Shown here piece after piece: positions 1 to 44,610 of a stretch of 44,610 bases of DNA. Position 1 is the stretch's first letter; every line of letters starts with the position of its first letter. Both the position numbers and the translations under genes were made by a program. Origin of the DNA: Candidatus Poseidoniaceae archaeon. GTDB lineage: Archaea > Thermoplasmatota > Poseidoniia > Poseidoniales > Poseidoniaceae. The DNA lies in assembly GCA_938084455.1 (NCBI GenBank), contig CALKDX010000057.1, positions 1-44,610 on the forward strand, given 5' to 3'. The notes beneath the pieces were generated by a model. That model worked only from the letters and a program-made list of their open reading frames with translations, did no database searches and was not told where the DNA came from.

Positions 1-570
1 GAGGTTCACCGTCGCATCGAGGTGCACGCCTTGGCGACCCCACTCAGCGAGCGATTCAATCGGGTCGGCTGCGTATGCGGATGGTGTCATGCCCGCAGCC
101 TGCCAAGCGTCTTCGCATATCGTCACACCGAGATCCAAACCTGCGATTGTTCGGGCGATTCCTGAGCGGTTATCAGGCTTGAAGTAACGCGCTTCATCAA
201 AGACATCGTAGGTTGGAAGGAGTTGCTTTCGGGCAACAATTCTGTTCGCGTGCTCAGAAGTTGCTGAGGGGCCACATCGAACAACGCCGTTGCTTGGCAA
301 TTGTTTGTCGTTGTCGGGGGACAAAGGTGTTCCGACGAGCACGGGCATGGACACTTTGAGTTCGCGAGCCTTTGTTTGAGCCAGGGCGACAAATTCTGCT
401 TGGAGAAGCAAATCTCGAGGTGGGTAACCACAAATGGCAAGTTCTGTGCTCAATGCAAGGGCAGCACCGTTGGTTGCAGCGAGGGCCGCAAGCGATTCGA
501 GGCGGCCGGCATTACCGCTTAAATCACCCACTGTGGAGTCGACTTGAAGCAATGCAATTGTCCGGTTCAT
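1..570 (-). CDS. nadE: Glutamine-dependent NAD+ synthetase, N-terminal part (partial, runs off left edge)
   Basis: The visible 190 codons form the N-terminal glutaminase (nitrilase-fold) domain of a two-domain NAD+ synthetase, which releases ammonia from glutamine so that the missing C-terminal ATP-dependent domain can amidate nicotinate adenine dinucleotide in the cytosol. The nitrilase triad is visible: Glu43 in STELAICGYPPRDLL, Lys115 in ARKQLLPTYDVF and Cys152 in TICEDAW. The combination of GYPPRDLL and the CEDAW nucleophile motif separates it from other nitrilases. The ATG at 570 begins MNRTIALLQVDSTVGD, the usual family start. It lies 17 nt behind the stop of the upstream giant surface gene, so the two are probably co-transcribed, but I see no clear Shine-Dalgarno site. 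The synthetase domain lies outside the window, so whether it is intact cannot be judged. Confidence 0.9.
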   Translation of the reverse strand, partial: MNRTIALLQVDSTVGDLSGNAGRLESLAALAATNGAALALSTELAICGYPPRDLLLQAEFVALAQTKARELKVSMPVLVGTPLSPDNDKQLPSNGVVRCGPSATSEHANRIVARKQLLPTYDVFDEARYFKPDNRSGIARTIAGLDLGVTICEDAWQAAGMTPSAYAADPIESLAEWGRQGVHLDATVNL

Positions 571-587
571 TGAACTCAACGCCCGTT

Positions 588-3500
588 TTAATCGTGCCGT
601 ACGATGTTTCCTTCTGAATCTTTGTACCACCATTCGTTGGCGGCTTTATCGTGATACCACCAGTAGCCATCCGAACCTCGAACCCAATCGGTTTCTTCTG
701 AATCTGTATCGGTGCTCGTGGCCGCTGTGCTTGCGCTTGCCGCCGCTGCAGTTGCCTCGACGTGAACCACTTCATCTTCCTCTTCATACTCATCATCTTC
801 TAACTCAGAGGAATACTCATCCCAATCGTATTCGGCTTTGGAACCTTTGCGACGGGTCATCCTCGCAGCATAGAGAAGACCGGTGAGGATGATCGAGACG
901 AACAACAAGGCAGCAACGCTTCCGAGAACGGGGTTGACATTGCCAAACACACGCTCGGACAAGGATTCTGCTCGTGTTGGTCGCACATCGATGGACGGTC
1001 CACTCGAAGTTTGGTCGTTTTCGAGCGTGACTTCAATCCATTGAAGACCAGGTGATTCTGGATTCCAATCGACTTGAACAGGCACTTCGCCCCCTTGCTG
1101 AACTTCTGCTGAAGTCCGTCTTAGTGTGGAGCGGTTGCCATCTGCGTTGACAATGGTGAACACGACATCGACGCTACCATCAAGGGTGCCGGTGTTTTTC
1201 ACATAGGCTGTCACAATCGATGTTTGACCGACTTCAATGATCACACGTGAGTATTCGACAGAACCCTGTTCAATTTCGAACTGTGGCTTGAGCCACTCCA
1301 TTTCCCAAACGCCAACCGGCGTTCCGACGGGAGTTGCCCCGAGCCCCAAGACTTCATTGTCGGCGAGGTCCCGACCAGAAACGACGACATGCAGTTCCAA
1401 TCGGTTCTCCAGCATCTCTGCCGTGACCACGCTCAAATCAATGCTGCCGAAGACTTCCAATCTCAGACCTGAAATTTCAGTACCGACCAGCGTCAATGGT
1501 TCCACGCCATTACGAAGTCGGTCGCCAGTCGCTTTTTCTTCAACCCACCAGACAAGTTCGAGGGAATCAACCTCAAGTCCACCTTCTTCGGAAAGCATGA
1601 CTCGAACTTCATGTATATCTGCAGCTAAGATGGCTGCTGGTCTCGGATTCAAAACTTCGACAGGCTCAGGTCCAGTTCCATCGACGACAATCCACCGAAC
1701 TGAAGTTTCCTTGTCGGTTGCATCAACGCCTTGGCCTTGTAAACATCCAACGCTCCAGGTGAGTGGTAGAGTGCCTGACTGGGTGGGTGCACGGAGTTCC
1801 ATCGACCAGACACCCTCGAAGGTTGTTGCAGAATAAGTTGTACCTGCAAACAAGACATTCACTTCGCAATCAAAGACCGGTACAGCATTGGTTTGGCTAA
1901 ACACAACTCCACCAGCGACCTCAAGCGGACTGTTCGGGGCAAGCCGTGCACCGTCGCCAAGCAGTGAGCCTTGAGAGAGGATCAGACTGACGGATTCCTC
2001 AGGGATTTCCATCGCTGCAGAGAAGCGCCAACGGTGTTCGGGGAAGGCCTTGAACACTTCTTGGCCAGCGCGATCAATGACGCGCACGCCAGGCTCTCTG
2101 CGGGTCTCTCCCAAATCGGGAGTTGTCCATGCAAGCATGAATTCAATGTTCAGCGTGATGTCGCGTTCGTATGGGTCTGCTGGCCCGTTTGCCCCCAACA
2201 TTGTGCAATCAATGATGATGAGGTGAGGGCTTGTTGTGGTGCAGTTACCGGTCGAGAAATCCCACTGTATTGGCAAGGTATCGCTGCCTTGGTTCGAGGC
2301 CAATTCCACAAAGACATCGGTGAGGTCAGAGCCTCCGTTCGGCTCAGTGAGTTCGACGTTGATGGTGTAAGGCGTCTGGGGGTGCAGCCAAGGTTCGCGC
2401 CCCGTTTCGTAAGCGAACGCACCAGAGGCGACAGCAGGGGCGCCATCAATTGCGAGTTGGTACATGAACAGGTGTTCACCACTTTCGTTGGAGCCACCTT
2501 TCTCGATTGCCTGACCGGCATCATCGGTGCCTGAAATGTACACTGCCACCTTCTGTCCAAGGCTACCACCAGTGTCATCGAGAAGCAATGTGTACTGGCC
2601 GATTAACGACGTCAAATCATTGGGCACATACAAGCCAAGACCCTGATATTCACCCGGATCTGGCCATTGGTTCGCATTGTCATCATCGATCCATTCGCGC
2701 CATACCATGGCTTGAACGTTGGTTGGAAGCACAGGCTGGTCTGTGATTTGGATTTGGATGGTTTGAGTGCTTGAGGGTGTACGGTGATCGTAGAGATCCA
2801 TCGAGGTCGAGAGCACCTGTGGATTGACAGAGTCCACGTGGAAGGTCCGTTCAAAGATGGCATCCTCGGTCAAACCCGAACCGTTGAGCGAAGTCAATTC
2901 AATCCGCCATGTCAACGTTCCAAAGGTGAACGGGACCGCATCGGAGTAGTTCCAGTAATTCTCATCGAGCATCGTGGTGTTTGCCACCATCGTTTCTCCG
3001 CGGTACAATGATAACATCGCATCGCCATCTGCGAAGGCGTCTGTCGTGTCAAGGCCTTCAAAACCAACGCGCACTGAGAGGTCAACATCAATTCCTGCTT
3101 TGAGATAGTAGTCGGCTGAATTCAGGGTTCGAGATGCACTGACATCGGTGAACATGACCTCTTTGATTTCAAGGTCGTTTTCGTAGCCTTGCCCTCCAAT
3201 GGACCCCCACACATGAACCGACGGAATCGAAATGACGCTGTTGGAGAGCACCAACCTAGAACGAACGGTCATGACTTCGGCATCATCCCAACTCGGTTCG
3301 ATGCGGAAGGTGACGCTGGTGGTGACTTGAACGCCACTCTCGACAACCACCAATGCGTGATCGGGATGGAGTTCAATGTGTTCGGAAGCACCAAGGCCGA
3401 CCGAACCACCTGCAAACGGCAACAACCAGGTTCCAGTGGTGGTTCCATCGCTGACTTCCAAACGGGCCATCGAAGCTTGTGAACCATAGACATTGTATGT

Positions 3501-5762
3501 GGTGTTCATTGTCTGCCAGTGTTGACTCGGAGCCAAGACTGGTTCGTCAACGAGCATCTGTGAACTGACCATTTGCACAGCGGAAGAACTGTTCAATCCT
3601 TCGATTGAAACTCGAATCCCACCGGGTGTTTCAGAGGCAAAGGGGAGCGTTATTTGGTGCAAACCATTGCTCGGTGAAAGCCCGTAGCGTGCGGCGTTTA
3701 AAGCCAAGACGAAAGAGGAATCTGAACCTTTGTCGACCGAGGCTGAAACACTGTATGGAACACCAAGACCTCCCAGCGTCACGTTCCCTGTACCAATCAC
3801 CTCAAACGTCACTTCTGCAAAGGAAGTACCAAGAGCACCCACTGTGGATGTAAGGCTGGCCAAAACGGTGCTCATTGATTCGAGTTGGGAGGCATTGAGA
3901 GCAAGGGAAGTTGAACCGTTTAGGTCCCAGGAAGCGATTTGATCGTTTCCAACACGGAGCGTAACGCCATCAAGGGTCCCTTGGCTGGACAGTGCGGTGA
4001 ATGAGAACGACGTTAGGTCGACCACTGGAACCCAAGCTTTAGCCGATGAACTTCCCGAAATACCTGGGTTTGCATCAATTGAAGTCTCACCGTTTTCAAA
4101 ACGGTCTTGCCAACCCCACGAACCAACCCTTGCATCGCTTCCTCCCCATTCGACAAGGCCATCTCCGCCGAAATCGATGGAGGGGCCAGTGGGTTGCAAC
4201 CCGCCGAGAGAACTGGTCTTAAACGCCGTGAGTTCCCACATGTCACTGGAGTTGTTTGAGGCTGCAATGAATTGGACTTGATGCATGCCAAAGGTGCCTT
4301 CATGACCAACAAGATTGAGGCTATATGGCAAGGTAATGTTGGTCCAGAGCATATTCCCTGGCGTTCGGATTTGGGCCTGTGCAAGGGACATAGTTGCGTC
4401 GATGGTGATTTCTGAAAGCGCGGCTGAAGGCGTGAACCATGGCGAAGTGAAGGAATCATTCACTTCACCGACGTAAACATCCATTCCTTCTATGAAATTC
4501 ACGCCGCCAGTTTCACTGGTCCAACCGTCGAAAGCGCCGCTGTGTGTTGAAGCAACGGAGTAATGCCCGTCACCGCTGATGGAATACACCGTTGCCATTT
4601 CTCCGCTTGGTGATGGTTTGAGCAGCAACTGCACTTGCAGCGAAGTGTATGTTTGCCAATCCAATGCGTTGACAGGAATCACGCGATCGTTGCTGCCTGA
4701 CATACCCTCGATTGGCTCACCGGTGAATGCATCAAGCACCGTCCAATTGAGGTGAGCACCCGCAGGAACTTCTGCATTGATGTGGAGAGGCGCCCATGGC
4801 CCGGCGTTCACCCTCTGATGATCGCTCTGAGAGAATCCAATTGTGGGGCTTGTCCAATCTGCCGAAGGGGGCAATGCAAGATGGACGTCGTCGATGAACC
4901 AAAAATCACAGCATGTTCCTGAACCGCGAACTTGCTCGAACCTGATTTGGGTGTTTGCATGGAGTGCTGCAGCAGGCAAAGTGCCCATCCACTGAGTTGG
5001 CGCACCACCAGAGGTCGCTCCTGACCATGTGTTGAGCGTGGTCCAAGAACCGGATGTGGTTTTGTATTGCACCTTGAGATCTTCACCGCTATCAGCTTCT
5101 TCGCCACAACTTGAGGAACCTTGTCGGATCCATGCATGAAGTGGAATCGTGTTCAATCCAGCGAGATTGACGATCGGTGAAGTGGCGTGTTCCGGTGTGG
5201 ACTGGGCTTGGGTTTTGATCGACCCACCGGCGGTGCCATTGTAACCACATCCTGCTGCTCCCGAACCAGCGCCCGTACCTGTGTATCGACCAACATAGGT
5301 GGATGCTGAAACCGTCCATCCTTGAAGACCAGAATTGAAGTCCCAAAGGGTCCCTCCTCCGTCCCCGGTCAGGTAACCGTCGGAACCGAAAGTGCCGTTA
5401 TGGGTCGCCGTTGATGCGGACCACGCCGTATTGTCATTCCACACAAAGCCGGTCTGTGTGGGTTGAACAGTGGGTTGCATTTCGAGATGGAGGCTCGTCA
5501 CAGGGGCATCACTTGGCACGTCCACTGTGAACGACGTCGAAGCTAGGTTGTTACCAGGGAGGAGGAATGAAGCGTTTTCACCCGCCATAGCGGATGCCAC
5601 ATTCATCTCTTCAAGAACCGGTGTTGGCGCCGATGCCGGATGATCGAGCATCATGGTGTTCAATGGACCACCAAGGACCATCAACAGGCCGAGAAACAAC
5701 GCAGTCTTCAGCCCCGAGGCACCCGCCATGCCTCTGCCTGTGCGTTCAAGAACTTCAAACAT
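588..5762 (-). CDS. Giant cell-surface protein, MAM/jelly-roll-like domain, C-terminal TM anchor, aromatic cytosolic tail
   Basis: A 1724-residue exported protein of unknown function. Residues 17-38 are a hydrophobic signal or anchor segment. Residues about 140-297 look like a MAM/concanavalin-like module: an aromatic start (WDFNSGLQGWT), Cys residues at 172, 219 and 284-285, and a closing WFIDDVHL motif. The middle is a long series of beta-sandwich-like stretches rich in Thr, Ser and N-glycosylation sequons. A CARDB-like domain (VIIEVGQTSIVTAYVKNTG) precedes one transmembrane helix at about 1609-1635, followed by a basic stop-transfer (RMTRRKG). The cytosolic tail of about 80 residues is very acidic, then Ala/Ser/Thr-rich, and ends in a compact WWY-rich unit. 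It is transcribed away from ileS and is followed after 17 nt by nadE. Adhesion or S-layer-type function is plausible, but no catalytic motif was seen. Confidence 0.85.
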   Translation of the reverse strand: MFEVLERTGRGMAGASGLKTALFLGLLMVLGGPLNTMMLDHPASAPTPVLEEMNVASAMAGENASFLLPGNNLASTSFTVDVPSDAPVTSLHLEMQPTVQPTQTGFVWNDNTAWSASTATHNGTFGSDGYLTGDGGGTLWDFNSGLQGWTVSASTYVGRYTGTGAGSGAAGCGYNGTAGGSIKTQAQSTPEHATSPIVNLAGLNTIPLHAWIRQGSSSCGEEADSGEDLKVQYKTTSGSWTTLNTWSGATSGGAPTQWMGTLPAAALHANTQIRFEQVRGSGTCCDFWFIDDVHLALPPSADWTSPTIGFSQSDHQRVNAGPWAPLHINAEVPAGAHLNWTVLDAFTGEPIEGMSGSNDRVIPVNALDWQTYTSLQVQLLLKPSPSGEMATVYSISGDGHYSVASTHSGAFDGWTSETGGVNFIEGMDVYVGEVNDSFTSPWFTPSAALSEITIDATMSLAQAQIRTPGNMLWTNITLPYSLNLVGHEGTFGMHQVQFIAASNNSSDMWELTAFKTSSLGGLQPTGPSIDFGGDGLVEWGGSDARVGSWGWQDRFENGETSIDANPGISGSSSAKAWVPVVDLTSFSFTALSSQGTLDGVTLRVGNDQIASWDLNGSTSLALNASQLESMSTVLASLTSTVGALGTSFAEVTFEVIGTGNVTLGGLGVPYSVSASVDKGSDSSFVLALNAARYGLSPSNGLHQITLPFASETPGGIRVSIEGLNSSSAVQMVSSQMLVDEPVLAPSQHWQTMNTTYNVYGSQASMARLEVSDGTTTGTWLLPFAGGSVGLGASEHIELHPDHALVVVESGVQVTTSVTFRIEPSWDDAEVMTVRSRLVLSNSVISIPSVHVWGSIGGQGYENDLEIKEVMFTDVSASRTLNSADYYLKAGIDVDLSVRVGFEGLDTTDAFADGDAMLSLYRGETMVANTTMLDENYWNYSDAVPFTFGTLTWRIELTSLNGSGLTEDAIFERTFHVDSVNPQVLSTSMDLYDHRTPSSTQTIQIQITDQPVLPTNVQAMVWREWIDDDNANQWPDPGEYQGLGLYVPNDLTSLIGQYTLLLDDTGGSLGQKVAVYISGTDDAGQAIEKGGSNESGEHLFMYQLAIDGAPAVASGAFAYETGREPWLHPQTPYTINVELTEPNGGSDLTDVFVELASNQGSDTLPIQWDFSTGNCTTTSPHLIIIDCTMLGANGPADPYERDITLNIEFMLAWTTPDLGETRREPGVRVIDRAGQEVFKAFPEHRWRFSAAMEIPEESVSLILSQGSLLGDGARLAPNSPLEVAGGVVFSQTNAVPVFDCEVNVLFAGTTYSATTFEGVWSMELRAPTQSGTLPLTWSVGCLQGQGVDATDKETSVRWIVVDGTGPEPVEVLNPRPAAILAADIHEVRVMLSEEGGLEVDSLELVWWVEEKATGDRLRNGVEPLTLVGTEISGLRLEVFGSIDLSVVTAEMLENRLELHVVVSGRDLADNEVLGLGATPVGTPVGVWEMEWLKPQFEIEQGSVEYSRVIIEVGQTSIVTAYVKNTGTLDGSVDVVFTIVNADGNRSTLRRTSAEVQQGGEVPVQVDWNPESPGLQWIEVTLENDQTSSGPSIDVRPTRAESLSERVFGNVNPVLGSVAALLFVSIILTGLLYAARMTRRKGSKAEYDWDEYSSELEDDEYEEEDEVVHVEATAAAASASTAATSTDTDSEETDWVRGSDGYWWYHDKAANEWWYKDSEGNIVRHD

Positions 5763-5889
5763 ACCCCCGCAGATTTCGGAAAATGGCGAGTAGAAAGGTG
5801 ATTTTGCACAGAACTTTGGGGGAGAAATGTATCTTTTCTGATGCGAGAAGAAGGGTGAGGTTCAAGACAATACCGTCGCTCGGCGAAGC
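5763..5889. promoter_or_regulatory. Divergent promoter region between giant surface gene and ileS
   Basis: These 127 bases separate two divergently transcribed genes and must hold both promoters. An AT-rich stretch at 5824-5836 is the most TATA-like sequence, but it is about 55 nt from the ileS ATG. A weak candidate (TTCAAGACAATA, 5861-5872) lies nearer the leaderless distance. No strong box is seen for the minus-strand gene. No ORF or RNA gene is apparent. Confidence 0.35.
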
Positions 5890-8800
5890 ATGGCTCAACC
5901 CCAGGCTGCTGGCGAACTCGACGCAGTTGCACTTGAGACGGCTCTGCTTGAGGCTTGGAAACAAGAAAACGCCTTCCAAGCCTCCATTGATTCACGAAGC
6001 AATGGTGCTCCTTTCATTTTCCTAGAAGGGCCTCCTACCGCAAACGGCAAACCTGGAATTCACCATGTTGTTGCCCGAGCCTACAAGGATCTCGTATGCC
6101 GATGGAAGACGATGGAAGGATTCCAAGTGCAACGCAAAGGTGGTTGGGACACACACGGTTTACCTGTCGAAATCGAAGTGCAGAAGCGAATGGACTTGAT
6201 GTCAAACGAGGCCATCGAAGCCTTCGGAATGGACAACTTCAACCAAGCGTGCAGAGAATCCGTATGGACCTATGAATCGGCATGGAGAGAAATGACTGAG
6301 CGAATGGCCTACTGGGTCGATTTGGACAACCCGTACGTCACCCTCGACAATAATTATGTCGAGTCATGCTGGTGGGCATTGAAGCAAATGTTCGACAAAG
6401 GACTGCTGTACAGAGGCCACAAAGTGTTGCCTTATTGCCCGCAAACTGGCACATCTTATTCCAGCCACGAAGTGGCACTGGGCTACAAAGAAGTCGAAGA
6501 ACCATCAGTGTATGTCAAATTCAAACTCGTCGACGAAGATGCAAGCATCCTCGCCTGGACCACCACCCCTTGGACCCTTCCCGGCAACGTAGGTTTGGCG
6601 GTTGGGCCTGAGGTCACCTATGTTCGCGCTCGTGTAACCGAACAAGCCGAAAATTGGACCGGCGCAGGTGGCGCAGAGGTTGGCGAGGTCGTGATCTTGG
6701 CAAAGGATTTGATGAAGGAAGTCCTTCGTCACAACGTCGAAATTATCGAAGAAATTCAAGGGAAATCACTGGTCGGCATGGCCTATGAGCCGTTGTTCCC
6801 GGATGCAGTTCCTCGCAATGATTCCACAACAGCATGGACCGTATTGGAAGCCGACTGGGTGACCACAACCGACGGAACCGGTGTCGTTCACACCGCCGTC
6901 ATGTATGGTGAAGACGATTACAACCTTGGTATGGCAGCGGGACTGCCTGCCCATCACACCGTAGGTATGGATGGTGCCTTCATTGAAGGCACCCATCCTC
7001 AACTCGACGGGCGTTACGTCAAGGAATGCGACCAAACCGTGATCGACTTGCTCTCAGCACAAGGTGGAAGCAACGGCAAAGGACCCTCAAGTGGGCTTCT
7101 TTACAGAGAAAAAGCCTACCTCCACGACTACCCTCACTGCTGGCGAACCGACCACCCGTTGTTGTATTACGCCATGGACTCATGGTTTGTTCGGATGACT
7201 GCGGTCAAAGAGCGGCTGTTAGAATTCAACGATGGGGTTGAATGGGCTCCTGATTGGGTCGGTGAAGGCCGATTCGGTGAATGGTTGCGCAACGTCAAGG
7301 ATTGGGCTATTTCTCGTGAGCGTTACTGGGGCACTCCACTCCCCGTGTGGCGCGGAGAAAACGGCGAAATGAAGTGCGTTGGTTCGATTGCTGAGTTGCA
7401 ATCTGAAGTGGCAAAAGCAGTCGCTGCTGGCATCGAAAATCCACCCTGCCCTGATGATGTCGATTTGCATCGGCCTATCGTGGATGCATTCACCCTTGTA
7501 GATGAACATGGAAAACCAATGCACAGAGAACCCTTTGTGATGGATTGCTGGTTCGACTCTGGATGCGCTCCATTCGCCCAATGGCACCACCCCTTCGACG
7601 GTGGTGAGACCTTCGAAGCATCTTCTCCTGTGGATTACATCTGTGAAGGCGTCGACCAGACGCGAGGGTGGTTCTACACCCTTTTGGCCGTGTCCACGAC
7701 CGTGTTTGACAAACCCGCCTACAAGCGATGCTTAAGCCTCGGTTTAATCCTCGATGCTGAAGGCAAGAAAATGTCAAAATCAAAGGGGAACATCGTCGAC
7801 CCTTGGGACCATTTCAACCGAGAAGGTGCGGATGCAACCCGGTGGTACATGGTGACCGCAGGAGCACCATGGAACCCTCTGAAATTTGATTCAAATGGAG
7901 TTCGAGAAACCTATGCGAAGATGTTCTTGACGCTGTGGAACATCTACAAGTTCCATGCAGATTACGCTGCTTTGGACGGCTTTGATCCGGAACACAATCC
8001 AGTGCCAGTGGAACAACGACCGACCTTGGACCGATGGATTCTCTCCCGCTTGGCCTCAACAGCAACGAATTACCATTCGGATTTTGTTGGATGGAATTTC
8101 CACAAGGCTTGCCGAGATTTAGAAGAGTTTGTCGTGAACGATTTGTCAAACTGGTACGTTCGTCGCAGCCGCCGACGGCTTTGGGATGATGCAGAATCGA
8201 CCGATAAACTCGCCTGCCAACACACCCTTCACGAAGTGTTGACCACCGTGTGCAAACTCATGGCACCTGTGAGTCCATTCATGGTTGACATCATCCACAG
8301 GAACCTCACTGGAGAAACTGTCCATCAGGCTTCATGGCCGTTAGGAGTCCCTGGTACCCTCGAAGGTGCAACCGCCGATTCATGGGACCTTGATGCCGCA
8401 GCCGCTACTGCGAATTTACCACCTCAAGATCTTGATCTTGAAGCCTCGATGGCGCTCGTTCGTGAGCTGGCTGAAGTCGGTCGTCGCATCCGTGTTGAAG
8501 CTGGTCGCCGTCAACGACTACCATGCGCCCAAGGATGGATTGTTGCCGGACCTGATCTGGCTGATTTCCACGACATTCTTGCTGAGGAATTGAACGTTGA
8601 AGCCATTGAAGTGGAACAAGACTTGGACCGCTTCCAACGCATCGAGTTGGCGCCAAACTTCAGAGCGCTTGCACCCAAGGCAAGAGCAAACGTCAACGCT
8701 GTGGCCAATGAAATCAAAGCCAGCCAAGACCCAGAGGCTCTTCTCGCCGCTATCGAGGCAGGAACATGCGAAATCATGGGCATTCAAATTGAGATGTCAG

Positions 8801-9177
8801 ATGTCGAACTGAAGCGAGCTGAGCGAGAAGGGTTTGCCGCATCGACCGTTCAAATCGGGCAAGGCGATGAGGCCAGCCACATCAGCCTCGTCTTGGACAT
8901 GAACGATACCCCAGCACTTCTCTCCAAGGGATTGGCTCGAGACATCACCCGTCGAATTCAAGCAAAGCGGAAAACCCTCAATATGGAAATTGAAGCGACC
9001 ATTGATCTTGAAATTTGGATGAAGGACGCCCCAGAATTGTTCGATGAAGACCAACAATGGATTGTCAATGAGACACGTTGTGCTGCGGCCGCTTTCCACC
9101 CAACCGACCTTCAAGCACCCGCCGATGCAGATTCGTTCGAAGTCGATGGAATCACCGTTTGGTTTGCGGTCTCGTAG
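5890..9177 (+). CDS. ileS: Isoleucyl-tRNA synthetase with rearranged GIHH signature motif
   Basis: A 1095-residue class Ia aminoacyl-tRNA synthetase that charges tRNA-Ile in the cytosol. The N-terminal block GPPTANGKP followed by GIHH (residues 56-59) and the GGWDTHGLPVE motif are diagnostic. The second catalytic signature is canonical KMSKS at 627-631, in a GKKMSKSKGN context. An editing domain lies between them, and an alpha-helical anticodon-binding domain and C-terminal extension follow KMSKS. Length and sequence style match the eukaryote-like IleRS2 clade, not the shorter typical bacterial IleRS1. Oddity: the class I HIGH motif has its first and third residues exchanged, giving G-x-H-H, a variant reported for some mupirocin-resistant bacterial IleRS2 enzymes. 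The reading frame is intact and everything else is standard, so this is a working enzyme, not a pseudogene. The btuF-like gene follows after 13 nt. Confidence 0.97.
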   Translation: MAQPQAAGELDAVALETALLEAWKQENAFQASIDSRSNGAPFIFLEGPPTANGKPGIHHVVARAYKDLVCRWKTMEGFQVQRKGGWDTHGLPVEIEVQKRMDLMSNEAIEAFGMDNFNQACRESVWTYESAWREMTERMAYWVDLDNPYVTLDNNYVESCWWALKQMFDKGLLYRGHKVLPYCPQTGTSYSSHEVALGYKEVEEPSVYVKFKLVDEDASILAWTTTPWTLPGNVGLAVGPEVTYVRARVTEQAENWTGAGGAEVGEVVILAKDLMKEVLRHNVEIIEEIQGKSLVGMAYEPLFPDAVPRNDSTTAWTVLEADWVTTTDGTGVVHTAVMYGEDDYNLGMAAGLPAHHTVGMDGAFIEGTHPQLDGRYVKECDQTVIDLLSAQGGSNGKGPSSGLLYREKAYLHDYPHCWRTDHPLLYYAMDSWFVRMTAVKERLLEFNDGVEWAPDWVGEGRFGEWLRNVKDWAISRERYWGTPLPVWRGENGEMKCVGSIAELQSEVAKAVAAGIENPPCPDDVDLHRPIVDAFTLVDEHGKPMHREPFVMDCWFDSGCAPFAQWHHPFDGGETFEASSPVDYICEGVDQTRGWFYTLLAVSTTVFDKPAYKRCLSLGLILDAEGKKMSKSKGNIVDPWDHFNREGADATRWYMVTAGAPWNPLKFDSNGVRETYAKMFLTLWNIYKFHADYAALDGFDPEHNPVPVEQRPTLDRWILSRLASTATNYHSDFVGWNFHKACRDLEEFVVNDLSNWYVRRSRRRLWDDAESTDKLACQHTLHEVLTTVCKLMAPVSPFMVDIIHRNLTGETVHQASWPLGVPGTLEGATADSWDLDAAAATANLPPQDLDLEASMALVRELAEVGRRIRVEAGRRQRLPCAQGWIVAGPDLADFHDILAEELNVEAIEVEQDLDRFQRIELAPNFRALAPKARANVNAVANEIKASQDPEALLAAIEAGTCEIMGIQIEMSDVELKRAEREGFAASTVQIGQGDEASHISLVLDMNDTPALLSKGLARDITRRIQAKRKTLNMEIEATIDLEIWMKDAPELFDEDQQWIVNETRCAAAAFHPTDLQAPADADSFEVDGITVWFAVS

Positions 9178-9190
9178 GGGCGAACTCCAG

Positions 9191-9952
9191 ATGAGAATCG
9201 TCTCGTTGGTCCCAAGCCTCACATTGACGTTGTTTGAATTGGGCTGCACTGTGGAAGAAATCGTTGGACGCACACCTTGGTGCATTCATCCAAAAGAGGC
9301 CGTTGAGCAGGTTCAAGTCGTCGGTGGGACCAAAACTCCCAATGTCAAGAAAATCATGGCACTGGAGCCTGCACTTGTGGTGCTTGATCGAGAAGAAAAC
9401 CCCAAGAGCATCCACGATGAATTGGTTGCAGCAGGCATCAATGTGTTCGTTTCATCCGTCGAACATCCTTCAGAGGTCCCCGAAATGTTGCGGCAACTCG
9501 GCAAGGCAATTGAGCGACAGGAGCGCGCAGAAGAATGGGCGTCCTCCATCGAATCCAAGTTGCAATCGATCAAACTCAATCCACTTCAAAGCGTGAGGGT
9601 GGCCCCTATGATTTGGCATGAACCGTTGATGTCTGTTGGACCTGAGAAGTACGCCGGTGGTTTGCTCACAGCCCTCGGGTTAGAGGTGCCGGCGTTGGTT
9701 CAGGGTGGAAATGGATACCCCGTCGTCACACCAGAGGCCTTAATCGAACACAATGTGGAGTGGTTGCTTCTTTCAAGTGAACCGCACGATTTCGCCCTTG
9801 AAGAAGGCGAGGCAATTGCGGCTGAAATTCTTAAGTTAGGCGGCCAAGTTGTACGCTCGACATGCATTGACGGGGAGGCTTTGACTTGGTTTGGCACAGC
9901 CACGCTTGCAGGATTGGAAACGCTGCATAAAACCTTGAGCGAAGCCTCGTGA
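9191..9952 (+). CDS. BtuF-like helical-backbone metal/cobalamin-binding protein without signal peptide
   Basis: A 253-residue protein of the TroA/BtuF helical-backbone receptor superfamily. The start MRIVSLVPSLTLTLFELG matches the family's first strand (xRIVSLxPSxTExLxxLG). Other family features are VGRTPWCIHP, the KTPNVKKIMALEPALVVLDREEN linker region, and the C-terminal WFGTATLAGLETL. The open frame extends further upstream inside ileS, but homology and a codon-neutral ATG at 9191 place the start here, 13 nt after the ileS stop. Most periplasmic members carry a signal peptide or lipobox. None is present here, so the protein is probably cytosolic, as in the group annotated as cobalamin-binding proteins. 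No ABC permease or ATPase lies alongside, so a transport role is not supported by context. The ligand (corrinoid, haem or siderophore) cannot be told from sequence. Confidence 0.8.
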   Translation: MRIVSLVPSLTLTLFELGCTVEEIVGRTPWCIHPKEAVEQVQVVGGTKTPNVKKIMALEPALVVLDREENPKSIHDELVAAGINVFVSSVEHPSEVPEMLRQLGKAIERQERAEEWASSIESKLQSIKLNPLQSVRVAPMIWHEPLMSVGPEKYAGGLLTALGLEVPALVQGGNGYPVVTPEALIEHNVEWLLLSSEPHDFALEEGEAIAAEILKLGGQVVRSTCIDGEALTWFGTATLAGLETLHKTLSEAS

Positions 9953-9977
9953 ATGAGGGACTTGGCGAAGCGACGCC

Positions 9978-9986
9978 TTCAAATTG
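9978..9986 (+). promoter_or_regulatory. Weak TATA-like box before Asp-box lipoprotein gene
   Basis: The sequence TTCAAATTG is centred 25 nt before the ATG at 10007, the spacing expected for an archaeal TATA box driving a leaderless transcript. The match to consensus is modest. Confidence 0.3.
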
Positions 9987-10006
9987 AACCACAATGACCA
10001 CCCTCC

Positions 10007-11404
10007 ATGCGTCGAGCGGTCCTGAGTGTTCTGCTGATGTCCTCGATGGTTCTCGCAGGCTGTTTTGGCGGTGGTGAAACCATTGTCAATGAAACCAACG
10101 AAGAGCCAATCTGGACCACATACGCACTCATTGATTCCGTCCCTCACGAAGATGCGAGGATGTTCATGACCGTAGATTTGGCAACCAACCAAACAACGAA
10201 CACCTCATGGGCGGTCTTTGACAAATCAAAAGGTGGCAATTGCTGTGAGCATTACATTGCCACTTCAATCGAGGGACAGATCCTCAACATTGGTGGAGAG
10301 TACCCGGTTTACTCGATGGACAGGGCCCACACTTGGGACACCTATATCCCCGGATTCATCCCTGATTCGCAATGCCGAACCTTCGTGCCAACCAACGAAG
10401 GTCAAGAGGGGTTGGGCGAAGGAAGCATCGTTCAAGCCACCAATGGTGACATCATCTCAATGTCCTGGTTCCCATACGTCGGTGGAGATTTGAAACTCGA
10501 CAAATTCTACGCCATCCTTTACGACGAATCGGAAGGTGAGTGGAGTTGGTGTTACAACCGAATCACAGAGCCTTTCTACGATCGCTCGTGGCAAGTCGAA
10601 GTCATCGGGCCAGTCAGTTCATCGCTCGGCAATGGAGAATGGGCAAGCATTGTGGTCTCGAATTTCTGGCACCAAACACAAAACGCAGGTGGACAAATCA
10701 GCGTCGATGGACTCAATTACTACCCCTTCCAATTCCCTGGCCGAGATGGTGGAGAGCCTGCAATCGAACTGGATTTGGATTTCACCTCAGCGGACCTGCC
10801 CGCCTACTGGGACGTCAATAAGCCGCACAAGGAAATGAGAGCGTTCCCGGTCCCAAGCGGTGGACTGCTGTTCCCGAGTTACTTCGACAACGGGAACGCT
10901 GCCTTCATGGACACCTCGCTTTCATGGAACGAACTCGCCGTCCAATTCCCATCAGAATATTGCCAAATCGACCGCTCCGGCGCTCTTCACTGTGTATCCA
11001 ACAGCGGCACTACATTCACCCATTACATGTCGCTTGATGGTGCACAAACTTGGACCAACCAATCTTACGAAATGGGAGCCATGGCAACACAAATTGAAGA
11101 ATGGGAATTCCAAGCCAACGGAGAATTGGACCTGTTTATCCTCAATGTTCGTTATCAAAGCAGCGAAGGACCAGACGTGGACACTGTGTTCCACGTGCGA
11201 GGGTACAGCGAAAGTTTGGCTCCAGACACCATGACCTACATCGGCCAAGGCGACCTTGACTCCACATCCGGTGCAGGCAATGATATTCGCTTCGATTTTG
11301 CCTCTCTTGCCATCCTAAACGACGGGGGAGTGGTTGTTGCTTACCATGACTCCACTGATCCAGACCCGTTGTTTGCCGTCGAATTGGAACTGCCTGAAGC
11401 TTGA
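10007..11404 (+). CDS. Secreted lipoprotein with Asp-box (BNR) beta-propeller repeats
   Basis: A 465-residue exported lipoprotein. The N-terminus has two arginines, a hydrophobic core and a lipobox LAGC with the acylated Cys at residue 19. A Gly/Asn/Glu-rich linker follows. At least two Asp-box motifs (S-x-D-x-A-x-T-W) are visible, at residues 103-110 (SMDRAHTW) and 342-349 (SLDGAQTW), and a degenerate third is near FMDTSLSWNEL. These mark sialidase-like beta-propellers. The sialidase arginine triad and FRIP motif were not recognised, so glycosidase activity is not claimed. Tethered at the outer face of the membrane, it could bind or process glycans or other polymers. It appears to be a single-gene transcript: a weak TATA-like box precedes it and a T-run follows 42 nt after the stop. 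Confidence 0.75.
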   Translation: MRRAVLSVLLMSSMVLAGCFGGGETIVNETNEEPIWTTYALIDSVPHEDARMFMTVDLATNQTTNTSWAVFDKSKGGNCCEHYIATSIEGQILNIGGEYPVYSMDRAHTWDTYIPGFIPDSQCRTFVPTNEGQEGLGEGSIVQATNGDIISMSWFPYVGGDLKLDKFYAILYDESEGEWSWCYNRITEPFYDRSWQVEVIGPVSSSLGNGEWASIVVSNFWHQTQNAGGQISVDGLNYYPFQFPGRDGGEPAIELDLDFTSADLPAYWDVNKPHKEMRAFPVPSGGLLFPSYFDNGNAAFMDTSLSWNELAVQFPSEYCQIDRSGALHCVSNSGTTFTHYMSLDGAQTWTNQSYEMGAMATQIEEWEFQANGELDLFILNVRYQSSEGPDVDTVFHVRGYSESLAPDTMTYIGQGDLDSTSGAGNDIRFDFASLAILNDGGVVVAYHDSTDPDPLFAVELELPEA

Positions 11405-11445
11405 GGGCGAGCACAGAACACATCGATTTAACCGCCGAATCACCC

Positions 11446-11450
11446 TTTTT
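11446..11450 (+). terminator. Possible T-run terminator after lipoprotein gene
   Basis: Five consecutive T residues follow the lipoprotein stop by 41 nt and come just before the TATA-like box of the next gene. Archaeal RNA polymerase can terminate at short T-runs without a hairpin; this one is minimal. Confidence 0.3.
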
Positions 11451-11452
11451 GA

Positions 11453-11459
11453 GCAATAT
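11453..11459 (+). promoter_or_regulatory. TATA-like box before MutS-family gene
   Basis: The sequence GCAATAT is centred about 25 nt upstream of the ATG at 11482. The spacing fits a leaderless archaeal transcript, and there is no Shine-Dalgarno site before the ATG. Confidence 0.35.
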
Positions 11460-11481
11460 CCTCAAAAGCCCTTGACAATCG

Positions 11482-13482
11482 ATGAAGGGCATGGTTCTGA
11501 GTGCATTGCCCGGCGTAGGAGAACGATTGGCCAAGAAAATCACCGATCATTTTGGTGATGAGCAATTGGCATTAGCATCATTGCGTTGCGGGGATATTGC
11601 AAGGGTCGCTGAAATTGATGGTGTGTCTCCAAAGCGCGCCCTTTCTTTGGCACGAATGGTGGCAGGGGATTCTGGTTCATTCCTCGCCACGAAGGAGGCA
11701 GAACGGCTGCACAAAGAAATTCTCAACCACATTCAAGGCTATGCTTCTGCACCTGCAACCCGGCAGCGCATGCAATTGCTTATGCCAGTTCAAGATCCCA
11801 CGAAACGAAGACAAATGTCAACCTCAGCAATGTCATTTGCCGCAAAGGACCCTACACGCATGGAAGCCTTAGCGTCCATTTTGAAGGGTTTAGGTCAAAC
11901 AAGACACAGCACCGAGCGCTACGAACGAGTCGTGGTCACCACACGTCCAATGGACCACCTCAAGAAATCATGCCGCGTCATTCAACCTGGTGAGGGGGAG
12001 ACATGGAAAGATTACAAGGTGTTCAAACTCGTTACATGGATTGGAAGTGGAGCCCCTTCAGATGCACCGGACGGCTGGGTTGTTCTGAGTGCTAACCCTG
12101 CCGCTGAAATGGTGGTCCCTGAACGAACCATCGACTGGTTCCGCATCAATCAACGCCCCCTCTCAGCTCTTGTTGCCCTTGTGGAAGACGCTCGAAAGGG
12201 TCACGATGGCCATGAGTTTCTTGAAGAGATCCATCAGACCGTTGCAGGTTTGGAGAAGTTACCTGAATGGCTTGGAAACATCGATGAGCAAGGTGACCTC
12301 GATACCATCGCTGATGTGAGAGACAGATTGTGGAAAATTAGCAAATCGCTCGAAGCTGAAGTCAACGAAGAAGTGGCTGAGGCAATGAACAACGCTAAGA
12401 TGAATCTAAGCGGAAGCGAATTGCTTGAAGCGCTTTCAGATGGTGCTGCATTTCAACGGAAATTACAACAAGCAACAAGCGACGTCATCACCGATGCTAT
12501 GGAAGCCGCCAAGCAGCGTCTTTCAGAAGAATTGGAAGGAACTGGCGTACGGGTTCCATACTCGATTTTCACGAAGGATTGGCCGGCCAAAATCGATCGT
12601 AAGGTCATTGACGAACTGGACACTGCCTTGGGCGCAAAGTTGGCAACAGGAGAAACTGAACGAATGTTGACGCTGGCCAAAAACCTAGGCCCGCTTCAGC
12701 CAAAATGTGAATCTGCAGTACGGACACTGGTCGAATTGGACCAGTGGGTCGCTGTAGCAAGATGGGCGCTTGAACATCAATGCACCATGCCCGAACTCGC
12801 AGACCACGGCATTCACATCGAACAAGGACGACATCTCCTCCTGGGCGTCGAGGCTGACGCTGTGACATACGGATTAGGCCGCTGTGCGGACACACAAGAT
12901 CGGCAGACGCTTGCGTTGTTGACCGGAGCTAACTCCGGTGGCAAGACGACGTTGCTCGAATTGCTCGCACACACAAGCATCCTCGCTCACATGGGCCTGC
13001 CTGTACCAGCAGATCATGCCCGGGTTGGGCAAGTGGAGGCTCTGCACATCCTTGCAAAAGCAGGAGGTACACAGAGCGCCGGTGCCCTTGAGCAAACGCT
13101 GGTGGAATTAGCCAATGTTGTCAGCGACCCAACACCAAAACTGATCCTCGCAGATGAACTAGAAGCGATCACCGAACCAGGTGCTGGCGCCCGAATTATT
13201 GCTGGAATGCTGTTGGCCGCTGAAGCGCAAGAGGACACGACGATGATGCTGGTCACCCACCTGGCCCCAGCAATATTAGAGGCGACAGGGCGCAAGGATT
13301 TACGCGTCGACGGCATTGAGGCAACGGGTCTGGATGCTGATCTCGAATTGATGGTCGACCGCACACCAAAGCGAAATCATTTGGCTCGCTCAACGCCCGA
13401 ATTGATTGTAAAGCGATTGGTCGAGCGCAGCGACGGCCATGCACAAAGCCTGTTCAAAGACATCTTGACGATGTTCAACTGA
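11482..13482 (+). CDS. MutS-family DNA-repair ATPase with N-terminal helix-hairpin-helix domain
   Basis: A 666-residue archaeal MutS2/MutS5-like ATPase. Residues 5-60 hold two helix-hairpin-helix elements (LPGVGERLAKKI and IDGVSPKRALSLA), a sequence-independent DNA-binding module. A long helical MutS core and clamp-like region spans about 200-450. The ABC-type ATPase follows, with Walker A TGANSGGKTTL (Lys488) and Walker B LILADELEA (Asp558, Glu559), plus the MutS-style VTHLAP switch region. The mismatch-recognition N-terminal domain of true MutS and the Smr nuclease domain of bacterial MutS2 are both absent. Such proteins are thought to act on branched or recombining DNA more than in classical mismatch repair; that role is inferred from the family. 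An alternative ATG lies at 11491. The stop abuts the stop of the opposing hydrolase gene with no spacer. Confidence 0.85.
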   Translation: MKGMVLSALPGVGERLAKKITDHFGDEQLALASLRCGDIARVAEIDGVSPKRALSLARMVAGDSGSFLATKEAERLHKEILNHIQGYASAPATRQRMQLLMPVQDPTKRRQMSTSAMSFAAKDPTRMEALASILKGLGQTRHSTERYERVVVTTRPMDHLKKSCRVIQPGEGETWKDYKVFKLVTWIGSGAPSDAPDGWVVLSANPAAEMVVPERTIDWFRINQRPLSALVALVEDARKGHDGHEFLEEIHQTVAGLEKLPEWLGNIDEQGDLDTIADVRDRLWKISKSLEAEVNEEVAEAMNNAKMNLSGSELLEALSDGAAFQRKLQQATSDVITDAMEAAKQRLSEELEGTGVRVPYSIFTKDWPAKIDRKVIDELDTALGAKLATGETERMLTLAKNLGPLQPKCESAVRTLVELDQWVAVARWALEHQCTMPELADHGIHIEQGRHLLLGVEADAVTYGLGRCADTQDRQTLALLTGANSGGKTTLLELLAHTSILAHMGLPVPADHARVGQVEALHILAKAGGTQSAGALEQTLVELANVVSDPTPKLILADELEAITEPGAGARIIAGMLLAAEAQEDTTMMLVTHLAPAILEATGRKDLRVDGIEATGLDADLELMVDRTPKRNHLARSTPELIVKRLVERSDGHAQSLFKDILTMFN

Positions 13483-15306
13483 TTAACAGAGTCGACCGCT
13501 TTCCTCACCGTATTGGTGAAGAGGTGCTTGGAACAAATCTTCACAGGTGCGGTAGACGATGGGGAGGGTCAATTCTGAACTTGCCCAGTTTACGCTGTAG
13601 CCGCCTGCAGCCCCTGGTGAAGGAACGTAATCACGACCTGTTTGAGTCATGGTGATGGTGATTGATTCGCCAGCTGCAATGAACACATCCATTGGCATGA
13701 ATTCCATTTTTCCGGTAACGGTTGAGAAAGCGGGCATCAATTCGTTGCCATCTCGACCACCGTCTGCGAACCTGAAATCCATCACAGCGTGTCCAAGGTG
13801 CATTCCTGAGGAATCGGTCATGTCCAAAAAGGCGTGAGCACCGTTCGTTGTATGTGGAGTCACGGCAATGTGGAATGAAGGCATTCCTGCAATGTAGGTG
13901 TCCTCCTCAAACGGCCCATAGGTCAGCGTAATCGTTTCAGTCGTTGTGACCATGCCTGCACTGCTAGGATTGAGTTCTGCAGCATTGACAATGAGGTATT
14001 CAGTGTCATCGGCAGGGTAGGTTGCTTCAAATCTCCACCCTCCTTGGTTGTCTTGCATTTCAACGCCAAGTGTAGGGGCTCGGCCCTCGTCACGGAGGTA
14101 CCAATCGAACCAGTAGAGCATTTCATCTGCCCAATCCCAGCGAAGGGTGTAGGGGTATGCTTCGGCACCCTCGCCAGATGGAAGAGATTCGTGGCCTGTG
14201 CGTCGGTCTGGATAATCGTGCGCCCATTGACCAGCTAGGGTCTTGACTTCGAGGCCTGCATCTTCGACGATTTGGTGAGTGGGGAAGGCCATGTGAGGAT
14301 CGACATTCCAATCTTGCATTCCTTGAATGATGTACACCGAGCCGTTGTAATTCTCGACAACCCTTCCAAGGAAAGAGCGAGAGGTCCAGTAGTCATTGCC
14401 AGCGTAGTCAACCATGCCACCTGACAGGTAGGCTGCAGGTCCGTTGGCGTAGCCTTGGATGTAACCTTCGCAGAGATTTTCGGCATCGCCTCCGTCACCA
14501 TCAACGCCAAAGGAGCCATAGACGCCATTGTGCATGATCATGCCCCGTGCTTCCATGCTGCCGTTGCGCCACATCAATTCGTGAACGCCAATCAGGCCAG
14601 ACATTGGAACAATTGTAGCCAAGTGAGGGTTGCCGAATGTGGCTGCTTGCCAAGGGGTAGAGCCGTCGTACGACTTACCGATCAATCCAACTTTTCCGTT
14701 GGACCAACCTTGGGTGCCGAGCCAAGTCACCGCAGCATCGATGCCTCGTTGTTCATCGGTTCCCATCAAGTCCATGCAGTGGTTTGAATCACCTGTGCCG
14801 AACACAGACACTTGGGCAACGCCGTAGCCGTGCGGAACATAGTTCTCAATCAGCATACGGCCCAACCGGTCGGCTGGTGTAAGGGCATCGACGTCCCCGT
14901 CGTTGTAGTAAGGACCAACCTCTGCAATTACCGGAACTTGACATTCGTCCGAAACATTCCCAGATTCCCAATCGCAACCTTCGATGACTGGTAGCCATAA
15001 TCCGAGGTGAACTTCCGCTCCTCCCGTAAGACCTGCTCCACCATCTGCCGCAGTGATGCTTGGGACTGGGACAAAGACGGAACGAACTTGGTCGATTCCA
15101 TAAGAGCCATTGATGGTTACCCGTGCAAAGACATCTGAATCATCGTACATCATTTCAGTTCGGTCCCACGGTTCTGGATAGACATCGTAGGAGGCTTCGA
15201 TGCCACCGTCATCGATCTTTTGTTCGCCGAAGCAACCCGATAGACTGGCGCTCATCATCACTGAAACGAGGAACAAGGTGCGCAGGTGCATGGCCAACCC
15301 TGCCAT
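13483..15306 (-). CDS. Secreted lipoprotein hydrolase, S15/CocE (X-Pro dipeptidyl-peptidase-like) family
   Basis: A 607-residue exported alpha/beta-hydrolase of the X-Pro dipeptidyl-peptidase/CocE group. The signal peptide ends in lipobox LSGC with Cys25. The nucleophile elbow is GKSYDGS with Ser212. The probable triad acid is Asp332 (GMQDWNVDP) and the histidine is His363 (GQWAHDYP). The C-terminal half, from about 400, is the family's jelly-roll domain, including a GHAVMDFRFADGG segment. The fold implies cleavage of X-Pro dipeptides or small acyl esters outside the cell; the substrate cannot be settled. The start at 15306 is one option, and Met6 at 15291 would give a more typical signal peptide. 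It lies 101 nt downstream of thioredoxin on the same strand, but a T-run between them suggests separate transcripts. Confidence 0.85.
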   Translation of the reverse strand: MAGLAMHLRTLFLVSVMMSASLSGCFGEQKIDDGGIEASYDVYPEPWDRTEMMYDDSDVFARVTINGSYGIDQVRSVFVPVPSITAADGGAGLTGGAEVHLGLWLPVIEGCDWESGNVSDECQVPVIAEVGPYYNDGDVDALTPADRLGRMLIENYVPHGYGVAQVSVFGTGDSNHCMDLMGTDEQRGIDAAVTWLGTQGWSNGKVGLIGKSYDGSTPWQAATFGNPHLATIVPMSGLIGVHELMWRNGSMEARGMIMHNGVYGSFGVDGDGGDAENLCEGYIQGYANGPAAYLSGGMVDYAGNDYWTSRSFLGRVVENYNGSVYIIQGMQDWNVDPHMAFPTHQIVEDAGLEVKTLAGQWAHDYPDRRTGHESLPSGEGAEAYPYTLRWDWADEMLYWFDWYLRDEGRAPTLGVEMQDNQGGWRFEATYPADDTEYLIVNAAELNPSSAGMVTTTETITLTYGPFEEDTYIAGMPSFHIAVTPHTTNGAHAFLDMTDSSGMHLGHAVMDFRFADGGRDGNELMPAFSTVTGKMEFMPMDVFIAAGESITITMTQTGRDYVPSPGAAGGYSVNWASSELTLPIVYRTCEDLFQAPLHQYGEESGRLC

Positions 15307-15375
15307 GAGTGATTTTTGAACGCATTGGTTCCTTGGATAACACTGGGTTGGCGGTCACTTTACCGGCTGGCGGTG

Positions 15376-15381
15376 AAAAAA
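15376..15381 (-). terminator. T6 run downstream of thioredoxin gene
   Basis: On the minus strand this is a run of six T residues, 27-32 nt past the thioredoxin stop. It is a plausible archaeal intrinsic terminator. No good hairpin precedes it, which archaea do not require. Confidence 0.4.
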
Positions 15382-15407
15382 GGGGCAAAGGACAACACTC
15401 TTTACGG

Positions 15408-15788
15408 TCATTCTGCTGAATCATCTTGCGCCTTTTGGGCCTCAAGTTCGGCTCGAACTTCGTCCATGTCAAGGCCACCAAGTTTCGTCACAAGATCGCG
15501 TAGAGCATCTTCTGGAAGGGCGCCAGGTTGCATGAAAACGCCAATGCCTTCCTTGAAGGCAATCGTTGTTGGAATTGAACGAATGTTGAATGCCTGTGCG
15601 AGTTGAGGTTCTGCTTCTGTGTCGATTTTACCAAACACGACATCCGGAAAATCCTCGGACACCCGTTCATACACCGGACCGTACGCCTTGCAAGGTCCAC
15701 ACCACTCTGCCCAAAAATCAAGCAAAACAATTTCATTGGAGTCGACAACATCAGCAAATTCTGGTTCAGTAAGGTTCACAGCAGCCAT
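15408..15788 (-). CDS. trxA: Thioredoxin
   Basis: A 126-residue cytosolic thioredoxin, reducing disulfides in client proteins with electrons from thioredoxin reductase. The active site is canonical WCGPC, with Cys30 and Cys33, after the conserved DFWAEW strand. The cis-proline loop is RSIPTT. The length is slightly above the usual 105-110 because of an acidic, Ala-rich C-terminal tail (ELEAQKAQDDSAE). The ATG at 15788 is the natural start for the fold. The gene is divergent from the amidohydrolase gene, with 87 nt between start codons. A weak GTATTGAA box sits about 29 nt upstream of the ATG, and a T6 run lies downstream. No partner reductase is in the window. Confidence 0.95.
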   Translation of the reverse strand: MAAVNLTEPEFADVVDSNEIVLLDFWAEWCGPCKAYGPVYERVSEDFPDVVFGKIDTEAEPQLAQAFNIRSIPTTIAFKEGIGVFMQPGALPEDALRDLVTKLGGLDMDEVRAELEAQKAQDDSAE

Positions 15789-15875
15789 GAAGCGATGTCA
15801 GGAGAGGAGGTTCTTCAATACCGTAGGAGATTTCCCGTGCGACGGCTTCATGTGCTTGGTGCTCAAGGGACACCC

Positions 15876-18593
15876 ATGCGCCTCACGCAGTTTGCCACCG
15901 GCCTCGTCCTTCTGATTATGCTCGTGCCTCTCCTCACGGTAGGAGCGAGCAACGATTCCGCCCCGACACAAGGCCGTGAATCAACGCTTGTAGTCTCTGA
16001 AGTCTTCATCAGCCCAAACAACCTTGTTTCCAATGACACCTCGCAGAACATCTATGGCGCAGTCGATTGGAATGGGGATGGCGAATATGGAAAATATTCC
16101 GATCAATTCATCGAATTGTGGAACACTGGTTCAACTGGAGTGGACGTTTCAGACTGGATCTTGAGCATCACCTCAGGCAGCCCTCCTTGTCAACTTGCAT
16201 GGAACACAACAGTTCCTGCCGATGGGCGAATCGTCATCTTTAGTGCCGACTCGGGACTCATGTTGGACTATTTCGATGGGGAAACTGTATCTGTTTCCGA
16301 CACCTCAGGCTCCGTCATGGACACAATGAGCGTTTCTCCACAGTTTGCGTTCTGGGGCAATTCGGTCGTTGAAGATTCATCGGGCACGCTCATTGAAGTC
16401 ACCCCTACACCTGGATTTGGACCTGAAGACCCGGCATCCAACACTGCGGTCAACATTGTCAAATGTTACAAGGTGCAAGATCAGAGTTCGGACGCTTACA
16501 TTCTCAAAGGGCGCGTCGTCACCATGGAAAACCAAGACAGCGTGTTTAACCAAGGAAACGTGCTGATCCGAGATGGTAAAATCGAGGGCGTGTGGTCATC
16601 CGATCTGTCCATTCCAGCCAATGTGGATTTGACGAATGTTCCTGTCATTGAGACCAACGGTACGATTTATCCCGGTCTGATTGACTTGCACAACCACATG
16701 CATTACAACCACATTCCACTGTGGGATTTTGAGGTCCACTTGAATGAAAACCAGCGCTCCGACGAAGGTGGGTACACCAACAGGTACCAGTGGGGCAACA
16801 ACTGGGACTACGGTCCAAGCATCACATGGATGAAAACAAACGTGCAGTCCTATAACCGGTGGGACATGGCAAGTGAGCAAATGAAGTACGCTGAAGTTCA
16901 AGCCGTCTCTGGTGGCGTGACAGCCGTCCAAGGATCCCCTGGTTCAAACACCGACGCTTGGGACAGCATGCTTTCGAGGAACATTGAGTTGTACAACTTC
17001 GGACAAGATGGCATCACGACCTGTGCAGTCTGTGGCGCAGCTGAATCAGATTACACTGGAAGTCACTTGATTTCTCAGAACGAATCTGGCTCCCTCAACG
17101 GTTGGTTTGTTCACCTCGCAGAAGGCGTGGACAGCAGCAGTAAGGCAGAATTTGATGCCCTTTGGAACAAGGGGCTCATCATGGATGAGACCGTTGTGAT
17201 TCACGGGACTGCCCTTGACCGTGCTCAATTCGACAAGATGGCCACAGTTGGTTCAGATTTGGTGTGGTCTCCAATCTCCAACCTCCTCCTTTACGGAAAC
17301 ACAACCAACGTTCGTGCCGCTGATGCGGCAGGAGTTCCAATCTCAATCGCACCGGATTGGGGTCCAAGTGGCTCAAAGAACAACCTCCACGAGTTGAAGG
17401 TAGCCGATTTATGGAACAGGGATGTGATGGACTCGTACTTTTCAGATTATGACATGGCTAAAATGGTCACCAGCAACCCGGCTAAAGCAGCAAAATGGGA
17501 CTCTTTTGTCGGACAACTGAAGGCAGGAATGTACGCTGACATCGTGGTCATGGACACCTTCCATGAAGATCCTTATCGAAACTTGATTGAATCCATCGAT
17601 GCCGATGTTCGGTTGACGGTGGTCCAAGGCAAAGCCGTGTTTGGAGACGTCGACATCATGACTGCAATCAACCAAGACGATTGGGAGGCAATCAGCGGTG
17701 GAGGCGTCAACAAGGCAGTTGACGTGACCTCATTGACCGAAACTGACGGAAGCCAAACATGGGCTTCCATCGAAGAAGGCATGACCATGGCTATGCAGAA
17801 TAACTTTGAGGACATCAAGGAACATTGGAACGATGTATCTGGCATGTCAGATGCTGAAATCAACACTTGGCTAGGGAGTTCCTTTGACGGCGATTACAAG
17901 GACAATCAGAACCGTTTGAAGAACATGACCGTCGATCCGATTTTCACCACAGGTGATGAGCGATACTTCGATGTCATCAATCGAAGTTCTCACGGAAACA
18001 CGCATGTTGACCTTACTCAACTGTACGCCTACTACGACATCGAAATGGACGCTGATGGGAACCGAATTGGGGTTGACGTGAACCTTGGAACAGACACCGA
18101 AGACAACACTGGTAGCAGCGATAACACCGGAGGCAACACGGGCGGAAACAGCGATGGAGGCAATGATGGCTCCAACACCAACGATGGTTCCGGCACTAAC
18201 GATGGCACAACAAACAACGGTGGGGGCCAAGACAACACAAACAACGGCGATGGAACCACCATTGTGTTGTGCGATGATGGAAGCCTTCCACCTTGCATCG
18301 TCAATCCAAATTCTGGTGATGACGGATCATCATCTGTTGATTCGGATGCATCAGATTCGGAGGACATCAAGCAGAAAGCATTGTTGACAATGGTTGGAAT
18401 CATGGTTGTAATGGGCCTTGGTTTGTTCTTAATCAGCAAGACTGGTGGAGATGATTTGAACCTGAGCGATGAGGCGCGAATCGAGAAAATTTGGGATGAG
18501 TCTGAACTTGAACCTTCATCGACAGATTCTGTTTTCGTTCCAGCGCCACCGCCGATGGATGCGATGGATTCTGCTGTGGATGAAGCCGAGTAA
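15876..18593 (+). CDS. Membrane-anchored secreted amidohydrolase with lamin-tail domain
   Basis: A 905-residue exported protein. The ATG at 15876 starts MRLTQFATGLVLLIMLVPLL, a clear signal peptide. The frame is open further upstream, but that part overlaps thioredoxin and is not protein-like. Residues about 30-140 form a lamin-tail-type domain (LVVSEVFISPNN, FIELWNTGSTGVDVSDW). Residues about 190-600 are a metal-dependent amidohydrolase of the ATZ/TRZ-like class: DLHNHMH gives His272 and His274, FVHLAEG His413, VIHGTAL His443 and APDWGPSG Asp494. The substrate is unknown, with cyclic or linear amides or aminohydrolase substrates possible. A linker of about 60 residues made mostly of Asn, Gly, Asp, Ser and Thr follows, then a TM helix at about 836-855 and an acidic cytosolic tail. 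The stop is only 3 nt from the convergent cysS stop. Confidence 0.85.
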   Translation: MRLTQFATGLVLLIMLVPLLTVGASNDSAPTQGRESTLVVSEVFISPNNLVSNDTSQNIYGAVDWNGDGEYGKYSDQFIELWNTGSTGVDVSDWILSITSGSPPCQLAWNTTVPADGRIVIFSADSGLMLDYFDGETVSVSDTSGSVMDTMSVSPQFAFWGNSVVEDSSGTLIEVTPTPGFGPEDPASNTAVNIVKCYKVQDQSSDAYILKGRVVTMENQDSVFNQGNVLIRDGKIEGVWSSDLSIPANVDLTNVPVIETNGTIYPGLIDLHNHMHYNHIPLWDFEVHLNENQRSDEGGYTNRYQWGNNWDYGPSITWMKTNVQSYNRWDMASEQMKYAEVQAVSGGVTAVQGSPGSNTDAWDSMLSRNIELYNFGQDGITTCAVCGAAESDYTGSHLISQNESGSLNGWFVHLAEGVDSSSKAEFDALWNKGLIMDETVVIHGTALDRAQFDKMATVGSDLVWSPISNLLLYGNTTNVRAADAAGVPISIAPDWGPSGSKNNLHELKVADLWNRDVMDSYFSDYDMAKMVTSNPAKAAKWDSFVGQLKAGMYADIVVMDTFHEDPYRNLIESIDADVRLTVVQGKAVFGDVDIMTAINQDDWEAISGGGVNKAVDVTSLTETDGSQTWASIEEGMTMAMQNNFEDIKEHWNDVSGMSDAEINTWLGSSFDGDYKDNQNRLKNMTVDPIFTTGDERYFDVINRSSHGNTHVDLTQLYAYYDIEMDADGNRIGVDVNLGTDTEDNTGSSDNTGGNTGGNSDGGNDGSNTNDGSGTNDGTTNNGGGQDNTNNGDGTTIVLCDDGSLPPCIVNPNSGDDGSSSVDSDASDSEDIKQKALLTMVGIMVVMGLGLFLISKTGGDDLNLSDEARIEKIWDESELEPSSTDSVFVPAPPPMDAMDSAVDEAE
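18106..18250 (+). repeat. Low-complexity Asn/Gly/Asp/Thr-coding linker
   Basis: A coding stretch of irregular GGC, GGT, AAC, GAT and ACA codons inside the amidohydrolase gene. It encodes a flexible spacer between the extracellular enzyme and its membrane anchor. The units are imperfect and vary at third positions, so it is selected at protein level and is not a recent DNA repeat expansion. Confidence 0.7.
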
Positions 18594-18596
18594 GCA

Positions 18597-20093
18597 TCAA
18601 GCGAGGTCCCAAGTGGGTCCAGAGGCGGTATCGGTCACGACGACGCCAAGTTCCCCGAGTTGATCGCGTATCTTATCTGCTCTTGGCCAATCCTTTGCCC
18701 CCCGAGCTTCCGCACGCTGAAGAAGTAAATCTTCCACTTGTTCAGCGATAGCGGCCTTTCGAGGATCCTCTTCGGGTTCTGCAAGGGCCATTTCTCGAGA
18801 AGGCAGCACGCCAAGCACAGCCCCAGCGCTTTCCTCGAGCCAGTCCACTGCATAGTGAGCAAATGCATCTGCGTCTGCAGCGTCCAAATCACTTGACATG
18901 GTTTTGCTCATCTCTCGCACCGCTCCAAGCACTTTGGCAACCGCTTCACGGCTGTTGAAATCATCATCCATCGCCTTAGCGAAACCTTCGCCCATCTTCT
19001 CCAACAATCCGAGTGATTTCGAAAGAGGGAGGGAGGAGGTGATGTCTGCTTGCGGCAATTCAACTGGCTTCTCTGTGGTTCGATTCTTGAGTGCAGTCAC
19101 GTAGGTCTCGAGCACTTTGTTGTAATTGCGTTCGGCGTTTTTCAACAAGGTTTCATTCATATCAATTGGTGAACGGTAGTGGGCGTTCACCAGTGCAAAC
19201 CGCAACACCATTGCATCGACTTGTTGTAAGATGTCGCGTATTGTCCAAAAATTTCCAAGGGATTTACTCATCTTTTCCCCATCGATGTTCACGAAACCGT
19301 TGTGAAGCCAGTGATGGACAACTGGTGAGCACCCAGTGTGGCACTCGCCTTGGAAAATTTCTGCCTCGTGGTGAGGGAATCTCAAATCATGGCCGCCACC
19401 ATGAATGTCAAACTGAGCGCCAAAGTGATCCATGCTCATCGCTGTGCATTCTATGTGCCATCCGGGCCGACCGGGGCCCCATGGCGATTCCCAGGTTGGT
19501 TCACCCGGTTTCGCTGCTTTCCACAATGCGAAATCCTTGTGATCTCGCTTCCCAGAACCTGTGAGGTCCACGCGACCACCTGCGCCTGAGCGGACTGCTT
19601 CGATGTTTTGTCCTGTCAGGGCACCATACTTTTCTGGTGCGGAATCAATGTGGAAATAGACGCCATCATTGGCGTGGTAGGCATGATCCTTGTCGATGAG
19701 ATCCTGTATGATTCGAATCATGTCATCAACGTATTCGGTGCATCGCGGGTAATCGTCAGCCCGCAAGATGTTGAGGGCGTCCATGTCTTCGTAGTAGGCC
19801 TCGATGTTGGCGTCCACCAGTGCTTTCCAATCTCCATCCAATTCATTGGCCCTCACGATGATTTTGTCATCGATGTCAGTGAAATTTTGGACATAATGAA
19901 CGTCAAAACCAGATGATTCGAGCCAGCGGTGAATCAAATCAAACGCAAGGTAACATCTGGCATGGCCAAGGTGACATCGGTCATAGACCGTTACGCCACA
20001 GACATACATGGACACCTTTCCTGGTTCCATGGTCGTGAAATCGACCTTGGTTCGGCGGCGGGTGTCATGCAAGCGGATGGGCATGGGATTCAT
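18597..20093 (-). CDS. cysS: Cysteinyl-tRNA synthetase
   Basis: A 498-residue class I aminoacyl-tRNA synthetase that charges tRNA-Cys in the cytosol. HIGH is present as HLGH at 41-44 and KMSKS at 274-278 ([10 protein letters not shown]). The zinc ligands expected for CysRS are visible: Cys32 ([10 protein letters not shown]), Cys216 (WHIECTAMS), His241 and Glu245 (FPHHEAE). The C-terminal helical anticodon-binding domain and a short terminal region ([13 protein letters not shown]) are complete. Met4 at 20084 is an alternative start closer to usual CysRS N-termini. It is divergent from the SDR gene with 57 nt between starts. A direct CysRS means this organism does not rely only on the SepRS/SepCysS route found in methanogens. 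Confidence 0.97.
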
Positions 20094-20120
20094 GCTGGGG
20101 TGCGCCCATCCTCACTTGAA

Positions 20121-20130
20121 GGTTAAGATG
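20121..20130 (+). promoter_or_regulatory. TATA-like element in the cysS/SDR divergent spacer
   Basis: GGTTAAGATG is centred 25 nt before the SDR ATG at 20151. Its complement lies about 32 nt before the cysS start at 20093. One AT-rich element may therefore serve both directions in the 57-nt spacer. Confidence 0.3.
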
Positions 20131-20150
20131 GTTGGGCGTTTCGAGGTTCT

Positions 20151-21179
20151 ATGAGCGAGGAAATTGTTGCGAACGGGCAGACGATTTTCGTCACAGGGGT
20201 GAACGGCCACATTGGCAATCACATCGTCCGTGACCTTCTTGCTCATGGCTACTCGCTCAAGGGCTCTGTTCGAGATTTAAACGACCCGAAGAAAGTCGAT
20301 CATGTTCGTCAGCACGCCATCGATTTGGGCGTCCCCGAACGGCTCGAACTGGTCGAAGGGGATGTCTTGGATGCTGATGTTTGGGAAGATCACCTAAACG
20401 GATGCGATGGTTTGTTCCATACAGCAACAGTGTATGCCACGAGTGGAGAGGCAACAACCATCATTGATACGGCGAATCTCGGCACTCAACATTTGTTTTC
20501 AGCGGCGAAGGCTTGTGGCATTCAGCGCATTGTCTATACGTCCAGCATCGCCGCCGTCGGCTCGACCCCAAAGGGGAGAGTGAAGACTGAGAACGACTGG
20601 CAAACTGATCGAAGTTCACCTTATGTCATCGCCAAAACGGAATCTGAGCAATTAGCTTGGGTTTTAGCCGAAGAGATGTCGCTGGATGTTCGAATCGTCA
20701 ATCCAGGCGGTGTTCTGGGTGGAGGGTTTGCACGCCCAACACCAAGCGTGGAGTGGTTTGAAGATGCAATGAAAGGTGTTTTTCCAGCAGCGCCAAAGAT
20801 TCCAATGGCCTTTGTTCACGTAGCCGATGTGGCTCTTGCGCATCGAAAAGCATACGAAATCGAAGAAGCAGAAGGGCGATTCATTCTCGCACCACATAAC
20901 AATTCAACAGTTGCTGCCGTGTGCAAACGCATCCGTGAACTCTACCCGAAAACCAAATCCCCAAAACGAGCAATTCCCGTATCCCTCATGTTCATCGTTG
21001 TGTTTCAAGACTGGCTGATGGGCCTGTTTGGCGCACCCCGTCGTATGACAAGGAAAGCCGTCAAGGGCTACTTCAAGGGAGATTCAAATCTATCATCGCA
21101 GAAAGCAACCGAAGTGCTCGGCATCGAATGGCGTTCTTTTGACGATTGCATCCGTGACACGGTGAGGGAGTTCCAATGA
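20151..21179 (+). CDS. NAD(P)-dependent extended SDR oxidoreductase (dihydroflavonol-reductase/epimerase-like)
   Basis: A 342-residue extended short-chain dehydrogenase/reductase. The Rossmann dinucleotide motif is TGVNGHIG (Gly16, Gly19, Gly22). The catalytic residues are Ser131 or Ser132 in YTSSIAAVG and the Y-x3-K pair Tyr158/Lys162 in PYVIAKTESE. RIVNPGGVLGGG matches the RPxxVxGPG-type substrate loop of dihydroflavonol-4-reductase and 3-beta-hydroxysteroid dehydrogenase relatives. The reaction is therefore NAD(P)H-linked ketone reduction or sugar-nucleotide/alcohol oxidation, and the substrate is open. The Gly-rich loop is preceded by a short hydrophilic N-terminus, as expected for a cytosolic enzyme. 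Its stop overlaps the next start by 4 nt (ATGA), implying translational coupling to a 6-TM membrane protein and perhaps a shared lipid or isoprenoid substrate; that is inference. Confidence 0.85.
   Translation: MSEEIVANGQTIFVTGVNGHIGNHIVRDLLAHGYSLKGSVRDLNDPKKVDHVRQHAIDLGVPERLELVEGDVLDADVWEDHLNGCDGLFHTATVYATSGEATTIIDTANLGTQHLFSAAKACGIQRIVYTSSIAAVGSTPKGRVKTENDWQTDRSSPYVIAKTESEQLAWVLAEEMSLDVRIVNPGGVLGGGFARPTPSVEWFEDAMKGVFPAAPKIPMAFVHVADVALAHRKAYEIEEAEGRFILAPHNNSTVAAVCKRIRELYPKTKSPKRAIPVSLMFIVVFQDWLMGLFGAPRRMTRKAVKGYFKGDSNLSSQKATEVLGIEWRSFDDCIRDTVREFQ
21161..21170 (+). promoter_or_regulatory. Shine-Dalgarno site for the coupled 6-TM gene
   Basis: GGTGAGGGAG ends 5 nt before the ATG at 21176 and lies inside the SDR coding sequence. 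It complements the archaeal 16S 3' end and supports reinitiation at the ATGA overlap. Confidence 0.6.
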
Positions 21180-21904
21180 TTCAGTTCTCTGGAAAAAATG
21201 GACTCACCCTCAATGGCGTCGAGGTCAACGACCGCTTGTTGTTGCGCACTGCGTGGATGACCATGCTGTGTGCATGCGCTGCCTCGATGGCAATCCACGC
21301 TCTTTCAGGCAACGCAAGAGCCATCCCGTTTTTCATTTCAGAATCAGATTTCCCCGGTTTGGAGCGAATCGTGTTCAGAGGAGGTTTGAACGCAACCGGA
21401 TTAATGCTGTGTTGTCTGGCCTTGAGACTCCCCCATGCACTGGACCTCTCACACAACACACGGCTGAGAACGATCGCTCAATCAAGCGGGATAATCACGG
21501 GCATCTCAACCATCTTGTTGTCTTGGTTTAGCATGCATGACCATCTTGTAATCCATGTCATATTTGCCTCGATCACGTTTGTTGGAGCCTATGTTTGGTC
21601 GTACAGCATGCACGCCTCAAACTCGCACAAACGAGGAAATGGCTTTGCTAAACGGCGAGTATGGTTGACCATTGGAGGGCTGTCTTATCTCGTGATGAAC
21701 CTCGCGCTTGCTGAATCTGCACGCCAGTTGGTCCTCGAGCAAGGATTGACAGGAGGCACCGAAGTGATGAACCTCGCTCAATCTTCGATCAACATCGCAG
21801 CGCCCGCTGAATACCTGTTTTTCTTCAGCGTCGTCATGATGTTAGCGTCGTTTGACCACGACCTTACCGAAGCACGCCATGATGAACCAACGATGAGCGC
21901 TTAG
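21176..21904 (+). CDS. Six-TM membrane protein, Frag1/DRAM/Sfk1-like
   Basis: A 242-residue integral membrane protein with six predicted helices at about 25-45, 68-86, 103-120, 123-145, 160-180 and 208-229. The first loop contains PFFISESDFPGLERIVFRGGLN, which resembles the conserved extracytoplasmic loop (ISD...PE..IF) of the Frag1/DRAM/Sfk1 family. Six helices and this length also fit that family. Eukaryotic members affect lipid transport and GPI-anchor or phosphoinositide handling; no archaeal function is known to me. The family call rests on the loop and topology alone. The start is fixed by a good Shine-Dalgarno site and an ATGA overlap with the SDR gene. The stop lies 32 nt from the convergent mutY stop. 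Confidence 0.65.
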   Translation: MIQFSGKNGLTLNGVEVNDRLLLRTAWMTMLCACAASMAIHALSGNARAIPFFISESDFPGLERIVFRGGLNATGLMLCCLALRLPHALDLSHNTRLRTIAQSSGIITGISTILLSWFSMHDHLVIHVIFASITFVGAYVWSYSMHASNSHKRGNGFAKRRVWLTIGGLSYLVMNLALAESARQLVLEQGLTGGTEVMNLAQSSINIAAPAEYLFFFSVVMMLASFDHDLTEARHDEPTMSA

Positions 21905-21936
21905 TCGACTCGTCGTACTGAACGTCTGCTTCTGCC

Positions 21937-22893
21937 TCAATCCACGCCACCGAGTCGGAGAATTTTCACATCCAAGGAAGAAAGCGGCACGCTCTTTGGA
22001 TCAACACCTGTTTCCACTTTTCCTTTCCACACACGAATGTGCATATCTCGGTGTGAAAGAACATGATGCACTTCCCCGAGGTAGGTGAGAGAATCAACAT
22101 CAAGCGTTTCGCCCATCACTGGACCCCACATACCCGCAAGGATCCCTGTCGAACCCCGTTGAACGAGTTCAGGTAAGCCATGAGCATCAACTCGGAGGAT
22201 GCACATCAAATCAACACGCTTTTTGGTGCGAACCTGAGGTGCTGGATATCGAGTTGGTTCAGCCATGCCTAAGCATGAAGACTGCACGGGGCAGGTGGCA
22301 CAGTTAGGACGATTCGGCGTGCACAAGGTTGCACCCAGTTCCATCAACGCTTGATTCCAATTGCCAGCGTCTGCTTTCCAAAGCGATTGATCAGCCCATT
22401 CTTGGACCAAATTCGGACTTGGGTTCTCGTTTGCAGTTTGGCGCGCCATCACTCTGCGAATGTTCCCATCAACGCAGGCGACGGCCTCACCATGGGCGAT
22501 ACTCGCTACCGCTGCGGCCGTGTAGGGGCCAATTCCTGGAAGGGTTTGGAGCGTCTTTGAATCGGTTGGCAGAACACCATCGAATCCTCCATGTTCAGAA
22601 GACTCACACACGCGCTTGGACAATTGGAACAGACGTCTTGCCCGACTGTAATACCCAGCACCTTGCCATAAATGCAGCACTTCCTCTTCGGTGGATGAAG
22701 CCATCTCCTCAACGGTTGGGTACCTTGAGTAGAGGCGTTGCCAAAAAACAATGCCGCGACTCACTTGAGTCTGTTGCAAGAGAATTTCCGAGAGAAGAAT
22801 GGCCCACGGATCTTTCGTGGCCCGCCAAGGCAAGTTGCGTTGATGTCCAGCAAACCACGCCATTAACGAGGCTTGGTCGATGGATGGGCGCAA
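21937..22893 (-). CDS. mutY: A/G-specific adenine DNA glycosylase MutY
   Basis: A 318-residue DNA glycosylase that removes adenine mispaired with 8-oxoguanine. The catalytic Glu36 lies in LLSEILLQQTQV. The helix-hairpin-helix is LPGIGPYTAAAV (118-129), with the conserved Asp142 after it (CVDGNIRRVMAR). The 4Fe-4S cluster cysteines are Cys191, Cys198, Cys201 and Cys207 in the exact C-x6-C-x2-C-x5-C spacing. A C-terminal NUDIX-like 8-oxoG recognition domain follows, with HHVLSHRDMHI near its end, which separates MutY from EndoIII/Nth. The start codon is TTG at 22893, supported by a strong GGAGGTGG Shine-Dalgarno site 4 nt upstream. It is the second gene of an operon, 17 nt behind the Fe-S oxidoreductase. 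Both need Fe-S clusters, but no direct functional link is evident. Confidence 0.95.
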   Translation of the reverse strand: MRPSIDQASLMAWFAGHQRNLPWRATKDPWAILLSEILLQQTQVSRGIVFWQRLYSRYPTVEEMASSTEEEVLHLWQGAGYYSRARRLFQLSKRVCESSEHGGFDGVLPTDSKTLQTLPGIGPYTAAAVASIAHGEAVACVDGNIRRVMARQTANENPSPNLVQEWADQSLWKADAGNWNQALMELGATLCTPNRPNCATCPVQSSCLGMAEPTRYPAPQVRTKKRVDLMCILRVDAHGLPELVQRGSTGILAGMWGPVMGETLDVDSLTYLGEVHHVLSHRDMHIRVWKGKVETGVDPKSVPLSSLDVKILRLGGVD

Positions 22894-22897
22894 TGAG

Positions 22898-22905
22898 CCA
22901 CCTCC
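22898..22905 (-). promoter_or_regulatory. Strong Shine-Dalgarno site deciding the TTG start of mutY
   Basis: On the minus strand this reads GGAGGTGG, with a 4-nt spacer to TTG at 22893. It is the best anti-SD match seen in the window and justifies the non-ATG start. Confidence 0.7.
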
Positions 22906-22910
22906 GATCG

Positions 22911-24947
22911 TCAGGCTTCAGCTTCTGCAGTTGCTGCTTTCTTTGCTTCAATCGCAGCGTCATTGGCCTTGATTTGCTCCCAAACAATCTCTGCAATGTC
23001 CTTGACTTCCATTTCCGAATCAATGGCTGTGAGTCCATCGCTGACCATTGTGGAACAGAACGGGCAGCCAACCGCAACGGTTTCTGCGCCGGTTTCTGCA
23101 ATTTCTTTTGCCCGGATGACGTTCACACGCTGATCTGCATCTTCTTCCATCCACATTTGGGCACCTCCTGCTCCACAGCAGAAGGATTGCTTTCCGTGGC
23201 GTTCAATCTCGACATCGACACCACCGATGGCGTTTCGAGGAGCCTCCAGTTCGCCACCAATTCGACCCAAGTAACACGGATCGTGGAAGGTGACAGACGG
23301 GTCATGCTTTGGATCAGGGAGTTTTCCTTCTTGTTGAAGGTGGTTGATGAGTTGTGAGTGATGCATCACTTCGATGTCTTCACCCCCATAATCCTTGTAT
23401 TCCTTTCCAAGGGTGTGGAAGCAGTGTGGGCATGAGGCAACTATCTTCTTGACGCCGATTTCTTCGAATGTTGCAAGGTTCGTTTCTGCGAGCATTTGGA
23501 ACAAGTATTCGTTTCCAGCCCGTCGTGCTGAGTCACCGCTGCAACCCTCTTGCATTCCAAGAATGCCAACATCAAGGCCAGCTTCTTTCATCACGCTGAT
23601 GGTGTCGCGTGCAACCTTCTTATTTCGCTCATCGAACGATGCTGCGCATCCAGCGAAGTAGATGTATTCTGCAGGCTCTGCAACCTTCACATCCAGACCT
23701 TCTGCCCAATCGCCACGTTCGTGTGCGGGGAGTCCGTAAGGATTTGAATCGGATTCAAGGTTTTCAATAGTGGCCATCAAAGGCATGATGGTGTCTTCGA
23801 CGCTTTCGTCGAATTCCATTCGTTCCATCATCAAGTGGCGTCGAGCATCGGTGAGCTTGGGAACGTGATCGATGTAGATTGGACAAGCCTCTACGCAAGC
23901 ATGGCAGGTGGTGCACGCCCAAATTGCGTCTTCTCCAAATCGGGCGATGATGTCCTGCTCGGGAGTTTCTCCTGCCATGAGCGCAGTGGAATTCTCATTT
24001 GCATAATGACGCACATCGTGGATGATTTGCATTGGGTTGAGGGCTTTACCGCTTGCGTATGCCGGGCAGACATCCTGGCACCGAGCGCACGATGTGCACG
24101 CCCATCCGTCGATGAGATTGCGCCAAGTCAAATCAGTGTAATTGACCGTTCCAAACGACTCGATGTCCAAATCCTCAAGCAAGACTGCCTTTCCATCTTC
24201 GCCACGAGCCAATGGCTCCATGGTTGCCATGGGCCGCATGTCATGGAAGAACACATTCGGGAAAGCCATGACAAGGTGCATGTGCTTGGAGAGGGGGATG
24301 AGGAAAAGGAAGGTCGATATGGCAAGCATGTGCATCCAATAGGAAGCAACAACAAGGAGGGTGCTTGGCTCCAATGCACTCGCCACCCACGCTCCGATTG
24401 GCTCCCAAGTCGAAGATACGCCTGTTTCGCCTGCCTCAACCACGAAGGATGTGAGGGTGATGGTCATGATGAGCAAGAGAATGAAGTTGCCTTCTAACTG
24501 AGACTTTCCTTTGAGTTTCTCTGGGGTGAAAACGACCCGGCGCAGCAATGCTGCAACGCATCCAATCAGTGCAATTGTGTACCCTGTTTCGACGATTAAG
24601 TTCCAAGGGCCTCGGACCATATCTGGGAGGAGGTTGTGTGAAAACCAGTTTGCAGTTGCCAAATCAAACATGTCGGTTGAGAGCATAAGGAACCCCCAAA
24701 ACATGAGCACGTGGATGCCGCCAGCAATTTTGTCTTCCAGAACCCGCTTCTGCCCAAGCCATCCAGTGATGACCTCTTTGATTCGAGCGCCCCAGTTGTC
24801 GAAACGGTCGTCAGGTGCCCCAACCATGACCAGGCGAGTTGCTTTGATGACTTGATAGAGGAAAAAACCGATCGAAATCGTTCCCAGAACGAGCAAAAGC
24901 AGCCATCCAGGCACGGGGCCGTATGACATTAAGAGAGGATGTTCCAT
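22911..24947 (-). CDS. Membrane Fe-S oxidoreductase, HdrDE-like fusion (candidate ETF:quinone oxidoreductase)
   Basis: A 678-residue fusion. Residues 1-235 hold about six TM helices of NarI/HdrE-like type, with His residues (H79, H206, H222, H224) that could ligate haem b. Two 4Fe-4S motifs follow: Cys284, 287, 290, 294 (CTSCARCQDVCP) and Cys345, 348, 351, 355 (CTTCHACVEACP). Two CCG modules complete it: the first has FAGCAASFDERN, EGCSGDSARRAG and SCPHCFHTLG; the second has FHDPCYLGR, FCCGAGGAQMW and GCPFCSTM. This architecture matches single-chain HdrDE relatives, including proteins described as electron-transfer-flavoprotein:menaquinone oxidoreductases. It would pass electrons between a soluble donor (ETF or thiol) and membrane quinone. 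No etfAB is nearby, so the partner is unknown. The tail is Ala/Lys/Glu-rich. It is first in an operon with mutY. Confidence 0.85.
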   Translation of the reverse strand: MEHPLLMSYGPVPGWLLLLVLGTISIGFFLYQVIKATRLVMVGAPDDRFDNWGARIKEVITGWLGQKRVLEDKIAGGIHVLMFWGFLMLSTDMFDLATANWFSHNLLPDMVRGPWNLIVETGYTIALIGCVAALLRRVVFTPEKLKGKSQLEGNFILLLIMTITLTSFVVEAGETGVSSTWEPIGAWVASALEPSTLLVVASYWMHMLAISTFLFLIPLSKHMHLVMAFPNVFFHDMRPMATMEPLARGEDGKAVLLEDLDIESFGTVNYTDLTWRNLIDGWACTSCARCQDVCPAYASGKALNPMQIIHDVRHYANENSTALMAGETPEQDIIARFGEDAIWACTTCHACVEACPIYIDHVPKLTDARRHLMMERMEFDESVEDTIMPLMATIENLESDSNPYGLPAHERGDWAEGLDVKVAEPAEYIYFAGCAASFDERNKKVARDTISVMKEAGLDVGILGMQEGCSGDSARRAGNEYLFQMLAETNLATFEEIGVKKIVASCPHCFHTLGKEYKDYGGEDIEVMHHSQLINHLQQEGKLPDPKHDPSVTFHDPCYLGRIGGELEAPRNAIGGVDVEIERHGKQSFCCGAGGAQMWMEEDADQRVNVIRAKEIAETGAETVAVGCPFCSTMVSDGLTAIDSEMEVKDIAEIVWEQIKANDAAIEAKKAATAEAEA

Positions 24948-24960
24948 CTAGCATCACCGC

Positions 24961-24975
24961 GGGAGCAGGGCTCCC
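24961..24975 (-). other. Small GC-rich inverted repeat in the leader of the Fe-S oxidoreductase gene
   Basis: GGGAGC, a 3-nt loop, then GCTCCC, located 14-28 nt upstream of the minus-strand ATG at 24947. A 6-bp hairpin in the 5' leader is possible. The 148-nt divergent spacer (24948-25095) otherwise holds an AT-rich element at 25013-25022 and no recognisable gene. Confidence 0.3.
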
Positions 24976-25095
24976 CCAGTCACCTCCAAAGAAAACCAAT
25001 CCTTGAATGCACCGTAAAAATACCATCAATCTCGCTGGGGTTTCAACAAGGGATATGAAGCGCGGGCACATGGTCTTGATGAGGGGGCTTGTGAA

Positions 25096-26265
25096 ATGAA
25101 CATCGAAGCGAGCGCTCCGGGAAAATGCATCCTGTTTGGGGAGCATGCTGTTGTCTTTGGTCAGCCTGCTGTCGCAGTGGCTATCGAGCAGCGAATCCAT
25201 GTCAGCATCCAGCCTATTGAAGGCGACGACTGGACGCTAGAAGGCACGAAATTTAATCCAAGAAAGCACCCTCACCTCAACACCTTGCGTAGGCTGCTGT
25301 GGCCGAGCAAAGACGGCGCTCCTGCGCTTTCAATTGAAATCCAAGGAGACATCCCTCGTGCATCGGGGCTTGGCTCCTCTGCAGCGTTGAGTGTGGCCGC
25401 ATCAGCAGCAATGCGAGCAGCACGAGGCCGATGGGTCATCGAATCTGAGCATGGTCATGTTTGGACTGAAGGTTATTCGAGCGAAATCGAAGACACTGAT
25501 GCCTACACAGGTAAGAACTCAGGAATACGCACGGACATCTACGCCAAAAAACAACGTCAACTTTTGGGCAATGATGCGTTAGATCTTGACGAATGTTCGA
25601 TGATTGGTCATGCAGTAGAAGCAGCCGCCCAAGGTGGTCGAGCCTCGCCAATGGACGCCTCAACTTGCGCCCATGGGGGTGTGATTTTACTCAGCGATCA
25701 AATCGAGTCAAACAACGATTATCTGTACCAGCGTCAATTGAAGATGAGCGATGGAATGCGCACTTGGGAACTGCACGACCTCGGCGTTCCGAAAGGAGGA
25801 GAAGAAGTCTACTTGGTCATTGGAAACACTGGCGTGCATGCCCCAACAGCAGATCAGGTGGCCAAGGTTGCCAAAGCAATTCAGGATGAGCCTGAACGAA
25901 TGAAAGAAATCGAAACAATCGGCCTGATTGCTCGTAGGGGCATTGAAGCTCTGAAAAACGGTGATTATGAAGCGGTTGGAAGGGCCATGACAGAGAATCA
26001 AGTGATGCTCAGAGGGTTGGGTGTCTCCTGTCATGAGTTGGACGACCTTGTTCGGGCCGCAGCCCCTTCTTCGCTCGGTGCAAAACTCACGGGTGCTGGA
26101 GGCGGCGGTTGTATGGTCGCTCTCACCCGCAATCCAGAGATCACAAGCGAAGCAATCAAGAATGCTGGCGGAAAGGCTCTCGTCTCGAAATTTGGCAACG
26201 AAGGAATGCGCCTTGAAACGCCTGATTGCGAGCCATTTTGGTCCCCTCAAATTCGTTCTTCTTAA
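25096..26265 (+). CDS. mvk: Mevalonate kinase
   Basis: A 389-residue GHMP-family kinase that phosphorylates mevalonate at the 5-position in the pathway to archaeal isoprenoid lipids. Motif I is SAPGKCILFGEHAVVFG near the N-terminus. The ATP-binding loop is PRASGLGSSAALSVA. GGRASPMDASTCAHGG carries the expected catalytic Asp in the archaeal variant of the SGxDN motif. Motif 3 is KLTGAGGGGCMVAL. An insert at about 115-150 (IESEHGHVWTEGYSSEIEDTD) makes it longer than typical archaeal enzymes of about 310-330 residues. The gene is divergent from the Fe-S oxidoreductase and lies 72 nt upstream of TBP, which has its own TATA box. No other mevalonate-pathway gene is in the window. Confidence 0.93.
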   Translation: MNIEASAPGKCILFGEHAVVFGQPAVAVAIEQRIHVSIQPIEGDDWTLEGTKFNPRKHPHLNTLRRLLWPSKDGAPALSIEIQGDIPRASGLGSSAALSVAASAAMRAARGRWVIESEHGHVWTEGYSSEIEDTDAYTGKNSGIRTDIYAKKQRQLLGNDALDLDECSMIGHAVEAAAQGGRASPMDASTCAHGGVILLSDQIESNNDYLYQRQLKMSDGMRTWELHDLGVPKGGEEVYLVIGNTGVHAPTADQVAKVAKAIQDEPERMKEIETIGLIARRGIEALKNGDYEAVGRAMTENQVMLRGLGVSCHELDDLVRAAAPSSLGAKLTGAGGGGCMVALTRNPEITSEAIKNAGGKALVSKFGNEGMRLETPDCEPFWSPQIRSS

Positions 26266-26307
26266 TTCGTTTATTGTGAAAAACGATGTCGTGGACTTAG
26301 CCTTTTC

Positions 26308-26316
26308 TTTATATAC
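26308..26316 (+). promoter_or_regulatory. Strong TATA box of the TBP gene
   Basis: TTTATATAC is the clearest archaeal TATA box in the window. Its centre is 26 nt before the ATG at 26338, which places the transcription start at or next to the A of the ATG. This predicts a leaderless mRNA and rules against the in-frame TTG at 26320, which would lie upstream of the transcript. Confidence 0.75.
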
Positions 26317-26337
26317 TGGTTGGCATTCGCTTTGGAT

Positions 26338-26958
26338 ATGACTACTGATGAAGAACGGCTAACCGTCGTGAACGTGGTTGCCAGCACCCGAGTTGCTGAG
26401 GAACTAGATCTACCAGATATTGCAATTCAATTGAATTGCGAATACGAGCCAGAACAATTCCCTGGTGTTGTGTATCGAGTGACCGAGCCAAAGCTCGCTA
26501 TTCTCATGTTCCGCTCTGGCCGTGCAGTGTGCACCGGTGGAAAGAACGAAGACAACATTCACACAGGTATCGAACGCATGATCAACGACCTACGGGCTGC
26601 TGGCATCGAAACATGGAACCTCGACCAAGTTGAAATTGAAGTCCAAAACATGGTCGCAACCTACGCCCTCCACTACCCTGAGGACTATCCTGGAAACGAC
26701 AAGTTCACCGGAGAACCACAAGCCGGTGTGCCTCGCAAATTGAACTTGAACAACCTGACGTTCCACCTACCATTCGACAAGGTCGAATATGAGCCAGAGC
26801 AATTCCCTGGCCTCATCTACCGCCTTGACTACCCTAAGGTCGTCTGCTTGATTTTCGGCAGCGGCAAGATGGTGATCACCGGTGCTCGACACAAGGACGA
26901 AATCCTCGAGGCCGTTGAAATCATTAAGGACGAATTGGCAGATTTGCTGGAATATTGA
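26338..26958 (+). CDS. tbp: TATA-box-binding protein
   Basis: A 206-residue general transcription factor that binds promoter TATA boxes and recruits TFB and RNA polymerase. It has the two direct repeats of the TBP saddle. EYEPEQFPG occurs in both halves (about residues 34-42 and 152-160), each followed by a Y-R-[VL] strand and by a LMFRSGRAVCTGGKN-type or LIFGSGKMVITGARH strand-turn. The N-terminal TVVNVVASTRV is the usual first strand. It is longer than the usual 180-190 residues because of an insert of about 20 residues between the repeats (HYPEDYPGNDKFTGEPQAG). The start at 26338 follows from the TATA spacing. TBP is likely autoregulated by its own strong box, though that is only a suggestion. 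Confidence 0.97.
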   Translation: MTTDEERLTVVNVVASTRVAEELDLPDIAIQLNCEYEPEQFPGVVYRVTEPKLAILMFRSGRAVCTGGKNEDNIHTGIERMINDLRAAGIETWNLDQVEIEVQNMVATYALHYPEDYPGNDKFTGEPQAGVPRKLNLNNLTFHLPFDKVEYEPEQFPGLIYRLDYPKVVCLIFGSGKMVITGARHKDEILEAVEIIKDELADLLEY

Positions 26959-27003
26959 TTCTAAACAGAGTCAATCTCCAACAGGAGAAGTGTTGATGTT
27001 CTA

Positions 27004-30000
27004 TTGAGCGTGTGGCGTAGCATGCGCCCGAGCGTGACGCGAGCCATTCCGGCATTTTTGCTGGTCTTCTTGTTGTTCTCAAGCGTGCAAACTCCACTGC
27101 TCCAAAGCAGTCTTGAAAGCCCGACTACGCCCCTGTTGTCAAGCAGCCATGACCCTGGTGTGAGCGATGTACCCACATGGCGAGTTGGGGATAAATGGAT
27201 TTACTCCGGCATCTTTGATCCAACATTGCTCGTAACCAACACTGGTGTTCAAGCCACAGTTGGAGAAATTAATGGCGACACCACGATGGAGGTGCTCGGC
27301 ATCACTGAACAGTCCGTCGACAATATGTCGGTGTTGGCCTATACCCTTCGCTCATCTGCGAACTTCGATAAGTCCGGAGTTTCGCTTGAAGGCTATGATG
27401 GCAATGTCTACATCACATACAGCCAAACAGAATACCTCCGTGTCAGTGATTTGGCCAGCCTTCGAAGCGAACTTGACATGTACATTCGCTTCGTTCCGTA
27501 TGGAATCTCAAGCCTGACACAAATTCTTGGCGACATTACAATCACAACAAGTTACAGTCCAGTCTCGGAAACATACGACTTCCCATTGCGTCTCGATGAA
27601 CAGTGGACAACCACAACCACCTCATTCGCTCAATGGTCGGGATCAAGCGATTACATCACACCGTTCCCACCCCCAGTAAGCGACACCAACAGCACCACTT
27701 GGGAAGTTGCAAGCGTTGGAAAACCAAGCAACGCCTACGGCCAAACCATTGGCTATGGAGGATGCAATGCGTCGTATGAGCTTCAGTCAGTCAACAGCGA
27801 TGGTGTGTCAACTGGCTACAGGTGGTATTGCCCCGAAGTATCGAATTACGCTTGGCTTCACACAGAGGATGACATTGGCCTTACCATTGATTTCCGACTC
27901 AAACGCTTCATTCCGGTGGGTGCGAGTGGAGTTGACGAATACAGCAATCCCGGAACACGAGACTCGTGCCTCAATGTGGACCTCGAAAATCCAATTACTG
28001 CTCTTAACTCGCCAATGGGCGTTTGGGTAAATGCCTCCACCTCATGCTTCTCCAACGTAGACAACATCGGAATTGAATTGCGTCACGAAACCACTGGTTC
28101 ACTCCAATACGCCTCAACAGCAAGCAACGGTACGGCCTACTTTACGCTCCAAGTGGGTGATGCAAAAGACCCATCCGCCACCTTACTTGATTGGGCGAGC
28201 CATGGGATTGTCGCCCGAATCAATCCTTCGAGTCAATCCCCAACAACAACGGTTGGCGTCACCACTGTGACCCTCGATGAATTCATTGTCGGATTGGATT
28301 TAATCGCCAGCGAAGACCTTGCCAAGGTGCTCCGCAACCGAAGCGGAACGCTGACGGAATTAAATTCGCTTTCGGGATGGAATGTGCTTCCCGGTGATGA
28401 ATTACTGGTCGAAGTGGGGGTGCAAAACAGAGGCATCACCACCTCAACAGCCTCGACACTCGATGTGACCGGGCCTGACGGACAAACAACCGCTTACACG
28501 CTACCGCCCTTGGCGAGTTACTCCGCACACAAAGTGAATTTCAGTTGGACCGTACCAGAAGATCAATCGATCGGTGTGCTACCAATCACTTGGAACGCTG
28601 ACCCAAACGACGTCAACGCTGCTGATGTCAATGAGGGCAACGACATCGCACAGTTAGCCATGTTCGTAGGCAGGCTTCCAACGCCGGTTGTTGAAAACGC
28701 AACAGCACTCACACTGGAACAAGTGACCCTGAGTGCTGCCAACAGTTTTGATGAAGACGGTGGAGACATCACCTGTGAATTTGAAATTCCGTTTGATGAT
28801 GGCACACGTACCTGGGATTACATCACTCTTCCTTCCGACGACTGCAGTGTCAATTGGACTTGGATGGATGATGGTGAATACCCTGTACGGGTTACGGTTC
28901 TCGATGAAGAGCGTGATGAAACAACGGCCACTCTCCTAGCATCGATTGGCAATAGGGCGCCAAAAATCGAGATCAAGAGCGCACGAAGTGAGGCGAAGGT
29001 CGAACATCCAATCACGCTCTATGCGTACGCTAACGATTCGGATTCTGAGGACATTTGGCCTGGCGTGGTCGATGTGTTTTGGCCCGACGCTTTGTGCCAA
29101 GAAGGCTACTACACCCGGGTATGCACCACAACCGCTCCAACAGAAGGAATTCATACCTTCACTGCTGTCGGGACGGATGACGATTCATCGACAACCACCG
29201 CCACCATCGACATTCAATTCACCAATATCGCACCCCACGGTACAACCATTGCTTTGCTGATTGATGACGCCTTTTTGGAAAGCGATGAACAGCAAATATG
29301 GCAGCTGAATGAGGATGAAATCGTCAATGTGCGTGGCCAAGCGCTCGATTCGATTGACGATCTTGAATCCTTGACACACACATGGTGGCCTGACGGTCAA
29401 GAACCATCGCTCATGTACACTTACTCGGGCCGAGTGTCCAACTTCCCGATGATGTGGTCCACCTCAGGGTTGCACACCATCCGTTTGGAAGTGACCGATA
29501 GCGACGGCGTCTCAAGCGCAGTGAATGAACGCTGGGTCAATGTACGCAACGTACCGCCAGTGATTGAACCCTTGGTCTCCATTCTTCCAATCGCAGAAGG
29601 CCAATCCATCACCATCACTGGCAACTCAACCGACACGCCAAGCGATCGAGCAACGCTTGTGAAATGCTGGGATGTCGACCCTGGTATTGACAGCGATGAT
29701 TTCGGTGGTGCAGACGATGATTGTGACATCAAGGGTGATGAATTGACCTATGTGTGGAATCGCAGTGGCACTCATACGATCATCTACCACGTCACAGATG
29801 ACGATGGGGCGCAAACCAGCGAGGTTCTCACCGTGGAAGTGCTCAACATGCCTCCAATCGTGAGGTTGCAAAACCTTGCTTGTATGGCTTACCAAACTTG
29901 TGTGATGAGCGCTGAACAAACCATCGATTCAGCGAATGATATCGACACGTTGACCATTGTCTGGGACCTCGACATCACCGTTGACAGCAACGGAGACGGC

Positions 30001-30624
30001 ATCAAGGACAACGACGCTGATTTGGTTGGAACCACCGTCCAACACATCTTCCGCACCTCTGGCATGGTTCGTGTCAAGGCCATGGCATGGGATGAAAATC
30101 CGGAACGACCGGGCCAAGCGACAATGGTGATCGATGTCGCACCACCAGAGCGAAATTCAATCGAACAAATCAGTGCTGGACTGATAGGCGAAGAAGCGAA
30201 TTCGATTGCACAATTTGGTCTACTCATCGGAATCCTGTTGTTGTTGGCCCTGCTGACTCGAAGGCGAAAAGCGCCCTCTGAATCTCCTTGGGCTGGTTCT
30301 GAAGAAGGCATGCTCGACGATGCATTTGACACGCCTACAATGATTGAACAGGCACAAGCAAGACGTCCTTCAAGCCCGCCGCCAATGAGCAATTTCATCC
30401 AAGAAAGCGTGGAGCCACCTACACAGCAAATTGATCATTCATTCGAGGCACCTCCAGCACCTGTGCCTGAAATGGGAAGCAAAGAAGCAGGCCCGCCAAT
30501 TCCCGAGGCAGGACTTCCTGACGGATGGACAATGGAACAATGGGGCCACTACGGCCATCAGTACCTTGCCGCTCAAGGGTCTCAAAACCTAACTTTTTCC
30601 CAAAATGGCACCGAACTCAAGTAG
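27004..30624 (+). CDS. Giant surface protein A with CARDB and PKD-like domains, TM anchor and Trp-rich C-terminal motif
   Basis: A 1206-residue type I membrane protein and paralogue of the next gene. After a hydrophobic signal (PAFLLVFLLFSSVQ) comes an N-terminal domain starting DVPTWRVGDKWIYSG, which is shared with the paralogue. A CARDB-like domain (VEVGVQNRGITTSTAS) and several PKD-like repeats follow (ANSFDEDGGDI; repeated DDDG turns). Two repeats contain Asp-rich, probable calcium-binding loops, one bracketed by Cys (CWDVDPGIDSDD...DDCD). One TM helix lies at about 1068-1087, followed by RRRK, a Pro/Glu/Ala-rich cytosolic linker, and the motif GLPDGWTMEQWGHYGHQYL near the C-terminus. The start is uncertain: TTG 27004, GTG 27010 and ATG 27022 are all in frame, and GGAG at 26984 is rather distant. 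No enzyme signature was seen; a structural or adhesive role is likely. Confidence 0.85.
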   Translation: MSVWRSMRPSVTRAIPAFLLVFLLFSSVQTPLLQSSLESPTTPLLSSSHDPGVSDVPTWRVGDKWIYSGIFDPTLLVTNTGVQATVGEINGDTTMEVLGITEQSVDNMSVLAYTLRSSANFDKSGVSLEGYDGNVYITYSQTEYLRVSDLASLRSELDMYIRFVPYGISSLTQILGDITITTSYSPVSETYDFPLRLDEQWTTTTTSFAQWSGSSDYITPFPPPVSDTNSTTWEVASVGKPSNAYGQTIGYGGCNASYELQSVNSDGVSTGYRWYCPEVSNYAWLHTEDDIGLTIDFRLKRFIPVGASGVDEYSNPGTRDSCLNVDLENPITALNSPMGVWVNASTSCFSNVDNIGIELRHETTGSLQYASTASNGTAYFTLQVGDAKDPSATLLDWASHGIVARINPSSQSPTTTVGVTTVTLDEFIVGLDLIASEDLAKVLRNRSGTLTELNSLSGWNVLPGDELLVEVGVQNRGITTSTASTLDVTGPDGQTTAYTLPPLASYSAHKVNFSWTVPEDQSIGVLPITWNADPNDVNAADVNEGNDIAQLAMFVGRLPTPVVENATALTLEQVTLSAANSFDEDGGDITCEFEIPFDDGTRTWDYITLPSDDCSVNWTWMDDGEYPVRVTVLDEERDETTATLLASIGNRAPKIEIKSARSEAKVEHPITLYAYANDSDSEDIWPGVVDVFWPDALCQEGYYTRVCTTTAPTEGIHTFTAVGTDDDSSTTTATIDIQFTNIAPHGTTIALLIDDAFLESDEQQIWQLNEDEIVNVRGQALDSIDDLESLTHTWWPDGQEPSLMYTYSGRVSNFPMMWSTSGLHTIRLEVTDSDGVSSAVNERWVNVRNVPPVIEPLVSILPIAEGQSITITGNSTDTPSDRATLVKCWDVDPGIDSDDFGGADDDCDIKGDELTYVWNRSGTHTIIYHVTDDDGAQTSEVLTVEVLNMPPIVRLQNLACMAYQTCVMSAEQTIDSANDIDTLTIVWDLDITVDSNGDGIKDNDADLVGTTVQHIFRTSGMVRVKAMAWDENPERPGQATMVIDVAPPERNSIEQISAGLIGEEANSIAQFGLLIGILLLLALLTRRRKAPSESPWAGSEEGMLDDAFDTPTMIEQAQARRPSSPPPMSNFIQESVEPPTQQIDHSFEAPPAPVPEMGSKEAGPPIPEAGLPDGWTMEQWGHYGHQYLAAQGSQNLTFSQNGTELK

Positions 30625-30644
30625 GAGTACCGCCTCGGTGGGTC

Positions 30645-33600
30645 ATGGGTCAACTTCGACCGATTGTTTTTGGACTAATCTTTTTGATGTTTGCGACCCC
30701 GTTTGGCGCTTATGTCACCTCGCCTCATTTCCTTGATGAGGATCACAATGCGTCCCACGCAGAAGGGTGGGACAAGGACATCGATGTGCCAACTTGGCGC
30801 ATTGGCGACGAGTGGGTCTACGACACCAAATTCGATGTTGCGCAACTCATCGCTCAAGCGAACGTTTCTGCATCATTAAACACCCTTACTGGGGAAACGA
30901 CCTACACCGTGGCAGATATCTTGTTCACCACAGTTGACGGCGTTCAGACCCTCGCTTACAAACTGGATATCAGTGGAGAGTTTACATCAGGCAACAGCGG
31001 TGCAACCCTCGAGGGTGTATCAGGACGTTTGAACATCGGGTATGACAGCGAAGACCTTGTTCGAGTTCGCGACCTTGCGGTGATCAACAGCGAATTCACA
31101 CTCGATGTCAAATTCAGACCATTCAACCTTGGTTTTTTGGAACAAGATATTGCTGAGATCACCTTTGACACCTTTTACGACCCACCCAAAGAAAAGTACG
31201 ATTTCCCTCTCCATCTTGGAGATCAATGGTACATGCCTTTCCAATCTGGTACCGGAGTCACAGGTACATCCGATTACTTTGATCCAAGTGAATTTGACAC
31301 GGCTGGTGGAGAAAACAACAGTTGGCAAATCACCGCAAAGGGAACCCCGACTGATGGGACGGATAACATCCAGTACACCGGCTGCGGTGATTCCTACAAA
31401 ATTAACGAAGTGAACGAAACGGGAGTTTCACAAGGCTACAACTGGTACTGCCCTGCTGTCCGTTACAATTCATGGATTTCAGTGTCCAACGCTGCTGGTT
31501 TCACCATCGACTGGTTGCTCAAGGAATACAATCCAACGGATTCCTACGGCGTTTCGCCAAGTTCTACACCCGGAACCCGCAACATCGAGATTGATGTCGA
31601 TATGCAATTATTGGCAACCCTCCCGGACACTGAGCAAACGCTGACTGCAAGTTATTTGACCTCACCAAGCGCTACACCTCAAGCCAACAAGAATTTGCAA
31701 GTCAGGTATGAAATCAACAATGATTTAGCAAGTCCAACCACCGATGGCAGCGGAGAAATAACTTACCAATTGAACGTCTCTAACCAAGTGGACACCACAC
31801 CTTCCAGCGATGACTTCACCAGCAACGGTGTCATCGTTTGGGACCCTGCCACTGAAATTATCGGGGCGACCACGATTGTGGTCGACCTGTCAGTCGTTGG
31901 CGTTGATTTGGTAGCACAAGCTGATTCAATCATCGTCAGCCGAACCCGCGACGGAGAGACTTCAATCCTGAGCCGGGTCACTGGCTACGGCGCTTTACCA
32001 GGAGACTTGATTGGGTTCTCAATCCCCGCTCAAAACCGAGGGGTTCTGACCTCGCCAGCGACTCAAATGGAAGTAACGACACCAGATGGCACAACCATTC
32101 GAGAGGATATCCCTGCAATTCCATCATACAGTGAAGCAAGGATCAGCGTCAATTGGACTGTCCCAGCGAACTCTGCAATTGGCAATCAGACGCTATCGTT
32201 TACCGTTGACCCCGACGAAGCGGTCACTGAGGATGCAAACAGGAGCAACAATGATGCTCAAATCAACCTCTTCATTGGCCGAGCGCCGACCGCAATGGTC
32301 GATATTGGCGACAACAAACTCACTTTTGAAAACATCACGCTCAACGCCACGGCAAGCTTCGACGAAGACGGCGGAGATGTCGACTGTGTGTTTGAGGTCG
32401 AATCACGCCCGGGCTTGATCGATGTCCTCGAAGCGCCAGACTGTTGGGTTCAATGGAACTGGACGGATGATGGCGAATGGGCGGTCAAACTTATCGTCAC
32501 GGATGAAGAACTGGACACGGACATTAAGATGTTCAATGTCACTGTTCTCAACCGAGATCCATACCTCAACTTGTCTCTGGTACCAAGCATCGATGTTGAA
32601 ACATCCATCACCATCGATGCAACCGATAGCGGCGACACCGATACAGTGTCACCACCAGGTCAGCAAGTCAGTATTTCTTGGCCTGGTATGGCGTGCGAAG
32701 AGGGACTCACTCAGCCTACATGCACCTTCACGCCGATGGCAGAAGGCACAATGATGATCACTGCAGTCGCAACCGATGATGACGGAGCGACAACAACAAT
32801 TGAAGCACCGTTGGATGTCCTCAACGTAGCGCCAACCCTTGCCGCACCAGAATTGTGGTACGGAGGAACGAATTTGAGCGCTGATGATGGTGTTTGGACG
32901 CTTGATGAGGACCAAGTTGCGCTCTTGCGCATCGGTGCCGACGACACGTTGTCGGACCGAGACGACATCAACGTTGAGTGGTCACCATCCGACCGAGATG
33001 CAAACTGGACAGAAACCACCCGAGGACCTGCGTCAACCGCAACCGTGTCGTGGTCCGCTTCGGGCTTGCACAACATCTCGGTTGTCGCCTACGATGACGA
33101 CGGTGCTCAATCGATGATTCAGACTGCAAAAATCAACATTCGGAACGTCCCACCAACCATTACTGGCTTGGGCTCAGATGTTCCTGTGTTCGAAGACGCA
33201 AATGTATCCTTCACCGCTATTGTTGATGACACCGCATCAGACCTACAGACGCTTGTTGTGTGCTGGGACATGGACGGATCAGTTGACAGCAACAGCGACG
33301 GAAACCCTGTCAACGACTGTGACAAAACTGGAATCGATATTACTGCGGCTTGGACAACACGAGGGGTTCGCCAAATCACGGCAACCGTCACTGATGACGA
33401 TGGTGCTCAAGCACTGGCATCGGTCAATGTCAGCGTGCTCAATCTGCCACCTTCGGCCACCATTACCAATTCCACGAGCGTCATTTCACTCATGGAGGGT
33501 GAAAACATTACCCTCTCGGGAATGACTTCTCGTGAAACTGAGGGCGACAAATTAACCCTCACCTACCAATGGGACAGCGACCACATTGACGGCGATTTAG

Positions 33601-34343
33601 ACGGAGTGAAAACTGGAGATGTTGATTTCACGGGACCAATGTACACCATTGAGGATCTTCCCGCCGGTCAATGGACCGTACAACTCACAGTGATCGACGA
33701 TGATGGTGAATCATCCACCGATACGATTCAACTTACGGTCACTGAGCGCCCACCTGACAATTGGATAGAATCTGTGAGCAATACAATCGGAACCGTACCT
33801 ACCGCAATCATTGGTGCGCTTGGAATCATTGTTGTCCTGCTCGCCGGATTCCTTCTGCTGACACGAAGGAAGGGCAATTCTGAGATGGATAATTTCTCAA
33901 ATTTCGCAAGCATGCCTGCTGGTGAACCGCCTGCACCTGCCATCAACGCAACTGTTTCGCAACCAATGGACTACGCCGCTCCTGCGCCTCAACAAGACAT
34001 CTACTCACAGGCTGCCTATGCGCCGCCAACTGCAACCCAAGAACAGGCGTTTGCTCCCGCTCAAACTTACGCAACTGCACCAGCAACGAAGGAAGATCCA
34101 TTCGCTGCTTTGGTGGACCCAACGCCTGCCGCTCTTGCTCCTGCACCTGTGCAAACCGGACCGCCATTGCCAGCAACTGGCCTCCCCGAAGGATGGTCAA
34201 TGGAGCAATGGAGCCACTATGGCGCTCAATACTTGTCTGCCCAACAGGGCCAACCGGCTGCAATTCAACCGGTAACTACTGATACCACACCGGCATCTCA
34301 ACCATCAAACATCTCCGGATTGCTTGATGATCTTGATTTGTGA
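30645..34343 (+). CDS. Giant surface protein B, tandem paralogue of A, with PKD-like repeats, TM anchor and Trp-rich C-terminal motif
   Basis: A 1232-residue type I membrane protein. The frame is open upstream into gene A, but the ATG at 30645, 20 nt after the A stop, begins a proper signal (MGQLRPIVFGLIFLMFATPF). Its domain order matches A: DVPTWRIGDEWVYDT N-terminal domain, CARDB-like region (FSIPAQNRGVLTSPAT), PKD-like repeats (ATASFDEDGGDV), Asp-rich loops (CWDMDGSVDSNSDG...NDCD), one TM helix at about 1052-1074 followed by TRRK, a Pro/Ala/Gln-rich cytosolic linker of about 120 residues, and GLPEGWSMEQWSHYGAQYL. The paralogues are diverged but align along their whole length, so the duplication is old. 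The stop overlaps a GTG of the SepF-like frame (GTGA), and the three genes very likely form one transcription unit. Confidence 0.87.
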   Translation: MGQLRPIVFGLIFLMFATPFGAYVTSPHFLDEDHNASHAEGWDKDIDVPTWRIGDEWVYDTKFDVAQLIAQANVSASLNTLTGETTYTVADILFTTVDGVQTLAYKLDISGEFTSGNSGATLEGVSGRLNIGYDSEDLVRVRDLAVINSEFTLDVKFRPFNLGFLEQDIAEITFDTFYDPPKEKYDFPLHLGDQWYMPFQSGTGVTGTSDYFDPSEFDTAGGENNSWQITAKGTPTDGTDNIQYTGCGDSYKINEVNETGVSQGYNWYCPAVRYNSWISVSNAAGFTIDWLLKEYNPTDSYGVSPSSTPGTRNIEIDVDMQLLATLPDTEQTLTASYLTSPSATPQANKNLQVRYEINNDLASPTTDGSGEITYQLNVSNQVDTTPSSDDFTSNGVIVWDPATEIIGATTIVVDLSVVGVDLVAQADSIIVSRTRDGETSILSRVTGYGALPGDLIGFSIPAQNRGVLTSPATQMEVTTPDGTTIREDIPAIPSYSEARISVNWTVPANSAIGNQTLSFTVDPDEAVTEDANRSNNDAQINLFIGRAPTAMVDIGDNKLTFENITLNATASFDEDGGDVDCVFEVESRPGLIDVLEAPDCWVQWNWTDDGEWAVKLIVTDEELDTDIKMFNVTVLNRDPYLNLSLVPSIDVETSITIDATDSGDTDTVSPPGQQVSISWPGMACEEGLTQPTCTFTPMAEGTMMITAVATDDDGATTTIEAPLDVLNVAPTLAAPELWYGGTNLSADDGVWTLDEDQVALLRIGADDTLSDRDDINVEWSPSDRDANWTETTRGPASTATVSWSASGLHNISVVAYDDDGAQSMIQTAKINIRNVPPTITGLGSDVPVFEDANVSFTAIVDDTASDLQTLVVCWDMDGSVDSNSDGNPVNDCDKTGIDITAAWTTRGVRQITATVTDDDGAQALASVNVSVLNLPPSATITNSTSVISLMEGENITLSGMTSRETEGDKLTLTYQWDSDHIDGDLDGVKTGDVDFTGPMYTIEDLPAGQWTVQLTVIDDDGESSTDTIQLTVTERPPDNWIESVSNTIGTVPTAIIGALGIIVVLLAGFLLLTRRKGNSEMDNFSNFASMPAGEPPAPAINATVSQPMDYAAPAPQQDIYSQAAYAPPTATQEQAFAPAQTYATAPATKEDPFAALVDPTPAALAPAPVQTGPPLPATGLPEGWSMEQWSHYGAQYLSAQQGQPAAIQPVTTDTTPASQPSNISGLLDDLDL

Positions 34344-34345
34344 GC

Positions 34346-34350
34346 GGTGA
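34346..34350 (+). promoter_or_regulatory. GGTGA Shine-Dalgarno site of the SepF-like gene
   Basis: GGTGA ends 4 nt before the ATG at 34355 and just after the stop of surface protein B. It favours ATG 34355 over the overlapping GTG at 34340. Confidence 0.5.
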
Positions 34351-34354
34351 GTGT

Positions 34355-34927
34355 ATGGCAAGTCTTTGGCAATTTTTTGGTCTACCAGATCCCGAAGCAG
34401 GACAGAATGCAAAGCGGAATGAGGTTCAACAACCCGCTGTGGCGCCCCTGGCCACACAGCAGCAACTCACTCCAAAGCCGATTGAAAAGCCCCAAGCACC
34501 CGCTTTGATTCCAGAGCCAGTTGGTGTCCAACCGGCACGTAAGGAAATTCCACTTGGATGGCAAGGACCCGTCACTTCAGATGGCGAACCTTTTCATGAC
34601 TTAGGTGCGCTGCACAAAGCCACACCTGTCATTCCAAACAGAGCTTTGCGTTATGTCGCCCCCGACGTGATGAACCGCATCCCTACACGGGGAATCGCAA
34701 AACGCGTCAACCAAGGCGATACGGTGATTGTTGATCTACGGCCCCTTGTCCACATGGATACGCACCAAAATGTCTGCCGAAGGGAATTGAAACAGATGAG
34801 TGACGAAGTCGGTGTTGGCGTGTTTGCTCTTGATGCAGAAGACAAACTCCTGTTAATGCCCGGAAACGATGTCGTGGTCGATGTACAAAGCCACGAACTA
34901 GGACTGGGCGCTTTGCTTAACCCGTAG
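34355..34927 (+). CDS. sepF: SepF-like cell-division protein (DUF552-type fold)
   Basis: A 190-residue protein in three parts. Residues 1-10 (MASLWQFFGL) could form a short amphipathic membrane-targeting helix. Residues 11-80 are a Pro/Gln/Ala-rich linker. Residues about 85-185 look like the SepF core: a GDTVIVDLRPL strand at 121-131, a helix with CRRELKQMSDEVG, and the strand pair VFALDAEDKLLLMPG. This layout is that of archaeal SepF, which anchors FtsZ to the membrane and dimerises through its core. No FtsZ is in the window, and the assignment rests on fold-level pattern. The start is chosen by a GGTGA site; GTG 34340 would add five residues and disturb the helix. The gene sits directly behind the giant surface protein genes, which is unusual and suggests a functional tie. 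Confidence 0.6.
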   Translation: MASLWQFFGLPDPEAGQNAKRNEVQQPAVAPLATQQQLTPKPIEKPQAPALIPEPVGVQPARKEIPLGWQGPVTSDGEPFHDLGALHKATPVIPNRALRYVAPDVMNRIPTRGIAKRVNQGDTVIVDLRPLVHMDTHQNVCRRELKQMSDEVGVGVFALDAEDKLLLMPGNDVVVDVQSHELGLGALLNP

Positions 34928-34941
34928 TCATCGGCAACGGA

Positions 34942-34948
34942 CTTATAC
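34942..34948 (+). promoter_or_regulatory. TATA box before the 12-TM protein gene
   Basis: CTTATAC is centred 26 nt upstream of the ATG at 34971, fitting a leaderless transcript. The in-frame GTG at 34962 would be only 17 nt from the box, so ATG 34971 is preferred. Confidence 0.5.
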
Positions 34949-34970
34949 GCTTTGGGCTTTAGTGGCGGCC

Positions 34971-36287
34971 ATGAGCAATTTTGCAAGTTTCAGGACCACC
35001 TCCACGGGGTCCTATCTTGCTTTATTTTTTGCATCAGGCCTCACAACGGTCCTCTTCATTGCTACAATGGTGTACCATTATGCCACAAAATCAGCATATT
35101 ATGAGATCCTATCTGCTGATTACAGCTCAATGATTTACATCATTTTGGCATGGGTATGCTTGGGTTGGCTCATGGCTTTAATTGCGGGAATTGGGTTTGA
35201 TGTCTTACCGCTCATCCATGGTGCTGCCCCCTTCCACGAATCCACAATGAGGCAATTCGTCATCCTCAACATCAGTGGGCAATTTTTCCTCACCCTATCC
35301 ACATTTATGTCGACACAAGAGATGATCGATGAATTTTCAACTGTGGGCATTGTTTTGCTTTCTCTAGGTGTGCTTTTGCTTGGCATGCCGGGAAGGCGCC
35401 TCGTCTCCGAATCTAAAATGTCGAAAGACAAAGACGAAGTTGGTGTTATGTCATTGCTGCCGGGAGCGGTGTTTCCTTTTTTTGCCACCATCATCATCGT
35501 CTGCTGGTTGTTGAGAGATACCGCGGGGATGCTCGAACTCGGGCGATCGGTCATGGTTGCTCTTTACATCCTGGTTACCGTTGTCATCATCGTGAGTCAC
35601 TTCAATCGCCGATTGAATTGGAGCATCATTGCTCCTGAAAAAATACAAACTCGATTGACCGTCTTTGCAGCAATCCTCTGCCTCCACATCCTCTTCTCAT
35701 TCCTTACCGGACGTGAAGATTCAGACACATACACATTGTTGGCTCAAATGAGTGATTATTCACTCGGATTGGCCCTCCTATGGGCATTCATTCTATGCAA
35801 TCCTCTTGACGTAGCGAAGAAGGCATTGTTCAATGGGGGGATGGGGCATAATCGATTGGTCTTTGCCGCCCTCTGGATGCTGCCGTTTTGCTCATTCCAC
35901 GCATTCAATTCTTCACAGTACATCGACAGACCTGGATCACCCGGATATGCAACTTTTCTCAGCACATCTGCCCTTCTCGCCATTTGGGGGTATTCCATGT
36001 ACCTGCACGAGGACCACCTGCACATCAACATCCACAAGCGGAGTTCGAGCCCACTTTTCTTGATGTTCTTCTTGACCGGATTTGTTTCCATTCAAATTTT
36101 GTTCATCAAGAATTGGTTGGACTTGGGGCCAACCAACACAGAACAAACCATTTGGATTGCATCAATCGTCATTGGATCCATCCTCCTAACGGTGGATTTC
36201 TTGCGCAGAACCATGCTGAGTTTGGACACCTGGCACAGAATACCGATGTTCTATGGCAGATACATCCAAGACAAGTCACTGGAATAA
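34971..36287 (+). CDS. Uncharacterised 12-TM membrane protein
   Basis: A 438-residue integral membrane protein that I do not recognise. About twelve hydrophobic helices are spread evenly over the length, with short loops. Notable polar spots are GFDVLPLIHGAAPFHES after helix 2, a charged cytosol-like loop (SESKMSKDKDEVG) after helix 4, and a His-rich loop (MYLHEDHLHINIHK) after helix 10. Several membrane-embedded or membrane-edge histidines (VYHY, LIHG, VSHF, CLHI, SFHAF) could ligate haem or metal, and twelve helices is also the number in haem-copper oxidase subunit I, but the catalytic histidine pattern of that family is not seen. A transporter is equally possible. It has its own TATA box, 44 nt after the SepF-like stop. 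Its 3' end overlaps maf by 12 nt on the opposite strand. Confidence 0.75.
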   Translation: MSNFASFRTTSTGSYLALFFASGLTTVLFIATMVYHYATKSAYYEILSADYSSMIYIILAWVCLGWLMALIAGIGFDVLPLIHGAAPFHESTMRQFVILNISGQFFLTLSTFMSTQEMIDEFSTVGIVLLSLGVLLLGMPGRRLVSESKMSKDKDEVGVMSLLPGAVFPFFATIIIVCWLLRDTAGMLELGRSVMVALYILVTVVIIVSHFNRRLNWSIIAPEKIQTRLTVFAAILCLHILFSFLTGREDSDTYTLLAQMSDYSLGLALLWAFILCNPLDVAKKALFNGGMGHNRLVFAALWMLPFCSFHAFNSSQYIDRPGSPGYATFLSTSALLAIWGYSMYLHEDHLHINIHKRSSSPLFLMFFLTGFVSIQILFIKNWLDLGPTNTEQTIWIASIVIGSILLTVDFLRRTMLSLDTWHRIPMFYGRYIQDKSLE

Positions 36288-36842
36288 TTCAAGCACATCC
36301 AAAGCGGATTGCGGGATGCCGAGCACTGTAGATTCAGACCCATCAATCAATGATGCATACGCTCCCATTGGACCAGCGAGGTCATAACCACCTGCTTTTC
36401 CTTTCCAAGACTCATTCATCACAAGTTCAACCAACACATCATCGCTCAATGCATCGATTTCTACAACAGCATGTTCGACAAAAAATTGCCATTGGCCATG
36501 CAACAAAATACCTGCAGCAGACCAAACTTGATGCCTTCGTCCTGACAATCGATGAAGCATTGTTGCAGCATGGATAGCGTCGCGTGGTTTGCCGAGTAAA
36601 CCATCCACCTCGTCAGGATCTGCGAGAACGGTATCGCACACCATCACCACATCATACCCGTGATTTTGAGGTACAGCGGCGGCTTTTTGTTGACAGATGG
36701 AAGTGACTTGGTCAGCAATTGAACCCCGCCCTGTTGGAGTTTCATCCACTCCATCAATGCCCTCACATCGAACCGAGGAAAACAGTCCTTGGACCATGCT
36801 TGCCCGACGCGGTGACTGGGATGCTAGCCAAAATGAGACCAT
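36276..36842 (-). CDS. maf: Maf-family nucleoside triphosphate pyrophosphatase
   Basis: A 188-residue house-cleaning enzyme that hydrolyses dTTP, UTP or modified nucleotides to the monophosphate plus pyrophosphate. Family motifs are WLASQSPRRASM at the N-terminus, VVMVCDTVLADPDEVDGLLGKPRD with the catalytic Asp, and KAGGYDLAGPMGAY...GSESTVLGIP near the C-terminus. The frame is open further upstream, with ATGs at 36887 and 37043, but homology puts the start at MVSFWLASQSPRR (36842); the upstream part overlaps the KaiC-like gene and is not family-like. The start lies 54 nt from the divergent KaiC-like ATG, and the stop overlaps the end of the 12-TM gene. In bacteria Maf is linked to division arrest; a link to the nearby SepF-like gene is speculative. 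Confidence 0.9.
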   Translation of the reverse strand: MVSFWLASQSPRRASMVQGLFSSVRCEGIDGVDETPTGRGSIADQVTSICQQKAAAVPQNHGYDVVMVCDTVLADPDEVDGLLGKPRDAIHAATMLHRLSGRRHQVWSAAGILLHGQWQFFVEHAVVEIDALSDDVLVELVMNESWKGKAGGYDLAGPMGAYASLIDGSESTVLGIPQSALDVLELFQ

Positions 36843-36865
36843 GGGATTCAACCTTACCAAGCGAC

Positions 36866-36879
36866 CTATCTCATTTACA
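36866..36879. promoter_or_regulatory. Shared AT-rich promoter element between maf and the KaiC-like gene
   Basis: CATTTACA-type sequence centred about 24 nt before the KaiC-like ATG at 36897 and, read on the other strand (TAAATGAGATA), about 30 nt before the maf ATG at 36842. The 54-nt spacer has room for little else, so one element may drive both genes. Confidence 0.4.
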
Positions 36880-36896
36880 CTTTCCATGCTCAAGCC

Positions 36897-37685
36897 ATGA
36901 TTGAAGTGAACCGTTTTGAGGGAGAGGTTGAAGAATCGACCCGTCTTCCAGCAAACGGTGCCGGCATGAGCGACGTTGAAAGAATCCCTACCCACATTGA
37001 AGGATTGGATGAAAATATGCAAGGTGGCGTCCCACAAGGCCACATTTGTATTGTGGCTGGTGCGTCAGGTGCAATGAAGTCGAGTTTGACCTTCTCTATG
37101 CTCTACAACGCTGTGCTTTACGGTGAAACAAGTGGGATCTACGTCACCCTCGAACAAGGCAAGGATTCGTTGCGCTCCCACATGGCCAACATGGGCATGA
37201 ACGTTGATGATGCACGAGTTCGCAACCGAATCGCAATCATCGATCTTTCCGACTTGCGTGTTGAACTCGACAAGCAAGGGATGAGCGATCGGGTCGATTG
37301 GATGGGGCAACTCATCAAGCAACTAACATCGTACCGAGAAGCGATTGGGTTCGAACTTCTTGTTTTCGATTCACTCGGTGCGTTTTTCACCCTTACAAAG
37401 ATGGAAAACCCTCGAGATGAAATTTTCCGTCTCTTCGAGGCAGTACGAAGGCTTGGCTTGACATCCTTCTTCATCTGTGAAATGACTGGGGAAGACCACA
37501 AGCAATTCGGTGAGTATGGTGTAGAAGATTATCTTTCAGACGGCGTATTGCATCTTGTGATGGAGCGTTCTGGTGACGATGTTAAGAGGAAACTTGGCAT
37601 TGTCAAGATGCGTCACACACGGCACAGCTTAGGTTACAAACCTTTCAACTGGAAGGAAAACGAGCAGCGCTTTACCATTCTGTGA
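36897..37685 (+). CDS. KaiC-like RecA-superfamily ATPase, single domain
   Basis: A 262-residue single-domain KaiC/RadA-type ATPase. The pre-Walker segment IPTHIEGLDENMQGGVPQG is the family's usual entry to the fold. Walker A is GASGAMKSS (Lys61), the MKS subtype in which the residue before Lys is Met, not Gly; this subtype is common among archaeal KaiC-like proteins. The KaiC-typical catalytic YVTLEQ holds Glu86, and Walker B is LLVFDSLG with Asp158. These stand-alone archaeal proteins are thought to be signalling or regulatory ATPases, some tied to motility or chemotaxis; nothing here fixes the partner. The second KaiC domain and the phosphorylation-site region of cyanobacterial KaiC are absent. 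It is likely leaderless from a shared promoter with maf. The stop is 5 nt from the convergent glmS stop. Confidence 0.85.
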   Translation: MIEVNRFEGEVEESTRLPANGAGMSDVERIPTHIEGLDENMQGGVPQGHICIVAGASGAMKSSLTFSMLYNAVLYGETSGIYVTLEQGKDSLRSHMANMGMNVDDARVRNRIAIIDLSDLRVELDKQGMSDRVDWMGQLIKQLTSYREAIGFELLVFDSLGAFFTLTKMENPRDEIFRLFEAVRRLGLTSFFICEMTGEDHKQFGEYGVEDYLSDGVLHLVMERSGDDVKRKLGIVKMRHTRHSLGYKPFNWKENEQRFTIL

Positions 37686-37690
37686 ACGCT

Positions 37691-39511
37691 TCATTCAACA
37701 GTGACGGACTTCGCCAAATTTCTTGGACGATCGACATCGCAACCTAGGGCGAGCGCGGTGTGGTAAGCGATCAACTGCAAAGGAACAACGGTCAAGAGAG
37801 GCGAAACAAGGTTGTGCACTGGCGGAACCGAAATACAAACATCCCCTTCCTGAGCAATCTCATCCCCTTCTTCGTGAATGAGAATGATTTTGGCACCACG
37901 CGCTCGACATTCGTGAATGGCAGAAACAGTCTTTGCTTTCACGTGGTCATTTGGAGCGACGAAAATGACTGGGCTACCTTCTTCTAACAAAGCAATCGGG
38001 CCGTGTTTCATTTCTCCAGCTGGATAAGCTAAACAAGGGATGTAAGCAATCTCCATCAGTTTCAAAGCACCCTCTTGAGCAACCGGGGCTGAAATCCCCC
38101 GACCAAGGAACAGGACACTCTTTGCGTCTTTGACGAGGTCAACTGCTTCTTGAATTGGTCCTTGATTGGCAAGGTATTCCTCCACCAGGTGTGGTACCTG
38201 TTGAAGACCGTGAATCAATTCCACTCCTCGTTCTTTGCTGATGTTGCGCGAACGGCCAACCTGAAGAGCGAACATAGACAAAGCCGCGACCATATTGGAA
38301 AATGCCTTGGTAGAAGCAACTGCTTGCTCAGGCCCGGAGTGAATGTAGACACCTTGACCGCAGAGTCGTGCGATGGAGGAGCCTACGACGTTGACAACAC
38401 CGTGCACATTACCTCCTTTGAGTTGAATTTCTTTGATGGCGGAAAGTGTGTCCGCTGTTTCGCCCGATTGCGTGACTGCAAAGTGAAGGGCGCTTGGGTT
38501 GATGACGGGGTCGTTGTGCCTAAATTCACTTGAAATGTGAGCCATGGCAGGAATACGAGCTAATTTCTCGATCAGCAATTGACCAATTTCTGCAGCGTTG
38601 TACGATGTCCCACAACCAAGCAGGCGCACATGCGGAACTTTTGCCAAATCTGAGGGATTGAGTTTCAACCCTCCAAGCCTTCCGCTGCCCCCCGCACGGT
38701 CTAAGCGACCGCTGATGCAATGGCGTATTGCATCTGGCTGTTCATAGATCTCTTTGAGCATGAAATGCGGGAATTCACCGAGTTCGGATTCACCCCATTC
38801 GGATTCAAGAATGCTGCTCTTCGTCTGGCTTTTTCCCCCTTTTAGGGTGGACAACTTTACCGAAGTTGCGGTCAAAGTAGCAAGGTCGCCATCTTCGAGG
38901 TAAATCACCTGTTGGGTGTGAGCCGTCAACGCATGTGGATCGCTTGAAATGAACATTTCATCCACACCTTGGCCAATAATCAGAGGGGAGCCATTGCGTG
39001 CGCAAACAATGGTATCATGGTCTTTGAAGAGAGCACAAATCCCCCATGTTCCACGCGCTTGACGCAGTGCGCGTCGGACTGCTTCTTCGGGATTATTGTC
39101 GACCGAAAGTTCGCGTTCAATGACGTGGGCAAGGGCTTCAGAATCCGTTTCACTTGACAAAGCGACACCCTGAACGGAGAGGGATGTTCTCAACATTCGA
39201 GCATTCTCGATGATCCCGTTGTGGACAATCACGACCTTTCCTTCCGCAGACTCATGTGGATGAGCGTTCTCATCCGTCACGCCCCCATGTGTGGCCCATC
39301 GGGTGTGGGCGATGCCTAATGTCCCCGGGATGCTGGATGGTAAAACCGTACGTAAGTCCTGAACCTTTCCTACTTTCTTGTGGACGTTGATGGTCCCATT
39401 TTTGACGGCAATCCCGGTTGAATCATAACCACGATATTCCAGACGGCGTAACCCTTCTAAGAGCAATGGTGCCGCTTGATGTGGGCCAATATAACCAAAA
39501 ATTCCACACAT
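37691..39511 (-). CDS. glmS: Glutamine:fructose-6-phosphate aminotransferase (isomerising)
   Basis: A 606-residue enzyme that makes glucosamine-6-phosphate from fructose-6-phosphate and glutamine, the first step to UDP-GlcNAc for surface glycans and N-glycosylation. The N-terminal class II glutaminase starts MCGIFGYIG with nucleophile Cys2 after Met removal, followed by RLEYRGYDSTG and AHTRWATHG. Two SIS domains follow: the first has LGCGTSYNAA, VTQSGETADT and STKAFSNMV; the second has LGRGISAPVAQEGALKLMEI. The C-terminal DVDRPRNLAKSVTVE is the family's closing sequence. Length and order are standard. The start is set by GGTGA located 4 nt upstream, immediately after the protease stop, so glmS is the second cistron of that operon. 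There is no glmS ribozyme. Pairing with a heavily glycosylatable surface protease may be meaningful, but this is inference. Confidence 0.97.
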   Translation of the reverse strand: MCGIFGYIGPHQAAPLLLEGLRRLEYRGYDSTGIAVKNGTINVHKKVGKVQDLRTVLPSSIPGTLGIAHTRWATHGGVTDENAHPHESAEGKVVIVHNGIIENARMLRTSLSVQGVALSSETDSEALAHVIERELSVDNNPEEAVRRALRQARGTWGICALFKDHDTIVCARNGSPLIIGQGVDEMFISSDPHALTAHTQQVIYLEDGDLATLTATSVKLSTLKGGKSQTKSSILESEWGESELGEFPHFMLKEIYEQPDAIRHCISGRLDRAGGSGRLGGLKLNPSDLAKVPHVRLLGCGTSYNAAEIGQLLIEKLARIPAMAHISSEFRHNDPVINPSALHFAVTQSGETADTLSAIKEIQLKGGNVHGVVNVVGSSIARLCGQGVYIHSGPEQAVASTKAFSNMVAALSMFALQVGRSRNISKERGVELIHGLQQVPHLVEEYLANQGPIQEAVDLVKDAKSVLFLGRGISAPVAQEGALKLMEIAYIPCLAYPAGEMKHGPIALLEEGSPVIFVAPNDHVKAKTVSAIHECRARGAKIILIHEEGDEIAQEGDVCISVPPVHNLVSPLLTVVPLQLIAYHTALALGCDVDRPRNLAKSVTVE

Positions 39512-39515
39512 GATG

Positions 39516-39520
39516 TCACC
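39516..39520 (-). promoter_or_regulatory. GGTGA Shine-Dalgarno site of glmS
   Basis: On the minus strand GGTGA follows the protease TGA stop directly and ends 4 nt before the glmS ATG at 39511. It has the same motif and spacing as the SepF-like gene. Confidence 0.55.
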
Positions 39521-42500
39521 TCAGCAAGAGACCGTGCTCGAACAAATCGGGCAGGTTACCTTTCTCAACGTCATGTCTTTCACAACAAATTTCGCGTTGC
39601 AATCAGGGCAAACCACATCACGCTGGGGTGGGGCAATTCCCGGTAGTGGAGGTAAACCATCCAGTGGAGGAAGACCGCCAGGCCCTGGAAGTGGGAGTGG
39701 CGGGAGTGCTCCAGGTGCTGGGAGCGCCGGTAATTCTGACGGTGCAGGGAGGGGTGATTCCATAACAGGTGCTGGTGCAGATTGGATTTTCTCTGTGATT
39801 TCTGCGAACTCCCGTTGTTGCTTTCGCTTCATTCGCCTGTTGAGGCGGGCATTGCCTTCTCCAGATTCTGCTTTGGCTTCGAGGCTATCGGCAAGGCTTG
39901 GCTCATCTTCTTCTATCACCGCAACGGGCGATGATTCAGTCACGACCAAGTCGTCTTGTTCGATGTCGATGGCTAGAAGTGGTCCTTGGTCATCTTCAGG
40001 TTGAATCATCAATTCAATTCCTTCATCTGTTTCGCCAACAATTGCAGTAGCAACCAACGCTTTTTGTTCTTCCTTTCTTCCCCTGCGAATTGACACCACA
40101 ACGGCAGTGAGGAACAAAACCATAGTGAGGCCTACCACTGACAAAATGGTGATTTGCATCTGCTGAGAGCCTGGCAGTGGAGCAAGCAAGGCATCGATGA
40201 ATGAACGTTCCTCGACAATTGGATTATCGGCTGCAGATAAGGAGGCAAGCGTACGTAGTTTGAGCGAACCTGAAGCTGTCGAGAGCATCACAATACCATC
40301 GTATTCCATGCCTGCAAAGCCTTCAAGGAAGCCCTGTGACATAAGGGCAGACATACCTGAGACTGGCTGCTGATCCGAGTCAGTGAGCAAACCATATCTT
40401 GTTGTTGGTCCGTAAGTGTTGATTTCGTCGTACATTATTTGGATGCCTTGTTGTGCTTCATGCAGTTCAAGATTCATGACACCAGGCGCTTCGATTCTTG
40501 AAGCATCATCGATGCTCCAAGCGTTGTCGGTCACGGCATAGGCAACTTGAGCATCTCGCCCCCGGCCTTCAATCCAAGCGGCAGTGAGCACGTCATCGCC
40601 CTCCAGTTGTGTCACAATCAATTTGGCGCCGGAGGTATCGTCTCCAATGGAGGATTGGAAATTCCAAGAGGACATCGTTGGCTCCCCATGGGTGTACATC
40701 AAGCCCACACGGTCGATTCCGGTTACATCATTTCGCATCTGTTGGTACAAGATGTGCAGGTTTTCGGCACCGTACGAAACAGCAAGTGAGTCTCCCTTCG
40801 ATTGACGAATGTCGATGTTGGAAAGGACATTGATTGGACTACCCCAACTTGTAGGGCTGTCCGGATTCATCGAGACGAGTGTGAAAATTGAAGTTACATC
40901 CTGCCAAGAACCACCTGTTGCTATGTCGCGGTGGTATCCAGCAAGGACAACCGTATCGTCGTATTCAGTCAGTGCAAGGCCCCAATAAGCGCCTTCAGAC
41001 AGTTTGACTGCGGGCATTTGGTAGTGGACGGGTGTGATCATTTCGACCTTTGAAAGAGAGGTCATTCCAATGTTGGTCAGGGTGTACCCATCAGCACTCA
41101 CGCTCTTACGCGTCCATGCCGCATGGATTGCTCCATCTTCTCGCTCGAGCACAGCAAGTTCGCCGCCCCACATGTCTTCGAGCAAGATGTCTGTTTGAAT
41201 TGACATTGAGGAAGTGATGCTTCTGGCGTGGAGTTCGCCATCGACGGTGGTGAACAACAGCGCACCGTCATCAAGGCCGATGAAATCGACGGGTACTTCT
41301 CCATCAGAAAGGTCGATGCTCACTTGAGAGCCCAAGGATACATCGTCAACCACGAGCATGAATCGATGTTCGCTGAATGCTGCCTCGACTCCATTGCCAA
41401 GTAAGACTGCTTTGAATTCGATTGCACCAATCGTTTCGCTGGGCATTGCTTGGAATGAAACAGAAGCATAACCAGAACTTGTGTCGGAACCCGGGACTAC
41501 CATGAGGTCTTGTTCCCCTACCTGAATCCATCCGTCTTCTGACCAACGCTCGAGCCTCACATCCAAATCAAGCGCATCGGATTGACCGAGGTTATCGATG
41601 CGCAATCGAACGGTGAAGGGTTCTTCTGGTACGGGAATGTTGGGGCTTGTTGTGACGGCTCCAGGCAAGAAGCGAAGCATCGCTTCTACGGGACGTTCTT
41701 CGACTTGGAACGTAAATGTGTAGATGTTGTCTTCGGGAGTTGGATCTGCATGTTGGCTGGTCGGATCAATGATGATCGACACCTCTTGCTGTCCAGCTTC
41801 TGTGGCCCACCAATACAGCGTGACCTGCTGGCTCTCACCTTCGTTTAGGATTGAAATGCTCGTTTCTGAGGGATATGTTTCCGAGTTCGAACCCTCGGCG
41901 TCCAAGCGCACATAGACATCGGTTGCATCCAAATCCCCAACATTGGCAATCGTGAAGTCGATTTCAAGCACCGTACCTGCAACCGCAGAGTACACTGGCA
42001 GGCCTTGGTCCATGATTTCGACTGAGCCCTGATAGGTAAAATCCGGGGCTGCAGGCATGTTGTCAACGGTGTATGTGCGACGAATTGTATCGGTAGCCAC
42101 GCCACTCTCATTGACCATTCTGAAACTTAAGCGGTGTGAGCCATCTTCAACGGTGTTTGAGTTCCATGTGAAGGACCAATCTTGGCTCCCGACTTCCATA
42201 TACTCGAGTTCCTCTCCGAGGTTCCATTCTCCGCTGTCCACTTTGAATTCAAGGCGGTCTGGCTCGAGCCCTTCTGCAGTCCCGGTAAATTCCACGGACC
42301 CTTCCAGTGATGTTCCAACTGATGGACCAGCAAGGGTAACTGCCATACGAGCGAGGTTGACGTAGCGAGCCTCAATTGAGGATTCATCGCCATCGTCGCT
42401 GACAGCACGGGTCAAGATAAGCACATACTCTTCGTCACCACGGATCCAATCGGACTTCACAAACACATCGAGGTACCAGTTTTCAACGGTGCCGCCAGCA

Positions 42501-44488
42501 TCAACCCAGCCTTGGAGTTCTCGAACAGTACCGGATTCGAGATGTTGTTCAAGACGAACTTGGACAGCATCGTAATCGGCATCGTCTCCGTTGATTGCAG
42601 TACCCGATACACGCGAGCGATCGCCTTCAATCCAATAGGTGCCGTTGTTTGGAGCCTCCATTGTGACGTGGTCTCCAGTACCGTTTCCTGTTGGAGGTGG
42701 CGTGATGATGCCACCGCCTTCAAGGGGTGTGCATGAGCGTTCAAGAACCGTATCAATGGCGCATGAGGCATCGATGAGGCCGAAGCCCCAATCTGAATTC
42801 CAACGGTCCGAAACCGAAGACTCTGAAGCGCTTCCTCGTTGTTCGGAAGAATTGCGCAAAATATCCTTTACTTCCTGGGGTGAAAGCGAGGGTTCAGCTT
42901 GCAGCATCAGTGCTACGATTCCCGATGCAATCGGGGTCGCCATGCTTGTGCCGTCCTTTTCGTCGTATTCATTTGAGGCAAGTGGACGGCCGGGCTGGCC
43001 GGGGAATGAAGACCCGGTTTGGGCGGTGGCTGACATAATTCCAGAACCATACGCGGTGATATCCGGCTTCAGTTCGTCCCAGTCATCGTCATCATTGTCG
43101 CTAAGTCGAGGGCCAGTGTTGGAATAATCCGCAACGTTGTCATTGGTTCGGTTAATTGTTCCACGATCGGTCGCCGCTCCAACTGAAATTGCGTCGTCAG
43201 CACTCGCAGGGGATGGCACCCTGTTGGTACCATCATTACCCATAGCGACGATACAGACAATCGATGCGTTGACCGCATCGTTGACCAACCGCGCTTCTGC
43301 TCCAGATCCGTTGTCGCCTTGGTCACCAGGGTTGAGTGGGGACGAGGCGGAGCCGAACGACATCGAAGCAACTTGGATCCCTCTGCTTGAGGCGTTGTTG
43401 TTCCAGTCGGTGTTCACATTGTCAATGATCCATTGAATGCCATTGAGTGATGCCTGTGAATTGGTGCCACCGGTATCGGTGAGGACCTTCACGTCGACCA
43501 AGTAGGCGCCCGGTGCGGTACCCATGTGAACTCTTGATGAATCACCTGTGCCGACAACCGAACCTGCAACGTGGGTGCCGTGGCCGTTCCCATCGTCTGG
43601 GTCCTGAGTGCCATCAGTCGCACCGGCAGAGGATGTCGCATCGTAGCCTGCGACCCATTTTTGGTCATCATAAGAAGTCGGATCTTGGTCGGGTTCATCG
43701 TCCTCATCATCGAAGTCGTTGAGGGATTCATGCTCGTTGTCAACCCCTGTATCCAACACCGCAACAACGACGTTTTCACCGGTGTAGCCCCGCTCGTAAG
43801 CGGTCTGCGAATAGACTTCGGATGGGCGTGCTCTCGATGCTTTGGCTGCAACATCATTCGATGGTATCATGACATTTTGCATTTCAATCACAACCACACC
43901 GTACGAAGCATAGATGTCCATCAGCGCACTGATTGGCACCTTGTCCACTGCAACCGAATCGATGTCTTTGAGCACTTGGAACCAAGCGCCTTCTTCTTCG
44001 CCGACCCATCCGTGGGCCATGAGAATAGCACGCAGCGTCTCGATTTGACTGACCTCAGGGGCCCACGCATAGTCGACGACAATCGCCACCGTCTTGCGTC
44101 CATCATCACCAATGATGGCCGTAGGAGAAATTGATTCAGCTCCAGCCAAGACGCGTTGCAAGCGATCATCCATACCGTTCCAATCGAGGTCGGGACCGTA
44201 TCCTTGCCACCAGTTCATCGCCTCAGCCGAAGGGCGGCCGTCCCGACTAAACTCTCGCAGTGGCCGTTTACACAGCGAATCACCGCACATCAACGGCGGA
44301 AGCCCGTCAACGAGGATTGGCTCGGCAAACAACGGTTCAATCACGGGGTCTTGATCGGCTGGCTGGGTTGCAATTGCACCCAAGTCAGCAACCAAAAACA
44401 CAGCCACTAACAGCAGCGAAATGAGGGGTGTTTTTCTCGAAGGCTTGTTCATCAAATCCATCCACTCCGCCCTTTGGTGTTGGCGCAT
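39521..44488 (-). CDS. Giant membrane-anchored subtilisin-like protease with CARDB domains and cytosolic zinc ribbon
   Basis: A 1655-residue type I membrane protease. A signal lies at about 17-40. Residues about 130-215 resemble a propeptide (TVAIVVDYAWAPE...GVVVIEMQNV). The S8 catalytic domain spans about 230-590, with Asp246 (VLDTGVD), His303 (NGHGTHVAG), oxyanion Asn418 (AMGNDG) and Ser515 (DGTSMATP). An acidic DDEDDEPDQDP insert after the Asp box probably binds calcium. Ig/CARDB-like domains follow (IANVGDLDATDVYV, IDNLGQSDALDLDV), then a beta-rich region and a TM helix at about 1440-1465. The cytosolic part is acidic, then Pro/Leu/Gly-rich, and ends in a zinc ribbon with CPDC (1627-1630) and CPIC (1646-1649). 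It is expected to degrade proteins outside the cell. ATGs at 44461 and 44452 are alternative starts. It leads an operon with glmS. Confidence 0.92.
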   Translation of the reverse strand: MRQHQRAEWMDLMNKPSRKTPLISLLLVAVFLVADLGAIATQPADQDPVIEPLFAEPILVDGLPPLMCGDSLCKRPLREFSRDGRPSAEAMNWWQGYGPDLDWNGMDDRLQRVLAGAESISPTAIIGDDGRKTVAIVVDYAWAPEVSQIETLRAILMAHGWVGEEEGAWFQVLKDIDSVAVDKVPISALMDIYASYGVVVIEMQNVMIPSNDVAAKASRARPSEVYSQTAYERGYTGENVVVAVLDTGVDNEHESLNDFDDEDDEPDQDPTSYDDQKWVAGYDATSSAGATDGTQDPDDGNGHGTHVAGSVVGTGDSSRVHMGTAPGAYLVDVKVLTDTGGTNSQASLNGIQWIIDNVNTDWNNNASSRGIQVASMSFGSASSPLNPGDQGDNGSGAEARLVNDAVNASIVCIVAMGNDGTNRVPSPASADDAISVGAATDRGTINRTNDNVADYSNTGPRLSDNDDDDWDELKPDITAYGSGIMSATAQTGSSFPGQPGRPLASNEYDEKDGTSMATPIASGIVALMLQAEPSLSPQEVKDILRNSSEQRGSASESSVSDRWNSDWGFGLIDASCAIDTVLERSCTPLEGGGIITPPPTGNGTGDHVTMEAPNNGTYWIEGDRSRVSGTAINGDDADYDAVQVRLEQHLESGTVRELQGWVDAGGTVENWYLDVFVKSDWIRGDEEYVLILTRAVSDDGDESSIEARYVNLARMAVTLAGPSVGTSLEGSVEFTGTAEGLEPDRLEFKVDSGEWNLGEELEYMEVGSQDWSFTWNSNTVEDGSHRLSFRMVNESGVATDTIRRTYTVDNMPAAPDFTYQGSVEIMDQGLPVYSAVAGTVLEIDFTIANVGDLDATDVYVRLDAEGSNSETYPSETSISILNEGESQQVTLYWWATEAGQQEVSIIIDPTSQHADPTPEDNIYTFTFQVEERPVEAMLRFLPGAVTTSPNIPVPEEPFTVRLRIDNLGQSDALDLDVRLERWSEDGWIQVGEQDLMVVPGSDTSSGYASVSFQAMPSETIGAIEFKAVLLGNGVEAAFSEHRFMLVVDDVSLGSQVSIDLSDGEVPVDFIGLDDGALLFTTVDGELHARSITSSMSIQTDILLEDMWGGELAVLEREDGAIHAAWTRKSVSADGYTLTNIGMTSLSKVEMITPVHYQMPAVKLSEGAYWGLALTEYDDTVVLAGYHRDIATGGSWQDVTSIFTLVSMNPDSPTSWGSPINVLSNIDIRQSKGDSLAVSYGAENLHILYQQMRNDVTGIDRVGLMYTHGEPTMSSWNFQSSIGDDTSGAKLIVTQLEGDDVLTAAWIEGRGRDAQVAYAVTDNAWSIDDASRIEAPGVMNLELHEAQQGIQIMYDEINTYGPTTRYGLLTDSDQQPVSGMSALMSQGFLEGFAGMEYDGIVMLSTASGSLKLRTLASLSAADNPIVEERSFIDALLAPLPGSQQMQITILSVVGLTMVLFLTAVVVSIRRGRKEEQKALVATAIVGETDEGIELMIQPEDDQGPLLAIDIEQDDLVVTESSPVAVIEEDEPSLADSLEAKAESGEGNARLNRRMKRKQQREFAEITEKIQSAPAPVMESPLPAPSELPALPAPGALPPLPLPGPGGLPPLDGLPPLPGIAPPQRDVVCPDCNAKFVVKDMTLRKVTCPICSSTVSC

Positions 44489-44516
44489 GCCTTTGAGGGT
44501 ATCCGTGAATTGTCCC

Positions 44517-44544
44517 CTCCCCAGCCCCTAAGGGGCTTGGGGAG
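44517..44544. repeat. GC-rich inverted repeat between divergent genes
   Basis: CTCCCCAGCCCC, loop TAA, then GGGGCTTGGGGAG: a 12-bp stem with one bulged T and a 3-nt loop. It lies in the 65-nt spacer between the protease start (44488, minus) and a possible plus-strand start at 44554. It could be an operator, a leader hairpin or a terminator-like structure. Confidence 0.6.
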
Positions 44545-44553
44545 AATGAGTTC

Positions 44554-44610
44554 ATGGCCACATCAGATGTTCAGGGTGCTTCGAACATTGCAACTTTGGC
44601 CCACCTTTGT
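44554..44610 (+). CDS. Possible start of a gene (partial, runs off right edge)
   Basis: An ATG at 44554 opens 19 codons to the window end (MATSDVQGASNIATLAHLC). The position, divergent from the protease gene with a short spacer, is where a gene start is expected. There is too little sequence to assign a family, and another frame starting at ATG 44545 is also open to the edge. No Shine-Dalgarno site or clear TATA box at leaderless spacing is seen. Confidence 0.35.
   Translation, partial: MATSDVQGASNIATLAHLC

Follow-up and report, generated by a model that had tools for sequence, protein, structure and literature searches.

The window analysed here, a 44,610-nucleotide stretch of DNA from a Poseidoniales (marine group II) genome of the family Poseidoniaceae, carries the gene of a second SepF protein directly behind the gene of a giant surface protein (Table 1). 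The protein, SepF2, is by its sequence a fast-diverged SepF paralogue confined to Poseidoniales, and its gene pairing with the giant is conserved and tight. Because the inner end of the SepF2-linked giant resembles the SepF-binding peptide of FtsZ, there may be a tether between cell coat and division machinery. Our preferred reading, tentative and in our judgement a little short of even, is that SepF2 is a membrane-bound adaptor that binds the C-terminal peptide of the giant and most plausibly couples it to the FtsZ ring and division; we infer this binding, the contact with the membrane and the coupling to FtsZ and division from the results below. In this model, a duplicated and fast-diverged SepF would have become the dedicated cytosolic adaptor of the giant whose gene precedes its own. 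A short hydrophobic helix at its N-terminus would lie against the membrane from the cytosolic side, its core would dimerise as archaeal SepF does, and the groove for the FtsZ C-terminal peptide would hold, instead or additionally, the acidic-hydrophobic end of the giant (LLDDLDL and variants). In this way SepF2 would cluster the ectodomain of the giant or set its position, most plausibly at the FtsZ ring, and thereby link the surface coat with division.

Table 1. Features of the giant–sepF2 locus, in positions of the window.
Feature	Position	Strand	Remarks
Mevalonate kinase gene (mevK)	25096-26265	+	TIGR00549 above its cut-off; first gene of the conserved block
TATA-binding protein (TBP) gene	26320-26958	+	PF00352, E 3e-52; conserved upstream neighbour
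Giant surface protein A	27004-30624	+	Signal peptide, N-terminal beta domain, CARDB, PKD repeats, TM, cytosolic tail (predicted)
Signal peptide of A	27022-27093	+	Predicted, from ATG 27022
TM helix of A	30205-30255	+	Predicted; RRRK next
Tail motif GLPxGWTMEQWxHYGxQYL of A	30487-30579	+	Common to about 11 proteins of the genome
Giant surface protein B, SepF2-adjacent paralogue	30645-34343	+	Opens with ATG 30645
N-terminal all-beta domain of B	30777-31937	+	AlphaFold pLDDT 90.5, pTM 0.88
TM helix of B	33801-33860	+	Predicted from sequence; RRK next (cytosolic side)
Tail motif GLPEGWSMEQWSHYGAQYL of B	34179-34235	+	From sequence
Extreme C-terminal peptide LLDDLDL of B	34320-34340	+	Candidate SepF2 docking peptide; FtsZ C-terminal-domain-like
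Ribosome-binding site GGTGA of sepF2	34346-34350	+	4 nt before ATG 34355
sepF2	34355-34927	+	190 residues: N-terminal hydrophobic helix, linker, SepF core
N-terminal hydrophobic helix of SepF2	34355-34396	+	Membrane-targeting-like; conserved start
SepF core of SepF2	34640-34885	+	Predicted fold

The initial annotation described A and B as a tight cluster of paralogous type I membrane proteins, and the coordinates and domain comparison agree with it: 20 nt separate the stop of A from the start of B, and the N-terminal domains of the two paralogues are about 34% identical. Each protein is predicted to be a type I membrane protein of ~1,200 residues, with PKD and CARDB domains (Pfam search), a single TM helix and, on the cytosolic side, a tail rich in proline. 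Read from their sequences, both giants are membrane-anchored proteins with a secreted ectodomain, as marked by the signal peptide, the beta and PKD/CARDB domains, the lone TM helix and a basic stop-transfer segment. A structure search of the PDB with the N-terminal domain of B returned weak all-beta matches only, with no clear relative and no known S-layer fold among them. Every sampled Poseidoniales genome holds 1-4 matches to this domain, mostly just the one or two copies of this locus, and A and B form distinct clades inside Poseidoniaceae in the giants' tree. A literature search on surface and PKD proteins of Poseidoniales found nothing.

Two starts are possible for the third gene, GTG 34340, which overlaps the stop of B as GTGA, or ATG 34355, 11 nt past that stop. 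Both had been proposed, the latter with its own GGTGA site, and only the latter stands: in nearly all loci sepF2 begins 4-14 nt past the stop of the giant (86-93 nt in the exceptions L081, L083 and L087) and SepF2 of relatives opens with the conserved M-x-x-LWxFFGLPDP, so that GTG 34340 is ruled out in favour of ATG 34355. This N-terminus forms a strongly conserved hydrophobic stretch, MASLWQFFGLPDPE, where other archaeal SepFs carry a membrane helix; its hydrophobic moment does not exceed that of sequences shuffled from these residues (0.15). SepF2 also shares the DLG motif of canonical archaeal SepF and has conserved basic residues (CRREL) in helix alpha2.

As a single sequence, the SepF2 protein of the window matched nothing in Pfam, NCBIfam or the PDB, and the curated cut-off of PF04472 was reached neither by this protein nor by any other of its genome (0 matches each). 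PF04472 matches 3 of 32 relatives, with a best E-value of 0.051. We ascribe this to a limit of the model and not of the fold, because relatives of a second protein, SepF1 (see below), mostly miss PF04472 too. The SepF2 core was predicted by AlphaFold with pLDDT above 90, and the top 11 matches in a Foldseek search of the PDB are all SepF (TMt 0.70-0.81), the best being the A. fulgidus SepF structure 3zie (E 1.9e-4, target-normalised TM 0.80). This SepF-like structure was also the best PDB match of a profile built from the 32 relatives (E 0.044), and hhalign aligned the SepF2 profile with other Thermoplasmatota SepF at Prob 93.5 and E 2.3e-7. The third gene had been called SepF-like in the initial annotation, and both checks confirm it: the predicted structure shows the SepF alpha/beta core fold, and profile comparison identifies the protein as a homologue of archaeal SepF.

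SepF2 as the only SepF of the genome is ruled out. A PF04472 scan of the phylum matched two Poseidoniales genomes at loci outside the giant–sepF2 cluster, and a search with a protein from such a locus revealed SepF1 in 96/97 Poseidoniales genomes and 21/21 genera. In the window genome SepF1 lies at C77:15467-15814; the sepF2 gene of the cluster gave a weak cross-match in this search. At two loci, one per family, SepF1 is flanked by a proteasome subunit gene and by a gene whose product reads as a ZPR1-like zinc-finger protein, with a tRNA synthetase gene farther away. SepF2 is present in 187/194 Poseidoniales genomes, again in 21/21 genera, and comparison of the SepF1 and SepF2 profiles gave an E-value of 1.1e-8. 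In a tree the two group against other Thermoplasmatota SepF, with SepF2 as a single clade whose branch is very long (3.94 changes per column, 100/100 support) and SepF1 paraphyletic around it, a nesting that long-branch effects could produce. Neither SepF2 nor the giant N-domain was found in five genomes from the sister group in the same class. Together with the grouping of SepF1 and SepF2, this makes a duplication on the Poseidoniales stem the most likely origin of SepF2.

The long branch would also suit a SepF2 that has left cell division and acts only at the inner membrane face, as a scaffold or assembly factor of the giant (in coat clustering, export or turnover), with SepF1 alone serving FtsZ. 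In favour of this reading, SepF1 is retained in the same genomes and is closer to canonical SepF (E 1.3e-11 against the archaeal SepF profile, versus 2.3e-7 for SepF2), and the fixed neighbour of sepF2 is the giant gene, not ftsZ. That SepF1 might do all FtsZ anchoring counts against the adaptor model. However, SepF1 has no hydrophobic N-terminus, and a sole FtsZ tether without the membrane-helix-like start that SepF2 has kept would be odd; we regard a complete departure of SepF2 from division as unlikely. Tubulin-family genes occur in all relatives, with two or three matches in almost all of them.

The adaptor model draws on the gene pairing. Conservation of the A-B-sepF order across Poseidoniales had been named as a check of the initial annotation, and the giant(s)–sepF order was indeed kept in 20/20 genera (one locus per genus), with the giant 3.0-4.3 kb upstream of SepF2 on the same strand in all 56 genomes that have both on one contig. 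In the phylum sample, the giant domain occurs in 63/63 Poseidoniales genomes with SepF2, in 7 of them on a different contig. Part of this synteny may be regional, because TBP, next to the giants, and mevK, upstream of TBP in most loci, are nearly as conserved as neighbours and have no known link; moreover, the context of archaeal sepF has been described as variable (PMC8178401). Yet it seems quite improbable to us that the pairing is nothing more than regional synteny or co-transcription and that the two proteins do not interact physically. The spacing of a few nucleotides holds in most loci, the giants and sepF2 are still joined in g10 where TBP and mevK are inverted, and between the two families synteny stops right after sepF2, the genes downstream having nothing detected in common. 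In addition, the SepF2-linked giant is the one retained where there is a single giant: in such Poseidoniaceae (g7, g8 and g9, the last unsurely placed owing to its long branch in the giants' tree, and g5 by count) A is missing and the remaining giant keeps a DxLDx-like end.

How SepF2 as an adaptor would contact the giant can be narrowed down. The initial annotation had the cytosolic tails ending in an aromatic motif that could serve as the docking point for SepF. The motif is real in both A and B, but it is not the end of B, where about 35 residues lie beyond it, and the docking proposal has to be abandoned. GLPxGWxMEQWxxYGxQYL occurs in 11 proteins of this genome, in 13 of G002 and in about 12 of G004, as well as in 3 proteins in each of two genomes searched from the sister family Thalassarchaeaceae, and most of its carriers are large surface proteins with one TM helix that have it at the C-terminus. 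Because it is shared by so many proteins (~12 per Poseidoniaceae genome) and is absent from the SepF2-linked giants of several Thalassarchaeaceae genera, a SepF2-specific dock is ruled out, and the motif may serve some other machinery as a general tail.

By its sequence, the extreme C-terminus of B is a better and more specific candidate. We searched the last six residues for the pattern [DEGN][ILVF][DE][ILVFMW], which was devised after both peptide sets (giant and FtsZ ends) had been seen, so that the background count, 1/161 other long ORFs, is the only fair control. The pattern is found on the SepF2-adjacent giant in 10/10 Poseidoniaceae genera and 3/10 Thalassarchaeaceae genera, on 3/7 upstream giants (g6, g10 and g16) and on 0/23 other tail-bearing proteins (the one listed match being itself a giant of this locus). 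Among the seven Thalassarchaeaceae genera without the exact pattern, four have giants ending in DIEALF[DE][DE], g19 ends in EELIGEEE, and g12 and g16 have acidic tails. The giant ends (LLDDLDL, LLDDFDL, LLDGLDI) look like those of Thermoplasmatota FtsZ (YGIDFVA, DGIDIIL, DDIDFVR, ADLDFIK); Poseidoniales FtsZ ends in IEFVN and GFQRFD. Crystal structures show the FtsZ tail stretched out in a groove of SepF that is bordered by alpha2 and beta3, plus eta1 in archaea; among the residues bound there are LDDFI of M. smithii and DLDV of C. glutamicum, and Asp-Arg/Lys pairs contribute to holding them (PMC8178401). From the FtsZ-like end, this groove and the basic alpha2 residues of SepF2, we infer that SepF2 may bind the giant's C-terminus in the groove, either alongside FtsZ or in its place. 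The least likely account is that SepF2 is the working FtsZ membrane anchor and the giant a divisome component or merely co-expressed, with no direct C-terminal contact; the membrane-helix-like N-terminus (SepF1 has no such helix), the DLG motif and the basic alpha2 residues would fit it, but SepF1 is universal in the order too, and the conserved C-terminus of the giant and its exclusive pairing would be left unexplained.

SepF2 resembles archaeal SepF (M. smithii 7AL1/7AL2, A. fulgidus 3ZIE and H. volcanii SepF) in its predicted core fold, membrane-helix-like start, linker and DLG motif. Unlike these, it is a second paralogue, is missed by single-sequence Pfam searches and is always encoded behind a giant surface protein. 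Archaea mostly have one SepF per genome according to a survey whose main text names neither Poseidoniales nor Thermoplasmata (PMC8178401). The giant's end is comparable to the archaeal FtsZ C-terminal domain (GID motif), being a short acidic-hydrophobic peptide with an LDDF/DLDL-like core as in SepF-bound FtsZ peptides; the peptide here, however, terminates a giant transmembrane surface protein and not a tubulin. More than one SepF-like protein in a cell has a bacterial parallel in the paralogues SflA and SflB of Streptomyces, for which we know of no link to surface proteins. Further divisome partners occur in H. volcanii, an archaeon dividing with FtsZ and SepF, namely the PRC-barrel division proteins CdpB1 and CdpB2, for which neither a giant ectodomain nor a paired SepF paralogue is described (PMC12186497). 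We found no description of a SepF–surface protein pair in the literature searched, and the novelty here lies in a SepF paralogue whose partner appears to be new.

For surveys of division proteins, these results mean that searches based on PF04472 overlook SepF in most Poseidoniales. That a whole order of archaea has a SepF binding a giant's tail through an FtsZ-like peptide, as a direct trans-membrane bridge between coat and FtsZ ring, is possible, though we hold it rather doubtful. For H. volcanii, a role of SepF in coordinating the synthesis of the cell wall at midcell has been proposed (PMC8187382). For the coordination of the archaeal surface coat with FtsZ-based division, SepF2 and a giant with an FtsZ-like peptide would provide a concrete partner pair.

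Large surface proteins of Poseidoniaceae with a single transmembrane segment carry a C-terminal cytosolic tag, GLPxGWxMEQWxxYGxQYL, which was found genome-wide; Pfam gave no match over this tail in the proteins scanned. The multi-transmembrane protein encoded next to sepF2, the second SepF gene, is also without a Pfam match and is restricted to some of the sampled Poseidoniaceae genera (g1, g3, g8 and g10). Two other large proteins are encoded in the window, and the longer had zero Pfam matches at an E-value of 0.001.

Tail tag sites and further protein-coding genes in the window
Feature	Position	Strand	Remarks
Tail tag, giant A	30487-30579		Tag also in ~10 further genes per genome
Tail tag, giant B	34179-34235		
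Multi-transmembrane protein	34962-36287		441 residues; immediately 3' of sepF2
S8 subtilase	39521-44488	-	1,655 residues; CARDB and Ig-like domains
Large protein	588-5762	-	1,724 residues

Most relatives encode two FtsZ proteins and a third, short (~300-350 aa) and divergent member of the tubulin family (e.g., loci L130 and L140). In the sister group within the class (loci L175-L178), a single SepF was found, apparently without an N-terminal membrane helix. The N-terminus of SepF1, the SepF encoded beside a proteasome subunit gene, carries a QxSLDxF/QxTLDxF motif in Poseidoniaceae (8 loci, including L213:3755-4390, which lies on contig C77 of genome G000) and in none of the Thalassarchaeaceae loci compared. 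This motif resembles a PIP box, which binds PCNA, and could hint that the replication clamp is connected with division.
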